A DNA stretch of 63,628 nt from a virus. The notes beneath the pieces are model-generated. The model was not told where the DNA came from. It worked only from the letters and a program-made list of their open reading frames with translations, and ran no database searches. The stretch is taken from IMG/VR virus record IMGVR_UViG_3300048554_000002, positions 1-63,628 of that record; one strand, given 5' to 3'. Shown here in pieces: positions 1 through 63,628 of the stretch; position 1 is the first letter of the stretch, and every line of letters begins with the position of its first letter. The position numbers and the translations under genes are program-made.

Positions 1-135
1 GTTGGTTAGCGCATTGGTCATAACTATGGCTTGGCCTTCATCAAAACCAGCGTTCTCTTGCAAGAACTTATTCATGGTTTCGGACACGCCAGTGTATTTG
101 CTAATTATAGACGTAAATTGTGACGCGGAAACATC
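1..135. repeat. Overlap with the window end (circular closure), first copy
   Basis: Bases 1-135 are the same as 63494-63628 except at base 9 (G here, A at 63502). An open reading frame runs straight through the join in the same phase, so this is best read as the overlap of a circular or circularly permuted assembly rather than a true terminal repeat. The difference is synonymous (CTA against TTA, both Leu, on the minus strand). Confidence 0.93.
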
Positions 136-825
136 ACCACCTGTAATCTCAGCGGTAAGAGACGCGGTAATACTATCCTTAACGCCGTCTTGGAGTTTCT
201 CCCAACCACCTACAATGGGATTACCTTCAACGTCTATACCACCAGTAAAGTTTTCGTACTTAGCGTCTATTTTATCTGCTATTTGCCCGAGACTAGCGCC
301 AACTGCAGCGTTAAGACCTCCTGTAGCAAACGCCTGTAGTGGGTCTTGTCCGTATATAATTGCCGTAGTAGCGGATTGTGTACCACCTTTAATACCTGCT
401 TGGACAGCGGCTTCGACGGTAGAGTTTAACCCTGCGCTAGCTATTTTTGGGTTAACATATGTTGAACTAAATTCTCCAACTTTCCCAGTAGCATAAGAAA
501 TGGCTGCGGCCTTAACTACATCACCAAGATCGCCTCCGTTTGCGGCTACTGCAGCACCGTCAATAAGAGGGAGCGCCCATGCGTTACCCGTAGCAACTGC
601 GCCTATCTTAGCAATAGTAGTAATCGGGTCGTCTAGCGCAGCTTGAATAACATCCCCAACGCCACTTAGTACGGGTTCGACTATCTCGTCTACAACCCAA
701 TCAACAGCGTCACCAACAACGCCGACAACATCTTCGACAATATCTACAACACCACTAGCGACATCTTCGACAACATCCACCGCCGTGTTAACCACATCTT
801 CGACAAGTTCAACTACTGCTGACAT
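1..825 (-). CDS. N-terminal part of a 2,208-residue internal virion protein, continues across the circular join
   Basis: The frame opens with ATG at 825-823, one base after the stop of the upstream gene, and stays open to base 1. It then continues in phase from 63493 down to the stop at 57692, giving 2,208 residues. The apparent GTG start at 63580 (equal to base 87) is only the first start codon near the window edge. The N-terminus is rich in Val, Asp and Ala with a heptad-like VEDVV pattern (first 60 residues). Small-residue, membrane-like stretches follow (GAVATGNAW, AALGG-type segments). This composition fits proteins ejected with the DNA that form a conduit through the cell envelope. That role is inferred from size, operon position and composition, not from a recognised catalytic domain. 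Confidence 0.85.
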   Translation of the reverse strand, partial: MSAVVELVEDVVNTAVDVVEDVASGVVDIVEDVVGVVGDAVDWVVDEIVEPVLSGVGDVIQAALDDPITTIAKIGAVATGNAWALPLIDGAAVAANGGDLGDVVKAAAISYATGKVGEFSSTYVNPKIASAGLNSTVEAAVQAGIKGGTQSATTAIIYGQDPLQAFATGGLNAAVGASLGQIADKIDAKYENFTGGIDVEGNPIVGGWEKLQDGVKDSITASLTAEITGGDVSASQFTSIISKYTGVSETMNKFLQENAGFDEGQAIVMTNALTN

Positions 826-826
826 G

Positions 827-1294
827 CTACATTATCTCACTTAACGGTATCTTACCTAAAGTTACGTATGCTCGTGATCCACCTGTGGCCTTTCGACCTA
901 CAGCGATTTCACTATCACCTTTGTCGGTGTATCGTTTCCACGTCTTAAACGCACTATCATATACGTCTCCATCATAGTCAGAAACGTATCGTTTTATACC
1001 TTTCCGTTGCATATAGGTAAAATAACGCAACCCGTTGGCTATAAAGTTTTGCGCCGTGTCAAGATTAAACGCACGGCCCCACATCAAGTCTTCGTTTTTG
1101 CCTTTGCCCCTATGCCCAAGAAACACTGTGTTCCCTATCTGCACCATGTCGGAGTCTTCCATATTCATTTCTTCGACGATACTGACCATCGCTGCTTCGA
1201 CGCTAATGTTTTTCGGTCCAAGCTCCCCAACTACAGTGGAAATAATTGTAGGTGCGGGTAGTGGTTCGGTTTTACTATCTACAACAGTTAGCAC
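827..1294 (-). CDS. Conserved phage protein of unknown function next to the ketoacyl synthase
   Basis: The protein has 155 residues. The start is GTG at 1294; a GGAGG sits 6 bases upstream, inside the last codons of the ketoacyl synthase gene. The stop is 1 base before the ATG of the giant virion gene, so translation of the three genes is probably coupled. A first third rich in Val and Glu is followed by a compact region with the motifs FLGHRGKG, WGRAFN and YFTYMQRKGI. Its outline is reminiscent of small GNAT-like proteins that sit among internal virion genes of marine podoviruses, but I cannot point to an acetyl-CoA binding signature. An acyltransferase would make sense beside an acyl carrier protein; that is a guess from context. 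Confidence 0.8.
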   Translation of the reverse strand: MLTVVDSKTEPLPAPTIISTVVGELGPKNISVEAAMVSIVEEMNMEDSDMVQIGNTVFLGHRGKGKNEDLMWGRAFNLDTAQNFIANGLRYFTYMQRKGIKRYVSDYDGDVYDSAFKTWKRYTDKGDSEIAVGRKATGGSRAYVTLGKIPLSEIM

Positions 1295-1295
1295 C

Positions 1296-2408
1296 CTACA
1301 CCTCCGTAGAAAAAATTGCGGCTGAATAGATGTTACCCATGCCAGCGGCTAGACTAAGAAACGGCCCTCGTGGGGCTGGCGCATCGTAGGACAAAAACAC
1401 ATCGTCGTCTTCAGTCCTATTGAGGATTTGTGGTACAATACCGCATTCCATGTCATTTAGCAACAGTCCTGTCTCTAATAACCCACTAGCGCTTAACGTA
1501 TGCCCTATTCGTGGTTTGTATGACGTAGCTACAAACTCACTAAGACTACGTTGCAACGCGGCTTTCTCTGCTTTATTATTAGCATCAGTGCCAGTCCCGT
1601 GCGTCTTTACCACGTTAACATCTTCCTTACGTACCCCCGCTACATGTAAGGAACCTTCGATAGCCTTAGAGTAGCCTTCACCATCAGGACGCTGCCCAAG
1701 CGGATTTGTGTTGTTTTCTGCAGACGTATATGCACCTAAAAACTTGGCCATAGGTGTGGACATACCTACATGTTCTTTCTCAAACACCGCTAATGCGGCC
1801 CCCTGACCTACATGAAATCCTGTGTTAACAGTATCAAACGCGGATGGTTTACGATCAGGTTCTTCTGATAGCTGTATACTAGCCTTGGCATCCCCGAAAA
1901 ACTCTAGCGAAGGTATGCACACAGAATCCTCACCCGCCAAGACAATGACCCTATCAAACCCGTAATGCCAAAACAAATTCTGCATATCCATAAGCACTTT
2001 TAAACTAGAGGCGCAGGCACTAGCATCTGTAGAAACGTGGTCGTGTACGTGAAACATGCTGGCTATTCGCCCTGCGTATATGTTAGTGAGCGTTATAAAC
2101 GGTATCTTGGTCTTGTAGTGCAGTTCCGCATCAGTATTCCTATCATATCGCCCGCTTGTGCCCATCCAGCCTTGGCTACCTGCAGCAAACATAAATGCAG
2201 TCTTACCGCCAACAGGGTTACTCACAACGTAATCTATAGTTTTTTGTAGTATAACTTTGTCAAACGCTTTGTGTGGAGGGTAGAACAACCCTGACTTAGC
2301 GCGCCTAAAAGTATCTTTTACGATATGCACGCTTTGCGGAAATGCTATATCTTCGTAAGTAGTTTTTTCCGTAGTGCATAGTGTTTCACAATGGGTCATG
2401 TATATCAT
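1296..2408 (-). CDS. Beta-ketoacyl-ACP synthase (FabF-like condensing enzyme)
   Basis: This 370-residue protein has the complete condensing-enzyme signature. The nucleophile is Cys132 in DASACASS. The first histidine is His270 in KTHGTGTDANN, and the second is His303 in KPRIGHTLSASG with Lys298 ahead of it. The decarboxylation-loop motif FDTVNTGFHVGQGAA is also present. Enzymes of this thiolase-fold family condense an acyl group with malonyl-ACP in fatty acid or polyketide synthesis. Bacterial FabF is about 410 residues, so this copy is slightly short but lacks no catalytic residue. The start codon overlaps the stop of the acyl carrier protein gene (ATGA), which implies coupled production. 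No ketoreductase, dehydratase or acyltransferase of the pathway was seen, so it must rely on host enzymes or do one condensation or acyl-transfer step. It lies between tail and internal-virion genes. Confidence 0.93.
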   Translation of the reverse strand: MIYMTHCETLCTTEKTTYEDIAFPQSVHIVKDTFRRAKSGLFYPPHKAFDKVILQKTIDYVVSNPVGGKTAFMFAAGSQGWMGTSGRYDRNTDAELHYKTKIPFITLTNIYAGRIASMFHVHDHVSTDASACASSLKVLMDMQNLFWHYGFDRVIVLAGEDSVCIPSLEFFGDAKASIQLSEEPDRKPSAFDTVNTGFHVGQGAALAVFEKEHVGMSTPMAKFLGAYTSAENNTNPLGQRPDGEGYSKAIEGSLHVAGVRKEDVNVVKTHGTGTDANNKAEKAALQRSLSEFVATSYKPRIGHTLSASGLLETGLLLNDMECGIVPQILNRTEDDDVFLSYDAPAPRGPFLSLAAGMGNIYSAAIFSTEV

Positions 2409-2692
2409 ACAACGGACTCCATAGCTGCTTCAACAGAATCAAAATCCTGCTTTTTGTTCTCAAGCATGTAATCTCGTACGGCACGTAAAGACGTTACAGG
2501 TATATTAAAATCCTCCGTCTCTGGAAGTCCGTATATATCTGACAACATTACTAATGTAAGCGTCACGTCTAAGCTATCTAACCCAATGTCTTCTTCTTTT
2601 AGGGTTACATCTAATGATTTAGGTTTAGTGTATTTGTCTAAACGCGGTTTATTTTCGCGGACGCAAGCGTCGAACAGTTCTATAAAGTCCAT
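2405..2692 (-). CDS. Acyl carrier protein
   Basis: The protein is acidic and has 95 residues. The phosphopantetheine attachment motif is DIGLDSLD with Ser40. Before it is an amphipathic helix, and after it the LTLVMLSDIYG and VRDYMLE helices expected of a four-helix ACP. Typical bacterial ACPs have about 78 residues; the extra length is an acidic C-terminal tail. It would need a host phosphopantetheinyl transferase. Its gene overlaps the ketoacyl synthase gene by 4 bases, making the two a matched pair. The 40-base gap upstream holds a weak -10-like TACAAT and a small stem. Gene symbols such as acpP are not used because the phage protein is divergent. Confidence 0.93.
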   Translation of the reverse strand: MDFIELFDACVRENKPRLDKYTKPKSLDVTLKEEDIGLDSLDVTLTLVMLSDIYGLPETEDFNIPVTSLRAVRDYMLENKKQDFDSVEAAMESVV

Positions 2693-2732
2693 TTTGCACC
2701 TATCTGTTGAGGGTGCTTTTATTGTACAGCAT

Positions 2733-3356
2733 TTAGTTATTACTTACAAACTGAACTGCTACCACTGAAGAAGGAAGACCGGGATGCGGTGTAGTCGCCG
2801 CCTGTGTTTGTAGGGTAAGATCAGTATCATCTACAGCCCAATACATTTCTATATACTGGTCTGCGAGCAAATCTATAGAAAAATTCCAAAATACTGCTGT
2901 ATGGTCGTTACCTTTAATTGAATTTTTCTGTCCGCCGTACGGCACATCTGTACCGTTTTTGTTTATCCACGTCCACAATATCGCAGTGGCCGAGTTATCT
3001 TTCTTAACCTGCATTGTCACTTGAAAGTTGTATATGCCATCAGCCGTTACTGTTATTCTAGTTTTGTTAGTTCCTTCTATAGATACACTATTCCATAGGT
3101 AGCTATTTTCAAACTCAACCGGATACCCTGTATTAGGTGCCGTTGCGGTCTGATTTGTAGTGCTGTAAAATAACCCGCGTGGTAGGTATAAGAATTTACC
3201 ACCATCATCAGAATCTAACAACGTATTTACCACGTTAAGAAACCTATTGAAGAACAAACGTAGCACGTTGCTATTCTGGTCCATGTATGGACGTTCATAA
3301 CCTTCAGGCGCTAAAGGAAGCGCGGGTGTAGCTACCTTATCTATTTCGTTAGGCAT
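2733..3356 (-). CDS. Virion protein with a C-terminal C1q/TNF-like beta-sandwich
   Basis: The protein has 207 residues. The N-terminal part (to about residue 60) has a short segment with NVLRLFFNRFLNVVN, probably a helix for attachment or trimerisation. From about residue 90 a beta-rich domain reads ITVTADGIYNFQVTMQV and later DQYIEMYWAVDD, the pattern of a jelly-roll C1q/TNF-like domain found in phage fibres and spikes. The start overlaps the stop of the preceding 615-residue tail protein by one base. A receptor-binding or tail-tip role is inferred from fold and position. Confidence 0.8.
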   Translation of the reverse strand: MPNEIDKVATPALPLAPEGYERPYMDQNSNVLRLFFNRFLNVVNTLLDSDDGGKFLYLPRGLFYSTTNQTATAPNTGYPVEFENSYLWNSVSIEGTNKTRITVTADGIYNFQVTMQVKKDNSATAILWTWINKNGTDVPYGGQKNSIKGNDHTAVFWNFSIDLLADQYIEMYWAVDDTDLTLQTQAATTPHPGLPSSVVAVQFVSNN

Positions 3357-5203
3357 TACCGCCTCCCGTCAGGGCGCATGTCAATCCTCGGTGCGCCGAG
3401 CTGCCATGTAACACCTTCTCCTGTGGACTCAACTTTCATAGCAAGCTGCCTACCACGCACGCGGGTATATATCTGCCCCGTATACGCCTCTACAGGAAGC
3501 ACAGCCGTACGGGTTATCGTACGTGAGTTACTACCACCTTCCGACAGAGGATCATTATAGCCAGACCCAGAATTGGCAAGTGGTAGTAACGTCATCGTCG
3601 CACTGGGGGAACCTGTTGTAGACCCATCAAACCGTATGTCAGGCAATATGCGCCATATAAACGCAAACTGATGGCCGTCTTCTAAGTCAAACTCTGCAGA
3701 AGCAACAAACGCGTGTATGGCTGCGGTGGTAGCTGTCTCGTTGTCATCTACACCTTCCTCGTGGTTTACGAGGTTATATGAGTATGTAGCTGCAAGCGGG
3801 TTACCCCGTAGACCGGAATCAAGCCATGCAGTGCGGGCCATTGTGCCATAGTACCAAATATCTTCTAGGTAGTTGTACACCACATAACGATCTATATTTG
3901 TCTGATCGGTAGAACAATAGAACCACCACACTTCGTGATACGACTCGTTAGTCCCTGCAAATACTTGGTCGTATTGTTGCTCGTTGAAGTCACCAAAGAC
4001 AAACTTACGCAGGTCACAGCGCAGGGGTTGAGTACGCCCGTCATACTTGTAGAACTTATCTTTACCCATCCAGTAGGCTACGCCATTAGCATAGGCTACA
4101 CAGTTTTGTGATGCTGTAGATATGTTTTCACCAACAAGCTGCGCAGACCACACTACAGGAGCGCCCACATATTGTAGCGAATAGAGAGCCGCGTCAGTCC
4201 AGACCAGCACCTCCTGTCTAGCTTGTTTAGAGGCTATAATCTCGGTGCCACGAGATAACGTAAGGAACCCTGCTTGTGATGTAACCGATGGTGTCCAATC
4301 TACTACACTACCTTGATCCGACCATCGCACCAACATAGGGTTGACTGTGGAACTACCAAACTCATTTGTACCGAACGCAAACACAAAACGATTGATGTCG
4401 GATACTTCTAAAATACGTTGGCTTGTGGGTACGTTGCTTGCGCCACCAAGGGTTGATAGCTCTACACCGCGGGATGTTAGTCCGCTAGTTGCATCCCAAT
4501 AATATATCGGCCCCCCACGAGGCCCAAAAACAAGGTCTTCGCCAAAATTAGACTGGCTCCAAAGCCTGATTGCATCTGTAGATGTGTCACCTACACCCCA
4601 CGTACCAGAACCCCAAGAAGAAGCGCCCCAACCTGTAAGGGGGATTGCAAACGCGGGACCAATGTTGATCTGATACGCCGCCGTAACCGTACCACCACCT
4701 GTTGCAGTAGAGGAAGCTGCAGAACCCGCATCTATTGTGTATTCGTTGGTAGTGGTAGTAAGAGTTATCTGATACTCACCGTTTAGAGTAAGCCCACCCA
4801 CGGCGCTAGCACCACTATAGGTAACAAAATCTCCGTCTGTATAGCCGCCATTCGCATCGGTAACCGTAACAATAGGAGAACCTGAAGTTGTTGCGAACGG
4901 GTTTGTGAGCGTCACTGTAGCACGTAATGGGGTGATGTCGTTATACGCTCCACCGTTCTCAATGTAGTATTTTAGGTTGGTGCCGACGGCAATAAGGTTC
5001 TGACTACCTAGTGTTACCCAATTCCATAATGACCTACACACACCTTGAAACGTGGTAGCAGATATACGTTGCCAACCACCTATCTTCTCAGGTGTACCCT
5101 GCCGAAAGCGTATCTTGTCGCACTCGTACCAGCCACCTTCGCTTGTGTAGCGTGTGTTTTCGCGGTTCACACCAGACTTTAAAAGTAGCTTCTTTAGGGG
5201 CAT
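3356..5203 (-). CDS. Phage stabilisation-type tail protein (P22 gp10-like)
   Basis: The protein has 615 residues and begins MPLKKLLLKSGVNRENTRY, followed by GGWYECDKIRFRQGTPEKIGGW. I recognise this as the usual start of podoviral tail or stabilisation proteins that close the portal channel. Regularly spaced WGSGTWGVGD, VLVWTDAALYSLQY and VWWFYCSTDQ segments suggest a beta-propeller. A Gly/Thr-rich insert lies at about residues 95-170 (TNPFATTSGSPIVTVTDANG). It follows the endolysin gene with an 8-base gap and overlaps the next tail gene by one base. Confidence 0.83.
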   Translation of the reverse strand: MPLKKLLLKSGVNRENTRYTSEGGWYECDKIRFRQGTPEKIGGWQRISATTFQGVCRSLWNWVTLGSQNLIAVGTNLKYYIENGGAYNDITPLRATVTLTNPFATTSGSPIVTVTDANGGYTDGDFVTYSGASAVGGLTLNGEYQITLTTTTNEYTIDAGSAASSTATGGGTVTAAYQINIGPAFAIPLTGWGASSWGSGTWGVGDTSTDAIRLWSQSNFGEDLVFGPRGGPIYYWDATSGLTSRGVELSTLGGASNVPTSQRILEVSDINRFVFAFGTNEFGSSTVNPMLVRWSDQGSVVDWTPSVTSQAGFLTLSRGTEIIASKQARQEVLVWTDAALYSLQYVGAPVVWSAQLVGENISTASQNCVAYANGVAYWMGKDKFYKYDGRTQPLRCDLRKFVFGDFNEQQYDQVFAGTNESYHEVWWFYCSTDQTNIDRYVVYNYLEDIWYYGTMARTAWLDSGLRGNPLAATYSYNLVNHEEGVDDNETATTAAIHAFVASAEFDLEDGHQFAFIWRILPDIRFDGSTTGSPSATMTLLPLANSGSGYNDPLSEGGSNSRTITRTAVLPVEAYTGQIYTRVRGRQLAMKVESTGEGVTWQLGAPRIDMRPDGRR

Positions 5204-5211
5204 GTTACACC

Positions 5212-5688
5212 TTAATCTATAAGTTCAAAATGAGGGCCGTCAATAAATGGCCTACGCCCCTGCGATCTACGAAGGTCAACATACGCGTTCATAGCGTCTT
5301 CCATTGTGCCGTTCCATTTACGAATGTCCATAGGGTATGGCATTTCAGGTGTACCCCATGCAGCGCCCCAACAAATAGAAACACCTACCACTTCTGCGGC
5401 TTCTTTGATCGCATCGGCAAGATCATCGTATAAATTCAGTTCCCACGATGCACGCCCATTAACATAGGCCATAATATCAAAAGCCTTACCCTCAAGGTGT
5501 TTTGACTTCATGGTTTGACTAGCGCCTTTAGCGACCAACTCTTTTTGTTGTTCCAAGGTTCTCATCCCTTGCACAACACCGAAATCAGTTTTTGTTAGGG
5601 TTATGGCATGTTTCACAACAGCCTGTAGCCGTTCGTCAATACCCTCAAGCCTATCAAGGCTACGTCTACTTAACTTAAACTCGCTCAT
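5212..5688 (-). CDS. Endolysin, M15-family peptidase (VanY / L-Ala-D-Glu type)
   Basis: The protein has 158 residues. The zinc-peptidase motif SKHLEGKAFD supplies His64 and Asp71, and GPHFEL supplies His153, as in D-Ala-D-Ala and L-Ala-D-Glu endopeptidases that cut peptidoglycan stems. I chose the ATG at 5688 (MSEFKLSRRS) because an AGAGGAA lies just upstream; the open frame extends back to 5796 but that part overlaps the holin gene and has no ribosome site. No signal peptide is visible, so release through the holin encoded just upstream is expected. Confidence 0.93.
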   Translation of the reverse strand: MSEFKLSRRSLDRLEGIDERLQAVVKHAITLTKTDFGVVQGMRTLEQQKELVAKGASQTMKSKHLEGKAFDIMAYVNGRASWELNLYDDLADAIKEAAEVVGVSICWGAAWGTPEMPYPMDIRKWNGTMEDAMNAYVDLRRSQGRRPFIDGPHFELID

Positions 5689-5689
5689 G

Positions 5690-6073
5690 TTACTTCCTCT
5701 TAAAAAATGCCTGTGCCCCGCGCACACCGAAACTGGCTGAAATTGCAATTCCAAGGCTGTAAAAATACCAGTCTGGCGCTTTGTTGAGTTGTTCAAAGCC
5801 TCGGTCTACCCAACCTTCTGCGCCCGGAATCCAGCATAAAATCAATGGGATAGACAAGATAATTACGAACCACTCATCCTTCCAGCTAGACTTGGCACCT
5901 TCTGCCATGATGCGTTCCCAGTCTGCGACTGAGGTTTCCTTGGACAGCATAATCTTGGCTTTGGCTTCTGCTTCTGTGAGTTTTAACTTGGCATCCGCGG
6001 CTTGTTTGTCAGCTTTACCCTGCAGCCAAGAAGAGGCTAGATTACCTAGTGGTCCTATTAGCGCCTGTATCAT
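5690..6073 (-). CDS. Holin of the GTA 3TM type
   Basis: The protein has 127 residues. A hydrophobic N-terminus and an Ala/Lys-rich helical linker are followed by SWKDEWFVIILSIPLILCWIP and a last segment YSLGIAISASFGVRGAQ. This two-to-three membrane-span layout with the WKDEW motif is that of the holin family first seen in gene transfer agents. It lies directly before the endolysin gene, and its start overlaps the preceding small membrane protein gene (ATGA). Confidence 0.87.
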   Translation of the reverse strand: MIQALIGPLGNLASSWLQGKADKQAADAKLKLTEAEAKAKIMLSKETSVADWERIMAEGAKSSWKDEWFVIILSIPLILCWIPGAEGWVDRGFEQLNKAPDWYFYSLGIAISASFGVRGAQAFFKRK

Positions 6074-6270
6074 TTCTCAGACCCCAACCACACGGCTATC
6101 GTTCCCGTCATAGCCCCACTAACCACTGAAATCATTGCGGATTGCTGCGTTGACAAGTCATCCAAACTCATTCCCCACTCAATCACACGGATATACATAA
6201 TCGTCATAACAACCATCATAAAACGTGGCATGAGCTTGTATTGCAGAATCTTTTCAAAGGTATTTGCCAT
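6070..6270 (-). CDS. Small two-span membrane protein, lysis cassette
   Basis: The protein has 66 residues and two hydrophobic stretches, MPRFMMVVMTIMYIRVIEWG and AMISVVSGAMTGTIAVWLG, separated by a short polar turn. Such proteins occur next to phage holins and may act as a second holin or antiholin. The function is inferred from topology and position only. Confidence 0.78.
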   Translation of the reverse strand: MANTFEKILQYKLMPRFMMVVMTIMYIRVIEWGMSLDDLSTQQSAMISVVSGAMTGTIAVWLGSEK

Positions 6271-6271
6271 G

Positions 6272-6526
6272 TTACACCTCTATGTTTAACTTCGTTCCTT
6301 GCGGCCTGTCCGCATTGGTCTTGCGTCCGAACCTATCATAGCTTTCTGATAATTCCAACTGTTGCTTTCTTAGGGCTTCTAGGTGTTGGTGGTTATTCCT
6401 GTGGTTCTTTTCCACCCGCTGTTCTGTGAGGTGGTTTTCTATGCGTTCGCGTGCACGCGTTTGTTCGTGGATGTGACTTCCCACATCGAACGGCATGTTA
6501 CCTACACCTGTAAGTCCGTCAGCCAC
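6272..6526 (-). CDS. Hypothetical helical protein
   Basis: The protein has 84 residues and is polar, rich in His, Glu, Arg and Gln, and probably one long helix (HIHEQTRARERIENHLTEQR). I do not recognise the family. The GTG at 6526 is preferred because an AGGGG lies 5 bases upstream; a GTG at 6532 falls inside that ribosome site. The first codons overlap the end of the 40-residue gene upstream by 8 bases. Confidence 0.65.
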   Translation of the reverse strand: MADGLTGVGNMPFDVGSHIHEQTRARERIENHLTEQRVEKNHRNNHQHLEALRKQQLELSESYDRFGRKTNADRPQGTKLNIEV

Positions 6527-6641
6527 AGCCACCCCTTTCTATAACCCATTCTGCTATTTTACGATGATGTGTTATAATCACAATCTTGCCTCGCTCGTCG
6601 TACACTATCCACCGCAATCTACCTACTTGCACCAGCCGCAT
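6519..6641 (-). CDS. Small protein, 40 residues
   Basis: This short frame begins ATG at 6641-6639, directly after the TAA of the upstream gene, and ends at 6519. The product begins MRLVQVGRLRWIVYDERGK and continues with IVIITHHRKIAEWVIERG, a compact beta-then-helix pattern typical of tiny conserved phage proteins. It fills what would otherwise be a 110-base gap in a tightly packed operon. Function is unknown. Confidence 0.65.
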   Translation of the reverse strand: MRLVQVGRLRWIVYDERGKIVIITHHRKIAEWVIERGGCG

Positions 6642-7115
6642 TTACCATCTGCCTTGGTCCTTACCGATCAACCAAACAGCAAAGCTCATAACAGTAACGC
6701 CAACTGCAGCGGCCAGCAAACCAACAACCCACTCAATAATTTTACGTTTTAGTTCTTCTTTGCGATACAGTTCCTCTTTGCGCTGTTTGCGCATCTGTGC
6801 CTCAATATACAGCACCTCCTCCCACGCGGATGGACCATAATGGAACGATATAAAATTTTTGATTTCGGTACGCATTTGCTCCATCTTCTTCTTTTGGGCA
6901 AATATCTGTATCGCGGTTTCGTTATCGGAACCTTTGAAACTGTACCATGGTGGGTTTTGTGCCCTGTCTTCTGCGTAGGAAAAATCACTAAACGCCTTAC
7001 CCCATTGGGAAAGTTGACCAGACATATCTTGGATATCGCGGCCTACGGCAATGCCTTTCTTGATGGCATTAAAAGCGCTCGTCGCCATACCTACTGCTGT
7101 AATTGGATCAATCAT
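6642..7115 (-). CDS. Hypothetical protein with a C-terminal membrane span
   Basis: The protein has 157 residues. It has a soluble helical region (about 1-120; ITAVGMATSAFNAIKKG at the start, then a basic stretch MRKQRKEELYRKEELKRK). A single hydrophobic span follows near the end (VVGLLAAAVGVTVMSFAVWLI). The start overlaps the stop of the preceding 57-residue gene (ATGA). The place in the lysis block and the tail anchor suggest an envelope role, possibly spanin-like, but there is no lipobox partner that proves it. Confidence 0.78.
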   Translation of the reverse strand: MIDPITAVGMATSAFNAIKKGIAVGRDIQDMSGQLSQWGKAFSDFSYAEDRAQNPPWYSFKGSDNETAIQIFAQKKKMEQMRTEIKNFISFHYGPSAWEEVLYIEAQMRKQRKEELYRKEELKRKIIEWVVGLLAAAVGVTVMSFAVWLIGKDQGRW

Positions 7116-7285
7116 GTTTCACGAAACCTCACCGGACACTGGTAATCAGGATCAACTCGGTAAATCCTGTCATAATAGCTATAGGGTCGCGTGCCACAGT
7201 CATACCAGCAGGCTTTGTAGAACCAACTGCCGTAGCCGTTTATGAACACATGCCCGTACCCTATGAATACGAGCGTGCAAAGCAT
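7112..7285 (-). CDS. Small Cys- and Tyr-rich protein, 57 residues
   Basis: The frame opens at ATG 7285, one base after the TAA of the upstream gene, and ends with TGA overlapping the next ATG. The product starts MLCTLVFIGYGHVFING, then has a WFYKACWYDCG segment and ends in YQCPVRFRET, with four cysteines in all. The hydrophobic start and paired cysteines suggest an exported, disulphide-bonded peptide. It is below common length cut-offs and easily missed. Function is unknown. Confidence 0.72.
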   Translation of the reverse strand: MLCTLVFIGYGHVFINGYGSWFYKACWYDCGTRPYSYYDRIYRVDPDYQCPVRFRET

Positions 7286-7286
7286 G

Positions 7287-7520
7287 TTACCGCTCCATTA
7301 AGCGGTCTATTTTTTCTTCAAGGCGGTCAAACCGTGCAACGATCTGATTCATAGTTGAAGCACCGTCTAGTTTATTGACGTATTCTTTCGCCATCTCTTC
7401 CCTTGTTTTGTTCAAGAGAATTTGAACGCGCCCAAGTTCGGCGTGTTGAGCTTTTAACCACCAACCAATACCGCCTATTGAAGCAGCTAATCCTACATTT
7501 ATGAGCGCGTTCATTTCCAT
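7287..7520 (-). CDS. Membrane-anchored coiled-coil protein
   Basis: The protein has 77 residues. An N-terminal hydrophobic span (INVGLAASIGGIGWWLKA) is followed by a heptad-repeat helix ending FDRLEEKIDRLMER. This layout is common for small phage proteins beside the lysis genes. The start overlaps the stop of the gene upstream by one base (TAATG). Confidence 0.75.
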   Translation of the reverse strand: MEMNALINVGLAASIGGIGWWLKAQHAELGRVQILLNKTREEMAKEYVNKLDGASTMNQIVARFDRLEEKIDRLMER

Positions 7521-7753
7521 TATTGTGCCGCTACCTCTTGAGCTTCTTCTGGTGTATCTTCCAAAGCCCCTTTGAGCATATCAATGAAGAACTTACGACC
7601 ACCTTCTAGCTGGGTCATGTTAAACCGTGTTGATTGTAGCTTGCGATCCAAGTCTGCAACGTGGTTTACCATTTCCTGCTGTTCGGCAGTCATGTCTTCG
7701 AATGTGTATTCTTTATCGTCGATCACGATAGGCGTTGTTTTTTTCTCAGCCAT
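7520..7753 (-). CDS. Small acidic protein (DUF6447-like)
   Basis: The protein has 77 residues. The start PIVIDDKEYTFEDMTAEQQEMVNHV is a short beta hairpin then helix, followed by a second helix, a pattern I associate with the DUF6447 family of marine phages. It sits directly behind the tail-fibre genes. Function is unknown. Confidence 0.72.
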   Translation of the reverse strand: MAEKKTTPIVIDDKEYTFEDMTAEQQEMVNHVADLDRKLQSTRFNMTQLEGGRKFFIDMLKGALEDTPEEAQEVAAQ

Positions 7754-7778
7754 TTTGATCTCCTTTTCTAAGGTTAAG

Positions 7779-8150
7779 TTATTCCGCAGCCCACGGCGCG
7801 GTTTCTACGGCTGTTGGCGGGTTGATTTGTTTCGCAATATTGCGATCATGTCCCGCTTCCCATTCCGCACAGATAACGCCTTCGCCTTCAGCGGCATTGG
7901 CGTCAATAGTATCCTTGGCCCATCCTACGACTTGCGCTTCTGTCAAGTCTGCGAACGATGTGAACGTAGCAGGGTCCAAGTTATTAGTGTTCAAACTGAT
8001 CTGGTTTGCAGATGAAATGGTGTAGGTTGTTCCGTCTACAGTTTCTTCTGAGTTTAGACGCCAGACAACAGAGAATACGACTTCGGAAAGCCCATCCTGT
8101 GTTCTGGTTTGAAGCTGGTCATTTACGGACCAAGTGTGTGTAACAGCCAT
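7779..8150 (-). CDS. Tail-fibre-associated protein (DUF7936-like)
   Basis: The protein has 123 residues and begins MAVTHTWSVNDQLQTRTQDG. A beta-rich half (VVFSVVWRLNSEETVDGTTYT) is followed by a helical half (FADLTEAQVVGWAKDTID). Proteins of this type regularly lie just downstream of long tail fibres in marine phages, which suggests a chaperone or minor fibre part; this is inferred from context. Confidence 0.75.
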   Translation of the reverse strand: MAVTHTWSVNDQLQTRTQDGLSEVVFSVVWRLNSEETVDGTTYTISSANQISLNTNNLDPATFTSFADLTEAQVVGWAKDTIDANAAEGEGVICAEWEAGHDRNIAKQINPPTAVETAPWAAE

Positions 8151-8177
8151 TGTTTATTTCTCCTTGCTGGTTACGGG

Positions 8178-11100
8178 TTATGGATTCCAAGTGACATTAA
8201 CTTTCATTTGACCAAATAGGCCATTTGAAGCGTTTGTGTTTGTAAATTGAACTTTTATTCCTTTTTGTGATCCGCTTGTGTAAGCAACAGGAATACCAAT
8301 GTTATCCGGGTCTGTGTTATACACAGTGTATCTATCCAATGCTGAAGAACCACCGTTGAAATACCCAGAGAAAATATATTTAGCCGACCCTCTATCTGGT
8401 CCAGTGTTGATATAAAACCAAACATCCACCTCGGCGTGAAAACGCAGCTTGCCTTGAATACCTAGCTTTAACTGCAACTCACAAAAGGCTTCTCCAGTAT
8501 TCCCTGAACCAGCAGTAACGTCTTTATGGGCCATAATCAGAGCGTTGGCTAGTGAACCAGATGAACCAGTTTGCACAACTGTACCTGTCGCCGTTCCGAA
8601 ATTTGATTGCGTTCCAACAGAAACTAACCCTGTATTAGTAATCCGCATACGCTCGGATGCAGTATCTGCTCCGTCTGAAGTTGTATAAAACTCCAAACGC
8701 CCCGGCATATCATCCCCGCTGGGAGAACCGTCAACTCTTGCTTGAATATTCGCACCTTCAGCGCCTTGGTCAGTCCCGTCATCACCATAGAACGCAACCC
8801 GGCCAAGATAATCATTATTATAAACTACTGATGAGCCGCCCTTGGATGTGGCTCTCGATTTAACAAACATGCGGTACGGGCCGTAAGCACTACCCGAAAA
8901 CCGAGCTATTGTACTGTTCGCATCGTTTGACCCTGTACCAACAACCTGAACTGCCGCTTGATCTGTAGCCATATTAATAGATGACGTATGGCCAATCAAA
9001 ACCCGCCCCGCACTATCAATCCGCATACGCTCATAAGCATAAGGCGCACCTTCACCGTTACCACCTGTCCAGAAGGTCAAAGCCCCTTTGCTGTTGGCGG
9101 TGGTTTGTACCATGTTAATACCAGCGTATGAGTTGCTGGACGTTCCACCAAAAAAGTTTATTCCTGCGTAGCTGAACTGAGTATTGCTAGAGTTTCTAAC
9201 ATCAATGCCGGGTTTGTTTAATGCGCTCCAAAGGTCTGCCGCACCGATTGCAGTGTTGTCTTGCGATCTTATTTGCAAATTTGGATTGGAGTAGACAACC
9301 ATGTTGTCGCCAATATTTACCTGACCACCTGACGAAATCCGCATACGCTCGGTTGGGGTAGCTGCGCCGTCAGCGGTTGTGCGGAACACAATACGCCCCG
9401 GCATGTCGTTAACACCCGGCGTCCCGTCAATTTCTACATCCCAGCGTGCAGCGGTGGAAGATAAGTCGGTGCCATCGGCTGCGGTGAACAAAAACGAAGC
9501 AACTTGATCGTCATCAGATACAATACCGTAAGTCCCTGCGGATGCTCCGCGTGATTTTGTCATCCAAAAGCTAGGTCCAGCGGAGCTTGAAATAAATCGG
9601 CTAATGGAAAGAGCGGAGTTTCGGTAGTCTGACTCCCCAACGACTTGCAGGCGCATCGCTGCGTAACTTGCATCGCTGTTTTCGTGACCCAAAATAACCC
9701 GTTGCGACGAGTTAATCCGCATGGCCTCGACCATCGAGCCGCCGCTGTCTTTAGTTTGAAAAGCGATTTGGCCTTCGTAGATGTTAGCCCCCGTGTAACC
9801 CTGAATATTGGCTACTTCATAGCCCGAAGAGTTGGTGTTGCGCCAAGCAATTCGACGCATTGTAGAATTACCGCCGCTCGAACTTTGGAGGTCAATGTTT
9901 CCACCTACGGATACCTCTTGGGTCGGAGATTGAGAGCCTAATCCGATTAGACCAGAAGACGTAATCCGCATACGCTCGGTTGAGGAAGATGCACCGTCTG
10001 CGGTTGTCCAGAAAGTTAAACGACCCGGCATGTCGTTAGCGCCGGGAGTGCCGTCAACCTGTGCCGCAATCATTGCTCCTGACGTATTTGTATCTAACCC
10101 ATCAGCACCAGCGAATTGTAAACTGCCGAAATAGTCATCGTCTTGAACTATGGCACTAGAGCCGACTGTTGTACCTCTGGTTTTAGCGAAAAAAGCAACG
10201 GGACCAGCAACACTGTCAGCGTTCATTGTTATTTGAGATGCTGACTTTCCTGCCGTGCTTTCAATCTGTAGTAGTGAACTGCCGCCATTGTTTACAATGC
10301 CTCGAATAGCATCCGTACCTATTAGCAAGCGTCTTCCTGTATCAATAAGCATCGCAAAGTTATCACGCGCAGTATGGAAGCGTAGGTCCATATTTGCACC
10401 AGACGCAGCCCGTGTACCAATGATACGAGAACCAATAGCGGAGTTATCGCCACTAACAACAAAATCAATTGATGCGCCTTCACTGCTATCGGTTGAAGAA
10501 ACATTTGCTTGCAGTTTAATTAATGGGATGATCGCGCCTGTGCTTGCTGAATAAATGTGCAAAGGTGTGTCTGCATCCCGCGCACCACCGATACCCACGA
10601 AGCCACCATTCGTAATCCGCATACGCTCGGTTGCAGAGGATGCGCCATCGGCAGTAGTGTGGAACTCAAGACGTCCGGGCATATCATTCGCACCCGGAGT
10701 TCCGTCAACATCTGCAATAATTAAAGCCGCTTGCGTTTGTAGATCAGTGCCATCGTCCGCTGCAAATCGTATTGCACCAATATTATCGTTGTCTTGAACG
10801 ACTGTGCCGGGTGTACCAACTGTAGCTGATCTTGAAGAGCCAAACGCGATAGTTGCGCCACCCGCGTTGTTCCCGTAGGCATCAAAAACTGTGTTCAAAA
10901 TGGTTTTGTTTTGGGAAACTTGTAATTTTGCTGACGCGCTAGACCCTACAGGCGTAGCAGATGTTTTTCCAATCAAAACCCGCTGCGCCGAGTCGATGAT
11001 CATAGCCGTGCCAGACCCACCTGTGCGGAAAGACATATCATCGTTGTCAAAGTCGTAGGCCATAAACCCACGATTGCTTCCTGCGGTAGTACGGAAGGTA

Positions 11101-12440
11101 ACTTCTGAAGTTCCAGTATTCGTGTCGTTAGTTAAATGAATTTTTGCGGGGTCATCTTTTATTGTCAAAGTGCCTGACGGACTTGTTGTCCCCACGCCCA
11201 CCCGATCATTCGCGCTATCGACGTACAGCGTGTCGGTGTCTACGGTTAAGTCGCCAGCAATCGTAACATCATCAGGCAAACCAACGGTGAGCGTCTGACC
11301 AGAGGCAGATGTCTCAATCTCGTTAGTCGTACCCGCAATCGTAAAGGTCTGACTATCCAGATCAACGGCACCCGTGCCGCTATCACCGCCAAAGTCCAAA
11401 TCTTGCGCGGTTACTTGGCTATCCACATACGCCTTGATCGACTGTTGTGTGGCCAGACCCGCAGGATCGTCGGAGGACATGTTGTCCTCATCCAAGATCG
11501 AAGTGACCGTAACTGTGCCCGCGATATTAAGGCTTGTGTTGGCTGTCGCTGTAGTAACCGTAGCCGCTGCAGGGGTCGCCCCACCAATAACTACGCCATC
11601 CGCTGTGCCGCCATTAATGTCGGCTGTTGTAAGAACTGCAGACGCTACTGTGACTACACCTGTACTATCCGCAATAGAACCTGCCGCTGTGCCATCGTTC
11701 GCTTTGATGTTTGTTACTTCTAAGTTCGTTGCGTTGACGCCATCATCCTTGAGTAACACGCTGTCAATCGTAACACCGGAGCCTGCTGTAGTCTCGTCGA
11801 TGGTGTTTGTAGTAATCTTCTGGCCATTATCGACGATGATGTCGTTGGCACCGGACGTATTACCGTTAGCAAGAACCTCGGATAACTCATTATTAGCGCC
11901 CACCTGCGCATCCACATAGGCTTTAATTGACTGCTGTGTAGCCAAAGATGTAGCACTGTCAGAGGCCATATTATCCTCGTCAAGGACCGCTGTAACTGTT
12001 GTGCTAGTACCCAACTGCAGAGATGTGGTATGTGTGAGCGCCTCAACGACATTTGTGCCATCACAGAACAAAAACGTAGTGCGTCCATCAGGGACAAGGA
12101 TGCCCGTGCCACCAGAAGTTTTTACTGTAATGTTCTGCCCAGCCGCGTTTTTCACGATATAGATTTTAGACGCCGTAGGACATACAACTGTACCTGCGCC
12201 AGACAACGCTGTACCCGTATCGGTAAGCTCCAACATAGCACAACGTGATTCTGAAGTTGTACCGTTGGCGCTAGTGAGTGTGTGTGCGTTTGTGGTCCAC
12301 GTATCAATAACCGCACGTCCCGCGATAGCCTGTTCAACCATCGACGTGATATTGTCGTTAACCACGTCACCCCATGTGCCGCTAAGTTCACCCTGAACTG
12401 GCAGAGCAAGTTTAAGTATCGGTGAGTATTGCGTTGTCAT
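8178..12440 (-). CDS. Long modular tail fibre or spike
   Basis: The protein has 1,420 residues. The N-terminus (LALPVQGELSGTWGDVVNDN) is a common attachment-end signature of phage tail fibres. A duplicated segment DEDNM-S-ATQQSIKAYVD occurs near residues 155 and 320. From about residue 400 the protein is built of about nine beta-rich modules that each end in a turn like ERMRITSSGLIGLG, several carrying DGTPGANDMPGR. This repetition is visible in the DNA as a recurring atccgcatacgctcgg. The last 150 residues (FCELQLKLGIQGKLRFHAEV onward) form a different domain, probably receptor-binding. Repeats offer scope for recombination and host-range change. Confidence 0.92.
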   Translation of the reverse strand: MTTQYSPILKLALPVQGELSGTWGDVVNDNITSMVEQAIAGRAVIDTWTTNAHTLTSANGTTSESRCAMLELTDTGTALSGAGTVVCPTASKIYIVKNAAGQNITVKTSGGTGILVPDGRTTFLFCDGTNVVEALTHTTSLQLGTSTTVTAVLDEDNMASDSATSLATQQSIKAYVDAQVGANNELSEVLANGNTSGANDIIVDNGQKITTNTIDETTAGSGVTIDSVLLKDDGVNATNLEVTNIKANDGTAAGSIADSTGVVTVASAVLTTADINGGTADGVVIGGATPAAATVTTATANTSLNIAGTVTVTSILDEDNMSSDDPAGLATQQSIKAYVDSQVTAQDLDFGGDSGTGAVDLDSQTFTIAGTTNEIETSASGQTLTVGLPDDVTIAGDLTVDTDTLYVDSANDRVGVGTTSPSGTLTIKDDPAKIHLTNDTNTGTSEVTFRTTAGSNRGFMAYDFDNDDMSFRTGGSGTAMIIDSAQRVLIGKTSATPVGSSASAKLQVSQNKTILNTVFDAYGNNAGGATIAFGSSRSATVGTPGTVVQDNDNIGAIRFAADDGTDLQTQAALIIADVDGTPGANDMPGRLEFHTTADGASSATERMRITNGGFVGIGGARDADTPLHIYSASTGAIIPLIKLQANVSSTDSSEGASIDFVVSGDNSAIGSRIIGTRAASGANMDLRFHTARDNFAMLIDTGRRLLIGTDAIRGIVNNGGSSLLQIESTAGKSASQITMNADSVAGPVAFFAKTRGTTVGSSAIVQDDDYFGSLQFAGADGLDTNTSGAMIAAQVDGTPGANDMPGRLTFWTTADGASSSTERMRITSSGLIGLGSQSPTQEVSVGGNIDLQSSSGGNSTMRRIAWRNTNSSGYEVANIQGYTGANIYEGQIAFQTKDSGGSMVEAMRINSSQRVILGHENSDASYAAMRLQVVGESDYRNSALSISRFISSSAGPSFWMTKSRGASAGTYGIVSDDDQVASFLFTAADGTDLSSTAARWDVEIDGTPGVNDMPGRIVFRTTADGAATPTERMRISSGGQVNIGDNMVVYSNPNLQIRSQDNTAIGAADLWSALNKPGIDVRNSSNTQFSYAGINFFGGTSSNSYAGINMVQTTANSKGALTFWTGGNGEGAPYAYERMRIDSAGRVLIGHTSSINMATDQAAVQVVGTGSNDANSTIARFSGSAYGPYRMFVKSRATSKGGSSVVYNNDYLGRVAFYGDDGTDQGAEGANIQARVDGSPSGDDMPGRLEFYTTSDGADTASERMRITNTGLVSVGTQSNFGTATGTVVQTGSSGSLANALIMAHKDVTAGSGNTGEAFCELQLKLGIQGKLRFHAEVDVWFYINTGPDRGSAKYIFSGYFNGGSSALDRYTVYNTDPDNIGIPVAYTSGSQKGIKVQFTNTNASNGLFGQMKVNVTWNP

Positions 12441-12450
12441 GTTTCAGTCC

Positions 12451-13425
12451 TCATGCGGCTATGTCTTGCCAGTTTGGAGTTTGTGTTTCAGATACGGTCC
12501 CCCACGAAGGAGATTGCGTACTGGCGATAGGTGTCCAATTAGGTGTTTGGTTGTCATCGACCTCGCCCCATACGTTGGCGAAACCAATAATTCCCGTAGC
12601 TGCAAGCCCTGTAACAGATATATCTGCGTTAGCTGATACGACTACAGTACCAAGTTCTGCGTTCCCTTGCAATCCCGTAACTGAAACTACAATTCCAAGC
12701 GCGATAAATACGTCACCTATTTCACCGTCAGCTTCCACGCCTGTGGGTGACACGTTAGCTGTACCAGTCATGGTAACAGTGCCTATAGCACCATCGGCTT
12801 CTACGCCCGTAACGGGAATATTAGCCTCGGCGTCTACAGTAGCATCGCCAATCTCACCGCCAGCCTCTACGCCTGTTGGGAAGATGTTAGCCGCCGCAGT
12901 AGCAGTAACTGTCCCTAATACGCCGTCAGCTTCTATACCTGTAACAGCTACATTAGCTTCAGCATCTACTGTGGCTGTACCGATTCCACCATCGGCTTCT
13001 ACACCTGTAACAGCTACATTAGCTTCAGCGTCAATCGTGACTGTACCGATTTCACCATCTGCTTCTACACCCGTAGCAAAGACAGTCATATCTACAGCGA
13101 CAAATACTGCCCCTATAGCACCATCGGCTTCTACTCCGGTTACTGGTATCTCTGCAGCGGCGCTAACCGTTACTGTGCCTATTGAGCCTACTGCGCGAAC
13201 AGCTTGAACAAGTACATCCGCCTCGGCGTCAATACCTACAACATTTACGTGTCCATCTGCTTCAACACCTGTGACAGCAACAACTGCCTCTGCGTCAACA
13301 GTGACAGACCCAATAGCGCCTTCCGCGGCTACGCCATCAACGTAGACAATAGTTAGGTCGGTGCCCCAAGCCGTTTGGCCCCAAGCACCTGAACCCCAAC
13401 CTACGTATTCTACAGAAGACGGCAT
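12451..13425 (-). CDS. Virion-associated protein made of twelve 22-residue repeats
   Basis: The protein has 324 residues. About 264 are tandem 22-residue units with the consensus TGVEADGEIGTVTVDAEANVAV, predicted as short beta strands. Tryptophan-rich ends flank them: WGSGAWGQTAWG at the start and three QTPNW/QSPSW copies at the end. No signal peptide is visible. Position between the connector genes and the tail fibre suggests a tail or adhesin part. The function is not known to me. Confidence 0.85.
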   Translation of the reverse strand: MPSSVEYVGWGSGAWGQTAWGTDLTIVYVDGVAAEGAIGSVTVDAEAVVAVTGVEADGHVNVVGIDAEADVLVQAVRAVGSIGTVTVSAAAEIPVTGVEADGAIGAVFVAVDMTVFATGVEADGEIGTVTIDAEANVAVTGVEADGGIGTATVDAEANVAVTGIEADGVLGTVTATAAANIFPTGVEAGGEIGDATVDAEANIPVTGVEADGAIGTVTMTGTANVSPTGVEADGEIGDVFIALGIVVSVTGLQGNAELGTVVVSANADISVTGLAATGIIGFANVWGEVDDNQTPNWTPIASTQSPSWGTVSETQTPNWQDIAA

Positions 13426-13434
13426 CTAGCCACC

Positions 13435-13872
13435 TTACGGAGTAGCGATACGTACAATAGCGTTTGTAGCGTCCGCTGTGGGGAACTGAACCTGAAAGTC
13501 ACCCGCTGTAGAAGTTTTATCTGCGCCGAAATCAAGTACAGCAACCGCTGGATTACTGCCACCAACTTTGTAGATTAGTGCGCCCCGAGCTGTAATTGTA
13601 GCGTCGGTCCATGTTGTGTCCGCAAAATCTAAGAACGCTGTAGTGCCTGACGAGGCGGGATTAGCTGAGATGGTAAGCGTATTACCCCCTGCAGTGTATC
13701 CTGTACCTGATACTTCATTCGTCGTTGCATACGCTGTTGTAGCCGCGCCTAACGTAGCTGAACTTGTATACAAAGCGATCTTAAAAACCTGTGATGTATC
13801 ACTGCTAAAATCCATCTCGCCGTCTAATAGAGCGACTTTGAAAGATGTGCACATTGCTTGTGTAATTGCCAT
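13435..13872 (-). CDS. Conserved structural protein, tail region
   Basis: The protein has 145 residues, rich in Thr, Ala and Gly, with short strands such as FKIALYTSSATLGAATTAY and ARGALIYKV. This is a common marine-phage protein found between the connector and fibre genes. It probably belongs to the virion. Exact role unknown. Confidence 0.78.
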   Translation of the reverse strand: MAITQAMCTSFKVALLDGEMDFSSDTSQVFKIALYTSSATLGAATTAYATTNEVSGTGYTAGGNTLTISANPASSGTTAFLDFADTTWTDATITARGALIYKVGGSNPAVAVLDFGADKTSTAGDFQVQFPTADATNAIVRIATP

Positions 13873-13882
13873 TTCTGTCTCC

Positions 13883-14512
13883 TTAACTTACTGGCACTCG
13901 GAACTGCCCCGAGCGATATGCGTCTTCACGTAGTTTGCCGTCACCCAAAGTTTTAAGCAACGCAATAGATTGCAAATACATCTTCTCGTACATTGCAACA
14001 ATATCTGGCTCACCCTTCATAAATCGTATCGCTTCGATAAGCGCACCGTTAAGTAGAGCAGAATCAAACTCGTCCCCAAGCCATGTATTGTTAGCCACAA
14101 CGATGGATTGAGGATAATATCCATAATGTAGCTCCATGGCATATGAACTGTCTGGGGTAGGTCCGAGGATAATTGTGTCGTCGTCAAAGTAAGCATAGTG
14201 TTTTGGTAACCCCTCTGATGTTGGATTAGGGTACGCTTCTCGCATAAAGTTTACGTCTTTGTTAAGGAGGTAATGATACACACCACTACCATCTACCACC
14301 GCAAGGCTGTAGCTGTACAAAAAGTCACTTGGGGAAGACAAGTAGTTATTACTTGCTGTCACTGTACCTGTAACATTCTTACGCAGCGCAGGTATCTGCA
14401 CTGTGTTGTATATCTTCTGTTCAGCCTGCTGTGTGAACATAGCGAGCTGGTCATCTGTAAACGAGTTTTCACAAATGTCTTCGATGTTGGTTTTCAGCTC
14501 GGTATAGTTCAT
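13883..14512 (-). CDS. Head-tail adaptor / connector protein
   Basis: The protein has 209 residues. The N-terminal helices YTELKTNIEDICENSFTDDQLAMFTQQAEQKIYN, with a later DFLYSYSLAV and ELHYGYYPQ, match the helical adaptor proteins (gp6-like) that sit under the portal of podoviruses. The place in the operon agrees. Assigned by pattern, not by alignment. Confidence 0.77.
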   Translation of the reverse strand: MNYTELKTNIEDICENSFTDDQLAMFTQQAEQKIYNTVQIPALRKNVTGTVTASNNYLSSPSDFLYSYSLAVVDGSGVYHYLLNKDVNFMREAYPNPTSEGLPKHYAYFDDDTIILGPTPDSSYAMELHYGYYPQSIVVANNTWLGDEFDSALLNGALIEAIRFMKGEPDIVAMYEKMYLQSIALLKTLGDGKLREDAYRSGQFRVPVS

Positions 14513-14515
14513 AGC

Positions 14516-14695
14516 TTATGCCATTGGCCCCCGTGCATACAAACCTTTGGTCGCTGCGCCTGTGCCGCGTACCTTGATTTTACCACCCTTTTTGTAAGCC
14601 GTTTGCATAGGCTGGCCTGTCTTTTTTGCTTCCTTTGCGGCGGCTTTCTTACCTGCTGCATCGTATCCGAACATCTTATTTCCAACTTTGGGCAT
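14516..14695 (-). CDS. Small Lys-Gly-rich protein, 59 residues
   Basis: ATG at 14695 is preceded by AGGAGGT, a strong ribosome site, and the frame ends at 14516. The product is basic (MPKVGNKMFGYDAAGKKAAA at the start, AYKKGGKIKVRG in the middle). It belongs to a local set of short proteins that share a YKKGGK motif. Just under 60 residues, it is easily missed. Function unknown; a virion or DNA-binding role is inferred from charge and place. Confidence 0.8.
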   Translation of the reverse strand: MPKVGNKMFGYDAAGKKAAAKEAKKTGQPMQTAYKKGGKIKVRGTGAATKGLYARGPMA

Positions 14696-14705
14696 AGCGC
14701 ACCTC

Positions 14706-15071
14706 CTATGTTATACTTACGGTAACTTGGCCAACCTGACCAGCACCTACTAAATTGTTAGGGGTAAGCCCAAACGGATCATCCCCTCCACCTACAGGGT
14801 TCCAACCCCACTGAATACCACGGCTACTTGTATCCCCAGACGGCCCTAAACTCTGATCGGGACGTGGATTGCGTATAGCCTGCGGGTCATCAACAGGAAA
14901 CTCACCCAACTTCAACTGTGGGTGGTCTGGACTCCAACACTCAGGACAAGCCTTTATATTCGTATCTCGACCTTTCACAAATAGGTTCTTTAGCTCCCGT
15001 AGCTTGTACTGGAACCCGCATACATCGCAGAGCGCTAACGCTTTCTTTGCTGATGCAAACCTAGTCGTCAT
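14706..15071 (-). CDS. Zinc-ribbon-like head-tail region protein
   Basis: The protein has 121 residues. Two CxxC knuckles, CDVCGF (residues 15-20) and CPECW (42-46), form a probable zinc ribbon in the N-terminal half. The C-terminal half is Gly/Pro-rich. Its start overlaps the stop of the 229-residue gene. Similar zinc-ribbon proteins occur beside connector genes in marine phages. Role unknown. Confidence 0.78.
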   Translation of the reverse strand: MTTRFASAKKALALCDVCGFQYKLRELKNLFVKGRDTNIKACPECWSPDHPQLKLGEFPVDDPQAIRNPRPDQSLGPSGDTSSRGIQWGWNPVGGGDDPFGLTPNNLVGAGQVGQVTVSIT

Positions 15072-15760
15072 TAGGCAATCCTACCTATTCTAGGCACAAA
15101 TCGTGCCGCTGTTTTCTCTCGGTCCTCGCCCGCAGCCATTTCGAACTGCTCGTCGTACACAGCTTTTAACATTGGTATACGTTCAGCCAGTTCAGGAACC
15201 TTCATAGCAATGTGGTAAGCTAACCCCGCAACAAGACATGGGAAGAAACGGAAGTTCATATCTGCTGTCTGTACCCCAGACCCAGCATCCTGAATACGAC
15301 GCATACGCCAGTAGTATAGCACGTAATTGTTGTTATCAGGCACAGGCCACACATTTACCTTCGGTGCATCGCGTAAACGTTCGACATAGAGCTGTATGGG
15401 ACGCCCTTGTGTTAACTTGTTAGGTATAGACGCGTACGTACTTACACTAATCCTGCTTATAGTAAGATCAGATTGTGTCGAGGTGTTACCACTATTAGTA
15501 CGTATTTGGTGTTCAAGCAAATCAATAGTATCTGCTGGTAGTGTGTACTGTGTGGTGCCCTGCACTAGGTTTATCGTACCAGAATCAATAGTCCACATAT
15601 TGATGCCACGGTTTTGCCACTCAATCGTCATCAAATTCATGGATCGTCTGGCAGTGCGTAAGTCGTAGCCAGAACGCATCTCGCGGCCCGCACGTTCCCA
15701 TGCTTCCTCCGCTATCTCGGTGAAGTCCATATCGAACGCTGTGGTGCCTGATGTCGTCAT
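15071..15760 (-). CDS. Head-tail connector / tail accessory protein (P22 gp4-like position)
   Basis: The protein has 229 residues. It starts with a helical segment (FTEIAEEAWERAGREMRSGYDL and RSMNLMTIEWQNRG), has a central beta part, then VNVWPVPDNNNYVLYYWRMRR and a C-terminal helical bundle. This is the pattern of podoviral tail-accessory proteins bound to the portal. It overlaps its neighbours by 1-4 bases. Confidence 0.8.
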   Translation of the reverse strand: MTTSGTTAFDMDFTEIAEEAWERAGREMRSGYDLRTARRSMNLMTIEWQNRGINMWTIDSGTINLVQGTTQYTLPADTIDLLEHQIRTNSGNTSTQSDLTISRISVSTYASIPNKLTQGRPIQLYVERLRDAPKVNVWPVPDNNNYVLYYWRMRRIQDAGSGVQTADMNFRFFPCLVAGLAYHIAMKVPELAERIPMLKAVYDEQFEMAAGEDREKTAARFVPRIGRIA

Positions 15761-16035
15761 TTCTTACGCCTCTTTAGCGGAGATACCCGTCTGGGCTTAC
15801 CCGCTGGTTGTCCTAAACGCTTCTTCTGCGCTATACGCTTGCTTTTCTCAGCCTTCGTCATTTCCCCGCTAGTTTTTGGAGTTTTGCTAGAAACTCGTTT
15901 AGATGGTCTACAGTACGGTGTACCTCGGCTTTCACCTTTTTTACGACCACACGGCTTACCCGTCTTAACATCTTTCCAGTCCTCCTTGAACCAGCGTTTA
16001 AGTGCAGCACCTTTTGCGGTTTTGCGAACAGCCAT
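15757..16035 (-). CDS. Small basic protein (DUF5872-like)
   Basis: The protein has 92 residues and is very rich in Lys and Arg. The motifs KRWFKEDWKDV, GTPYCRPSKRVSSKTPKTS and MTKAEKSKRIAQKKRLG are those of DUF5872 proteins. These occur in phages and in some cellular genomes and may bind nucleic acid. The start overlaps the stop of the 59-residue gene (TAATG). Confidence 0.78.
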   Translation of the reverse strand: MAVRKTAKGAALKRWFKEDWKDVKTGKPCGRKKGESRGTPYCRPSKRVSSKTPKTSGEMTKAEKSKRIAQKKRLGQPAGKPRRVSPLKRRKK

Positions 16036-16214
16036 TACTTGCCCGCCTTCTTCTTTCTACATTTTGCGATGGCCCCACTCGCATACGCGCTTGGGAACAC
16101 CTTGTACGAAGCCTTTACTTTGTGGTAACACGCATCCTTGACGGTGCCGCCCTTCTTGTAACCTTTGCTACATTTAGAACAGCCACAGCTACCGGATTTG
16201 TAATACCTACGCAT
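16035..16214 (-). CDS. Small Cys-Lys-rich protein, 59 residues
   Basis: The frame begins ATG at 16214, overlapping the TGA of the upstream gene (ATGA), and ends TAA at 16035, overlapping the next ATG. The product starts MRRYYKSGSCGCSKCSKGYK and then has KKGGTVKDACYHKVKAS. The CGC-x2-C cluster suggests metal binding. It is one of the YKKGG set in this part of the operon. Function unknown. Confidence 0.8.
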   Translation of the reverse strand: MRRYYKSGSCGCSKCSKGYKKGGTVKDACYHKVKASYKVFPSAYASGAIAKCRKKKAGK

Positions 16215-16819
16215 CAGCGCATCTTACAGACTTTACCGCCACGGGCCATGCCGTAGCCGCGGATTTTACCACCAGACTTCATCTTCTTGACCTTACCGCC
16301 AGCCATCATACCGCCTGTAAGACGCTTAAAATCCTCTGGGCTATAGTTTTCTTTTGGGTCGATCCCACGCGTACTACCACTCGGCATACCACCAATAGTC
16401 TCAGGTCGTAGTTTAGGACGAGGACTTGTAGCATTCGGACGTTTCATAGGGCGGGGGGAAGTCATAGGTGCAGCAGAACGCTTCTTCGTAGGGCGCTTTT
16501 TAGGACGCTTTTTACCGAGTTCATCCATATCTACACTCATTCCAGCTTGATACTTTTTCACTTTACCACCTTTCTTAAATACGCCGCGTCCTTTTAGGAC
16601 ATCAGCTTGTGTTACTTTACCGTCACCTGTCAGGTCAGGCATACCACCTTTTTTATAACCTTTTGCGGGTTTCTTCATAAATTTTTTCGCAACCTCTTTT
16701 GATACACCCATATCTGGGTCGTTGTACGCCATCGCCATATACCGGCGTTGTTTCTCAGACTTAGCAGGCATCCTGTCCCCCGTTAGCTGTGTGCGCATTT
16801 GGGTACGAGAAATAGCCAT
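16214..16819 (-). CDS. Lys-Gly-rich protein with an EF-hand-like loop
   Basis: The protein has 201 residues. An N-terminal helix-rich part holds KSEKQRRYMAMAY. Then comes PDLTGDGKVTQADVLKG, a dockerin/EF-hand-type calcium loop. Several KKGGKVKK repeats and an Arg-Pro-rich middle (RPMKRPNATSPRPKLRP) follow. Similar KKGG-rich proteins cluster behind the head genes of pelagic phages. Perhaps a minor virion or DNA-condensing protein; not established. Confidence 0.78.
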   Translation of the reverse strand: MAISRTQMRTQLTGDRMPAKSEKQRRYMAMAYNDPDMGVSKEVAKKFMKKPAKGYKKGGMPDLTGDGKVTQADVLKGRGVFKKGGKVKKYQAGMSVDMDELGKKRPKKRPTKKRSAAPMTSPRPMKRPNATSPRPKLRPETIGGMPSGSTRGIDPKENYSPEDFKRLTGGMMAGGKVKKMKSGGKIRGYGMARGGKVCKMR

Positions 16820-17128
16820 CTAACAGTTCCATTTCCGCAAACTCTTGTTAATGCGACTATCAGGATCGTTTGCCGTTTTTGCGCTCGTATTACGTTTTTT
16901 CATGCCCTTCATGCGTGCGCAGAAAGACTTCCGCCGATTAGCGGCCTTAGAACCTTTTTTGAGCTTGCTGGGCTTTGTGGTAACAGCAGTCTTTAACTTA
17001 CTACCGGGATTGGCTTTCCGATAACTAGCGACACCCTTGGCGTTCAAGCCGCCAGACTCGCTTTTACCTTCTTTGCGCTGCCAAGCGGGAGACTTTACTC
17101 CCCCACCTTTTTTATAATATGCCCGCAT
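16820..17128 (-). CDS. Small basic protein (DUF6321-like)
   Basis: The protein has 102 residues and starts MRAYYKKGGGVKSPAWQRKEG. The motifs GGLNAKGVASYRK, RRKSFCARMKGMKKR and RINKSLRKWNC at the end match what I know of the DUF6321 family. Very basic, so nucleic-acid binding is likely. Function not established. Confidence 0.8.
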   Translation of the reverse strand: MRAYYKKGGGVKSPAWQRKEGKSESGGLNAKGVASYRKANPGSKLKTAVTTKPSKLKKGSKAANRRKSFCARMKGMKKRNTSAKTANDPDSRINKSLRKWNC

Positions 17129-17137
17129 AGCACCCTC

Positions 17138-17410
17138 CTAGCTATAGAAGAAGGTCATGGCGGTTATATTAGTAGCCGCGGATACATAAACGTCTGAACT
17201 ACAGCGAATACCATCATCAGGAATGTTAATTGAGTGAGAGTCGGACGCTAGAAAATCAATATCCAGCACTGTAGTGCCTCCGTTACCGTTGGTAACTGTA
17301 AGACGCCCCGCACCTGCACCTGTTAAAACTTGTACCTGACGAACTCGCGCTGGGCCTACACCTAACGATCCTGCGCCTGTTACACGTTTGGTTAATACAT
17401 CAGAAGACAT
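17138..17410 (-). CDS. Hypothetical small structural-region protein
   Basis: The protein has 90 residues, beta-rich (VRQVQVLTGAGAGRLTVTNG), with no recognised domain. It lies in the block between the major capsid protein and the connector genes, served by the promoter at 17931-17960. Probably a virion or assembly protein by position. Confidence 0.72.
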   Translation of the reverse strand: MSSDVLTKRVTGAGSLGVGPARVRQVQVLTGAGAGRLTVTNGNGGTTVLDIDFLASDSHSINIPDDGIRCSSDVYVSAATNITAMTFFYS

Positions 17411-17413
17411 ATG

Positions 17414-17605
17414 TTAGTCCTTCTTCTTTTTAGGACGACCACGCTTCTTGGTAGCAGGTTTATCTTCCCATGCCTCATTTACATCAGGCGTAGAAGGATC
17501 GTCTGCTTTAAGCGTACCATCTGTGTTACGGGCACGGACTTTAGATGTCCCCAAACCACGAGCTGCTAGTTCTTCTTCGCTAGGCGGTTGAAACCGATCA
17601 CTCAT
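17414..17605 (-). CDS. Small charged hypothetical protein
   Basis: The protein has 63 residues. An acidic first half (FQPPSEEELAARGLG) leads into KPATKKRGRPKKKKD, which contains the AT-hook core RGRPKK. That core could bind the minor groove of AT-rich DNA. No other domain is visible. Confidence 0.72.
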   Translation of the reverse strand: MSDRFQPPSEEELAARGLGTSKVRARNTDGTLKADDPSTPDVNEAWEDKPATKKRGRPKKKKD

Positions 17606-17616
17606 GCTTCACCCCC

Positions 17617-17841
17617 TTACGCTGCTGCGATTGTGGCACCTGTGTCAGAACGCTTCCAGTTTGTTCCGTCAGAGAAAGCCAAGATAGCGGAACCAGCCGC
17701 ACCGTTTGAAACGAACACAACTGTACCTGCACCTGCAGAAGAAGCTGATGGAGCGTTAGCTACGGTATAAGTTGGAACTTTAATATCACCAACAAAGCCG
17801 TTGGTAGAGGTCACTGGACCTGAAAAGGTAGTATTCGCCAT
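17617..17841 (-). CDS. Small hypothetical protein, first gene after the capsid promoter
   Basis: The protein has 74 residues, rich in small residues, starting MANTTFSGPVTSTNGF. It resembles short phage proteins with the pattern GTVVFVSNGAAGSAILAFSDGTNWKR, probably a beta-rich minor virion protein. It is the first gene behind a structured leader and a sigma70-type promoter, so it may be made in quantity. Confidence 0.74.
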   Translation of the reverse strand: MANTTFSGPVTSTNGFVGDIKVPTYTVANAPSASSAGAGTVVFVSNGAAGSAILAFSDGTNWKRSDTGATIAAA

Positions 17842-17930
17842 GAATATGTCCTCACATGCGAGTTAAGTGAATCTGTCTGCATGTCGTCAGTCGGGCCTGT
17901 CAGATTCACGGGATGCTCCCGATAATTAAC
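17842..17930 (-). promoter_or_regulatory. Structured 5' leader ahead of the 74-residue gene
   Basis: Read on the minus strand, the leader forms a 5-bp stem (17921-17909, CGGGA/TCCCG) followed by a 9-bp stem, GTGAATCTG (17909-17901) with CAGATTCAC (17875-17867) around a 25-base loop. It ends close to the ATG at 17841. Such a leader could stabilise the message or control translation. The structure is seen; the role is inferred. Confidence 0.5.
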
Positions 17931-17960
17931 AATATACCACTACATAACATAATATGTCAA
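17931..17960 (-). promoter_or_regulatory. Sigma70-type promoter downstream of the capsid terminator
   Basis: On the minus strand TTGACA (17960-17955) is followed after 18 bases by TATATT (17936-17931). The -35 box matches consensus fully and begins directly at the T-run of the terminator behind the major capsid gene. This restarts transcription for the genes from 17841 onward. Confidence 0.68.
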
Positions 17961-17990
17961 CAAAAAGAAAGGGGCCACCGAAGTGACCCC
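17961..17990 (-). terminator. Rho-independent terminator after the major capsid gene
   Basis: On the minus strand an 8-bp stem GGGGTCAC/GTGGCCCC (one G-U pair) closes a TTCG tetraloop and is followed by TTTCTTTTTG. It lies 23 bases past the stop of the major capsid gene. UUCG loops make very stable terminators. Confidence 0.88.
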
Positions 17991-18013
17991 TAACATAGTC
18001 TATGTGACCTGCC

Positions 18014-18922
18014 TTACGCTCCGGGCGAACCGAAGATACCCAGTGGGTCAGATACACCGAAGCTGTAACGCTCACGGGCTTTATAGCGACTGTTGCCTGT
18101 ATCGAAGTCAGCATCCATCGAAGTCGCCATTGGCGCACGAGTGAAGTGCTTCAGACCGTTTGGTACGTCAGTCATCAAGAACCAAGCATTGGTGTCTGTC
18201 AGATAGTGGTTGACCGCATAGCCTTCAGGGATTGACCCGTTGTTGCGTAGTGCGTTCAAATCGTTATCGGCAGTACCGACACGACCTTCTGTCTCTAGGA
18301 GACGAGTTGCCACGAACTGCAGTGCTGGTGGGATAATCAACTTACGTGGCTGAGATGCGATAAGCAAACCACGCTCGTCTGTCCAACCCGCGATCTGAAT
18401 AACTGCTGCTTCAAGCGATGTCTCGTTGAGGTCAGCCGCTACTGCTGGCGTGTTAGAGTTAGTTCCACCAGATACCAATGGGTGGTCGGTAGCACACAAG
18501 GATTTACCGTCACCGTATGTGGTGCCTGCGGCAAAGGCGTTGTTAAGAACTGCAGCAGCCTTAACTTGCTTCGTGTACGCCATCGCACGAGCCAGTGCTT
18601 TAGTATAACGAGACGACAATGAGTCATACAGGTTATCCTCAATAGCTTCCTCAGTGATTGAGAAACCCATTGCAACTGTTTCGTGTGTGTAGCGTGCAGT
18701 CCATGCTTCTTGAGCATTGTCATACTCAATCGCGGAACCTTCACCTTTAACTGGCGCTGCTGAAAAACCGGATAATTTGGTTTCTTCCTCGAATGACCGA
18801 TCTGACGATTCGGTTTCAAAGATTTCAGCGTGTTCTTCGCCATATTTTGCGTATTCCATTCCGAACAATGCGTTCAGGCCGGGGAGCAGCTCTTTAAGTA
18901 GCTGGGCGCGTGAAATAGCCAT
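18014..18922 (-). CDS. Major capsid protein (Mu gpT-like)
   Basis: The protein has 302 residues. It starts MAISRAQLLKELLPGLNALFG, continues with IFETESSDRSFEEE, and has YTHETVAMGFSITEEAIEDNLY and FAAGTTYGDGKSLCATDHPLV. These are typical of the gpT/Mu-like major head subunit family with the HK97 fold. About 400 copies would form an icosahedral head. It follows the scaffold and decoration genes and is followed by a strong terminator, as expected for the most expressed late gene. Confidence 0.92.
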   Translation of the reverse strand: MAISRAQLLKELLPGLNALFGMEYAKYGEEHAEIFETESSDRSFEEETKLSGFSAAPVKGEGSAIEYDNAQEAWTARYTHETVAMGFSITEEAIEDNLYDSLSSRYTKALARAMAYTKQVKAAAVLNNAFAAGTTYGDGKSLCATDHPLVSGGTNSNTPAVAADLNETSLEAAVIQIAGWTDERGLLIASQPRKLIIPPALQFVATRLLETEGRVGTADNDLNALRNNGSIPEGYAVNHYLTDTNAWFLMTDVPNGLKHFTRAPMATSMDADFDTGNSRYKARERYSFGVSDPLGIFGSPGA

Positions 18923-18934
18923 TAGTTAATCTCC

Positions 18935-19531
18935 TTATACGCCAGTAGTGTTACTGTACTGGTGACCTGCGTTCCATTTAACGTAAGCCTCAGTGTAACC
19001 ACCACTTGTGTTTTTGGTTTCTTCAACCAAACCGATGATACGGAACGGCAACGTGTTAGTAGTTGCTGATGTATCAGAAATAGCACCACGCGAGTTACCC
19101 GAGGTCGAGTCACCTGTGTTGTCTACGCCTGCTACGTTTGCGCCGATATCGGTTATCGCTAGATCACCAATAGTTGTACCTGAAGAAACAACAGCGGCTT
19201 TGAACAGCAGGTCGGTAGCGTCTGCTACGTAAGCCTGAATGTCGCTTGCGACTGTGTTTGCAGGATAAGATTGGCTGTATAATTCATAACCCAAGTTTGG
19301 ATCAGTGTATTTACAACCCATGAAAACACCAACAGGTGTCATTGCAGCATCGAACGGGTCACGTTCAACAGTGCCTCCGGTAACCACTTTAACGGCATCA
19401 CCAAAGAAGATGCTAGTGTCATAACCACTGGCAATACTCATTTGACGATAGACGCCCCCAACAAAGGGAGTGCCGCTTAGTAGTTTTACCGGAACCAGAC
19501 CGTAAGGTCCGCTAACAGAAGGATAAGCCAT
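18935..19531 (-). CDS. Probable head decoration or minor capsid protein
   Basis: The protein has 198 residues and begins MAYPSVSGPYGLVPVKLLSG. It is beta-rich with VGGVYRQMSIASGYDTSIFFGD and an AYVKW element near the end. Its position, directly before the major capsid gene, and its Gly/Thr-rich composition fit a capsid-associated protein. I do not recognise a named family. Confidence 0.76.
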   Translation of the reverse strand: MAYPSVSGPYGLVPVKLLSGTPFVGGVYRQMSIASGYDTSIFFGDAVKVVTGGTVERDPFDAAMTPVGVFMGCKYTDPNLGYELYSQSYPANTVASDIQAYVADATDLLFKAAVVSSGTTIGDLAITDIGANVAGVDNTGDSTSGNSRGAISDTSATTNTLPFRIIGLVEETKNTSGGYTEAYVKWNAGHQYSNTTGV

Positions 19532-19546
19532 CTAAAGCTCCTAAGA

Positions 19547-19996
19547 TTAAGTTCCTTTACCGAAAGTAACCTTCGTCTTCCGTTCATTAAACAACGGCAT
19601 ACGAGGATCATTTTCTCTCATAAGGTTGTTGTCAACAGAGTTCATCTGAGCTTGTGCCTGTTCGTTATAGTAGGCGTTCCGCTCTTCGACCATCTCTTTC
19701 GGAGCCTTACACAACATCAAACCACCAATAACCACATTGTCCTTGAAGCGCTCTTGCTCAATCGCAACAATGGTAATTTCTGGATGATCCGATGCCTTTA
19801 CAGGCTCCCAACCTTCACGAAGTTTTGAAGAAACGTTTGTGGCATCGACCTGACCCTGTGTACTTACGCGTACCCAGTGAAAATCATAGCCCGGCTCGGG
19901 ATTGGGAGAGGGTAATACCTCGGGGCGCGTCCAAGCCTTCTTACGAACTGTACGTTCGCGGGTTTCTAATTCACGGTTAATCCGATTCTCAGCCAT
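19547..19996 (-). CDS. Conserved head-region protein of unknown function
   Basis: The protein has 149 residues, with a basic N-terminus (INRELETRERTVRKKAWTRP). A compact middle follows (YDFHWVRVSTQGQVDATNV, GWEPVKASDHPEI, GGLMLCKAPKEMVEERNAYY). Similar proteins sit between scaffold and capsid genes in cyanophages and pelagiphages. It overlaps the end of the scaffold gene by 8 bases. Confidence 0.78.
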   Translation of the reverse strand: MAENRINRELETRERTVRKKAWTRPEVLPSPNPEPGYDFHWVRVSTQGQVDATNVSSKLREGWEPVKASDHPEITIVAIEQERFKDNVVIGGLMLCKAPKEMVEERNAYYNEQAQAQMNSVDNNLMRENDPRMPLFNERKTKVTFGKGT

Positions 19997-21014
19997 TTTG
20001 TTTCCTCATATCTAATGCAACCTGTTTGGCGTATTGTTGAGGCGTTAACCCCAACCTCTTAGCGAGCTGAACTTGGGTCTTGGTCAGTGTTACCTTTTTA
20101 GGGGCTGTGCTCCGCGTTGCGGGTGCCACTACCTGTGTCTTTCGCTTCGGTTCAGCATCCTCGAAATTATCGGGGAATACTTGGCGCATACGAGCATCTA
20201 TCGTCTCGTAGTATTCATCACTTTGCGGGCTTACGCCCTGTTTGACAAGTTTACTGTGCAACCCCAGCGCTAAACTCGTCATCTCATCGTCGTTCCCAAA
20301 CCACGAATTGGCTTTCTGCCAGTCTGCGGCCCGTTCATCGACTTGTACTGCCGGGGCGGGTTCTGGTTCTGGTTGTACAGGAGTTTGTTCCTCCTGTAAA
20401 GCAGGTAATTTGAAGTTTGCTAACCTATCAGCCTTTAACTTAGCAGATGTTAACTTTTCTTGTGCTTCAAGCACAGCCTCTGAATCACCAGACTCATACG
20501 CTTCTTTGTATGACCGTTTGGCGGCTTCAGTTTCTATAGCTGCGTTTTTCTTAGCCTGCTCAAGCAACGCCGTCTGGTTCTTGTTGACGTTACCTTTTAG
20601 CTTCTTATTTTCTTCCATAAGCTGCTGAGTAACGCGTTCAAGTTCTTGGCGTTCACGTAAAGCCTCTTCTTTGGCCCTGCGCTCATCATGGTAACCCTTG
20701 GTAAAATGCTTGATGCGTTTTTGAACTTGGTCGGAATACTTCTCAAGTTCCTCATCAGTAACATCTTCAGGTGGCTCGGATGGCTTACGATTGCGGTCAG
20801 CCTTCGGCGTGTCGTCAACAACCTCAATTTCAAGGTCGTCGTCATCACTATCCTTTTTGCTTTCCGGTTTATCCGCTGGTGCCTCATCTGCTGCAAAATC
20901 TTCTGCAGTTTTCTTCCCAGTGATGTCAATTTCAACTGCGCTAGTTTCTTCGATAGCCATTTTGTTGTCATCGTCATCCTCGGGAAATTCAAATTCTACT
21001 TTTTGAAATGCCAT
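19989..21014 (-). CDS. Scaffolding protein
   Basis: The protein has 341 residues. It is strongly acidic in the first 90 (FPEDDDDNK, KKDSDDDDLEIEVVDD) and coiled-coil from about 100 to 210. A Pro/Glu-rich link (QPEPEPAPAVQV) follows, with a basic helical tail (KKVTLTKTQVQLAKRLG). This is the usual layout of a capsid scaffold that binds the coat protein by a short basic C-terminal helical motif. It lies between the portal and major capsid genes. Confidence 0.85.
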   Translation of the reverse strand: MAFQKVEFEFPEDDDDNKMAIEETSAVEIDITGKKTAEDFAADEAPADKPESKKDSDDDDLEIEVVDDTPKADRNRKPSEPPEDVTDEELEKYSDQVQKRIKHFTKGYHDERRAKEEALRERQELERVTQQLMEENKKLKGNVNKNQTALLEQAKKNAAIETEAAKRSYKEAYESGDSEAVLEAQEKLTSAKLKADRLANFKLPALQEEQTPVQPEPEPAPAVQVDERAADWQKANSWFGNDDEMTSLALGLHSKLVKQGVSPQSDEYYETIDARMRQVFPDNFEDAEPKRKTQVVAPATRSTAPKKVTLTKTQVQLAKRLGLTPQQYAKQVALDMRKQNG

Positions 21015-21016
21015 AT

Positions 21017-21391
21017 CTACGCCCTCTGTATGCCCGTTGGATCAGCTACAACAGCCTCAATAGAGTCGTCGTTCATTAGCCGATATTCTATACCACCAAT
21101 AGTAAACCGTGTGCCCGAGTTCATACGGAACATCACAAAGTCACCTTCTTTACACCAAGGTCCATCAGGAAAACGGTCTTTGTCAGCGTATGCGCCTGAC
21201 CCCATATCCACGACAAGGCCAATAATAGACATAATGTGGTCTTGGGTTTTGGCGGTATCTGTTTTAATAATAGAAGTCCCCGATATGGTTTCTTCTGGTT
21301 GCGGTAGTGCTACGAGTACGCGGTAGCCTACGGGTTTTGGGAGTTGTAACTCCAATTCAGCATCGCTGATTTTAACTGCTGCTTCAGTCAT
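21017..21391 (-). CDS. groES: GroES-like co-chaperonin
   Basis: The protein has 124 residues. The Cpn10 fold is marked by KPVGYRVLVALPQPEE, a mobile-loop-like SGTSIIKTD, IGLVVDMGSGAY, CKEGDFVMFRMNSGT and a final GIEYRLMNDDSIEAVV. Phage GroES proteins (for example T4 gp31) replace the host co-chaperonin so that GroEL can fold the large capsid subunit. ATG at 21391 (MTEAAVKIS) is chosen; it overlaps the preceding gene by 8 bases. No phage GroEL is present, so host GroEL must be used. Confidence 0.87.
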   Translation of the reverse strand: MTEAAVKISDAELELQLPKPVGYRVLVALPQPEETISGTSIIKTDTAKTQDHIMSIIGLVVDMGSGAYADKDRFPDGPWCKEGDFVMFRMNSGTRFTIGGIEYRLMNDDSIEAVVADPTGIQRA

Positions 21392-21581
21392 CATCGTCTT
21401 CCATATAGTTTTTCGCAAGGTCTTCAATGTAAGATTTGGTGGCTTCGAGACCCCGAATTAAGCCAACAACTTCCCTATAGTTTGCATAGTCTTTAGGTGA
21501 CCCTGCGTGTAGGAAACTCTGTGCAGACGATATATCGCCGTTGATTCTATCTTTCAGCACGTCAAAGACGGTTTTTGCCAT
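21384..21581 (-). CDS. Small hypothetical protein between portal and GroES genes
   Basis: The protein has 65 residues and is helical, starting MAKTVFDVLKDRINGDISSA and ending in the acidic tail MEDDDD. Short proteins with this pattern are common directly behind phage portal genes. Function unknown. The stop is shared with the GroES start region in an ATGACTGA overlap. Confidence 0.77.
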   Translation of the reverse strand: MAKTVFDVLKDRINGDISSAQSFLHAGSPKDYANYREVVGLIRGLEATKSYIEDLAKNYMEDDDD

Positions 21582-21587
21582 GGTATA

Positions 21588-24059
21588 TTATGACTCCTTT
21601 TTAGGTTTCTGTGCGGACTGTAGCATCCGTGCAGCTTCAAGGCTCATCTTGTTACGCTCGGCACGCGTGGCCTGTTCTAACTTGACGCCCTTTTCTTCTG
21701 CTTCTATCGCAACCTCGGCCTGTTCGATCTTGACACGTTCTGCCTCTAACATGGCGGACGTAGCATCCTTGGCCTTCTGTAGGTCGAGTTTTTCTTTCTG
21801 CAAGGCGCTATCCGCCTGATCTTTAGCCATCTTACGCTGCTGCTCTTGTTGCTTGACCTGCAGTTCTGCCTGCTTCATCTGTATGATTGGGTCTTGCTGT
21901 TGCTGTTGAGCCTTCTGCTGCGCTGCTTGCTGCTGATTTGCCTGTGTAAGCTGCTTGCCTGCGTCCGCAACCAGACGTGACAGTTGTACTTCCATATCTT
22001 CTGGCAGCTCCTCGTTCGGAGCGGGTAGAGGTGCACCCAGCTTCTCTTCGATCTTTTGTCTGTAAGAGAACCCGAGGTGTTCGGCAATATGGGCCTGCAG
22101 AGACGCCATAATCTGTTTTGCCTGTGGGTTTTGCCCGATCATCTGTGCCATCATCGGGTCTTGCATAAACGATGTGTGCGTAGCGATATGCGCTTCGTGG
22201 TCTTGATAGATAAATGCCTTCATCGGTTTGCCGACCAACGCGTCCATGTTCTCGCTGATAGGGTCTGTAGGCTTCGCATCGTCCTTCGTAGGCACCAGCT
22301 TATCTGCGTTCTTGACCCCTAGCACCTCGATCATCTGCCTGTGTAGCTGTGGCAGGTCATATATCTGTGGTGCCTGCTGTGCCATCTGTAGGACAGCTTG
22401 ATACTGTACAACCCGCTGTGCCATCGTAGAGCTGTTAGGATCGCTCACAGGGATCACATCGACCATCATGTAGTCTGCCTGCTTGGCGGACACTTCGCCT
22501 CTCACGGGCACGTATGTGTACTCTGCGGGCGCATATTCAGCCATGATGGCCTTGAGGAGCTTGAACTCCTGCTTCATCGCATAATGTACACGCGCTTGTA
22601 CCGCAGCCATGGGCTTCAGGGTACGTTCTAACAGGGCCAGTGTGGTCCCAACGGGGGCGTTAGCCGACATGTCCGAGATGTTCATGTCACTAATAGCGCC
22701 TAGCCTACGTCCTTCTGTTGTGATTTGATTCAAGAGGGCGAGAAGGGTCTGGCTAGGTTCCTTGTACGGGAGAGGCATGATGTTATCACGGATGCTACCA
22801 GACGGTACGTCTACATCCTTAAACTCACCCGGTTCTATCGGTGTATCGTCTCCCTTGATACGTAACCCACGCGACTTCAGCCCACCGGGGAGATTCGATA
22901 GGGTGCCCGCGTCAACGAGCTGTCGTATCAAGGAAGTTCCTGCTTTGGCGTAGCCGCCAATAATATGTATGAGGCCAAGCCCATAAAACCCAAACCCCGG
23001 CACGTACACGTAATGGACGAAGTGCTGACGCTTGAGGGTTAAGGGGTCACCCTCCTCGTAGTTCCTACGGACCGCCAGCACTTCGCCGCTTCCACGCTCA
23101 ATCGTGACGACATAGGGTCGAGCAATCCCGTCGTCATCGTCTATACCTTCGATCAAAAGGTCAGCGTGGATTTCATAGATAGCGTAGCGGTCATCATTGG
23201 TTAGCGAATAACCACCTTCTTCCGCTTTCTTTTCTTCTATGTCAGTGTGAAATGCTTCGGGGTCACCAAGGTCTACGTCCCTGTAGAACCCACCAGCCTG
23301 TAGTTTCTTCAAATCGTTCTTTGTCTTACGCATGATGTGCGTAACACGTTCTGCAGACTCAATGTTTGACGCACCATACGGTACGATGACATCCTCTGCA
23401 GATATGTATATAGCCGCCTGACGGCCCATATTAGGGTCAAAGTAGACCTTCTTGAACGCCGACCCAGCCAATCCAAGGCTATACAGCATCCGTTCATGTT
23501 CGGGGCGATATTCTACCATACGCTCCGTCAATTCGTAATTCATGTCCGCCTTCACGCGTGACGCGGCTTCTTCCTTCTCCTTGGTTTCTTCCCCAAGGAT
23601 TTTTGTCTTTACTGGTCCCGCAGCGGGGAACGTTTCAGACATTGTTTCTGCTTGGAACCGTATCGCGGCCTCGGCAAGCACGGTAGAGAACACGCCACAC
23701 GCGCCTTCCCATGGGTCTGTGCGTTCCTCATACTTGAAGCCCAGCACATCCAGACCCTTGACGAACGTATCCGCCCAGTCTTTGCGGCTATCTATATCGG
23801 ACTGCACCTGCCCCATGAGGTCATCAGACAAGGACGACAGGTCGCTATCTTCCATAATCTCGGCTAGGTTGGCACCGAACTCGGTAAAATCTGCTTCTGT
23901 ACCGGGGATTATGGTTATCTCCATACCCCCATCGGATAGGGTTACAGCCTCTGGGTCAATAATTTCAATCTCCAGTTCGGGGACTTCCATTTCTTCCATA
24001 TCTGTAAGTTCTTCATCCATCCCGAGCGGGGCAGAGAATATTCCTTTTTCAATAGCCAT
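21588..24059 (-). CDS. Portal protein (P22-like, large type)
   Basis: The protein has 823 residues. It starts with an acidic region and has EERTDPWEGACGVFSTVLAEA, RQHFVHYVYVPGFGFYGLG and LVDAGTLSNLPGG, patterns of large podoviral portals. From about residue 690 it is Gln-rich (QQQAAQQKAQQQQQD) and ends in a long coiled coil, which would form the barrel reaching into the head. Twelve copies would form the DNA channel at one capsid vertex. It lies between TerL and the head genes. Confidence 0.9.
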   Translation of the reverse strand: MAIEKGIFSAPLGMDEELTDMEEMEVPELEIEIIDPEAVTLSDGGMEITIIPGTEADFTEFGANLAEIMEDSDLSSLSDDLMGQVQSDIDSRKDWADTFVKGLDVLGFKYEERTDPWEGACGVFSTVLAEAAIRFQAETMSETFPAAGPVKTKILGEETKEKEEAASRVKADMNYELTERMVEYRPEHERMLYSLGLAGSAFKKVYFDPNMGRQAAIYISAEDVIVPYGASNIESAERVTHIMRKTKNDLKKLQAGGFYRDVDLGDPEAFHTDIEEKKAEEGGYSLTNDDRYAIYEIHADLLIEGIDDDDGIARPYVVTIERGSGEVLAVRRNYEEGDPLTLKRQHFVHYVYVPGFGFYGLGLIHIIGGYAKAGTSLIRQLVDAGTLSNLPGGLKSRGLRIKGDDTPIEPGEFKDVDVPSGSIRDNIMPLPYKEPSQTLLALLNQITTEGRRLGAISDMNISDMSANAPVGTTLALLERTLKPMAAVQARVHYAMKQEFKLLKAIMAEYAPAEYTYVPVRGEVSAKQADYMMVDVIPVSDPNSSTMAQRVVQYQAVLQMAQQAPQIYDLPQLHRQMIEVLGVKNADKLVPTKDDAKPTDPISENMDALVGKPMKAFIYQDHEAHIATHTSFMQDPMMAQMIGQNPQAKQIMASLQAHIAEHLGFSYRQKIEEKLGAPLPAPNEELPEDMEVQLSRLVADAGKQLTQANQQQAAQQKAQQQQQDPIIQMKQAELQVKQQEQQRKMAKDQADSALQKEKLDLQKAKDATSAMLEAERVKIEQAEVAIEAEEKGVKLEQATRAERNKMSLEAARMLQSAQKPKKES

Positions 24060-24069
24060 AGCTTACCTC

Positions 24070-25620
24070 TTAATAATATCCGCCGCTGCGCTGTTTCCAG
24101 TATCGGGGTTCTTCTGGTTCGTCCGTGGGTAGTCGGATAAAGCCACCTTGCCTGAACCGCATCAGAGCCATAACCGTCGAATCCACGAGGTCATCATTAC
24201 TCATAAACGGGAATCCTGCAATCTCTTCCACTACTTCTTCTGCCCACCGTGTCTGTGGCACCCACACAAGCTCGGACGCAATTATGTCCGCTACAGAGTT
24301 GAGGCGTGCCGTCTTATCCCCTGACCCCCTGTGGGGGGTATACTCCGATATGGGTAGACCCATACGCCGCATTTCTTGGTACAGGGCTACGCCAGAGCTT
24401 TTCTTCTCAACTATGAACGAATCTGGCTCCCAGTCCATGTATTCTTCCATAGCAAGCTGTTTAAGCTCTGGGAACTCCATACGCTGTTTTATGCTATTTA
24501 ACAATATAATATTGTACGCGTTGGTTTCCTCGTTCAAGAAAACACCCCATGTGGTAAGCGCTGTATAGTCTGCACGGTTGTGCTTCTCGGCTGCGGCATC
24601 AAGCGACATTATAATATATTCACAGGGTGGCGGCTGGTCGTGTGTCCATTCCTGCCACCACTCACGCTTGACGATAGCGGCTTCTTCTGCGGTAGGCTGC
24701 TGCTGGTACTGCGCGTTCCACTGGAACGTAGGCATCGACGCCTTGGTGCGTAGCAGCGCCTCTAAATCGAAGAACTCAGGCCACAGAGGTTTTTGTACTT
24801 CCTTCTTCGTCTTTTTGTTGAATGTGTCTAAGATCGCGGGAAACTCGACTACCTCGTATTGGTCTGACCGTTCGTTCTGCACCATGTCCCGCACAACGCG
24901 TCCTGTCAGGTCATCCATGTGCCAACGCGTCTGGATTATTGCAACCCTACCGCCCGGCATAAGGCGAGTACGGGCACCGAAGGTGAACCACTCATAGGCT
25001 TTCTCGAACACCTCGAAGTTTCCGTTAATAACGTCCTGCTCAGAGTGAGGGTCATCAACAAGCAGAAGATCAGCACCACGACCAGCCAATGCTGACCCAA
25101 TACCACACGCATAATATTCACCTCCTACGTTTGTGTTCCACCGTCCTGCTGACTTACTATCCTGTGCTAGTTGCACGGTAGGAAATATGGAACGGTACTG
25201 ATCTGTAGCAATCAGGTTACGCACTTTACGCCCAAAATCCACCGCGAGGTCCGTGGTATGGGACACCATCATCACCTTTTTGCCGGGATTTCGCCCTAAA
25301 AACCACGCTGGGTAGAAGATCGAAACAAGCTGAGATTTGCCGTGTCTGGGGGGTATATTCACGCAAACCCGGTCCTTATCGCCCTTCTCAATACCCATTA
25401 ACATGTTAGCCAGTATACGGTGATGCTTACCAACTATGAAATCAGGCATCATCAACTTGCAAAACTCTATCAGATCGTCATACGCAGCCTTATTTGCCGT
25501 CCGATTGTGCAGCTCATCCACCATCCGGTCGATTTCTGCCACCTCTTCGTCACTAAACGTGTCCAGATTGGCCAACATGACCTCGATATCGGCCTCGTCA
25601 AAGTCCAAAGCCTCAGTCAT
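24070..25620 (-). CDS. terL: Terminase large subunit
   Basis: The protein has 516 residues from ATG at 25620. The ATPase has Walker A IPPRHGKSQ, a Walker B LLLVDDPH and a coupling motif SHTTD. The nuclease half has SLDAAAEKHNRADYTAL and IVEKKSSGVALYQEM. It packages DNA into the prohead through the portal. The frame opens upstream at TTG 25635, but the ATG in ATGACTGA, overlapping the TerS stop by 8 bases, is more likely. Confidence 0.94.
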   Translation of the reverse strand: MTEALDFDEADIEVMLANLDTFSDEEVAEIDRMVDELHNRTANKAAYDDLIEFCKLMMPDFIVGKHHRILANMLMGIEKGDKDRVCVNIPPRHGKSQLVSIFYPAWFLGRNPGKKVMMVSHTTDLAVDFGRKVRNLIATDQYRSIFPTVQLAQDSKSAGRWNTNVGGEYYACGIGSALAGRGADLLLVDDPHSEQDVINGNFEVFEKAYEWFTFGARTRLMPGGRVAIIQTRWHMDDLTGRVVRDMVQNERSDQYEVVEFPAILDTFNKKTKKEVQKPLWPEFFDLEALLRTKASMPTFQWNAQYQQQPTAEEAAIVKREWWQEWTHDQPPPCEYIIMSLDAAAEKHNRADYTALTTWGVFLNEETNAYNIILLNSIKQRMEFPELKQLAMEEYMDWEPDSFIVEKKSSGVALYQEMRRMGLPISEYTPHRGSGDKTARLNSVADIIASELVWVPQTRWAEEVVEEIAGFPFMSNDDLVDSTVMALMRFRQGGFIRLPTDEPEEPRYWKQRSGGYY

Positions 25621-26209
25621 CGTCGTCAAACCCAAATTCTTCGTCTGTATCCAGCAGTTGAGCCTCTATAACCGTGGCATCTTCTACTTCTGGTTGTGGA
25701 TTTACCAGTTTTGCAAGTTTACCGCGTAGTTTTTCCTTGATGTCATCGGTTGTTTGGTGGGTAATCGTGACTTCGGACTTCTCAGTAAACAATCCTACGT
25801 CTGATATCTTACCAAGAAGCTCCAATGCACGCATACGTACCCGTGGATCAGGGTTTTCGCTCTCAATGATGAGCTTATTAGTCACCAGATTGCGCAGTTG
25901 CTTGGAAGATTCTACTACAGAATGATTAAATTCGTCTATGATGTTGCTTGTTAGGCGCACAGAAGCAGGTGTTAGGGCCGCTGCACGTTTATGCGTCACC
26001 TTCTTAGATGTTTTGTCGGGGTCTTGGGCGTATGCAGTAGCTAATGTAGCAGCTACTTCCTTATCTACCTCGTCGGGTTCAAGGTCCGCACCATGTTTTT
26101 CGAGTTCGTCAACGGTTTTACCCAGTGCATCGGCACGCTCTGGTAGAGGTATGTGCTTCACCTCATCTTCTAGGGGAACCCCTAGCTCTGGAATAGCATT
26201 CATTGTCAT
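25613..26209 (-). CDS. terS: Terminase small subunit (probable)
   Basis: The protein has 198 residues from ATG at 26209. The first 73 codons of the longer open frame cover promoter DNA and are not protein-like. The middle helices (SNIIDEFNHSVVESSKQLRN, RVRMRALELLGKISDVGLF) and the acidic tail GFDDDD fit small terminase subunits that recognise viral DNA and recruit TerL. It is the first gene of the late arm, just behind the promoter at 26241-26269. Confidence 0.82.
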   Translation of the reverse strand: MTMNAIPELGVPLEDEVKHIPLPERADALGKTVDELEKHGADLEPDEVDKEVAATLATAYAQDPDKTSKKVTHKRAAALTPASVRLTSNIIDEFNHSVVESSKQLRNLVTNKLIIESENPDPRVRMRALELLGKISDVGLFTEKSEVTITHQTTDDIKEKLRGKLAKLVNPQPEVEDATVIEAQLLDTDEEFGFDDDD

Positions 26210-26240
26210 AGTACGTCGCAGGTTGGTAACCGATAACGTA

Positions 26241-26269
26241 ATAATAGGGTACAAAAAATTTTTTGACAA
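26241..26269 (-). promoter_or_regulatory. Late-arm promoter ahead of terS
   Basis: On the minus strand TTGTCA (26269-26264) is followed after 17 bases by TATTAT (26246-26241). The spacer holds an A-run then a T-run, which favours DNA bending. Transcription would start near 26234, about 25 bases before the terS ATG. Confidence 0.62.
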
Positions 26270-26577
26270 GGGTTTTGAAAAAGAGGTGGGGGGTGTCCTG
26301 TGTGGGGCAAACGTAAAAGTTGGTCCATATTTGAGCGTATTAGTATTATACAGGATAGCGCGGAGTCCCACATGACAGCGCGGTGGGTGGGGTAGGTGTA
26401 CCCTCGACAGATTAGGATTTTCGGGCATCTGCCCGAATTATCTTTTAGTGATATCTAATGTGATTTGATTGCTTTTAGTGGGTAAACCTATTGCGTAACA
26501 TGTTATGACATGGCATAAATGTTTCATCGGGACAGCAAGACACTGGGTCAAGCGCCGATTTATTTGGAGTAAATCAA
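26270..26577. other. Divergent intergenic control region
   Basis: This is the only place where the two arms point away from each other. Besides the late promoter it holds a G-rich stretch (26285-26310), a palindrome of the TTCGGGCA family at 26420-26437, and a weak plus-strand promoter-like pair TTGCGT/CATAAA (about 26491-26519) ahead of the early gene. No gene was seen in it. Confidence 0.5.
26420..26437. repeat. Palindrome copy 1, TTCGGGCA-TC-TGCCCGAA
   Basis: Two perfect 8-base arms around the dinucleotide TC. This copy lies in the divergent region between terS and the first plus-strand gene, 141 bases before that gene's ATG. Confidence 0.9.
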
Positions 26578-27186
26578 ATGACAATTTCTAAACTTGTAAA
26601 CGAACTGACTAACACTGGCGCAAAAATGGGCGTCGAAAATATCTCTGCTCTTGAGGCGGGCGGCATGAAAGCGGCGCATACTGCCGAGGGCAAATTGGCG
26701 GCAACATACGCGGCCATGTATGCCTCTGGCATACGCCCGACAGATTACCTGTCGCACAAGAACAGAGAGAGCACCGCGACAGCGGAGGCATACGCGGAGC
26801 GCGGCAATATCGCGGCCATGATATGTTACACTAAAACGGAGCGCGCTCAACTGTCGGCCAAACTTCCAAAGGATGCGACAGCGGAGGAAAAGGCGGAGCG
26901 CAAGCAATTGCAAGATCGCAAGACCGAATTGCTCAAGACCATACGCCGCGGCCTTATCACACAAGATAAGATCAGCAACCCAGAGGCGTATGCGACAGGC
27001 GCGGCGGATCGTAAAGAGGCCATCGAAAAACTTGGCATCGCCATCGACACCGCAGAAAAGATCATGCAGGGCGAGGGATTGCCTGAGTGGTTTGACGCGC
27101 CAGAGGCGGTTGCAGTAATCAAAGCATTCCGCAATAAATACCGCGTACCAACAAAACAAACTGTCGATATCGACAGCATCATCTAA
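26578..27186 (+). CDS. Early hypothetical protein, stand-alone unit
   Basis: The protein has 202 residues, mainly helical, with an Ala-rich first half (AAHTAEGKLAATYAAMYASG) and a charged middle (KDATAEEKAERKQLQDRK). No family is recognised. A GGAG lies 8 bases before the ATG, and a strong terminator follows its stop within 10 bases, so it is a single-gene transcript. It is the first gene of the plus arm. Its heavy use of GCG for Ala gives a higher G+C than its neighbours, which may mean recent transfer. A host take-over role is only a guess. Confidence 0.85.
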   Translation: MTISKLVNELTNTGAKMGVENISALEAGGMKAAHTAEGKLAATYAAMYASGIRPTDYLSHKNRESTATAEAYAERGNIAAMICYTKTERAQLSAKLPKDATAEEKAERKQLQDRKTELLKTIRRGLITQDKISNPEAYATGAADRKEAIEKLGIAIDTAEKIMQGEGLPEWFDAPEAVAVIKAFRNKYRVPTKQTVDIDSII

Positions 27187-27195
27187 CAGACTATC

Positions 27196-27224
27196 GGGTC
27201 GGCCTTCGGGTCGGCCCTTTTTTT
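27196..27224 (+). terminator. Rho-independent terminator after the first early gene
   Basis: A 9-bp stem (GGGTCGGCC with GGTCGGCCC, two G-U pairs) closes a TTCG loop and is followed by seven T residues. Confidence 0.9.
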
Positions 27225-27246
27225 GTGCCTAAATTTCCCCCATGTT

Positions 27247-27264
27247 TTCGGGCATCTGCCCGAA
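27247..27264. repeat. Palindrome copy 2, TTCGGGCA-TC-TGCCCGAA
   Basis: First of three copies in the non-coding block. It is followed after 5 bases by a second inverted repeat GATACCAGTATC (27270-27281) and CTGAGTAGC. Confidence 0.9.
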
Positions 27265-27390
27265 AGATTGATACCAGTATCCTGAGTAGCGCCACGCATT
27301 ACGTGTTGCGTATTGATACGGCATGTGATACCTTGGCATTGGCTCATACCATAATGCCTGTACTGGCCCGCTTCGGCGGGTCTTTTTTTA
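27265..27390 (+). ncRNA. Possible small non-coding RNA ending in a terminator
   Basis: Between two terminators there is about 140 bases with no reading frame, yet it ends in a good terminator of its own (27365-27389). It contains a second stem GGCATT/AATGCC (about 27332-27355). A terminated, structured, gene-free stretch suggests a short RNA. No clear promoter was found for it. Confidence 0.35.
27365..27389 (+). terminator. Rho-independent terminator inside the non-coding block
   Basis: CCCGC-TTCG-GCGGG, extended by two outer pairs, is followed by TCTTTTTTT. It uses the same TTCG loop as the terminators at 27196 and 17971. Confidence 0.83.
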
Positions 27391-27408
27391 TTCGGGCATC
27401 TGCCCGAA
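27391..27408. repeat. Palindrome copy 3, TTCGGGCA-TC-TGCCCGAA
   Basis: Begins directly after the T-run of the terminator at 27365-27389. After 6 bases comes GATACCAGTATC (27415-27426) and CTGAGTAGC, as in copy 2. Confidence 0.9.
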
Positions 27409-27500
27409 AGATATGATACCAGTATCCTGAGTAGCTCTGCGCCTAACACGTTTTACCCTTGTACCACCAACACTGCGCATAAGATGTCACCAGATGGTAT

Positions 27501-27518
27501 TTCGGGCAACTGCCCGAA
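27501..27518. repeat. Palindrome copy 4, TTCGGGCA-AC-TGCCCGAA
   Basis: Third compound unit of the non-coding block. It is followed after 6 bases by GATACCAGTATC (27525-27536) and TTGAGTAGC. Confidence 0.9.
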
Positions 27519-27545
27519 ACTTGTGATACCAGTATCTTGAGTAGC

Positions 27546-27863
27546 GCCACGCGCCTAAGTCATTGAAAACAAAGGAATGTATCATTTGTACCACTCGTGT
27601 ACCACTGCAAATGGGGTCTAAGTCATTGATTTCAAAGCAATGTAGCGTTTGTACCACTTTTATAAGTATATATATCTTCTTTTTATTGAAGGGTAAGAGA
27701 AGGGGCTTCTGGCCTAAAAACCCCATCACAAATCTAGGTATATCGTTATGGTACAAACGTAACATTGCTACATTCGTTTAATATCAACCACTTACAGACC
27801 ACCATGGTGGTACATGATGGTACATACAACCTTACGCAACCTTACACCACCAAACCACAAAAC
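27546..27863. other. Candidate replication origin: iteron-like repeats around AT-rich DNA
   Basis: Two direct 42-base repeats (27554-27595 and 27617-27658, about 35 of 42 bases equal) end in TTGTACCACT. An inverted copy of their core lies at 27750-27767 (16 of 18 bases equal). Between them is an AT-rich stretch (27657-27696) with TATAAGTATATATAT. Further GTACCA words occur at about 27459, 27597, 27809 and 27818. Direct and inverted iterons around an easily melted segment are what many origins look like. The block has no credible gene. The origin role is inferred. Confidence 0.4.
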
Positions 27864-27892
27864 TTGACACAGCCTGATACTTATGCTATACT
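27864..27892 (+). promoter_or_regulatory. Early promoter P1, consensus sigma70 type
   Basis: TTGACA (27864-27869), 17 bases, TATACT (27887-27892). Spacer and flanks closely resemble those of promoter P2 at 28434. The palindrome at 27945-27962 falls in its transcribed leader. Confidence 0.86.
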
Positions 27893-27944
27893 GGTTATAA
27901 GTTAGGAGTAACCCTAGCCCAACCAAGCAAAATTCAAATCAACT

Positions 27945-27962
27945 TTCGGGCAACTGCCCGAA
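27945..27962. repeat. Palindrome copy 5, TTCGGGCA-AC-TGCCCGAA
   Basis: Lies in the leader of promoter P1, 6 bases before the GGAGG of the gene at 27981. Confidence 0.9.
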
Positions 27963-27980
27963 ACACATGGAGGAACTAAA

Positions 27981-28190
27981 ATGTCAAAGACCGTAACTGC
28001 ACAAGGCTTCGCATGGTGTGGCAAGACACGCACCCATTCACTGCTCGTAACCTTTGAAGCGCGTAACCGCGTGGAGGCTGAAAACTGGATGAAGTACCAG
28101 AGCCGTTGGATGAAAGACTTGCGCATCGTACGCAACAACGACCAGTCTATTCTGGACGATCTGTTAGCATCTTATGGGGAGGCAGCGTAA
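27981..28190 (+). CDS. Small hypothetical protein, first gene of the P1 operon
   Basis: The protein has 69 residues, mixed alpha-beta (FAWCGKTRTHSLLVTFEARN then helices). A GGAGG is 7 bases before ATG. The TAATG overlap couples it to the zinc-ribbon gene. No family recognised. Confidence 0.78.
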   Translation: MSKTVTAQGFAWCGKTRTHSLLVTFEARNRVEAENWMKYQSRWMKDLRIVRNNDQSILDDLLASYGEAA

Positions 28191-28405
28191 TGGCGCGTAA
28201 ACATTATACCCCCGAATGTGTTGGCTGCGGTGAAGTGTTCAGTGTTCGCCGTGCACGTCTTGGCTACAATGTGTGTCTGGAGTGTGGCGACTACCAAGCC
28301 ACAAAGCAACGCGCAAGTTGGTGCGTAGTACCGCTTCCCAAGCAAGGCTACACCCGCGTCACCAAAAAGGACGAGTTACTTAGCCTTAACCAGAAAACAC
28401 GTTAG
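28190..28405 (+). CDS. Zinc-ribbon protein
   Basis: The protein has 71 residues, with ATG at 28190 overlapping the previous stop. CVGCGEVF (residues 10-17) and CLECGD (30-35) provide four cysteines for a zinc ribbon. The rest is basic. It could bind DNA or host RNA polymerase; many early phage regulators are of this size. Longer frames that start upstream at 28106 overlap the previous gene and are unlikely. Confidence 0.77.
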   Translation: MARKHYTPECVGCGEVFSVRRARLGYNVCLECGDYQATKQRASWCVVPLPKQGYTRVTKKDELLSLNQKTR

Positions 28406-28433
28406 CGTGTGATCTACCATCAAACTGTATTAC

Positions 28434-28462
28434 TTGACACAACTCGATACTTGTGTTATATT
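28434..28462 (+). promoter_or_regulatory. Early promoter P2, consensus sigma70 type
   Basis: TTGACA (28434-28439), 17 bases, TATATT (28457-28462). The spacer shares the run GATACTT and most flanking bases with P1, so the two are duplicates. It drives the DUF3150-like gene and the operon behind it. Confidence 0.86.
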
Positions 28463-28499
28463 AGGTGTACGAGCAATACCAAGAACACCTTAACAAACT

Positions 28500-28517
28500 T
28501 TCGGGCAACTGCCCGAA
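28500..28517. repeat. Palindrome copy 6, TTCGGGCA-AC-TGCCCGAA
   Basis: In the leader of P2, 8 bases before the GGAG of the gene at 28537. Confidence 0.9.
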
Positions 28518-28536
28518 ACTCAAATGGAGAAAGACA

Positions 28537-29523
28537 ATGAACATGGATTATGAGATTAACAACCAATTACTGCAAGACGCAGAAACGGCGGCGAAGGATT
28601 ATTGGGATGTAGATAAGGGCACGTTACGTGACTGCATCACCCAAGCACCGTCAATCAGTTCAGCGGCAATGATCGTGGACTTCAACGCATCCGTCTGGAC
28701 TGCGCGTAAGAAAGACCGCAAGGCATCGGATGATATCACTGACATGAACTATGCCGCCAAGGGTGTAGCCAATGTGTCTAAGAACCTACTGGGTGACTGC
28801 GAGGAATTACGCGCCGTCCAGAAGTTCGCAGGTAACGTGCGTAACATACACTACAGCATGACAATGCCATGGTCTGACAACGGCTCCCGACTGCTGACCA
28901 CGCAGCAATACTTCAAGTACAACGAAGTGATGACCGACCTGCAACAAGAGTTCGAGCGGTTGGTGGACGAGTTCTTGACTGTGTACGAGTGGAAGATCAT
29001 GGACGCGCAAGCCAAGCTAGGTGCTATGTTTCACCGTGACGAGTATCCCACGCGTGACAGTCTGCGTGACAAGTTCGGGTTCCGTGTGTCCTACGTGCCC
29101 TTGCCTGATAGTGGCGACTTTCGGATTGACATTGGCAACGAGGCTATGGTCACACTGCAAACCCAATATGAAACACACTACACGCAAGCCATCAAGACCG
29201 CGATGAATGACATATGGCACAAGCTGCATGACAATCTGACCACGCTTGCGCGACAACTCGACGTGAACGAGGAAGGCAAGGGCAACCGCCTGTATGACAG
29301 TGTGTTTGACCGAGCTATCGAGCTGACCGAGATGTTGGGTACGTGTAACGTAACAGGTGATAGTCAGATGGAAGCCATGAAGCGACAACTGGAACAGGCG
29401 TTTCATGTGTCGGGTGAACGCAGCTTGAACCTCGACCAGATCAAGAACAGCCCGTCATTGCGTGAAGAAACACGTAACAAAGTCACCGCAGCTATCGCTG
29501 CTCTACCAAGTCTGGACATGTAA
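28537..29523 (+). CDS. DUF3150-like protein, partner of the MoxR ATPase
   Basis: The protein has 328 residues and is helical. The segment KLGAMFHRDEYPTRDSLRDKFGF followed by VSYVPLPDSGDFRID is the pattern I know from DUF3150 proteins, which are encoded next to MoxR/CobS-type ATPases. Function of the family is not known. ATG at 28537 is chosen (GGAG 7 bases upstream); the frame opens earlier at 28465 but that part covers the palindrome. A TAATG overlap joins it to a 30-residue membrane protein. Confidence 0.77.
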   Translation: MNMDYEINNQLLQDAETAAKDYWDVDKGTLRDCITQAPSISSAAMIVDFNASVWTARKKDRKASDDITDMNYAAKGVANVSKNLLGDCEELRAVQKFAGNVRNIHYSMTMPWSDNGSRLLTTQQYFKYNEVMTDLQQEFERLVDEFLTVYEWKIMDAQAKLGAMFHRDEYPTRDSLRDKFGFRVSYVPLPDSGDFRIDIGNEAMVTLQTQYETHYTQAIKTAMNDIWHKLHDNLTTLARQLDVNEEGKGNRLYDSVFDRAIELTEMLGTCNVTGDSQMEAMKRQLEQAFHVSGERSLNLDQIKNSPSLREETRNKVTAAIAALPSLDM

Positions 29524-29615
29524 TGTTTGGTGATTGGCAAGACTGGATCATTGGGGCAGCTACCGTTGCCCTGATATTACTATGGATTTTATCCGTATCA
29601 TTAAATTGGATTTAA
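29523..29615 (+). CDS. Tiny membrane protein, 30 residues
   Basis: ATG at 29523 overlaps the stop of the DUF3150-like gene (TAATG). The product starts MFGDWQDWIIGAATVAL and ends ILSVSLNWI: a short amphipathic start and one membrane span. It fills the gap up to palindrome copy 7. Too short for normal gene callers. Function unknown. Confidence 0.6.
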   Translation: MFGDWQDWIIGAATVALILLWILSVSLNWI

Positions 29616-29617
29616 CA

Positions 29618-29635
29618 TTCGGGCAGGTGCCCGAA
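29618..29635. repeat. Palindrome copy 7, TTCGGGCA-GG-TGCCCGAA
   Basis: Directly after the 30-residue gene and 5 bases before the GGAG of the MoxR gene. Confidence 0.9.
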
Positions 29636-29652
29636 AACATGGAGAAGAACAA

Positions 29653-30744
29653 ATGAACAATGCACAACAAATGTACGCCCTCGACCTAGATCAGTGTGTA
29701 ACCGCGATCAAAGCAGTGGGTAAGCTACGCACCATCCTCATGGAAGGTGACATGGGTAACGGTAAATCATCAACCATACACACACTAGCAGATGACCTGC
29801 CCGATCACACGCCCTGCTACTTTGACTGCACCACCAAAGACATCGGTGACTTGAACCTGCCCAACATGGCGGTGATGAACGAGCAAGGCTATGTGACCTT
29901 TGTGCCCAACGAAGAATTGGGTGCGCATCTGGGTAAGCCGATCATCCTTATGATTGACGAGCTAGGCAAGGCCAACCCTGCTGTTAAGAACGCACTGCTA
30001 CGCGTCATGCAAGAACGTACGGTGGGTAGCATCAAGCTGCATCCTGACAGTATTGTGTACGCGACGACCAACAAAGGGTCCGAGGGTGTGGGTGACATGT
30101 TACCACCACATGCACGTAACCGTGTGTCCGTGGTACAGGTGCGTAAGACTGACCATATGAACTGGATCGAATGGGGTATCAACAACGGTATCGACCACAG
30201 CTTGCTTGGTTGGGTCAAAGACAACCCGCAACTCATGGCATCATTCGAGGAAGTCAAAGACCCTGATGAGAACCCGTACATCTTCCATCCCAAGCAACAG
30301 CGCAAAGCGTTTGTAACTCCTCGTACGTTACACGCTGCGTCTGACATATTACACCAACGTCATGCGTTCGATGACCAGACGCTAACGGCTCTGCTGATGG
30401 GTACTATCGGTGACCGTGGTGCTATGGACCTGATGGCGTTCGTCAAACTGGCTGACCAACTGCCAAGCCTACAGTCTATCAAGGACACGCCAAGTACGGC
30501 CAAGGTGCCTGACAGTGCCGCAGGTATTTGTATGGTTGTGTATCGTACACTCGCGTCTATCGAAGCTGACTGGCTTAACGCGTGGATGGACTACATGCCA
30601 CGTTTGGACGTGGAGGCACAGGGTATGTTCGCCAACGGTGTACGTGCACCCAAGTACAGTAAGCAGTCAATGGTGATGAAGAACAAGAAGTTCACCGCAT
30701 GGGCAATGCAGAACAACTACATGTTCGCAGCAGACAAACGATAA
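29653..30744 (+). CDS. MoxR-type AAA+ ATPase
   Basis: The protein has 363 residues. Walker A is GDMGNGKSS (32-40), Walker B LMIDELGKAN (99-108), and the sensor is YATTN. The order matches MoxR/CobS-like AAA+ proteins that act with a VWA-domain partner to remodel or insert metal into target proteins. The partner gene follows after a 30-base gap that holds palindrome copy 8. Its target in infection is unknown. Confidence 0.88.
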   Translation: MNNAQQMYALDLDQCVTAIKAVGKLRTILMEGDMGNGKSSTIHTLADDLPDHTPCYFDCTTKDIGDLNLPNMAVMNEQGYVTFVPNEELGAHLGKPIILMIDELGKANPAVKNALLRVMQERTVGSIKLHPDSIVYATTNKGSEGVGDMLPPHARNRVSVVQVRKTDHMNWIEWGINNGIDHSLLGWVKDNPQLMASFEEVKDPDENPYIFHPKQQRKAFVTPRTLHAASDILHQRHAFDDQTLTALLMGTIGDRGAMDLMAFVKLADQLPSLQSIKDTPSTAKVPDSAAGICMVVYRTLASIEADWLNAWMDYMPRLDVEAQGMFANGVRAPKYSKQSMVMKNKKFTAWAMQNNYMFAADKR

Positions 30745-30762
30745 TTCGGGCAGGTGCCCGAA
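30745..30762. repeat. Palindrome copy 8, TTCGGGCA-GG-TGCCCGAA
   Basis: Begins right after the MoxR stop codon, one base before the AGGAG of the next gene. Confidence 0.9.
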
Positions 30763-30774
30763 AGGAGAATGACA

Positions 30775-31974
30775 ATGTTAGCAATAGGTAAACAACTAAC
30801 GGAAGAACAACGGCTATCCAAAGCAGTCGTTGATATCATGCCGCGCATCCCTGAGATATCGGGGTTGCTGATGATCGGTGAACGTAAGATTGACGAGACG
30901 GTGCCAACAGCCTGTACCAACGGACGTGACGAGTGGTACGGTAGGGCGTTCGTGGCTGCACATAACGATGCAGAGTTACGGTTCGTCGTGATACACGAGG
31001 TATTCCACAAGATGTATCGTCACTTGGTAACGTGGGCGCATCTGTGGAAGATATGTCCGCGCACTGCCAACATCGCAATGGACTACGATATCAATGGCAA
31101 GATCATTGACGAGTACGGCCAAGATGGTTGGGTCACGATGCCCAAGGGTGGATGCTATGATCCTAAGTACAAGGGTTGGGGTACGGCTAAAATCTTCTGG
31201 GATATCTATGATCCTGATGCAGCCAACGATCAGCCGCAAGGTGGTAAGCCTGACGATGGACATCCTCAAGGGTTCGACGATCACGATTGGGAAGGTGCAC
31301 AAGACATGACACCCGACGAGCAGCGTGAGATACAACGCGAGGTGGACGAGGCCATACGTCAAGGCTCACTTGTTGCAGGTAAGATGGGCAGCGGTGGCAG
31401 TCGTGACATGGAAGAATTGCTGAAGCCCAAGGTGGATTGGCGCGAGGTGTTGCGTGAGTTTGTGCAAACAACCTGTGCAGGTAGCGATTACTCGACGTGG
31501 AAGAAACCTAACAGGCGTTACGTGGGAGCTGGTATCTACATGCCAAGCGGTATCTCAGAACAAGTTGAGTGCATCGCAGAACACAACGACATGTCTGGTT
31601 CCATCGGCAAGCGTGAACAGCAGATAATGATTAGTGAGTTGGTTGGTATCTGTGAAGCGGTCAAGCCTGACGAGTTACACGTAAGCTATTGGGATACGAA
31701 AGTCTGTGGGTACGAGAAGTATACCAACGACGAACTGGATACCGTAGCGGCCAAGACGAACCCTGTGGGTGGTGGCGGCACTGATGTAACCTGTGTGCCT
31801 GAGTACATGAGTGCGAACGGTATCAAGCCGCAAGCGTCTGTCGTGTTTACAGATGGCTACCTCTACGGTGGTTGGGGTACGTGGGATCATCCTGTGCTGT
31901 GGGTGATCGTGGATAACAAGAACGCCAAGCCCGATCACGGTGTGACGGTGCATGTACAATCGGAGGATTTATGA
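30775..31974 (+). CDS. Metallopeptidase plus VWA domain protein (DUF2201-like)
   Basis: The protein has 399 residues. VVIHEVFHKMYRH gives the zinc motif HExxH (His74-Glu75, His78). The C-terminal part has a MIDAS-type NDMSGSIG (Asp272, Ser274, Ser276) and FTDGYLYGG, marking a von Willebrand A fold. This combination is the DUF2201 type, normally paired with MoxR ATPases. ATG at 30775 is set by GGAG with a 7-base gap; the earlier GTG lies in the palindrome. Possibly a chaperone-protease pair acting on host proteins. Confidence 0.86.
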   Translation: MLAIGKQLTEEQRLSKAVVDIMPRIPEISGLLMIGERKIDETVPTACTNGRDEWYGRAFVAAHNDAELRFVVIHEVFHKMYRHLVTWAHLWKICPRTANIAMDYDINGKIIDEYGQDGWVTMPKGGCYDPKYKGWGTAKIFWDIYDPDAANDQPQGGKPDDGHPQGFDDHDWEGAQDMTPDEQREIQREVDEAIRQGSLVAGKMGSGGSRDMEELLKPKVDWREVLREFVQTTCAGSDYSTWKKPNRRYVGAGIYMPSGISEQVECIAEHNDMSGSIGKREQQIMISELVGICEAVKPDELHVSYWDTKVCGYEKYTNDELDTVAAKTNPVGGGGTDVTCVPEYMSANGIKPQASVVFTDGYLYGGWGTWDHPVLWVIVDNKNAKPDHGVTVHVQSEDL

Positions 31975-32153
31975 TGGGTAACATGTTTGTAGATAATCCG
32001 TTTATCGCATGTCCTGAGTGTGACGGTACAGGTGAACAGACGCGTGAACGTGCTGTGCCTATGAGTTTCACAAATCCGTACGGGTACTTGGAAGAATACC
32101 AAGTGGAGTGCGACAACTGCCGTGGGTTAGGGGAGATAGAACGTGACGAATGA
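31974..32153 (+). CDS. DnaJ-type zinc-finger small protein
   Basis: The protein has 59 residues. Two CxxCxGxG knuckles (CPECDGTGE near the start, CDNCRGLGE near the end) form one DnaJ-like zinc site. Such mini-proteins are common in phages and may act as redox or folding helpers. ATG at 31974 has a GGAGG 7 bases upstream; ATG at 31971 is also possible. It overlaps the stop of the VWA gene. Confidence 0.78.
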   Translation: MGNMFVDNPFIACPECDGTGEQTRERAVPMSFTNPYGYLEEYQVECDNCRGLGEIERDE

Positions 32154-32310
32154 AGAGCGTACGTCCGATGTTCTACCTAACACGTTAGAGGCAGAGCTGA
32201 AGGCTATGGGCATCATGTCCGTAGAACCCGAAGAACCAGAGCCGAAGGTGGTGCGTGACTTCACCTTCAAAATGCCAACCTTTGATGAAAATGGAGAACC
32301 AGACTTTTGA
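32143..32310 (+). CDS. Small acidic protein, 55 residues
   Basis: GTG at 32143 has GGGAG 7 bases upstream. The product has LEAELKAMGIMSVEPEEPEP and ends FKMPTFDENGEPDF. It overlaps both neighbours by a few bases. Below usual length limits. Function unknown. Confidence 0.62.
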   Translation: MTNEERTSDVLPNTLEAELKAMGIMSVEPEEPEPKVVRDFTFKMPTFDENGEPDF

Positions 32311-32528
32311 TAGAATATTTTACTATCCTCATCCTAACTTACACGGTGGGTGAGTACGATCTGCAATCTAGGATCGTGTTTCCGAGTGCCAAGTTATGTG
32401 GTGATGCGCTACCTGCGTATTATGAACCAATCTATGCGTTTGACAAAAACAGCATGGCTCAATGCGAACGGACAGATGAAATGTCCAAAACAATAAGGCC
32501 AAAACTAAGGCCACAAACTGGAGAATGA
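32307..32528 (+). CDS. Small exported or membrane protein
   Basis: The protein has 73 residues from TTG at 32307 (GGAG 10 bases upstream). A hydrophobic start (IEYFTILILTYTVG) may be a signal or anchor, followed by a region with two cysteines (KLCGDALPAYYE, MAQCERTD). This pattern is common among small phage proteins of unknown role. Confidence 0.62.
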   Translation: MIEYFTILILTYTVGEYDLQSRIVFPSAKLCGDALPAYYEPIYAFDKNSMAQCERTDEMSKTIRPKLRPQTGE

Positions 32529-32533
32529 CCGTC

Positions 32534-33247
32534 ATGGTTACACCAAATTTTGCCCCCAAGAGCAACAAGTCTTGGACAAGTAAAGAGTTGGAACAGCTTA
32601 TCTCTTTGAAGCTCGAAGGTTATACCTACAAGGATATTGCCGACCATTTAGGACGCACCGAGAAGGCGGTGCAAGTGAAGATGTCCAAGTGGAACAATAG
32701 CATGGCACAAACGTCAAAACGTGCTACTGCGTTGGCAAACGAAGAGCCATTCGATATCGCTGCGCTTGTTGATGATAAACCCGTACGGGCCAAACCAAAG
32801 TATTACTTACGTCATGTTACGTTTGAGACAAAGGAACAGGCCAAGGCGATGGGCGCACGTTGGGATGGTATGTGTTGGTTCATTCCCGATACCGTGACAG
32901 GTGACGCGCGTAAAGCGTTGACCACGGAGTATGGTCCTGTGTTCTACGGCAATCACTCGCGTAAGGGTAAGGGCCAATGGGATGCGTTCACCCCTGCCGA
33001 GTTGGATGACACCAAAGCAAAAGTGCAGTCCGAACCTGACCCGGGCAGACCTCACGTACAGGCCAAGTCAAAACCTGTTACACAGAAGAAGGTACAGCCC
33101 GTCGCTGAATCAAAGCGTACCGATCCCAAGGTTACCACTGCTGTCGATACAAACGTGTTTACTATCCGTATACCCAAGCGTCTTGTCTGGGGGGTACTGG
33201 TATCTGCGTTGGTAGTCGCTGCGTGGTACGTGGGCAAATCATTCTAA
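32534..33247 (+). CDS. Myb/SANT-like and DUF5710 fusion with a C-terminal membrane anchor
   Basis: The protein has 237 residues. Residues about 10-55 (SWTSKELEQLISLKLEGYTY, KDIADHLGRTEKAVQVKMSKW) form a Myb/SANT-type helix-turn-helix. Residues about 88-120 (YLRHVTFETKEQAKAMGARW then CWFIPD) match DUF5710. After a Lys/Pro-rich linker comes a hydrophobic span (LVWGVLVSALVVAAWYVG) four residues from the end. So it looks like a DNA-binding protein held at the inner membrane. ATG at 32534 is 10 bases from the GGAG; ATG at 32525 is too close. Confidence 0.8.
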   Translation: MVTPNFAPKSNKSWTSKELEQLISLKLEGYTYKDIADHLGRTEKAVQVKMSKWNNSMAQTSKRATALANEEPFDIAALVDDKPVRAKPKYYLRHVTFETKEQAKAMGARWDGMCWFIPDTVTGDARKALTTEYGPVFYGNHSRKGKGQWDAFTPAELDDTKAKVQSEPDPGRPHVQAKSKPVTQKKVQPVAESKRTDPKVTTAVDTNVFTIRIPKRLVWGVLVSALVVAAWYVGKSF

Positions 33248-33265
33248 TTCGGGCAACTGCCCGAA
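33248..33265. repeat. Palindrome copy 9, TTCGGGCA-AC-TGCCCGAA
   Basis: Begins directly after the preceding stop codon and is followed by the hairpin at 33273-33293. Confidence 0.9.
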
Positions 33266-33272
33266 ATCAAAC

Positions 33273-33293
33273 GGGGTGGCGTGGTGTCACCCC
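33273..33293 (+). other. Leader hairpin ahead of the gene at 33314
   Basis: GGGGTG and CACCCC pair around a 9-base loop; no T-run follows, so it is not a terminator. It lies between palindrome copy 9 and the ribosome site. Confidence 0.55.
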
Positions 33294-33313
33294 ACAACAA
33301 ATGGAGAAATACA

Positions 33314-34327
33314 ATGGCCTTATATTGGCAAAACAGACACCTAATGTCCTTTGATAAAGTGGCGGCAACATACGATGCTATCAAACCGCTGCGTGGTAAA
33401 CTCAGTGATGCTAACGTACGTCCTCTTGGTGACCGTGCGCGTAAGTGGGAGCGGATCAAAAAGATCAACAACAACTGCTACGTGCTGACAGACGGGTATC
33501 ACACTGGTGATGATGTGTTTAAGAGTTGGGGTTACAACCATAAAACAGGTAAACCAACCGAAGCAGAAATGATTAACCTTGCACCAATCGTGTGGCGTAG
33601 ACACAGAGATGGTACGACGACAATCAAGGTGCGTAACGGTACAGGTCAAGGTGCACACAACGGTCGGTATAGTTTCTTAGACAGACACCTGCCAAACGGT
33701 ATGCGGTTCATCGTTCGCAACGGCAAACACTTTATATCGTTGGGTCACGGCACCACTTACAAGGAATATTATCTTGCTAAGAGTAACACGTTAGCTGCGT
33801 GGGCATTGCCTGACGATGCACAGAGAAATCAGTGGACCAAAGACTTCACATCCCGTGATGATGGTGTGGCGCTGACGTTTCGTGTTGCCGATGACAAAAT
33901 AACTTTTGTGGACGGTGGTAAGGGGTTGCCTGTTGCGCCCAAGGTTCGGGTAGATAAGAAAGCCAAAGCCAAGATGAAGGATGCTATTGCTGAGTTCCGT
34001 GAGTGGGCGTTCACCATGTATCCTTTGTTACCTACCAACGACTACGAGTATAACAATCGTATCCGTGATGAAATACGCAACGTGATAGGTGGCTACGGGT
34101 GGCATATAACTGGTAGTTTTAGTGACGATCCAGAGTTTACGCGTACGGTAATAAATGACCCTGACCACGGGTTACGTCTGCACCTGATGTACGGGATCAT
34201 GGGTGAGACTGACTACCATCTGCGTCACACGTTTGACAGTGATGCGGATCATGTGAAGACTGTCAAATCGCAATTCAACCGTAAAATCAACAAAGTCTGT
34301 GGTTTTACAAAACAAGTGAGAGGATAA
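33314..34327 (+). CDS. Hypothetical phage protein
   Basis: The protein has 337 residues. The first 200 residues are mixed alpha-beta (WERIKKINNNCYVLTDGYH, IVWRRHRDGTTTIKVRNGTG) with many Tyr/Trp/His. A helical part follows (KAKMKDAIAEFREWAFTMYP). No known domain is visible. ATG at 33314 follows GGAG by 7 bases. It is paired with the next gene, 3 bases away. Confidence 0.8.
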   Translation: MALYWQNRHLMSFDKVAATYDAIKPLRGKLSDANVRPLGDRARKWERIKKINNNCYVLTDGYHTGDDVFKSWGYNHKTGKPTEAEMINLAPIVWRRHRDGTTTIKVRNGTGQGAHNGRYSFLDRHLPNGMRFIVRNGKHFISLGHGTTYKEYYLAKSNTLAAWALPDDAQRNQWTKDFTSRDDGVALTFRVADDKITFVDGGKGLPVAPKVRVDKKAKAKMKDAIAEFREWAFTMYPLLPTNDYEYNNRIRDEIRNVIGGYGWHITGSFSDDPEFTRTVINDPDHGLRLHLMYGIMGETDYHLRHTFDSDADHVKTVKSQFNRKINKVCGFTKQVRG

Positions 34328-34330
34328 AAA

Positions 34331-35239
34331 ATGTCTATAAGCCATACAACAGTGGACGCCGCCAAAGAATATGCGGCTGAATATATGCGTAAGCGTGGGT
34401 GCGTATCGCACGAACAAGATCAGTATGTGAAACCTCAACTGTACGAGTTCGTTCGCGCAATAGAGAAAACGCTACGCGTAAAGACCATACCGCGCTGTGA
34501 CAAGACAGTACATGTGTACCGCGAGGGTGACCTGATGACTATGGGTTACATTGGGTATGGCGACTTTGCGACCAGTGTGAACGGGGGTAACAAGTTTATA
34601 GTATGTGCGCGTGGTATTGAGAATATGAAGTATTCTACCAGTGGAAACCAACACAACATGCGTATGGCGATCAACATGGATACCGCCGTGAAACATGCTA
34701 AGAGACACCTTGTATCTTACACTGTGGGAGAATGTGCTCTTGCTATGGTGCGCGATGTCACGGGAGAGGTAAACACGTTCCGAAATGCAGTACAGAGTAA
34801 GTATGACGAAACTATACAGTCGGTGGGGATAAACACACGCGGTTACGGTCCAGACAAGAAAGCCGCAGAACGTTTGATGGCCGAGCTACGAACCATGGTG
34901 CAGTCTGGGCATACGTTCATCGACAAGGAGCTTAATGCTGCCGTACATACTATGTTTGAGCAACAGGAAGAAGCCAACAGGTTCAGGGATCGGGCTGTGC
35001 CTATGGACTTTGTGAACATTGCCGAGCGATGGGGTAAACAAGTGGTCAACTGTGCGCGTATCAAAGACGTGACCACAAGCTACAATCCCGAGGTAGAGAT
35101 GGTACGATCTTACGAACCAGACGAGGTGTCGGAAGATATGCAGCACAAGTGCGCTGCTATGAGTATGTGTGAGGATGGTCACTTCGTAGAGGGTGTGGGG
35201 TACAAAGTAAATGCCCATACGTTTTACCTCTACGTGTGA
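34331..35239 (+). CDS. Hypothetical phage protein
   Basis: The protein has 302 residues: a helical start (DAAKEYAAEYMRKRG), a middle with GYIGYGDFATSVNGGNKFIV, then long helices (AAERLMAELRTMVQSGHTF). No family recognised. A GAGG lies 7 bases before ATG. Likely translated with the gene before it. Confidence 0.8.
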   Translation: MSISHTTVDAAKEYAAEYMRKRGCVSHEQDQYVKPQLYEFVRAIEKTLRVKTIPRCDKTVHVYREGDLMTMGYIGYGDFATSVNGGNKFIVCARGIENMKYSTSGNQHNMRMAINMDTAVKHAKRHLVSYTVGECALAMVRDVTGEVNTFRNAVQSKYDETIQSVGINTRGYGPDKKAAERLMAELRTMVQSGHTFIDKELNAAVHTMFEQQEEANRFRDRAVPMDFVNIAERWGKQVVNCARIKDVTTSYNPEVEMVRSYEPDEVSEDMQHKCAAMSMCEDGHFVEGVGYKVNAHTFYLYV

Positions 35240-35250
35240 GGTGTTACACT

Positions 35251-35502
35251 GTGACACCAACCAATGACATCACTTACAACATACAGATACACCATACCAC
35301 CAAAACTGTCCAAGTGGCATGTATAGGTATGAATTGTGTTGACGCAGACTTAAAAGGCTATTATATGTCTGTAGACGATCTACCGCTATGGGTGCAGGAC
35401 AGGTTGTCTGTGCTTATGATGTTGGACGTACCACCTCCTCTTAACGATGTGGATGGGGTGGGTAGCAGACTAGGGCCATATACTTATTGGGTCTACAAAT
35501 AA
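35251..35502 (+). CDS. Small hypothetical protein
   Basis: The protein has 83 residues, starting at GTG 35251 (GAGG 9 bases upstream); a GTG at 35236, overlapping the previous stop, is the alternative. Beta-rich start (TYNIQIHHTTKTVQVACIG), then a helix and a Pro-rich end. Function unknown. Confidence 0.62.
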   Translation: MTPTNDITYNIQIHHTTKTVQVACIGMNCVDADLKGYYMSVDDLPLWVQDRLSVLMMLDVPPPLNDVDGVGSRLGPYTYWVYK

Positions 35503-35503
35503 A

Positions 35504-35521
35504 TTCGGGCAGATGCCCGAA
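35504..35521. repeat. Palindrome copy 10, TTCGGGCA-GA-TGCCCGAA
   Basis: The centre GA is the reverse complement of TC, so this copy equals copies 1-3 in opposite orientation. It is followed by the hairpin at 35525-35548. Confidence 0.9.
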
Positions 35522-35524
35522 ACC

Positions 35525-35548
35525 GCGAGGCGGTCACCGCTGCCTCGC
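35525..35548 (+). other. Leader hairpin ahead of the VRR-NUC gene
   Basis: GCGAGGC and GCCTCGC form a 7-bp stem around a 10-base loop. No T-run follows. A GGAGG and the ATG at 35572 come after it. Confidence 0.6.
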
Positions 35549-35571
35549 TACTGGTATCTTGGAGGACGACA

Positions 35572-35874
35572 ATGACACCCGAAGCAAAAGTTAAAAAGAA
35601 AGTGGTAGAGCAGCTAAAGCAATTACGCGCCTACTACTTCTACCCTGTAACAGGTGGCTACGGACGTAGTGGTGTACCTGACATCATAGGGTGTTACGAA
35701 GGATTATTTTTTGGGATCGAATGTAAGGCAGGGAACAACAAACCCACACCATTGCAGGAGAAGAACCTAAAAGAAATACGTGCCGCAGGGGGATTGGACA
35801 TGGTTGTTAATGAGGACAACATGCACACGGTAATGGACGAGTTACGTGCATGGTCTATGGTCCCAGACGGTTAA
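35572..35874 (+). CDS. VRR-NUC domain nuclease
   Basis: The protein has 100 residues, a minimal stand-alone VRR-NUC of the PD-(D/E)XK fold. GVPDIIG gives Asp37, and FFGIECKAG gives Glu50 and Lys52; QEKNLKEIRAAGG completes the motif. Phage members act as Holliday-junction resolvases or structure-specific nucleases in recombination and packaging. Confidence 0.9.
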   Translation: MTPEAKVKKKVVEQLKQLRAYYFYPVTGGYGRSGVPDIIGCYEGLFFGIECKAGNNKPTPLQEKNLKEIRAAGGLDMVVNEDNMHTVMDELRAWSMVPDG

Positions 35875-36050
35875 CCCAAGCTGTGAGTGGGTTGCGGGTT
35901 TATGGATATTGTCCCGCGAAAACCGCAGCAGTACGAGCAACGCCCTCCATGATATTACTCATTGCGTTTGTGATCGTACCGAAGAAACCGCGTCATGGTT
36001 AGTCCCTGTGGCTTCTAACATGGGGCACCACTTTAACAATGGAGGAACCT

Positions 36051-36239
36051 ATGGGTGACGAGCAGTTAACTACGTTTCAAGAAGCCAACCTAAAATGGTT
36101 GAAGCGGCAGGTTGATAACTTACAGGATGAACAGCACCGTGCAGATGCGCGGCCTCGCGTACAACAGGAACTTTGGGCTGCGCGTGAGGAGCTTGATAAC
36201 TACGTCAAGACGCTGCGTGACCACGGTATAAAAATATGA
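36051..36239 (+). CDS. Small coiled-coil protein
   Basis: The protein has 62 residues, one or two charged helices (EANLKWLKRQVDNLQDEQHRAD). ATG at 36051 has GGAGG 5 bases upstream. The 176 bases before it (35875-36050) hold no convincing gene; a 39-codon GTG frame at 35885 lacks a ribosome site. It overlaps the next gene by 4 bases. Confidence 0.7.
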   Translation: MGDEQLTTFQEANLKWLKRQVDNLQDEQHRADARPRVQQELWAAREELDNYVKTLRDHGIKI

Positions 36240-36550
36240 ACGAACAGGAACGTGTAAAATACGAGGAGTTGTACCGACAAAAGTGGGAGCAGCAAATTAA
36301 AAAAGATAAGAAAGATAATCCTCGTTTAGTAACAAGTAACAGGTACATAAACAACGCCATGCACAAAGAAAATGGTTCAAAGGGTGGTAGACCCAGAAAG
36401 GAGGAGAACAAACTAAAACTGACAAAGGACGCTGAAGTGTTGAACCGCATGTTGCAGCGTAAGATGACGTTAGGAGACGCCGCAGAAATAATGGGCATAA
36501 GCCGAAAATGGGCGTCAACGTTAAAAAATAAATATGATTTGCCAAGATAG
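36236..36550 (+). CDS. DNA-binding protein with an AT-hook and a helix-turn-helix
   Basis: The protein has 104 residues. After a helical start, GSKGGRPRKEE carries the AT-hook core GRPRK, and residues about 75-100 (MTLGDAAEIMGISRKWASTL) form a helix-turn-helix. It is a good candidate for a regulator of this arm, possibly of the palindrome sites; no direct evidence for its target. Confidence 0.74.
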   Translation: MNEQERVKYEELYRQKWEQQIKKDKKDNPRLVTSNRYINNAMHKENGSKGGRPRKEENKLKLTKDAEVLNRMLQRKMTLGDAAEIMGISRKWASTLKNKYDLPR

Positions 36551-36560
36551 GAGAATGGCT

Positions 36561-37322
36561 ATGGTTGCGAAGAAAACAGCAGGGGCACCCCTCGAAATAC
36601 ATACTGTCAAACAGGGGCGTATCAAACTGCGGATGGTTGGTCAGACACCGTTGTACTTTAATAGTATGGGCGCAAAAGCGTGGCGTGATCTGTTAGTGGG
36701 TGCAGGTAAAAAGACTGCGGCTGAAAAGAAAGAACTAAAACATAACCCCGAAAAAGAATTTAGGGAAAGTGTTTACACTAAGAAAACAGGAGACACGCTG
36801 TTGTGCTTCCCTGCGGCAGGGGTAAAGGGTGCTATGGCTACGGCTGCACTAGAAACGGCAGGGATCACTAAGACAAGTGTGCAGCGGCTAATATTTCTGC
36901 CCGAAAGCCATGTGCAGATTTGGGGCAAGCCGTATCTGAAGATGGACATTGTTCGGTCTGCGGATATGAATAAGACCCCCGATGTTCGTACCCGTGCGTA
37001 CCTACCCAACTGGTGCGCAGAGGTGGATATAAAGTTTGTTACACCAACGCTCAGTGCCATGGCTATCTCGTCATTGTTAATGAACGCAGGGATAATCGTG
37101 GGGCTTGGCGACTTCAGACAGGAGAAAGGTCGTGGCTCTTATGGCACGTTCTCTGTAACAGGTTCTGAGGATATGGGGGAACAACAGGCTATTTGGGATG
37201 ATATCACGCAAGAAGCGCGTGAGGTCCAAGAGATGGCATTAGAGTATCCCGAATGCGCTGATGAACAGACAGCGGAGCTTATGCAGTTCCTACAAGAAGA
37301 ACGGTTGCGTCGAGCAGCTTAA
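36561..37322 (+). CDS. Conserved phage protein, possibly RAMP-like fold
   Basis: The protein has 253 residues from ATG at 36561 (GGAG 7 bases upstream). It has KLRMVGQTPLYFNSMGAKAW, HNPEKEFRESVY, FPAAGVKGAMATAALETAG and IIVGLGDFRQEKGRGSYGTF. The Gly-rich final loop and the KGAM helix are reminiscent of RAMP/Cas7-type RNA-binding folds, but this is a weak visual likeness. No CRISPR array or cas gene set is present. Its place before the replication genes suggests nucleic-acid work. Confidence 0.75.
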   Translation: MVAKKTAGAPLEIHTVKQGRIKLRMVGQTPLYFNSMGAKAWRDLLVGAGKKTAAEKKELKHNPEKEFRESVYTKKTGDTLLCFPAAGVKGAMATAALETAGITKTSVQRLIFLPESHVQIWGKPYLKMDIVRSADMNKTPDVRTRAYLPNWCAEVDIKFVTPTLSAMAISSLLMNAGIIVGLGDFRQEKGRGSYGTFSVTGSEDMGEQQAIWDDITQEAREVQEMALEYPECADEQTAELMQFLQEERLRRAA

Positions 37323-37330
37323 ACGAAGAG

Positions 37331-37348
37331 GGGCGGTTAACGCCGCCC
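37331..37348 (+). other. GC-rich hairpin after the gene ending at 37322
   Basis: GGGCGG-TTAACG-CCGCCC is followed only by TAATTC, so it would be a weak terminator or a message-stabilising stem. Confidence 0.5.
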
Positions 37349-37369
37349 TAATTCACGGATAAGGCGGTT

Positions 37370-37700
37370 ATGGAGTGTTGGGGTTTGGTCCGTTGCGGTC
37401 AGTCGGGGCGGTCGAGGTGAGATGAGGTCTGATATGTTAAGGTCGGGCGGGGTTTGGTATGGCGGTCAAGGCGGTTGAGGCGCGGTGAGTTGGGTTAAGG
37501 CACGGACGGGCGTGGTACGGCAAGGCGGTCAAGGTGTGTTGTGTTCGGGTATGGCGAGCTACGGTGAGATATGGTCGGGTGAGGCGGTCGTGGTGCGTTC
37601 CGATGTGGCGCGTTCCGATGTGGCGCGGCCCGTTTGGGCGGTCTAGGTTGGGTGTGGCGCAGCGTGGTCCGATGTGGCGCGGTGTGGCACGACGAGACAG
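37370..37700 (+). repeat. G-rich tract with 5-base periodicity, non-coding
   Basis: About 330 bases with no gene, dominated by G and T on the plus strand. In 37479-37524 a G (mostly GG) falls on every fifth base, ten times in a row. In 37592-37637 this happens again for ten steps. A 15-base unit CGTTCCGATGTGGCG is duplicated in tandem at 37596-37625 and partly again near 37666. Words such as GGCGGT, GGTCGGG and GTGGCGC recur. The function is unknown. G-rich transcribed DNA can form R-loops or quadruplexes. Confidence 0.75.
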
Positions 37701-37716
37701 CTAAACTAATGAGAAG

Positions 37717-37741
37717 GTGGTGGGCTGTAGTGGCCCACTAC
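37717..37741 (+). other. Leader hairpin ahead of the gene at 37771
   Basis: GTGGTGGGC and GCCCACTAC form a 9-bp stem (one G-U) with a 7-base loop. No T-run. The ribosome site GGAG follows 17 bases on. Confidence 0.6.
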
Positions 37742-37770
37742 ATAAAAATAAATTTACTGGAGAACTAAAT

Positions 37771-38274
37771 ATGGCTAATTTTTCTAAGAAAACAAAGCAG
37801 CGTATCATTGACGATTACCTGCATAAAACAGGCGCGAACATGTTTGTGCCCTCAGAGTTTGTCGATTGGTTAGCAGGGCAACCAGAACATGAGGCTTACC
37901 CTGCGTTCTACGAGATGGATGATGCAGAAGCAGCGCGTCAATTCCGTATTCAAATGGCACGTCAGATGGCATCTGGTTTGCGTATCGTTGCGAAGACAGA
38001 AGAAGTCGAAAGCTCGGTGGTTTCTATCAAGGTGGCAGAATACCCTGCGTATATATCCCCTGTGTCTAAAAGGCGTGATGGTGGTGGGTATGAACCGTTT
38101 GATCCTAGTGATGAAACTGCGCAATCTGAGTTACGTAGGCAGGCAGGCACAAGTCTAGCTGCGTGGTTGGAGCGGTTCCGCGGCTGCGCTGAACATATAG
38201 GGGTGGATGTCACTCCATTGGAAGATATCGTGCGTGTATTACGTGACGAAAAAGACGAAGCGGTGGAGGCATAA
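37771..38274 (+). CDS. Hypothetical protein
   Basis: The protein has 167 residues from ATG at 37771 (GGAG 8 bases upstream). It starts MANFSKKTKQRIIDDYLHKT, a helix-turn-like part, then DAEAARQFRIQMARQMASGLR and a C-terminal helix. I do not recognise it. It overlaps nothing but is adjacent to the DUF6378 gene. Confidence 0.78.
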   Translation: MANFSKKTKQRIIDDYLHKTGANMFVPSEFVDWLAGQPEHEAYPAFYEMDDAEAARQFRIQMARQMASGLRIVAKTEEVESSVVSIKVAEYPAYISPVSKRRDGGGYEPFDPSDETAQSELRRQAGTSLAAWLERFRGCAEHIGVDVTPLEDIVRVLRDEKDEAVEA

Positions 38275-38715
38275 ATGGCTAAGAAAGGATCGCCGTACGC
38301 GGATAAGATATGGGCGTACAAGATAAAACATCCTACAGCGAAAGCTAGGGAAATCGCGGACGCGACTAACACATCTTATGGGTACGTCTATAAACTTCTA
38401 AAGAAGATCGGCACACCAGACGAAGTGTTTGAAAAGGAAGCGCGTAGGGTCACGCGTGGGCAGGTGCTAGATACCGCCAAAGAATATGTGACCAAAGATC
38501 GTGCGGCTGACCATGGCAACATGGAAGATAACTTCAGCACCATAGGCAAGTATTGGTCGGTGCATCTAGGTGTGGATGTAAGTGCCACAGATGTAGCTGT
38601 GATGATGACGTTGTTGAAAGCTGCACGTATAAAGTCGAACCCGTCACATCCAGACAACTGGGTAGACGCATGTGGTTACATGGCATGTGGTGGCGAGATA
38701 GTGGGTAAGGTCTGA
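38275..38715 (+). CDS. Helix-turn-helix plus DUF6378 protein
   Basis: The protein has 146 residues. Residues about 20-45 (TAKAREIADATNTSYGYVYK) are a helix-turn-helix. The rest (DRAADHGNMEDNFSTIGKYW, DVAVMMTLLKAARIKSNP, WVDACGYMACGGE) matches DUF6378. These phage proteins look like the all-alpha nucleotide pyrophosphohydrolase relatives, but the activity is not shown. Directly before the polymerase gene. Confidence 0.8.
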   Translation: MAKKGSPYADKIWAYKIKHPTAKAREIADATNTSYGYVYKLLKKIGTPDEVFEKEARRVTRGQVLDTAKEYVTKDRAADHGNMEDNFSTIGKYWSVHLGVDVSATDVAVMMTLLKAARIKSNPSHPDNWVDACGYMACGGEIVGKV

Positions 38716-40544
38716 TGGACCTAATCACGTTAGATTTTGAAACCTATTACGACAGGGATTATTCTCTGTCTAAATTAACAACAGAAGCCTACGTCCGTGA
38801 TCCTCGTTTTGAGGTGATCGGCGTGGCTGTCAAAGTAAATAATGGAGAAACGGAGTGGGCTAGTGGAACGCATGAACAACTTAAACGATACCTTGGAGCC
38901 TTCCACTGGGAAGAAGCTATGGTACTTTGCCATAATACTATGTTTGATGGTGCCATTCTTAATTGGCATTTTGATATTCGTCCTCGGATGTATACCGATA
39001 CTTTGTGTATCGCCCGTGCTTTACATGGGACTGAAGCTCGCGCAAGTCTCGCGGCGTTATCTGAAAGGTACAATCTCGGCACTAAGGGGACAGAGGTCGT
39101 ACGTGCCCTCGGGAAAAGGCGTGGAGATTTTGGACCCGTAGATTTAGCGGAGTACGGCGACTACTGTATCAATGACGTGGACCTCACCTATAAACTTTTT
39201 AGTAGGATGGCCCGACAGTTCCCCAAGCAGGAGCTACGTTTGATAGACGCCACCCTGCGTATGTTTACCGAACCTACTTTGGACTTAGACCGTGGCTTGT
39301 TGCAGTCGCACCTTCAAGATGTGAAAGATCGCAAGGCCAAACTGCTGACTGATGCAGGGGTAGAAGATAAGAAAGACCTTATGTCCAACCCGAAGTTCGC
39401 GGAGTTGTTGAAAGGGTTTGGGGTCAAGCCCCCGATGAAGACGAGCCTGACCACAGGCAAAGAAACATTCGCGTTTGCCAAGAACGACGAAGCGTTCAAA
39501 CAGTTGTTAGAACATGAGGATGATCGTGTGCAGTCGCTAGTAGCGGCGCGTCTTGGTAGTAAGTCTACGCTAGAAGAAACACGGACCCAAAGGTTTATCG
39601 ACATCTCAAACCGTGGGCTTCTGCCTGTCCCTGTAAGATATTATGCTGCGCATACTGGACGGTGGGGTGGCGACGATAAGATCAATCTGCAAAACCTACC
39701 GAGCCGTGGGCCAAACGGTAAGAAGCTAAAGCAAAGCCTTATCGCACCCGAAGGACATTCGTTGATAGACTGCGACAGTTCACAGATTGAAGCGCGTGTA
39801 TTGGCGTGGCTTGCAGGGCAAGATGATCTGACCCAACAGTTCGCGGATGGCGAGGACGTATACAAGTACATGGCGTCCAGTATCTATAACGTGCCAGTAG
39901 ACGGGGTGAGCAAAGACCAGAGATTTGTGGGTAAGACTACAATTCTTGGCGCAGGTTACGGTATGGGTGCCGTTAAGTTCCAAGCACAGCTACAGGGCAT
40001 GGGTGTCTACATAGACTTAGAAGAAGCACGGCGCATCATACAAGTATACCGCGATGCCAACGGCGCAATCAGTTCCTTGTGGCGAGCCGCGAACAACATG
40101 GTGCAGTATATGCAGCGTGGGGATACCCTAAACTTTGGGCGCGAGGGCGTGTTAAAGGTGGACGCATCTACCAGCTCAATAATCTTACCTTCTGGCCTAC
40201 CTATGTTTTATCATGGGTTAGCCGCAGAGCAGGGCGAACGTGGCCCCGAGTACACATACAAAACGCGCAGAGGCGCAAAGCGTATATACGGTGGTAAGGT
40301 GGTGGAGAACGTGTGCCAAGCTATTGCACGTTGTATCATAGGACATCAAATGTTACTTATTGCCAAGAGATACAAAGTTGTGCTAACTGTACATGACAGT
40401 ATTGTGGCCTGTGTAACCGACGAGGAGTTGGATGAAGCGCAAGCATATGTCGAAGAATGTATGAGCCAAACACCTAAGTGGGCTGATGGATTACCGATCA
40501 CATGTGAAAGCGGAACAGGCAAATCATATGGAGAATGTGAGTGA
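38715..40544 (+). CDS. polA: DNA polymerase, family A, with 3'-5' exonuclease
   Basis: The protein has 609 residues. The exonuclease has LDFET (Asp7, Glu9), CHNTMFDGAIL (Asp78) and YCINDVD (Tyr150, Asp154), of the DEDDy type. The polymerase has motif A LIDCDSSQIEAR (Asp354), motif B RFVGKTTILGAGYG (Arg403, Lys407, Tyr415) and motif C TVHDSIV (His560, Asp561). Leu411 lies where E. coli Pol I has Phe762, and Ser562 replaces the usual Glu after HD. The 5' nuclease domain of Pol I is absent, as in most phage enzymes. Confidence 0.95.
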   Translation: MDLITLDFETYYDRDYSLSKLTTEAYVRDPRFEVIGVAVKVNNGETEWASGTHEQLKRYLGAFHWEEAMVLCHNTMFDGAILNWHFDIRPRMYTDTLCIARALHGTEARASLAALSERYNLGTKGTEVVRALGKRRGDFGPVDLAEYGDYCINDVDLTYKLFSRMARQFPKQELRLIDATLRMFTEPTLDLDRGLLQSHLQDVKDRKAKLLTDAGVEDKKDLMSNPKFAELLKGFGVKPPMKTSLTTGKETFAFAKNDEAFKQLLEHEDDRVQSLVAARLGSKSTLEETRTQRFIDISNRGLLPVPVRYYAAHTGRWGGDDKINLQNLPSRGPNGKKLKQSLIAPEGHSLIDCDSSQIEARVLAWLAGQDDLTQQFADGEDVYKYMASSIYNVPVDGVSKDQRFVGKTTILGAGYGMGAVKFQAQLQGMGVYIDLEEARRIIQVYRDANGAISSLWRAANNMVQYMQRGDTLNFGREGVLKVDASTSSIILPSGLPMFYHGLAAEQGERGPEYTYKTRRGAKRIYGGKVVENVCQAIARCIIGHQMLLIAKRYKVVLTVHDSIVACVTDEELDEAQAYVEECMSQTPKWADGLPITCESGTGKSYGECE

Positions 40545-41209
40545 CAAAAGTATGGCCGTGGTCCTTCAGTAAGATCAAAGACTTTGAGCAATGCCCGAAG
40601 CAGTATTACCACAAACACGTCTTGAAAGAGGTGCCGTTCGTGCAGACCGAGGCTATACTATATGGCAACGAGTTCCATAAGATGGCCGAAGACTTCATTG
40701 GTAAAGATACACCTGTACCCGCGAAGTTCAGCTATGCGAAGAAAGCCCTAACATCTTTGAAGAACAGGCAGGGCGAGAAACTATGCGAGATAAAGATGGG
40801 CCTGACGGAAAACCTAGAGGCTTGTGACTTCTACGCCTCTGACGTTTGGTTTCGCGGTATTGCTGACCTAGTAATACTGGACGATGAAGTAGCCACCGTT
40901 GTGGACTACAAGACAGGCAAATCCGCTAAGTATGCAGACAAAGGGCAGCTAGAGTTGATGGCCCTTGCACTGATGGCGCGGTATCCGCAGGTCAAGAAGG
41001 TACGCGCTGCATTACTATTTGTAGTTTGTAATGACTTGGTAAAAGATACTTACATGGAGTATGATAAGTCCAAGCTGTGGGAGAAGTGGCTCGGTAAGTA
41101 TGGGCAGATGGAAACCGCAGCAAAAGAAGACATGTGGAACGCACGACCTAACGGATTGTGTAAGCGATACTGTCCTATCATTGAATGTGTCCATAACGGA
41201 GCCAACTGA
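40541..41209 (+). CDS. PD-(D/E)XK nuclease with probable iron-sulphur cluster (Cas4/RecB-like)
   Basis: The protein has 222 residues. SFSKIKDFEQCPKQYYHK at the start, His46 in GNEFHKMAED, Asp109 in GIADLV, Asp122-x-Lys124 in VVDYKTGK and Gln136 form the active site. Cys18 plus Cys207, Cys211 and Cys216 could hold a 4Fe-4S cluster as in Cas4 and AddB. GTG at 40541 overlaps the polymerase stop and has GGAG 7 bases upstream. A role in DNA end processing is likely. Confidence 0.88.
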   Translation: MTKVWPWSFSKIKDFEQCPKQYYHKHVLKEVPFVQTEAILYGNEFHKMAEDFIGKDTPVPAKFSYAKKALTSLKNRQGEKLCEIKMGLTENLEACDFYASDVWFRGIADLVILDDEVATVVDYKTGKSAKYADKGQLELMALALMARYPQVKKVRAALLFVVCNDLVKDTYMEYDKSKLWEKWLGKYGQMETAAKEDMWNARPNGLCKRYCPIIECVHNGAN

Positions 41210-41478
41210 TGCCATATAAAAACCCCAAAGACCGCCCCAAACAAAAGAACAAACCTGTCGGTAGCAAACCATTTGAAGCTCGAATGGAACGCCAACGTGC
41301 TCGTCGTGCTATGGACAAGAAGGGTGTGGATAAAAACAAGAACGGTAAAGCTGATAAACGCGAAGGCAAAGATATCAGCCACAAGAAAGCCTTGTCGAAA
41401 GGCGGTTCTAATAAAGACGGTGTAACAATCGAAAGCCGCAGCAAGAACCGCGCACGGAACTACAAGAAGAAAAAGTAA
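41209..41478 (+). CDS. Small very basic protein, HNH-like remnant
   Basis: The protein has 89 residues, rich in Lys and Arg. GKDISHKKALSKGGSNKDGV resembles the second half of HNH nucleases (D-x-H-x3-L-x-K-GG), but the usual metal cysteines are missing. GGAG is 7 bases before ATG. Could bind DNA or assist the neighbouring nuclease and helicase. Confidence 0.76.
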   Translation: MPYKNPKDRPKQKNKPVGSKPFEARMERQRARRAMDKKGVDKNKNGKADKREGKDISHKKALSKGGSNKDGVTIESRSKNRARNYKKKK

Positions 41479-41496
41479 TTCGGGCAACTGCCCGAA
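41479..41496. repeat. Palindrome copy 11, TTCGGGCA-AC-TGCCCGAA
   Basis: Starts at the last base of the stop of the basic-protein gene, followed at once by AGGAG and the helicase start. This is the last copy; none occurs in the remaining 22 kb. Confidence 0.9.
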
Positions 41497-41506
41497 AGGA
41501 GAACAC

Positions 41507-43042
41507 ATGCGAATAGTGGATGGTAAGGCGCTGCTGCTCAAGCTGCGCAACCCAAAACGTGTCACTGAAACGATACCAAAAAGCAGGCCAGTGCAGGACC
41601 ATGAAGTCTTGGTCAAGTGGGGTATAGACGAAGCGCATACCCTGCGTAAGTTGAACATAAATGTGCCATCACCTATTAACGGTAGGTACACATGGACAGG
41701 CAAATATGCACCGTTCGACCACCAGAAGAAGACCGCGGCCTTCCTGACTATGAACCCGAAAGCGTTTTGTTTTAACGAGCAAGGTACAGGTAAGACTGCC
41801 TCGGCTATCTGGGCAGCGGACTACCTAATGAAGCAGGGCAAGGTCAAACGTGTTTTGGTCATCTGCCCCCTTTCCATTATGGATAGCGCATGGCGCGAAG
41901 ACTTGTTTACCTTTGCGCCGCACCGTAGTGTGTCGATAGCCCATGGTGCATCGAAGAAACGCCGCGAGATTATCCAGCAAGGTTCCGAGTTTGTCATAAT
42001 AAACTATGACGGTGTTGAAATCGTAGCGGACGATATAGTCAACGGTGGGTTTGATCTGGTCATTGTGGATGAAGCTACACACTACAAGAACGCGCAGTCC
42101 AAACGATGGAAGGTGCTGAACAAGCTAGTGGGTGACGATACTTGGCTGTGGATGATGACAGGTACACCTGCCGCGCAGTCGCCGTTAGACGCGTACGGTC
42201 TAGCCAAACTTATTGACCCACAATCTGTGCCAAGGTTCTTTGGGTCTTTCCGCGATATGGTTATGACGAAGGTTACGCAGTTTAGGTGGGTGGTCAAACC
42301 TACCGCATCGGACCTTGTGTTTAATATATTACAGCCTGCCATACGGTTCACCAAAGAAGAATGTCTTGACCTACCCGACATGACGTACACGAACCGACAC
42401 GTTGAGCTTACCCGACAACAGAAGAAATACTACAACACGCTCAAGAAAAGCATGACCATGACTGTGGGTGACGATGAGGTAACCGCTATGAACGCGGCGA
42501 TCATTATGAACAAGCTACTGCAAATATCTGCAGGGGCAGTCTACACCGACGAAGGTGATACGTTGGAGTTCGACATCAAGCATAGATATAAAGTGCTGAA
42601 AGAAGTCGTAGATGAGAGCAGTCAAAAGGTGTTGGTGTTTGTACCGTTCAAACACACCATTGACATACTAACAGATAAGTTGCGTAATGACGGGATATCT
42701 ACGGAAGTAATACGGGGGGACGTGCCCGTAGCCAAACGGACCGATATATTTAAGCGGTTCCAGAATACCCCCGATCCAAGGGTGCTAGTCATCCAACCGC
42801 AGTCGGCAGCACATGGTGTTACGTTAACAGCAGCCAACACTGTGGTGTGGTGGGGGCCAACGTCTTCACTAGAAACATACGCCCAAGCTAACGCTAGGGT
42901 TCATAGGTCAGGTCAGAAGCACCGTTGTACAGTCGTGCAGCTACAAGGTTCTGCCGTGGAAAAGCGTATTTATTCACTATTGAATAACAGAATAGACGTA
43001 CACACAAAAATGATCGACCTTTACAAAGAATTACTTGACTAG
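41507..43042 (+). CDS. SNF2-type DNA helicase/translocase
   Basis: The protein has 511 residues. NEQGTGKT (90-97) is motif I, VIVDEATH (186-192) motif II, MTGTPAA motif III. The second half has VLVFVPFKHT, QPQSAAHGVTL and ANARVHRSGQ (motif VI). Proteins of this type in phages act in replication fork remodelling and recombination. Confidence 0.93.
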   Translation: MRIVDGKALLLKLRNPKRVTETIPKSRPVQDHEVLVKWGIDEAHTLRKLNINVPSPINGRYTWTGKYAPFDHQKKTAAFLTMNPKAFCFNEQGTGKTASAIWAADYLMKQGKVKRVLVICPLSIMDSAWREDLFTFAPHRSVSIAHGASKKRREIIQQGSEFVIINYDGVEIVADDIVNGGFDLVIVDEATHYKNAQSKRWKVLNKLVGDDTWLWMMTGTPAAQSPLDAYGLAKLIDPQSVPRFFGSFRDMVMTKVTQFRWVVKPTASDLVFNILQPAIRFTKEECLDLPDMTYTNRHVELTRQQKKYYNTLKKSMTMTVGDDEVTAMNAAIIMNKLLQISAGAVYTDEGDTLEFDIKHRYKVLKEVVDESSQKVLVFVPFKHTIDILTDKLRNDGISTEVIRGDVPVAKRTDIFKRFQNTPDPRVLVIQPQSAAHGVTLTAANTVVWWGPTSSLETYAQANARVHRSGQKHRCTVVQLQGSAVEKRIYSLLNNRIDVHTKMIDLYKELLD

Positions 43043-43091
43043 GTTACATTTAACAACTAAAGTGTAATTCTCGTTAATTAGGAGAACGCAT

Positions 43092-43493
43092 ATGGAGGAT
43101 ACATCCGACATCCCTGCAGATAAGCTAACCAAAGCCTACATAAAGATACGGGCAAAAAGAGCGGAGCTATCTGCACGGTACAAAGAAGAAGATGGAGTGT
43201 TGGTACGCCAACAGGAAATCTTGAAGAATGCGCTATTAGACTACTGTGAGAACCACAATGTTGAAAGCGTTAGAACCTCTGAAGGTTTGTTTTTTCGGTC
43301 TAGTAAAACCAAGTATTGGACCAGTGATTGGGAACAAATGTACGGTTTCATCAAAGAGCATGATGTACCTGAGTTCCTAGATAAGCGGTTGAACCAGACC
43401 AACATCAAACAATTTTTGGAGGAAAACCCAGACGTTATGCCTAAAGGCATGAACGTAGACACCGAGTACGTCATATCAGTAAGGAAAAAATAA
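43092..43493 (+). CDS. Conserved replication-region protein of unknown function
   Basis: The protein has 133 residues. Long N-terminal helices (KAYIKIRAKRAELSARYKEE) are followed by a beta part (GLFFRSSKTKYWTSDWEQMY) and KQFLEENPDVMPKGMNV. Homologues regularly precede SSB-like genes in marine phages; some resemble the Gam/nuclease-inhibitor pattern. GGAG lies 7 bases before ATG. Confidence 0.8.
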   Translation: MEDTSDIPADKLTKAYIKIRAKRAELSARYKEEDGVLVRQQEILKNALLDYCENHNVESVRTSEGLFFRSSKTKYWTSDWEQMYGFIKEHDVPEFLDKRLNQTNIKQFLEENPDVMPKGMNVDTEYVISVRKK

Positions 43494-43750
43494 TGGCAGA
43501 ACCATTTGTACCAATAGAGGATTTGGCAAAGCATTTTGCAGTGTCCATTTCTACTATCCGTGCGTGGGTACGGCAGGGGCATATCCCTAAGTCCACGTAC
43601 ATTAAGATCGGTAACACATACCGCTTTAATAAAACTTCTGTAACCGCAGCCTTAACAGGTAAGGCCAAGGAAGAAGAACAGGCCGAGATACGCAACGAGC
43701 CTGTAGAAGAACAGCTAGAATTTGATTTCGATGCTGATGTAGACGTATAG
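43493..43750 (+). CDS. MerR/excisionase-type DNA-binding protein
   Basis: The protein has 85 residues. EDLAKHFAVSISTIRAWVRQG then HIPKSTYIKIGNTYRF is a winged helix-turn-helix of the excisionase/MerR type. An acidic tail (EFDFDADVDV) ends it. No integrase is present, so a regulatory or replication role is more likely than excision. Confidence 0.82.
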   Translation: MAEPFVPIEDLAKHFAVSISTIRAWVRQGHIPKSTYIKIGNTYRFNKTSVTAALTGKAKEEEQAEIRNEPVEEQLEFDFDADVDV

Positions 43751-43769
43751 TCAGAAAAGGAGAACGACA

Positions 43770-44483
43770 TTGGCTGATACATATATAATTGAGGGCGTTG
43801 AAGCTCTATGGCCGCGCATAGACCAAACCTATGCGTTTGATAAAAAGGTTAACCGCAGTATGCCTTGCGGTCCGCGTGACACTAACGCGGAATTTTCTAT
43901 CCAGTTTCGTATGGATAGCACTGCGGCGAAGGCTTTGTTCAAGGCTATGAGCGCAAGCTACATGGCAAACCGCGAGGACAAGTGGGCAGAGAAACTATCT
44001 AATCCGTTCGTAAAGGATGATAACGGTACATATACGCATAAAGCCACGTTGAAGGGCGCGTATAATGGTCAGGCAACCGATAAGCCTGCTCAGTACGATT
44101 CACAGGGTAACGGGTTAGCAGAAGACTTTCAGTTGACCACTGGCAGTACGGTTAACATCGCCGTGAAGTTGGTGCCATATGACTTTGGGGGAAACCAAAG
44201 CGTGTCACTAAGGCTGAACGCTGTGCAGGTTATTAAGTACCTTCCGATGGAACGTGCCAACCCGTTCGGTACAGTGGATGGTGGTTTTGTGGCAGAAGAC
44301 CCAAACCCATTCAAAGAGAAGCCCAAGTCAAACAACGTGTTGGAAATGAAGCCCACCACAGATGACGATGATGGGTTTGACGAAGAGCCAGTAAAAAAGA
44401 CTGTAAAGAAAGCAGCGGTAAACTCTCCGTCAAGCGGTGATCTCAACGACATTGTGGATAGCATGTTCGACGACGACGATTAA
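43770..44483 (+). CDS. Single-stranded DNA-binding protein (DUF2815-like)
   Basis: The protein has 237 residues. The OB-fold-like body has FSIQFRMDSTAAKALFKAM, YTHKATLKGAYNGQ and VNIAVKLVPYDFGGNQSVSL. The C-terminus is acidic and ends DIVDSMFDDDD, like the tails by which SSBs recruit replication proteins. The start is TTG at 43770, supported by GGAG at exactly 7 bases; no ATG is near. Confidence 0.88.
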   Translation: MADTYIIEGVEALWPRIDQTYAFDKKVNRSMPCGPRDTNAEFSIQFRMDSTAAKALFKAMSASYMANREDKWAEKLSNPFVKDDNGTYTHKATLKGAYNGQATDKPAQYDSQGNGLAEDFQLTTGSTVNIAVKLVPYDFGGNQSVSLRLNAVQVIKYLPMERANPFGTVDGGFVAEDPNPFKEKPKSNNVLEMKPTTDDDDGFDEEPVKKTVKKAAVNSPSSGDLNDIVDSMFDDDD

Positions 44484-44492
44484 AACAAAACG

Positions 44493-44516
44493 CCACGGTT
44501 ACTACGGTAGCCGTGG
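44493..44516 (+). other. Strong hairpin between SSB and primase genes
   Basis: CCACGGTTAC and GTAGCCGTGG form a 10-bp stem (one G-U) with the tetraloop TACG, a stable UNCG-type loop. Only TTACTC follows, so full termination is unlikely; attenuation or mRNA protection is possible. Confidence 0.7.
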
Positions 44517-44542
44517 TTACTCTTATGGTATGAGTGGTAGTA

Positions 44543-47344
44543 ATGAAAACAAAACGATTTTTGGAGCTAATTCTAGCGCACGAAGGGGAATATTGCGTTT
44601 GGGCCAACAGGAACGGGCGGGTACAGCAAACCTTCCACGCATCTGTAGATGACCTGTTACAGGCAGGACGCGACTTAGATAGCAACGGGTGGAACGCCTT
44701 CTTTGCGATGGGAACGTTTTTTGACAGCAGTTCCCGTGAAGCGACCAACGTGCAGTGGATGAAGTCTTTCTACTTAGATTTAGACTGTGGCCCCGACAAA
44801 GAGTTTCCATCCCAAGCAGTAGCCATAGACGCGCTACGCACCTTCTGTGAAAATAACGGCTTGCCCACACCCACGCTTGTGAACTCAGGACGTGGCGTAC
44901 ACGTATACTGGATATTGTCCGAGCCTGTGTGTAGGGAAGATTGGTGGCCTGTAGCCGAACGTCTAAAGATGTTATGTAGGGATCAAGGTTTTGAGGCCGA
45001 CCCCTCGCGTACTTCTGACGCTGCTAGTATTCTGCGCATACCAAACACACGTAACCACAAGTACGAGGAACCACTACCTGTAGAATTTTATGGGATAGAA
45101 GACTTCGATACTGTGGACTTTGACACGTTTGCCACGCTGTTAGGCGATGATCCGATACCAGTACCCAAGAAACGCGAGACATCGGCGGTCAGCGCTTTCA
45201 AAGACGCGATGTACCAAAACTATAAAGGTAGCTTCAAGCGTCTGTTGCTGAAGACCAAGAACGGTACGGGCTGCAACCAGATCAAACACATAATAAAACA
45301 TCAAGGTAGCGTGTCGCACGACCTATGGCGAGCGGGGTTATCAATAGCCAACGTGTGCGAGGACGGGGCAGAAGCGGCTCACATAATGTCTGCGCAGCAC
45401 GAAGATTACAGTGTGCAGGGCACACTAAAGAAGATGGAAGATACAGGCGGTCCACACTTCTGTAGCACGATAGAACGGCTGAACCCTGACGGGTGCGAGG
45501 GTTGTCCAAACAAGGGTAAGATCACAACCCCTGCGGTGCTTACAAAAGAAATCAAAGAAGCTACGCCAGAAGACAATATTATAGAGGAAATAGATGGGGA
45601 TAGTACGAAGCAGATCACAATACCTGCACTGCCAAGACCATATTTTAGGGGGCAGAACGGGGGCGTGTACCTACGCACTGTGAACTCAAATGATGAACCC
45701 GAAGAAATTTGTGTGTACCACAACGACTTCTATGTAACGCGCAGGCTGCACGATGTTGAGCTTGGGGAAGTCATAGCTTTTGCTTTACACCTACCAAGGG
45801 ATGGGGTTCGAGAGTTTGTAGTCCCGCTATCAGCTATTACATCAAGGGAAGAGTTCCGCAAACACATGTCCATGAAGGGCATAACCACATTCGGGAAGGA
45901 CGTAGACAAGCTAATGGCCTACACAGCAGCATGGATAAACGAGTTACAACAAACAACTACCGCTAGTGAAGCGCACCAACAGTTCGGTTGGGTTGATGAA
46001 GACACGATGGATGCGTTTGTGTTAGGTGACCAACTGATTACGGCAGCGGGTACAGAATACAACCCACCGTCAAGTAAGACTGCGGGGTTGATAGACGCGT
46101 TTAGGCCAAAAGGTTCTAGGGAGCGTAGTAGGGAGCTACTCGACTTTTACGCACAAGAAGGCATGGAGCTACAACAGTTCACTATATGCGGGGCTTTCGG
46201 CACTATCCTCATGCCCTTGACTGGGTTGTATAGTCTAGGTGTGCATCTGTTTGGTGAGACAGGTGGTGGTAAGACAACGGCTATGTACACAAACACGTCC
46301 ATATGGGGGGAGCCACGTCCACTGACGTTGACCAAGAAAGATACAGAAAACTCTAGGATGAACCGCGCCGAGGTCATGCACAATCTGGGGTTAAACACGG
46401 ATGAGATGACCAACATCCACGGCAAGCAAGCGTCCGACTACGCGTACCAATTATCAGAAGGAACGCAGAAGAACCGGATGGCAGGTGGCGGCAACTACGA
46501 ACGTGTTAGGGGTAAGCCGTGGCGTCTGATAGCTTTCTCCACAGGTAACATTAGTATTTACGCACAGATGGCTATGGCCAAGGGCGACACCAAAGCAGAG
46601 ATGCAGCGGCTGCTCGAATTACGTGTGGATGAAATACCCAAAGTAGCTGTTGACCCTGCGGTATCCGCTAGTCTGTACAAAGACGTACAAGCCAACTACG
46701 GCCACTTTGGTCCCGAGTACGTGCAATACGTCATTCAAAACAAAGACACTATCAAGGCTGACTACGAAACCATAAAAGCCAGATTAGACAAAGCCGCAGG
46801 GTTGGATCAGAAGAACCGTTTCTGGTCTGGTGGGTGTTCCGCTATATTAGTCGGAGCCTTGGCCGCAAAACGAGCAGGCATAATAGATTATGATATGAAG
46901 AAGCTGTTTAAGTGGGTAGTGGGGCAACTTATACGGGTAAAAGCGTTTGTAGATGATAGCACCGCGTCTGTCCAAACACTGGTCACAGAATTTACTACCG
47001 AACATTGGGGTAGCATACTGAAGATCAAAAGCACCGACACTGCACAAGAAGCGGAAGGTATTACGCCCATGGTTATACCCGACCAGAACCCAAGAGGCTC
47101 TTTGGTTGCGCGATACGAGACAGATACAAACATGCTATATATTGTACCCAAACCGTTCAAGAAGTGGCTTGGCGAACAGAAGCTAGACTACACTAGCACG
47201 GTAGAGGGGATGCAGCGCGAGATGGGGGCTAAACGCAAACAGATGCGGTTGTCCAAAGGCACTAACTTTAACCTGCCTCCGATACGCGCCATTGCAGTAG
47301 AGTTAAAGGGTTTTACCGTTGTACCAAAAGCCACTGAGGATTGA
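44543..47344 (+). CDS. Primase-helicase (AEP primase with DUF927 helicase)
   Basis: The protein has 933 residues from ATG at 44543. The N-terminal archaeo-eukaryotic-type primase shows YLDLDCG (Asp79, Asp81) and NSGRGVHVYW (His120). The middle has a small Cys-rich part (FCSTIERLNPDGCEGCPN). The C-terminal ATPase has GETGGGKTT near residue 570 and the DUF927 pattern ending in RLIAFSTGN. It makes primers and unwinds the fork. The ribosome site is weak; GTG at 44534 is an alternative start. Confidence 0.91.
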   Translation: MKTKRFLELILAHEGEYCVWANRNGRVQQTFHASVDDLLQAGRDLDSNGWNAFFAMGTFFDSSSREATNVQWMKSFYLDLDCGPDKEFPSQAVAIDALRTFCENNGLPTPTLVNSGRGVHVYWILSEPVCREDWWPVAERLKMLCRDQGFEADPSRTSDAASILRIPNTRNHKYEEPLPVEFYGIEDFDTVDFDTFATLLGDDPIPVPKKRETSAVSAFKDAMYQNYKGSFKRLLLKTKNGTGCNQIKHIIKHQGSVSHDLWRAGLSIANVCEDGAEAAHIMSAQHEDYSVQGTLKKMEDTGGPHFCSTIERLNPDGCEGCPNKGKITTPAVLTKEIKEATPEDNIIEEIDGDSTKQITIPALPRPYFRGQNGGVYLRTVNSNDEPEEICVYHNDFYVTRRLHDVELGEVIAFALHLPRDGVREFVVPLSAITSREEFRKHMSMKGITTFGKDVDKLMAYTAAWINELQQTTTASEAHQQFGWVDEDTMDAFVLGDQLITAAGTEYNPPSSKTAGLIDAFRPKGSRERSRELLDFYAQEGMELQQFTICGAFGTILMPLTGLYSLGVHLFGETGGGKTTAMYTNTSIWGEPRPLTLTKKDTENSRMNRAEVMHNLGLNTDEMTNIHGKQASDYAYQLSEGTQKNRMAGGGNYERVRGKPWRLIAFSTGNISIYAQMAMAKGDTKAEMQRLLELRVDEIPKVAVDPAVSASLYKDVQANYGHFGPEYVQYVIQNKDTIKADYETIKARLDKAAGLDQKNRFWSGGCSAILVGALAAKRAGIIDYDMKKLFKWVVGQLIRVKAFVDDSTASVQTLVTEFTTEHWGSILKIKSTDTAQEAEGITPMVIPDQNPRGSLVARYETDTNMLYIVPKPFKKWLGEQKLDYTSTVEGMQREMGAKRKQMRLSKGTNFNLPPIRAIAVELKGFTVVPKATED

Positions 47345-47546
47345 TGATCTAGCGCCAGACCAAGTGAAGATCATCGTTGATTGGGACGCCATGGTGGTGG
47401 GGGCGTCCGTTTTTATCCCTTGCGTAAATAATATCAAGGCAAAGAAACAACTGATTGAAGTAGCAACGCGCAAAAATTGGAACGTCGAGATACGGGTTCG
47501 GGTGGAAAACGGTATGTTTGGGGTTCGCATGTGGCGAACTGTGTGA
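47319..47546 (+). CDS. Small conserved phage protein, last gene of the plus arm
   Basis: The protein has 75 residues from TTG at 47319 (AAAGGG 8 bases upstream), overlapping the primase end by 26 bases. RIDDLAPDQVKIIVDWDAM and ASVFIPCVNNIKAKKQL then VRVENGMFGVRMWRT form a compact alpha-beta unit found in many marine phages. Function unknown. Confidence 0.76.
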   Translation: MYQKPLRIDDLAPDQVKIIVDWDAMVVGASVFIPCVNNIKAKKQLIEVATRKNWNVEIRVRVENGMFGVRMWRTV

Positions 47547-47593
47547 TACTTGTTAGGTGACAAGCTAGACTTCTTGTCGTTCTCCTCCCACTG

Positions 47594-47619
47594 CCCCCGC
47601 CACTGTGCGGGGGATTTTT
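47594..47619 (+). terminator. Terminator at the meeting point of the two arms
   Basis: CCCCCGC-CACTGT-GCGGGGG followed by ATTTTT ends the plus-strand arm. Its T-run touches the stop codon of the minus-strand 2,209-residue gene. For the minus strand there is no T-run after the stem. Confidence 0.8.
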
Positions 47620-50600
47620 AGTCGAATAGCTGTATCCCCTGATCGTATTCGTCCAAGCTACGCAGCATAAACGGCGTGTATTCAATACCACCCACCATCT
47701 TCTTAGTACGCGTATCGAACGCTCTGCGTGACTTCTTGATTGTATCAGGCATGATTAGGTTTTTACTACGTGCACTTCTAGGTAACTCACGATTATAGTC
47801 TCGTATCTTTTTCAACGCTTCACGGTATCCAGAGGCATCACCATTAGCAGCGGCAATATTCGCAGCGCGTAACAAACGTGTACGTTCGGTTCTAAGGAAC
47901 GCATCTTTCCGCCGCTCGTTCTTGTTTATCTCATAAGTTTTTATGACATCAGCGTTCGCAAACCCGGCAAACTGCCCGAGTACCTGCATCACCCCAATAT
48001 CTTCTACCACGGCGTCACCTCTACGGGTTTCGACTTCACCTGTCGCAGCCTGTTTACCGCCTTTGATTATGTTTCTCGCCGCCGCGGGTAGGATTGCTTC
48101 CGTACCTTTAAGTATTTCGCCTTCTTGTACCAAGCCTACACCACGTTCAATACTCAACCCGATACCTACGATTGGACCACCTAGCTGCTCAATCAGAGTA
48201 AAGAATTGTGATTGATCCTTCTCAATGATTGGTGGGCGGTACAGCAGACTGTTCAGGCTGATACGGCTTGCAACCTCTACACCCAAGGCTTCGTTTATAA
48301 CGCCTTTGTACAAACCTTCGCCTACAGTCTTACGGAGCATTGCATCGAAATCATCTTCGTCATCATCTACAAACAAGTCGTATATCTGACCCAACGCACC
48401 CATCAACGGCATACCTGCTACACCTGCGAACAACCCTGTAGATACAAGGAAGCGACCTAGCTGTTTCTGTGCGATGCGACGATTAACTTTATCGTCTTCT
48501 GTCTTGGCAGTCTTAAACGCCTCGTCTGTCATACGCGCCATCATGTAGTATTTACTGATAGCGAACCGCTTAAACAACATGGCCATGTTGCCGATACCCG
48601 ACTGTGCATAAACTGGACGCCCTGCAGAAGCAGTAGCACCAAGGGTAAACTCTGTCTCTGTCACCGCAGTCATGGCTGCTTGACGCTTTTCATCTATGGT
48701 AAGCTCGCTGCCCTTTTCCGCTTCCGCTTTACTCTTACCCGTTTTAAGAAGCGCAGCGGCTTTCTTTGCTTTTATACTATCTACTTCCAACATATAGGTA
48801 GCTGTCATGGCGACTTCGCGGTTGTAACGTTCTGCATGGTGAAACAGGAAGCTGTTCCATGAGTTTATCTTTTCCATGACATCTTTGGTGTTACCCATGT
48901 CAAGCTGCTCTTGGTTCAGCGTCTGGTTTATCTGCGCGTTTTCAGTAGCTACCTCTGCCAATACCTCTATATCTCGCAGTTCCTTTGGTAAGTCCGCTGC
49001 GTCGAAGTCATAATTTGCTATGGAGAACCCAGCCATACCCGTGTTGACTTTGCGGTCCGTCATCTTGCCGTTTGGCCCCATGACCTGCACCATCTTTTCT
49101 TTTGGGCTACGCGCAAGGATCGCGCTTGCTGAACCCATTGCCTTCATGGCAGCTTTGTCACCGTACTTGCCCATCAACCGTGGGGCGGTACTCATAAACA
49201 CATCGAATGTGGTGATAGCCGCGGAGGATAAGTTGAAGCCCATGGTCCAACCGTAACCTGCAGAGGTGGCAACTTGCGACCAACGGGGCACTGTAGGACG
49301 CTGCGCAAAGTTTGCTATCTGCTCAAGTTTATCTCGGAACAAACCTACATCTGTGGATGTCTTTTCTGCAGGGGCAAACTCACGGAGTTCGTTCTTAAAC
49401 CCCTGTATCTTAGCACCGTATTGCATCTGCACGATCTGGCGGTTGTAGTCACGTCCCTTGTTCTGCACCATGTCTACAAGATCAAAGGCTTCCTCGGCCA
49501 TCCCTGTGGGTGTCTTGTCACCCAAGAAACCACGTACATCTCCACGTTTGCGGAACGACTGCATAAACGAACGTTCGGGCATCATATCCAAAGCCAACGC
49601 AGCAATACTGTCAATGGTGGTGGCGTCTACATCGTTGGCCTTCAGTGTCTGTAACACGTTAAACACAAAAGAATCGGGCGGGGCTTGCGAGAAACTAGCC
49701 ACGGTACTAGACGTACCTTCTTCCCAATCTTTTAAGATATACGCACGGCGCTTATCGCCTTGTGGAAGTTTAGCTAAAACCCCATCGTTGTATTCTTTTA
49801 GGTTGCGTTTAGCTTTCTCCCGCAACCGTTCAGACGTAAAGTATTCTACAAAACGTTCTACCTTACCTGTCTTTGGGTCTATGGTGTTATACGCTAGGCG
49901 AAAGTTACCTTGACGGGTCAACGGAGCAAACGGTTTGATAACCCCACGATCCATGTTCAATAGCTTCGCTAGTTTGTCTATGGCTTTCTTACGTGTGGCT
50001 GCGTCTTTTATAGTAGCTGCAAGGTTTTCATCTATCGACTTCATAACTTCAGCCGTGCTCGCCTCGAATGTGTTGGTGACTACCGCGTATAGATTTTGAC
50101 CTTCTTTACCTAAACTCTTCCACTTCTTATGTAAGTCTGCGTGGATCGCTCGGGCTTCTTTTTCGTTATACCCTTCCGCATTCTTGTCACGCCCATAGGC
50201 TTTATTAAAGTCAGCCTGTCTGGGATCAATACGTTCGTATGTTGCGTTCGGCACCAAGGCTTGCAACGTGTTGAATTTTTCAAGGTTGTCTTTCTTAAAC
50301 TTGCGTAGATCAGCTACGATAGGATCAAGCCGTTCGTTACGCTCCCGTAACGCGGAACTCATACCGTTGATGATGTTGTTTAATTGTGGAGCCATAGGTA
50401 TTTTAGACTCCGCCAACCGCCCTAAGATGTTTACGGGCTGCAAATTCAAGAATACTTTTTTGGCCACTGGGGGTATCGCGGAACCCATAAGCTCTTTGGC
50501 TTGATCGTAGAAGTTTTTATCCGCGTTTATAACCTTTGCGCCTAGTTCATTGATGGCCTGTGCCGCACCTGCAGGTGTTTTTATCTTCAGATACATCTTA

Positions 50601-53600
50601 GTAGCTGCGCGGCCATCGTAATCTGCGGCGATCATTTCTTGCACAAGCTCGTCGATTGCTTGATACGCAGAGTTATCCGGTACGTTCGGGCGTCCAAGCA
50701 GTGTCCTAACAAAATTAGAGATGGCTCGTACCATCTGCTGCCACGGATTACGTCCTTTGATTGTAGTCAACTTCAGTTGTGTTTGGAACTCAGGGTTGGA
50801 CAGCGCCTCTGCAACGAACTCATCCATCGTGGTCAGTCCGTATTCGTCAGCTAGTTGTTCCTTGGTTTCTTCAAACAACCTGTTTAGCTTTTTAGTCAGA
50901 GGATGCGATTTGTTTGCGATGATCCCAGACGTAGCCGCGTGTAACGCTTCGTGCAATAACGCGTGCCCGGTAAACCCTGTGTCTTTGTCTAGGTATATCG
51001 TGTTATCAGCAGGATCGAAGTAACCAGCTACCGGAGCGCCATCTTCCGCACGCAGGTTTTTTCTAGCTACAATCTTGGTGCCGCCCAAAGTTTCCGCGAG
51101 GCGCTTGGATAGCAACGCTATATCTTTCGACGGAGTAGTGAACCGCAATGCGTTCAGCGCGTCCACCAAGTTACCTTTGTTGATAGCATCTTTTACAGAC
51201 GGGCGTATCGGTGTGTCTATCACCAGCTCGGCGGGAAGCTGTAAGTCTTTTGCACTGATAATTTCTAGTTCCGCTAATTCTTCAGGAGTTAGCCTAGACC
51301 GTGCTTCAGCCACCCTATCTTTAGCATTATAATTAGCCTGTGCAGCGCGTGCTTGGCTTTCCATCTGTATTCCTGCCTTAACGTAGCTTTGTAGCTCGGC
51401 AGACATGCCCGTGTCTTTAGATGTTAGCCAATCAGTAATTCTACGCGCACTGGTTTTGCCCATGGATGGCAAATTGTTTTTTGGGTCTGACGTATAAAAC
51501 TTAGCCAACACAGGGTCATCTTTGTATTCTTGTGCGTTGCGTGTTCTGTCAGGCGTTTGCATACCTACATCGTATATTATTGCGTCTAGCGCAGCGGTAA
51601 ACGTAGGGAACTGATTGAAGTATTTTTGTACTGAGTTTGCAAGTTGTGAGCCTTTTGCTTTTGTGCGTTTGGCATCCATCAACTTGAGTATTTTGTTTTT
51701 GTCGGAAGCGGTCATAGGCGCTGCAGGCGCATCCTTATCAGAATCTGCTTTACCTTGACGTTGTATATCTGCATCTTGTTCCGCGAATTTTGCTGCTTGT
51801 GTTGTATCAGCTTCTTTTGCCTTGGCTGTTTCCGCACGCTTCTTGGTGGCCGCATCGGCCTTTTGTGTGGCGAACGTCTGTTTTGTAGTTTCTTTCACGG
51901 GTTCAGGCGCTAACGTAGGGTCTTCCACAAACTGTGGTTTACCTTCTGCGACTAGCGTTTGTTTGTTCACACGTACTCGAGTGCCGGGTATCCGTTGACG
52001 TGTTACAGGGCGATCTGGACCTTGGCGCTCGCGTCCTTCTAGTGTAGTTGGCTGCGGTTCCGCTGGTGCATCAGCTCTCCCAACGCCTCGCACAGTGCGT
52101 CCCACTCCTCGTCCGTCAGGTGCCGTAGTATCGGGGGTACTAGGAGCGGCTGCGGTGGGTCCGTCTGCACTGCTTGGTCCAACAGGCGGAACGCCAACTC
52201 CACTTGTTGCTGTGTCAACTGGTCTAGCATCTAATGGCTCCCCTGCATCTTTCATGGTGAGTGTAGATTTTTGAATAGTTTTAGGTTTTACGGGGTAAAC
52301 AAATTGTTCCTCGTTTGCTGTATCCTCCGCAAAAGCTGTGGGTGTATCTGGCTCTCTTAGCGGTCTAGCCTGCTTAATCTCTGCTACTTTATTCCGTACC
52401 GCTAACTTTTCTTGCTTGGTCAGCGTAGGTCGAGTCATACCCGCAGCAGTTATAGCCTTTTCTACAGCTTTCTCAGTATTTACTACGCTACTGGTTGTAG
52501 ATGCGGCTAACGCTTTGTCTACTACTTCCTTACGTCGATCCGCGGCTTGACGAAACGGGGCTTCCTGTGCGGCCTTAACTTGTGGGGCAGCGGTCCTAGC
52601 AAACAAATCTTTTTCTTGCGCCTCGGCCCTACCACGCCGTACCGCTGCATTGTCTTGTTGAGCAAGTACATCTAATAAATCAGGCTGCGCTTCGTCAAAC
52701 TTCCTTACACCTTCTAAAGTTTCCGCTACAGGTTCTTGTACTTCTCGTACTCTACCCTGCTCGTCTAACTCTACTCTTGGTGCTGCAGGACGCGCTGCAT
52801 CTCGTGCCGCGGCTTCTGGTGATCTTCTACGTTCCGCTTCTAATTCTGCGGCTAACAAATCAGGTTGTTCAAACGCTGCTACATCGTCCCGTTGTAAGGC
52901 GGCTTGTTCCTCGCGTTTACGCGCTTGTCCCTGTGGGTCTAACTTATTTGCAGCCGCCTGAGTCACAATGGAAGGATCACGTTCTACTACAGGCGTGGTA
53001 AGCTCATCCTCTATTTCTTCTTGTGCACGTTGCGCTAATTTAGTGCCCCGTTTTTGCATTTCTTCGGAAACAACAGTTTCAAGATCAGGTAAAGATATAC
53101 CTGTTCGCGCTACGATATCTTCCATCTCTCCAAGGGCCACATCACCCTCGGCGTCAATTATTCTGCCTATATCTGCACGGGCTTGCGCATTACCCAAAGA
53201 TTTACGTTGGTCGGCAATTCGTTTTGGTGGTGCCGGTAGGAGTCCCGCAATACCCGCTTCTGGAGACGGTAGTGCCAACACTTCTTCTTGCGCTGGCGCA
53301 TCTGCTGTAGGTTTAGTTTTACGGCTGTTTGTGAACGCGTCTACGAGGAATTGGATGGTGGCACCTGCACCGCCGCCTAGCGCAGCGGACTCGCCTGTGC
53401 CTTCTAGTATGGCCCGCTCTGGGTTATACCCACGCTCTGCTAAGTTTTGTACAATCTCTGCGGTAGCTTCTTGCGCTGCTTCTGCGCCACCTGTAACGGC
53501 GGCGTTTGATATGCGTTGCCCCATAGTCTCGACTACTTCAGGGCCAAGTTGATCCATCAACCTGTTAATCACAGGGACATCTACGGAACGCATGAAGCGT

Positions 53601-54247
53601 CCTAGTGGTGCGACTTCCAAAAGACCAAACGGTGCGGCCTGACGTATTGCACGGTTACGTTCTTCTTGAGTTGCGCCTGCTGCACGGGCGCGTTCACTAG
53701 CTTCGCCTGCTGCGGTTCCTACACCTAATAGTGCGCCTGCACCTGTGGCAATCCCCGTAGTAGCGGCAGCACCAAGAGACACAGGAGCAGCAGCAATACC
53801 CGCAGCAATACCCGCAATAGGTGCAGCAAAGCCTGCAATAGAACCAAACACACTACCAATTTTGTAGCTTAGATCATCCTGATCGCCACCTTTAGGTTTT
53901 ATGGCGTCAGCAATACCTTGTATCTTGCTACGTGCAGCGAGTTCAGCTTCTTCATCTAGTAAGGTAGCGGCACCTAGTGCGGCCATCTCGCCTGTGCCTA
54001 CAAACCCTGCGCCAAAACCTTTTCGTAGATCGCCAAGTACACCTGTTTCTTCAGGAATAGGAACAAAGTCTGGTATGCCTTGTTCCATTTCGGCTTGTCG
54101 TGCTTCTTGCCGCCGTAACCGCGCAGCTTCACGGTCTGCGCGTTCTTGTTTATTTACGAGGTCTACTAAGTCTTCTTTGGATGTACCTCGTGGAGCTTCG
54201 ACTTGAACCGTCGCCCCATCGCCAAAGGTGAGCGTATGTATAGCCAT
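47618..54247 (-). CDS. Giant internal virion protein with a metallopeptidase motif (2,209 residues)
   Basis: The N-terminus has a short beta-grasp-like start (IHTLTFGDGATVQVEAPRG), then Gly/Ala-rich, membrane-like stretches (about 110-190). A long low-complexity region rich in Ala, Glu, Gln and Pro follows (about 320-850). Near residue 1095 HALLHEALHAATSG contains HExxH, a zinc peptidase signature. The region about 1650-1950 resembles the LPD38-type domain of large polyvalent phage proteins (GNMAMLFKRFAISKYYMMA), followed by a hydrophobic span. It is likely ejected with the DNA. A second gene is nested at 52039-52230. Confidence 0.88.
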   Translation of the reverse strand: MAIHTLTFGDGATVQVEAPRGTSKEDLVDLVNKQERADREAARLRRQEARQAEMEQGIPDFVPIPEETGVLGDLRKGFGAGFVGTGEMAALGAATLLDEEAELAARSKIQGIADAIKPKGGDQDDLSYKIGSVFGSIAGFAAPIAGIAAGIAAAPVSLGAAATTGIATGAGALLGVGTAAGEASERARAAGATQEERNRAIRQAAPFGLLEVAPLGRFMRSVDVPVINRLMDQLGPEVVETMGQRISNAAVTGGAEAAQEATAEIVQNLAERGYNPERAILEGTGESAALGGGAGATIQFLVDAFTNSRKTKPTADAPAQEEVLALPSPEAGIAGLLPAPPKRIADQRKSLGNAQARADIGRIIDAEGDVALGEMEDIVARTGISLPDLETVVSEEMQKRGTKLAQRAQEEIEDELTTPVVERDPSIVTQAAANKLDPQGQARKREEQAALQRDDVAAFEQPDLLAAELEAERRRSPEAAARDAARPAAPRVELDEQGRVREVQEPVAETLEGVRKFDEAQPDLLDVLAQQDNAAVRRGRAEAQEKDLFARTAAPQVKAAQEAPFRQAADRRKEVVDKALAASTTSSVVNTEKAVEKAITAAGMTRPTLTKQEKLAVRNKVAEIKQARPLREPDTPTAFAEDTANEEQFVYPVKPKTIQKSTLTMKDAGEPLDARPVDTATSGVGVPPVGPSSADGPTAAAPSTPDTTAPDGRGVGRTVRGVGRADAPAEPQPTTLEGRERQGPDRPVTRQRIPGTRVRVNKQTLVAEGKPQFVEDPTLAPEPVKETTKQTFATQKADAATKKRAETAKAKEADTTQAAKFAEQDADIQRQGKADSDKDAPAAPMTASDKNKILKLMDAKRTKAKGSQLANSVQKYFNQFPTFTAALDAIIYDVGMQTPDRTRNAQEYKDDPVLAKFYTSDPKNNLPSMGKTSARRITDWLTSKDTGMSAELQSYVKAGIQMESQARAAQANYNAKDRVAEARSRLTPEELAELEIISAKDLQLPAELVIDTPIRPSVKDAINKGNLVDALNALRFTTPSKDIALLSKRLAETLGGTKIVARKNLRAEDGAPVAGYFDPADNTIYLDKDTGFTGHALLHEALHAATSGIIANKSHPLTKKLNRLFEETKEQLADEYGLTTMDEFVAEALSNPEFQTQLKLTTIKGRNPWQQMVRAISNFVRTLLGRPNVPDNSAYQAIDELVQEMIAADYDGRAATKMYLKIKTPAGAAQAINELGAKVINADKNFYDQAKELMGSAIPPVAKKVFLNLQPVNILGRLAESKIPMAPQLNNIINGMSSALRERNERLDPIVADLRKFKKDNLEKFNTLQALVPNATYERIDPRQADFNKAYGRDKNAEGYNEKEARAIHADLHKKWKSLGKEGQNLYAVVTNTFEASTAEVMKSIDENLAATIKDAATRKKAIDKLAKLLNMDRGVIKPFAPLTRQGNFRLAYNTIDPKTGKVERFVEYFTSERLREKAKRNLKEYNDGVLAKLPQGDKRRAYILKDWEEGTSSTVASFSQAPPDSFVFNVLQTLKANDVDATTIDSIAALALDMMPERSFMQSFRKRGDVRGFLGDKTPTGMAEEAFDLVDMVQNKGRDYNRQIVQMQYGAKIQGFKNELREFAPAEKTSTDVGLFRDKLEQIANFAQRPTVPRWSQVATSAGYGWTMGFNLSSAAITTFDVFMSTAPRLMGKYGDKAAMKAMGSASAILARSPKEKMVQVMGPNGKMTDRKVNTGMAGFSIANYDFDAADLPKELRDIEVLAEVATENAQINQTLNQEQLDMGNTKDVMEKINSWNSFLFHHAERYNREVAMTATYMLEVDSIKAKKAAALLKTGKSKAEAEKGSELTIDEKRQAAMTAVTETEFTLGATASAGRPVYAQSGIGNMAMLFKRFAISKYYMMARMTDEAFKTAKTEDDKVNRRIAQKQLGRFLVSTGLFAGVAGMPLMGALGQIYDLFVDDDEDDFDAMLRKTVGEGLYKGVINEALGVEVASRISLNSLLYRPPIIEKDQSQFFTLIEQLGGPIVGIGLSIERGVGLVQEGEILKGTEAILPAAARNIIKGGKQAATGEVETRRGDAVVEDIGVMQVLGQFAGFANADVIKTYEINKNERRKDAFLRTERTRLLRAANIAAANGDASGYREALKKIRDYNRELPRSARSKNLIMPDTIKKSRRAFDTRTKKMVGGIEYTPFMLRSLDEYDQGIQLFD
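52039..52230 (-). CDS. Nested gene inside the giant virion gene, different frame
   Basis: A 63-residue frame lies on the same strand as the 2,209-residue gene, within its low-complexity region. The product looks like a real helical protein (LTQQQVELAFRLLDQAVQTD, LTDEEWDALCEALGELMHQR). The ATG at 52230 has GGAG exactly 7 bases upstream, the spacing seen at most genes of this phage. Similar short proteins with a DEEWDAL pattern accompany such giant genes in other marine phages as far as I recall. Function unknown. Confidence 0.66.
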   Translation of the reverse strand: MLDQLTQQQVELAFRLLDQAVQTDPPQPLLVPPILRHLTDEEWDALCEALGELMHQRNRSQLH

Positions 54248-54250
54248 TTA

Positions 54251-56122
54251 TTAGTCCACACTAACATTTTGTAAATCTTCTACCGAACGTCCGCTACCCT
54301 TCAATATAAGGTCTTGTGCTATCGTTCTAGCAACTTCTTCTAACTCTAGCAGGCCACTTTTGTTTAACGCTGTGTTTACAATGAGCGTTATTCTAGCGTC
54401 TTCCGCTGCGATATTCTGGTCAATCTTCGCTAACTTCTCGACATCATCATCTCCCATTGCTTCAGCGCGTTGGATGTTTAAGTCTTGTAGCAATGCGGAG
54501 TTGTCTCTAGCGGTCTGAATGGCAGCATCCCGTTGCGCAGCAATATCACCTTGCACTTTATATGCAGCGGTTAAACGCGTCTGGTCCGCTAGGCGGTCAT
54601 TTTGTACCTTCTGCACTTCAATCTTCGCAAGGTCTGTTGTGTTCTGCATTTCTGCTTTTTGGGCGTCTAAAATACGGTCCGCATCTTTACCCACTTGCCG
54701 CATTTGTTCCGCAGTTAACGTGGTAGCACTTGCGATGGCAGCTCTTTCGTTTGCGTTGGCATCCGCAGCCATTTGATTTGCAAGCTGCAACCCTGCTCGA
54801 CCAAGAACAGAGTCATCCCCCATCTTAGCGCGTTCCATTTCAAACTCATCAAACAGGCGTTTTCTACGGTTGTTACGTGTCTCAGACATCGCAGCATACC
54901 CGCCACGCGCCGCAGCACCGATAGACCCCGTACCACCTGTACCGATTAAGAACGCGGTTAAGTCTTCGTCAGGACTGTAGTTTTCTTTGTCGAACGCTTG
55001 CATACGCTCTAACATCTCGTCGTACTTAGCACTTGTTTCGTCACGCTTCAGATACTCGTCTGATATATTCATACCCTTTCGCAGGGCGGCATCAGCAGAT
55101 GTTTCGTTTGTGGGTGACATAGCTGGACCAACTGGATTTACCGCACCGCCTGTTTGTGGGACGGTTAGAGATGGTAGCCCTCCTTCGTCTGGACTTGGTA
55201 CAGAGGGTGGTGCTTGATTTGGTAGGTTTGGTGCAGGCGCATCGGGTACAAGTGGAGGCATAGGTACTACAGAGGATGGTATATCTTCCGCATCATCAGG
55301 TCCGAGTGGCCTGTTTGCTTCTACTCGTGCGTCTATGTCTGTTGGACCTGCGCCTGTGCGAGACATAACTCTTTGTTCTGACGGTGATAGTAGGTCGATG
55401 TTTTGCCTAGCAGTTTCTGCTACATCCGCCCTAGCGGCCAAACCACCTGCTTCTTGCTGTGCCTTTATTCGCCGTGCAATGGCTTCGTCCGTAAGGCGTG
55501 TGGTTCTATTACGCCCTTGACCCAAACCTGTAGTAGGCATGTTAGCACGATAACGCGCTATTTCTTCTGGAGATACACCTAGTACATATCCGGGCCTAAC
55601 AACCCTATCCCCCTGCGCAAACGATACAATACCGCCGCCTGCCATCATCTTTGGCCCTTGAGCCATTCTAGCAGCGGCAAGCCCCTGTGCTTGAGGGGGT
55701 GCAGCTTGAGGTCGTCTAGGTTGCGCACCGCCGCCAAGGCCCGGAAGGCCCGCTATTCCTGCAGGTTTACGAGGCTGTGCCTTCGTCATGCGTTGCATGT
55801 TCTGCTGCTGCATCTTCTGCTTTTGATCCAACGTGCCCTTCGTACGTCCAGCTAGCTCTCCAAGCGTACCGCCCATCTCCTGTTTTGTTAGATTCAAGGC
55901 TTCTTGTTCGCGCTGTTGTGCTATAGTGCCCGGCTGCTGCTGCATCTTTAACTGCATATCTGCAGCTACGGCTTTCTTTTCAGACGTAAGTTTTTGCAAT
56001 GCCAGTAAGTCTAGGAGTTCCTTGTTGGCCCCGTAACGTTTCTGTAGCTGCTGTGGGTTGCCTCGGTAGGCATCCATGCGTTGTTCGATTTGTGCGTCTA
56101 AACCGCCGCCACCTAAAGCCAT
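54251..56122 (-). CDS. Virion-associated protein, helical and low-complexity
   Basis: The protein has 623 residues. Its Gln-rich start (QKMQQQNMQRMTKAQPRKP) is followed by MMAGGGIVSFAQGD, a segment I know from internal proteins of marine podoviruses. A Pro-rich middle and a long helical C-terminal part with RNNRRKRLFDEFEMERAKMG follow. Its place between the two giant genes suggests an ejected or core protein. Function inferred. Confidence 0.78.
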   Translation of the reverse strand: MALGGGGLDAQIEQRMDAYRGNPQQLQKRYGANKELLDLLALQKLTSEKKAVAADMQLKMQQQPGTIAQQREQEALNLTKQEMGGTLGELAGRTKGTLDQKQKMQQQNMQRMTKAQPRKPAGIAGLPGLGGGAQPRRPQAAPPQAQGLAAARMAQGPKMMAGGGIVSFAQGDRVVRPGYVLGVSPEEIARYRANMPTTGLGQGRNRTTRLTDEAIARRIKAQQEAGGLAARADVAETARQNIDLLSPSEQRVMSRTGAGPTDIDARVEANRPLGPDDAEDIPSSVVPMPPLVPDAPAPNLPNQAPPSVPSPDEGGLPSLTVPQTGGAVNPVGPAMSPTNETSADAALRKGMNISDEYLKRDETSAKYDEMLERMQAFDKENYSPDEDLTAFLIGTGGTGSIGAAARGGYAAMSETRNNRRKRLFDEFEMERAKMGDDSVLGRAGLQLANQMAADANANERAAIASATTLTAEQMRQVGKDADRILDAQKAEMQNTTDLAKIEVQKVQNDRLADQTRLTAAYKVQGDIAAQRDAAIQTARDNSALLQDLNIQRAEAMGDDDVEKLAKIDQNIAAEDARITLIVNTALNKSGLLELEEVARTIAQDLILKGSGRSVEDLQNVSVD

Positions 56123-56997
56123 TATGCGCTCTCCTCGCTAGAACTACCGCCGAATATTTGGTCGTATAGTGCTTTAATGCCGCCCGCCCCAGATAACACT
56201 TCTGATAGTGCGCTTGGTTCCGCGTAAGAATAAGTCTGTGCAGTTAGGGGTAACCCCTGCAACAAAGACTGCATATACTGCACCTGCTTGTACGGGAAGT
56301 CACGTTCTTCTTCAAACTGCAATCTGTCTGCTACGATACCTTCAGATTCAATCGCTCGCTGCGTAGCGCCCATATCTGCTAGATTTTGTAGTCCCTGCGT
56401 ACCGTACAGGTTAATCTTGTCCTGCGCGGTCATCCCACGGTCTTGTTCTACGTTGAACTGGTTAAGTGCTTGGGTGTACGCGTCTGCGTAGCCCGCACCT
56501 GTTATGCCTTGTAGCTGCTGCGCTAGATTACGGTTTGATTCTGCATCAAATAATGCCTGTGCTGATCCGCCGTAAGCCCCTGCAAACTTATTAGCGTTTT
56601 GTGCAGCCGTGATCCCTGCTTGCCGCCGTGCTTCCTCTAGTTGAGGGTCTAAAGACGCTTGTAGGTATGGGTTCATATACTGCTGGACTGCTGCGCCCGT
56701 GAACTGCTGTGGTTGATATCCTGCTGTACCCATCTGACTAGGATCAAACGCACTTGCTAACCCCGCTACACCTTGAAACGCTTGACTTTGTAGGTCAGAT
56801 GCACCCGCGGTAAGCGGACCCATATATGCGTTGTACCCCTCATTCGCCAGCGCTTGACCTTTGCCAAGCATTTCTGTGACGTATGGACCTACATAAGAAG
56901 AAAGAGAGGATTCTTTTCCCGTCATCTCACCTACAATATCCGATCCCCCTGTAAGCGGGTCGATTGGATTTGTTTGATTCGTTGTGGTTTCAACCAT
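56122..56997 (-). CDS. Virion-associated protein, Ala/Gln-rich
   Basis: The protein has 291 residues. The segments YVGPYVTEMLGKGQALAN, PYLQASLDPQLEEARRQAGI and FAGAYGGSAQALFDAESNRN are characteristic of a phage protein common next to large internal virion proteins. Probably helical. Its start sits 9 bases past the stop of the 228-residue gene. Confidence 0.8.
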   Translation of the reverse strand: MVETTTNQTNPIDPLTGGSDIVGEMTGKESSLSSYVGPYVTEMLGKGQALANEGYNAYMGPLTAGASDLQSQAFQGVAGLASAFDPSQMGTAGYQPQQFTGAAVQQYMNPYLQASLDPQLEEARRQAGITAAQNANKFAGAYGGSAQALFDAESNRNLAQQLQGITGAGYADAYTQALNQFNVEQDRGMTAQDKINLYGTQGLQNLADMGATQRAIESEGIVADRLQFEEERDFPYKQVQYMQSLLQGLPLTAQTYSYAEPSALSEVLSGAGGIKALYDQIFGGSSSEESA

Positions 56998-57005
56998 GGG
57001 TCACC

Positions 57006-57692
57006 TCACGCGGGTATAAATTTCTTAGGGTCTATCTCTTTACCCTGTTTATCGTTGCCTGTACGGGCTTTGCGTACACGACGCATCATGTCTTGTAATA
57101 CTTTAGCACCTGCATCGGAGTTACCGTTGCCTAGATGGCTTACAACATCCGCAGGAATAACAAACTCACCATCACTTAGTCGTGCTTCTTGCTTACCTTC
57201 AATGTTAGCAGGAACTTTGTCAGCCATTCCATCACTAGCACCATCAAGATATTTGCCTTCTTTTAACTGCGCAATACCCCCTGCAGCCATCCCTGTGGGT
57301 TCTTCCTGTACAGGTTCTGGAATACGTGGACCACCGGGTCTTCTACGTTCTTGTCGTGCAGGGTTAGCCGCGTTTAGTGCCGCCAAACCTTCCGCAGACA
57401 TTGGTGTTGCGGGAGCCTCGCCCTTTGGACGATATTGTGCCTGCGTAAAATACCGCTGCCCACCACTTCCGGGTCGTCTGTTAGGATCATACGTGCTAGG
57501 TACAGTTTCGCGCTGTACTTCGTACTCAGGAATATCGCCTTGGTAACCTGTTTGTGGGATGTTAGCTTGCCCAATACCAGACTGGTTTAGTAAGTAACCG
57601 CCTCCAAGACTTACAGCCGCACCAAGAAGATCAAGTTCCCCGTCTTCACCTGAAACAAGTCCTTTGAGTGCATTGTCTAACCAACTAGCCAT
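57006..57692 (-). CDS. Virion-associated protein with the LSDGEFVIPADVVSHLGNG motif
   Basis: The protein has 228 residues. An N-terminal Gly-rich hydrophobic segment (LLGAAVSLGGGYLLNQSG) and a Pro/Arg-rich middle lead to EARLSDGEFVIPADVVSHLG. That motif recurs in internal structural proteins of marine phages. A basic end follows. The gene overlaps the stop of the giant gene by one base. Confidence 0.8.
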   Translation of the reverse strand: MASWLDNALKGLVSGEDGELDLLGAAVSLGGGYLLNQSGIGQANIPQTGYQGDIPEYEVQRETVPSTYDPNRRPGSGGQRYFTQAQYRPKGEAPATPMSAEGLAALNAANPARQERRRPGGPRIPEPVQEEPTGMAAGGIAQLKEGKYLDGASDGMADKVPANIEGKQEARLSDGEFVIPADVVSHLGNGNSDAGAKVLQDMMRRVRKARTGNDKQGKEIDPKKFIPA

Positions 57693-60600
57693 TACATATC
57701 TCCAAGTATTCTTAGTAGCATATCATTTTCATCCTCAACCTGTCCACCCTCTGCAAAGCCACTAGCAAAAGCCAACGGACCCGCGGGATTATTTGCAGGT
57801 CGTGTAGTGGGCGCTCGTGCAGTTCCGTATGGACTTACAAACTTTTGTGCCTGTCCTTGGTCCCTGAAGATAGACTCAAAGCTGTAAGGTGTTATGTCCG
57901 CTAACGCATCAGGGGTTTTAACATCTACGCGTCTTCCGCCTATGTCCTCTGCTTGCATTAACATGTTTGCCAAATCATTTACGTTCTGTTGCTGCGTTTG
58001 CGTGTTAATTTTTGTGTCAATCTGGGTGTTCAGATCAGTAATCATATCGGTGATTGCGTCCGTATTTGCGTCTATCTCGCTGTATATACCTGTAGCGGGA
58101 GTGAACATGGACGTATCTGCAAGGGTAACATCTTCTTCACCCTGTAATGCTGTTTCTAACAGAGTTTGGTCATTTATGTCAATGATACCATCCCCAGTAA
58201 CATCATACTGCGTGATTAACTCCGCGCTGACATTTTCTTGCGCGATTAAGTCGATTACGAAGTCTATGTCTTCCTGTGTAACTTCTCGTGCAGGTTTACC
58301 AACAAGGTCTGCTACCGCGTCGATATCTGCACCAAGGCTGGCCTTTACGTCACCTATAGCAGTTGTAAAACTTTCCGTTAACTCGTCTTTAGTAGTACCA
58401 AGTTCTGCGAGTATGTTTGTTTCTGTGGTGCCCAGCGCGGCGGATAGTTCCGCAAGTGCGGCATCGACATCACCGTCATTCTTCTCAATTAATTCAGTTA
58501 GGCGTGTCTCTACGTCACCAATTTCCGTGGTTAAGCCTGCTACGTCCTCGGCAACATCCGCCACGTCCCCAGCAATACCTGCTACATCTTCTTTTACCTC
58601 TGCAACGTCCTCGGCTACAGCGTCTATTTCACCGCTAAGTTCTTCTTTTGTTAGCCCAAGCTGCTCCAACATAGCATCTTCAGTGAGGCCAAGGTCTTCA
58701 GTTAGTTTGTCAATCGCAGCTTGTAACGCCTCGTCGCGTGTAGCGCCTTCCTCTAACTCTTTGTATATCCCTGTAGCTTCTTTGGATTCATCTTCTGGTG
58801 TATTCGGGTTATCCTCAACGGACGGTGAACCCATAATAGACTTAATCACGTTAAACGTAGCAGTCGGCATATACGTGGTAAGCTGTTCACGTTGAAACGC
58901 CTCAAACCCTGCCGCGTCATAATCTTCGGACTCAGGATCAAACTGCCCTACAAACCGATCTACATCTTCTTGTGTTACATCTACAAGGCCCAACTCTTCG
59001 TAGGCTGCACGTACTTCACCAGCGTCAAAGAACCTTGGGTCTACAAACTCGTCGATGGCGGCTTTTTGTGTAGTCTGGTAGTTTTCGTCATTTACCTGCC
59101 CAGTAAACGCTGCAATATCTTCCTGTGACGGTTGATACCCGATAGCACTTAGGAACTCTTCTGCTTCTGCTGCGGTTACCTGCCGTGGGTCAACGTAGCC
59201 ACCGATAGCACTTGTCTGCGTTTCTTCTGTCTTAGAAGCCACAAACTGTGCGATTTCTTCTGGTGTTGCGGTATATCCTGTATCTGCAAAGAACTGTGTA
59301 GCTTCTTCTAGGGTGGTCGCTAACGGGTCGTATTCTGCACGCGCTTCCGATAGTTTTTCGGACGCGTAATTCTCCGCTACACCTTGACCTACATATGTGG
59401 CCGCTAGGGCGTCAGTTAGGGTAAGCCCTTCTTCATCGGCAATAGCCTGCACTTCTTCACGGGTAACCTGTCGTGGGTCTACATAAGACGCGATAAGTCC
59501 AGACTGTGTAGTTTCTTCAACCTGCGCAACAAACTGCTCGACCTGTTCATCTGTCGGTTCATATCCAAGATTTGTAAAGAACTCACGCGCTTCTTCCGCC
59601 GTGACCTGCCGTGGGTCTACGTAGGTTCCAACACCTGTTTCTGTAGTAGTCGCAAAGTCTTCTTCGCCTTGACCTACAAAATCTGCTACTTCTTCATCGG
59701 TAGCTTCATATCCTAGCGCATCAAACAATGCCTTGGCTTCGTCTGTGGTGACCTGCCGTGGGTCAACAAACTCTGCAATGGCGGCTTTTTGTTCTTCTTC
59801 AGTTTTAGACGCAACAAAGTCCGCAACCTGCTGGTCTGTAGGTGTGAACCCTTGAGCCTCAAAGAATTGTTTGGCTTCCGCAGTGGTAGTCGCTAGTGGG
59901 TCAAACTCGGCGGTAGCTGCAGCAAGTGTAGATTCTTGATCTTTTTGCCCAAGATACGTAGCGGCCAAGGCTTCTGTAAGTGTAAGTCCTTCTTGATCTG
60001 CAATGGCTTGTACTTCGGCTTGTGTGACGAATCGCGGGTCCACATAATCGGATATGGCTGTCTGCTGCTCACTTTCCGCTACTTGCGCAACAAAGTCTGC
60101 AACCTCTTCGTCGGTAGGCGTATACCCAAGGTCAGAGAAGAACTTGCGAGCTTCTGTATCAGTTACCTGTCGTGGGTCTACATACAGCGCCGTAGCGTCT
60201 TTCTTGTTAGTCTCGAAGTTTTCAGTGCCTTGCCCAACGTAGTTAGCGACTTCTTCATCTGTAGGTTCGTACCCTTGATCTTCAAAGAACTTACGGGCTT
60301 CTGCTTCGGTTACCTGTCGTGGGTCTACATAAGACGCGATGGCCTCTTTCTGGTCGGCATCTGGGGTTGCGCCCATATACGAAGTGATTTCTGCTTCTGT
60401 CGGTGTATAGCCTAAATCGTCAAAGAACTGTTCGGCTTCTGCGCGGGACGTACCTTGTGAATCGTACTCGGCTGATATTTCCGCAACGGCTGCGGCTTCG
60501 TCTTTCTGACCTACATATGCTTCCGCTTGCTCATCGGTAAGCGTTATACCCTCTGCAGCGGCGGCGGCTTTTACTTCGTCAGCGTCTAAGAATTTTGGGT

Positions 60601-63600
60601 CTATGTAAGATGCAACCGCAGCAGCTACATCAGATTCTGGTCTATTGGATACAAACGATTCTATTTCTGCATCTGTCGGCTCAAATCCGGGGTTTGCGTC
60701 CTTAAATATTTTGGCCGCTTCGTTCGTACTAACGTACATAGTGTCGTACGTGGAGTTGAGCACGTTGTTTAATATTACAGTGTCAGTAATACCTAAAGTG
60801 TTAAGCGCTGCTGTAGCGGCTTCGGCACTACCTGCGTTTTTAACAGTGTTTACCACCGTAGGGTTTAACGACATAAGCGCATCAGCTACCGCGTTGCCTG
60901 TATATAGCGTGCCCCCGACCCCGTAGCCAGAAACAGCACCCATAAATCCGTTTTCAAATACGGAACCCGCAACATCGTAGTTAGGGTCAATCTGTGAGTT
61001 TACCGTCGCCGTAAATAGTTGTGGTAAGGCTTCCTCTATAAACTCTGTTGAGCCTTCTTTTATGGCTACAGTACCACCGTCCTGTATCTTCTTACCTAGT
61101 TTTTGGAACGCGTCCCCGGCAAATTCACTGGCATTATCACCAAGGATGTTTTTAGCTAGTGCCGCACCACCAAACCCTGCACTGGCAGCGGTAGTAAATA
61201 GCGCAATAGTCCCTGCCTTTTGGGCGGTGTCCATGGCAAGATCGGTAGCCTCTTGTTCAGACATTCCTTGCGCTATAGCGTTTGCATATGTCTCATCGAA
61301 AGCTCCTGCAGCCGTACCGCCAAATGCTTCCGCTGCGTCTAAGGCTACCGCACTACCGACTGCGGCCTTTGTAGCAAATTTTTTCGCGTAGGCTTCCCCA
61401 CCCTGCAAGAGTGCAGCTTTCGCAACGTTGCCCACGCCCCCAGAGACTATAAGAATAGGTATTTCCTGCAAAATCTCACTAGCTACGTTTTCCGCAAGGA
61501 ATTGTACAGGATGTTCTGTTAGGTTGCCCCAAATTGACTGCGCTTTTAACCAACCCTTTTGCACTGTGCTGGGTTCTTTGCCGGGATTATTCTGTCGCCA
61601 TTCTTTGTCGTAATCCTGCGACCGTTTCTGCATATCTTCTGCGCCAGCTACCCACGCGTCAGAACGCAGGTCACCACTTAACGCTAGTAGATTTTTAGCA
61701 GTCTGCCCTACAGTGTTATTTGGGTTTGCGCCAACTAGAGTAGCCAATCCTGATATGGCCTGTAGCATTTCACCAGTTGCGCCAGTAACTACACTTGCAG
61801 CGTTACCAAAGGCTTCCTGTTGATCTTCAGGAGTTTCGTCTAAATATACTTGTTTTAGTTTGTTGTATACGCTCCAAAGCGTACCGCCTGTATCCTCGTC
61901 AAATTGCTTACCTTGGTTATCGTCTAACCCTGCGATAGTCGCTACTACGACTCCGCTTGCAGGGGGTAAGTTCTTTACAGATATTTGACCATCTTCAGTA
62001 AACGCGGTCATTTTGTCGTTACTGAGGTACGAAAACCCTTGTGGTACTTCTTTAAACGCAAGCGGTCCATATAACGCATTAAATGCAACGTCCACTACAT
62101 CAAGGTTTGGGTTTGCGGAACTAGCTACACTGCTTACGTTTGTTTCGCCTAGCTTTTCCTGTTTCGTAGATGGTAGCTCCCATGACAACTTTCCATCCGT
62201 ATTGACGAGCACCGCCCCACCGCTAGTCAGCGTACCAACATCAACACCTGCGCCGAACGTCACTGTGTCTAGCGTAGCTTCGGGTGGATTGTTTTTGAAA
62301 TCTGTAGCCGCAGCGTCTACTGCTGAAAGGCTTGGTTTATCAAACGCAGGGTCACCCGCACCGCCGTCAAAAGCATCTTTAAACGCGTTGCCAACATTAA
62401 CTATGTTATTAGTAGAATATCCATTCGCGCTTAGTAGGTCTTTTACTTCGTCTCCTGACATACCTGTAGTGTCGAGAAAAACGTTAGACCCATCGCTGTT
62501 TTTTGCGTCAAGTTTAATATACTCGCCTGACAAAAACACATTATAATCCTCTGTGGATTGGGGTATAAACCCTGCGTCTTTTAGCGATGTTGTTAGTTCA
62601 GGGGTCAGCGCAGCATCCGCAACCATAGTGTTGGCGAACTTATCTAAATCTAACCCTGTAATACTTGCGGCGTTCTTTATTTCTTTGTCTGCGTAAGCAA
62701 GATATTTAGCTAACTGGCCCGGTTCTAAGGAGGCAAGTGTCAGCCCTTTTGCAGCTAAAGCGTTTTCTACGGTAGATAATCTAATGGCGTCTAGGGTGGC
62801 GTCTGCTTCTGACTTGTTTGCTGGACCCTGCTGCCCATTAAGAAGAAAATGTTCTGCAACGTTGTCAACATCTTGGCCGAGGAACTCTTTGTATGCCTCT
62901 GCATCAAAATTTGGACGTAGGGACAGTGCCGCTGCAAGCGTAGCCTTATCATAAACAGGCTTCATAGCCGCGTCTAGGTCGTCTATGTCGGACATCATAG
63001 CTTTTGTTTTTGCAGTGTACGCGGCGTCTAGTTCAGGGATTTGCGCGGTATATGTGTCATAGTCTGTTTTATATTTGTCTAACGCAGGTTTAAGCGTATT
63101 GTCGTAGTCACTCTTAAACTGATCCGCAAAAGTTTGATATGCCCCCGCCGCAGAATTAAGGGCATCCACAGTAGCTTGTGTAGGGTTTTGATTATAGGCT
63201 TTAAGCGCGGCGTTATAAATACCTTCAAGCCGTTCTTGCTCTATTACTTTCTTTTGTATCGCAACTTGCGTGGCATTATAATTCTCCGCTGCTGATACAG
63301 CGTTTGCCGACGCTTCATTTAGTGCGTTTGCGGCTTCCTGAGTAGCACTGGATGCTCCTGTAACCTTGTCTATGGCGGCATCAACAGGGCGGTCTACAAT
63401 ATCTTTAAGCGCCTCCATCCCGTACTCATCCCACTTAGCAAAAAATGCGTCGGAACTTAGTTCAGGGTTGCCTTCCAAAGCTACAGTTGCAGCGTTGGTT
63501 AACGCATTGGTCATAACTATGGCTTGGCCTTCATCAAAACCAGCGTTCTCTTGCAAGAACTTATTCATGGTTTCGGACACGCCAGTGTATTTGCTAATTA

Positions 63601-63628
63601 TAGACGTAAATTGTGACGCGGAAACATC
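57692..63628 (-). CDS. C-terminal 1,962-plus residues of the 2,208-residue internal virion protein
   Basis: This is the main part of the gene that starts at 825 and crosses the circular join. The first 600 codons here are helical (AEAY, KYKTDYDTYTAQI). A membrane-like region follows (about 61050-61460 in the DNA: AAASAGFGGAALAKNILG). Thirteen tandem repeats of 45-50 residues lie at about 58880-60720 (unit: ARKFFSDLGYTPTDEEVADF ... YVDPRQVT). Then come coiled-coil stretches (DVAGIAGDVADVAEDVAG) and a dockerin-like calcium loop (DVTGDGIIDINDQTLLE). The C-terminus is GGQVEDENDMLLRILGDM. It probably leaves the virion with the DNA. Confidence 0.88.
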   Translation of the reverse strand, partial: DVSASQFTSIISKYTGVSETMNKFLQENAGFDEGQAIVMTNALTNAATVALEGNPELSSDAFFAKWDEYGMEALKDIVDRPVDAAIDKVTGASSATQEAANALNEASANAVSAAENYNATQVAIQKKVIEQERLEGIYNAALKAYNQNPTQATVDALNSAAGAYQTFADQFKSDYDNTLKPALDKYKTDYDTYTAQIPELDAAYTAKTKAMMSDIDDLDAAMKPVYDKATLAAALSLRPNFDAEAYKEFLGQDVDNVAEHFLLNGQQGPANKSEADATLDAIRLSTVENALAAKGLTLASLEPGQLAKYLAYADKEIKNAASITGLDLDKFANTMVADAALTPELTTSLKDAGFIPQSTEDYNVFLSGEYIKLDAKNSDGSNVFLDTTGMSGDEVKDLLSANGYSTNNIVNVGNAFKDAFDGGAGDPAFDKPSLSAVDAAATDFKNNPPEATLDTVTFGAGVDVGTLTSGGAVLVNTDGKLSWELPSTKQEKLGETNVSSVASSANPNLDVVDVAFNALYGPLAFKEVPQGFSYLSNDKMTAFTEDGQISVKNLPPASGVVVATIAGLDDNQGKQFDEDTGGTLWSVYNKLKQVYLDETPEDQQEAFGNAASVVTGATGEMLQAISGLATLVGANPNNTVGQTAKNLLALSGDLRSDAWVAGAEDMQKRSQDYDKEWRQNNPGKEPSTVQKGWLKAQSIWGNLTEHPVQFLAENVASEILQEIPILIVSGGVGNVAKAALLQGGEAYAKKFATKAAVGSAVALDAAEAFGGTAAGAFDETYANAIAQGMSEQEATDLAMDTAQKAGTIALFTTAASAGFGGAALAKNILGDNASEFAGDAFQKLGKKIQDGGTVAIKEGSTEFIEEALPQLFTATVNSQIDPNYDVAGSVFENGFMGAVSGYGVGGTLYTGNAVADALMSLNPTVVNTVKNAGSAEAATAALNTLGITDTVILNNVLNSTYDTMYVSTNEAAKIFKDANPGFEPTDAEIESFVSNRPESDVAAAVASYIDPKFLDADEVKAAAAAEGITLTDEQAEAYVGQKDEAAAVAEISAEYDSQGTSRAEAEQFFDDLGYTPTEAEITSYMGATPDADQKEAIASYVDPRQVTEAEARKFFEDQGYEPTDEEVANYVGQGTENFETNKKDATALYVDPRQVTDTEARKFFSDLGYTPTDEEVADFVAQVAESEQQTAISDYVDPRFVTQAEVQAIADQEGLTLTEALAATYLGQKDQESTLAAATAEFDPLATTTAEAKQFFEAQGFTPTDQQVADFVASKTEEEQKAAIAEFVDPRQVTTDEAKALFDALGYEATDEEVADFVGQGEEDFATTTETGVGTYVDPRQVTAEEAREFFTNLGYEPTDEQVEQFVAQVEETTQSGLIASYVDPRQVTREEVQAIADEEGLTLTDALAATYVGQGVAENYASEKLSEARAEYDPLATTLEEATQFFADTGYTATPEEIAQFVASKTEETQTSAIGGYVDPRQVTAAEAEEFLSAIGYQPSQEDIAAFTGQVNDENYQTTQKAAIDEFVDPRFFDAGEVRAAYEELGLVDVTQEDVDRFVGQFDPESEDYDAAGFEAFQREQLTTYMPTATFNVIKSIMGSPSVEDNPNTPEDESKEATGIYKELEEGATRDEALQAAIDKLTEDLGLTEDAMLEQLGLTKEELSGEIDAVAEDVAEVKEDVAGIAGDVADVAEDVAGLTTEIGDVETRLTELIEKNDGDVDAALAELSAALGTTETNILAELGTTKDELTESFTTAIGDVKASLGADIDAVADLVGKPAREVTQEDIDFVIDLIAQENVSAELITQYDVTGDGIIDINDQTLLETALQGEEDVTLADTSMFTPATGIYSEIDANTDAITDMITDLNTQIDTKINTQTQQQNVNDLANMLMQAEDIGGRRVDVKTPDALADITPYSFESIFRDQGQAQKFVSPYGTARAPTTRPANNPAGPLAFASGFAEGGQVEDENDMLLRILGDM
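63494..63628. repeat. Overlap with the window start, second copy
   Basis: Same as bases 1-135, with A at 63502 where base 9 has G. The circular length is 63,493 bp. Confidence 0.93.

Follow-up and report, generated by a model that had tools for sequence, protein, structure and literature searches.

An acyl carrier protein and ketoacyl synthase gene pair in environmental phages, linked to genes for a predicted GNAT-fold protein and a giant internal virion protein

Introduction

The virus record IMGVR_UViG_3300048554_000002 from IMG/VR, which was analysed over its whole length of 63,628 bases (referred to as the window), raises the question of why an acyl carrier protein (ACP) and a fatty-acid-condensing enzyme are encoded within a virion operon. 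The original prediction, made from the sequence alone, described an ACP with Ser40 in the DSL motif and a FabF-like enzyme with intact Cys132, His270, Lys298 and His303, encoded as a pair with a 4-base overlap between a tail protein gene and an internal virion gene. It left three possibilities open: that the phage pushes host lipid synthesis at the end of infection, that it makes an acyl product which modifies a virion protein, or that the pair has been reused as a structural or injected factor. To clarify this, the identity of the genes, their conservation and their co-occurrence in related phages were examined.

Identification of the ACP and the ketoacyl synthase

Both open reading frames are present with the predicted coordinates and residue numbers, and the observation is therefore confirmed. 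The ACP is encoded at 2405–2692 (−, 95 aa) and the synthase at 1296–2408 (−, 370 aa), and the two genes overlap by 4 bases. The synthase matches the Pfam families Ketoacyl-synt_C (4.2e-18) and ketoacyl-synt (1.5e-7), and both scores exceed the cut-offs of the superfamily PF00109/PF02801 (65.9 against 20.8 and 31.7 against 20.8 bits). It also shows profile similarity to solved FabF-type enzymes. The predicted model (pLDDT 84.5) has the thiolase fold and matches FabF structures over about 360 residues with Z of about 40, the match to S. pneumoniae FabF (2rjt) giving Z 40.4 and an rmsd of 3.3 over 360 aligned residues. In the alignment with E. coli FabF, the phage residues C132, H270, K298 and H303 fall on the active-site Cys, the first His, the Lys and the second His, respectively. 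The location next to an ACP gene resembles bacterial fab operons. However, the enzyme shares only about 20% identity with FabF, its N-terminal half is shorter (Cys at position 132 instead of 163), the gate motif GFGG is replaced by GMGN, and the gene is located in a virion operon. The NCBIfam profiles recognise it below the equivalog cut-offs, with 98.1 bits against the 493.75 bits required for FabF (TIGR03150).

The identity of the ACP was less obvious from the single sequence. PF00550 was not listed for the window protein, and its score against TIGR00517 was 14.2 against a cut-off of 70.45, although a relative at the locus designated L138 does pass PF00550 (22.8 against 20.8). The profile of the 30-member family matches solved ACPs with a best E-value of 1.2e-5, and all 60 listed hits are ACPs. 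Like AcpP, the protein carries the DSLD motif with Ser40. It differs in its length of 95 aa with a C-terminal extension and in the positions equivalent to Glu41 and Glu47 of AcpP, which are hydrophobic, small or otherwise non-acidic in all members.

Genes surrounding the pair

Upstream of the pair in the direction of transcription lies a gene for a 615-aa stabilization-type virion protein (3356–5203, −; phrog_3287, 6e-67), whose homologues are annotated as stabilization protein. It is followed by a gene for a 207-aa protein (2733–3356, −), which is variable in the relatives and was not detected in some of them. The gene immediately downstream of the synthase (827–1294, −) encodes a 155-aa protein that was not described in the original prediction; the large internal virion gene comes only after it. 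The latter starts at position 825 with the N-terminal 275 aa (1–825, −), comprising an amphipathic-looking N-terminus and a conserved domain, runs off the record at base 1 and continues in frame at the other end with the remaining 1,978 codons (57692–63628, −). The joined frame of 2,253 codons is open, a 200-aa stretch over the join aligns end to end with relatives at 76%, and relatives possess uninterrupted giant ORFs of similar length. The record thus appears to be a complete circular map.

The claim that no other FASII gene is present was supported for the part that was examined. No ACPS-type phosphopantetheinyl transferase (PPTase) and no malonyl-CoA:ACP transferase was found in the window, while both searches found their families in 10 of 14 control genomes, and none was seen among the neighbours scanned with Pfam and PHROG. 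Elsewhere in the window, a 2,209-aa protein (47618–54247, −) with an LPD39 domain (Pfam, 7e-12) and a C-terminal match to DarB-like antirestriction proteins (phrog_10089, 1e-36) is probably another large injected or virion protein. By eye, the gene at 21017–21427 (−) near the capsid genes encodes a GroES-like co-chaperonin; a gene annotated as chaperonin 10 kd subunit is present in the related phage record MW202545. Also by eye, a MoxR/CobS-type AAA ATPase followed by a VWA/metallopeptidase-like protein, a CobS/CobT-like pair, is encoded at 29653–31974 (+).

Distribution and conservation of the pair

One scan of IMG/VR returned 28 relatives of the synthase, and an alignment-based scan returned at least 555 encoding stretches. 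In annotated phage records the only full-length relative is MW202545.1 from an uncultured phage (Manatee Spring phage). This record has the same order of ACP, synthase, GNAT and giant protein genes at 53% synthase identity, and its synthase is named 3-oxoacyl-ACP synthase, while the ACP and GNAT genes are annotated as hypothetical proteins. The phage synthase family corresponds to phrog_35856, to which no function is assigned in PHROGs. In a pattern-based scan of 84,980 bacterial and archaeal species genomes the only close hit, at 50% identity, is a phage-like contig binned with a Balneolaceae MAG (L031). Outside phage-like contigs the relatives are remote, with about 23–33% identity and one 94-residue stretch at 42%.

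In 94 of 94 loci with the synthase, a number that includes repeat fetches of some contigs, the ACP gene lies directly upstream with the same 4-base overlap, and the GNAT and giant virion genes follow in those loci long enough to tell. Counting distinct sequences, all 72 readable synthases keep the Cys, the His of HGTGT, the Lys and the second His, and all 81 readable ACPs keep DSL. The single non-matching synthase and ACP strings are most likely the window's own copy read on the wrong strand. Synonymous change is near saturation, and the dN/dS of the synthase is about 0.06–0.15 where it could be estimated. Around the invariant DSLD the ACP drifts to 25–40% identity. This is the pattern of a retained enzyme and carrier and not of free decay. 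The absence of a thiolase fold or a free loss of Cys132 or Ser40 in relatives had been named beforehand as evidence against an enzymatic reading; both points came out in favour of it. One synthase (L016:3326–4438) is diverged from that of the window over its first half but identical to it over the second half, and is followed by a nearly identical GNAT, which points to recombination inside the gene or to a chimeric assembly.

The predicted GNAT-fold protein

AlphaFold2 with an alignment of 29 sequences gave a confident model of the 155-aa protein (pLDDT 92) with the helix and strand order of the GNAT superfamily. VIA-align gave Z 11.9 to RimI over 116 residues with an rmsd of 2.3 Å and Z 10.0 to the AHL synthase TofI, and nearly all of the top Foldseek rows are GNATs, with the AHL synthase BjaI also among the similar structures. 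A shared fold, however, shows no function, and the protein is regarded as a candidate acyltransferase. The conventional CoA pyrophosphate loop [RQ]xxGx[GA] between strand 4 and helix 3 is absent. Even a relaxed motif was found near the site in only 5 of 136 loci, the window not being one of them, and by position these 5 look like chance matches. Loss of the loop was considered as a mark of ACP dependence, but this was rejected, since members without an ACP lack it too. The polar residues E42, N55, T56, D79 and T80 are invariant across distant members, which suggests a working site.

Relatives of the tail gene carry annotated acetyltransferases in or near the same slot without ACP or synthase, namely roseophage CRP-902 (Pfam GNAT, 3e-8), the uncultured MW202675 and Octadecabacter virus DB2. 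A profile comparison of the GNAT family with the CRP-902 protein nevertheless found nothing. In T7, gene 13, a probable scaffold protein by its Pfam name, occupies a comparable slot between tail gene 12 and the internal core genes. A profile comparison found no similarity between T7 gp13 and the GNAT family, so that only the slot can be compared.

Nested co-occurrence of the genes

Loci with a detectable GNAT, fetched either by the synthase or by the GNAT, comprise 108 with ACP, synthase and GNAT, 15 with ACP and GNAT only, and 13 with GNAT only. All 15 ACP–GNAT loci keep DSL, and in 14 of them the ACP stop overlaps the GNAT start by one base. In the fifteenth, L158, the gap (2201–2275) encodes a short peptide that resembles synthase residues about 247–267. 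This is an apparent scar of synthase loss with ACP and GNAT kept, however an assembly artefact in this short contig cannot be excluded. No difference in the N-terminus of the giant protein between cassette types was seen in the few compared.

To avoid conditioning on the cassette, related phages were then sampled only by their tail gene, the stabilization-type gene. Of 50 loci long enough to judge, 9 have ACP, synthase, GNAT and the giant N-terminal domain, 5 have ACP, GNAT and giant, 16 have GNAT and giant, 5 have the giant only, and 15 have none. In this sample the synthase never occurs without the ACP, the ACP never without the GNAT, and the GNAT never without the giant domain. The Fisher values for these three associations are 8e-7, 2e-4 and 7e-9, respectively, not corrected for the relatedness of the loci. 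On the tail-protein tree the synthase, ACP, GNAT and giant domain change state 5, 7, 7 and 9 times, so this is not one lineage. Corrected for relatedness, the association rests on 4–5 supported independent pairs per trait pair; the second trait goes the same way or does not differ and never goes the other way, but with so few pairs the sign test cannot reach 0.05. Phages with nearly identical tail genes differ in the cassette. The locus L173 is 98% identical to the window in the tail gene yet has only a GNAT, and L120 is 96% identical and has ACP and GNAT without synthase. In the related phage L239, in the region about 370 to 1560 bases after the tail gene, a different 230-aa protein occupies the ACP/synthase position, followed by a 167-aa protein that may be a diverged GNAT and then by the giant protein.

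Proposed role of the cassette

We tentatively propose that the ACP, the ketosynthase and the GNAT-fold protein form a phage-specific acyl-transfer cassette that serves the virion. An ACP needs AcpS for its pantetheine arm, KAS enzymes condense acyl and malonyl groups on ACP, and some GNAT-fold enzymes (RtxC/HlyC, LuxI) take acyl groups from ACP. Late in infection the host AcpS would convert the phage ACP into holo-ACP at Ser40, and host FASII would supply an acyl and/or malonyl group. The synthase, using its Cys-His-His-Lys site, would elongate or select the acyl chain on that ACP. The GNAT-fold protein would then transfer the acyl group to a virion protein, most likely the giant internal (ejection-type) protein encoded immediately downstream, and the acyl group would help that protein to insert into or cross the host envelope during genome entry. 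In this view, the optional nature of the synthase, and then of the ACP, fits a core GNAT reaction that can run on host acyl donors and is refined by phage-specific ones. What the analysis establishes are the gene identities, the predicted folds, the conservation of the active residues, the gene overlaps, the conserved gene order and the nested co-occurrence; pantetheinylation, condensation, the use of acyl-ACP by the GNAT, the acyl group, its target and the role in entry are inferred.

A precedent for this route exists. RtxC/HlyC enzymes have a GNAT fold without CoA-binding elements and use acyl-ACP instead of acyl-CoA (PMC8339906), and CdiC, a member of that family, lipidates a delivered effector and helps it to engage the target cell (PMC8510554). 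Podovirus ejection proteins cross the host envelope and carry membrane-spanning elements (PMC8954989). The phage GNAT resembles the RtxC/HlyC family in its predicted fold without the usual CoA-binding element and in being encoded beside a large protein, which here is inferred to be the target, with acyl-ACP as the proposed donor. However, no sequence link to that family was shown, and the catalytic His/Asp dyad is not evident, since no invariant His is present among the 30 aligned members as judged from the alignment. In the phages, moreover, an ACP and a ketosynthase are encoded in the same cassette. Many phages have the GNAT without ACP or synthase, so the GNAT does not depend on a phage ACP everywhere, and it may be structural. 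Adjacency of the genes can also arise from shared regulation or from exchange of a linked module. A literature search found no report on phage protein lipidation by acyl-ACP in the library searched. The furthest-reaching form of the proposal is a nearly self-contained lipidation pathway, with its own ACP, chain-setting ketosynthase and ACP-dependent GNAT acyltransferase, which acylates an ejection protein for insertion into the host envelope during genome entry. Such a virion protein lipidation system built from type II fatty-acid-synthase parts is not excluded but remains doubtful.

The interpretation given in the original prediction is thus partly supported, since of its three possibilities the modification of a virion protein gains the most support from the synteny and nested co-occurrence with the GNAT and giant virion genes. 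The reading as auxiliary metabolic genes (AMGs), which raise or shift host fatty-acid synthesis late in infection, is favoured by the intact FabF-like active site and by previous reports. ACP genes and acpP-fabF-fabG sets in marine phages or prophages (R22Y, Erythrobacter phage R6L, Rhodobacteraceae prophages) have mostly been read as lipid AMGs (PMC11705849, PMC8224337), and fabF reads in marine viromes were read the same way (PMC10653327); no cassette with a GNAT and a giant virion gene was found described there. Several points make this reading unlikely without excluding it. Neither a PPTase nor a malonyl-transferase gene was found in the window, and the synthase is remote from bacterial enzymes and not a recent host copy. 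Glu41 and Glu47 are partner-docking residues of E. coli AcpP, but in all 81 distinct phage ACPs the equivalent of the former is L/M/I/F and that of the latter is never acidic. The pair also has a fixed place among virion genes and tracks the GNAT and giant genes.

Structural or assembly reuse, with acyl-ACP and the GNAT-fold protein acting as assembly chaperones or virion parts, as ACP does in mitochondrial complexes, and with the synthase conditioning the ACP, is likewise not excluded. The comparable slot of T7 gene 13 and the common occurrence of GNAT-only phages agree with it. It is nevertheless considered unlikely, since the invariant catalytic residues in 72 distinct synthases speak against a purely structural synthase and, together with the polar invariants of the GNAT, fit chemistry better. 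The synthesis of a small N-acyl product, for example an acyl amino acid or an acyl-homoserine-lactone-like signal, is suggested by the resemblance of the GNAT model to TofI and BjaI and by the fact that LuxI-type enzymes take acyl chains from ACP. This appears the least likely possibility, as RimI and other acetyltransferases fit the model as well or better, the genes sit between virion genes, and the GNAT tracks the giant virion gene.

Phage ACP and fab genes are usually filed as lipid auxiliary metabolic genes. Here, a large and widespread family of environmental phages ties an ACP and a ketosynthase to a predicted GNAT-fold protein and a giant virion protein, which suggests that a custom acyl group is attached to a virion protein rather than that host lipid synthesis is boosted. 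If confirmed, the proposed acyl transfer would link fatty-acid chemistry to phage genome delivery, would suggest why some phages carry lone ACPs, and would offer a compact ACP–acyltransferase system to study protein acylation in laboratory hosts.
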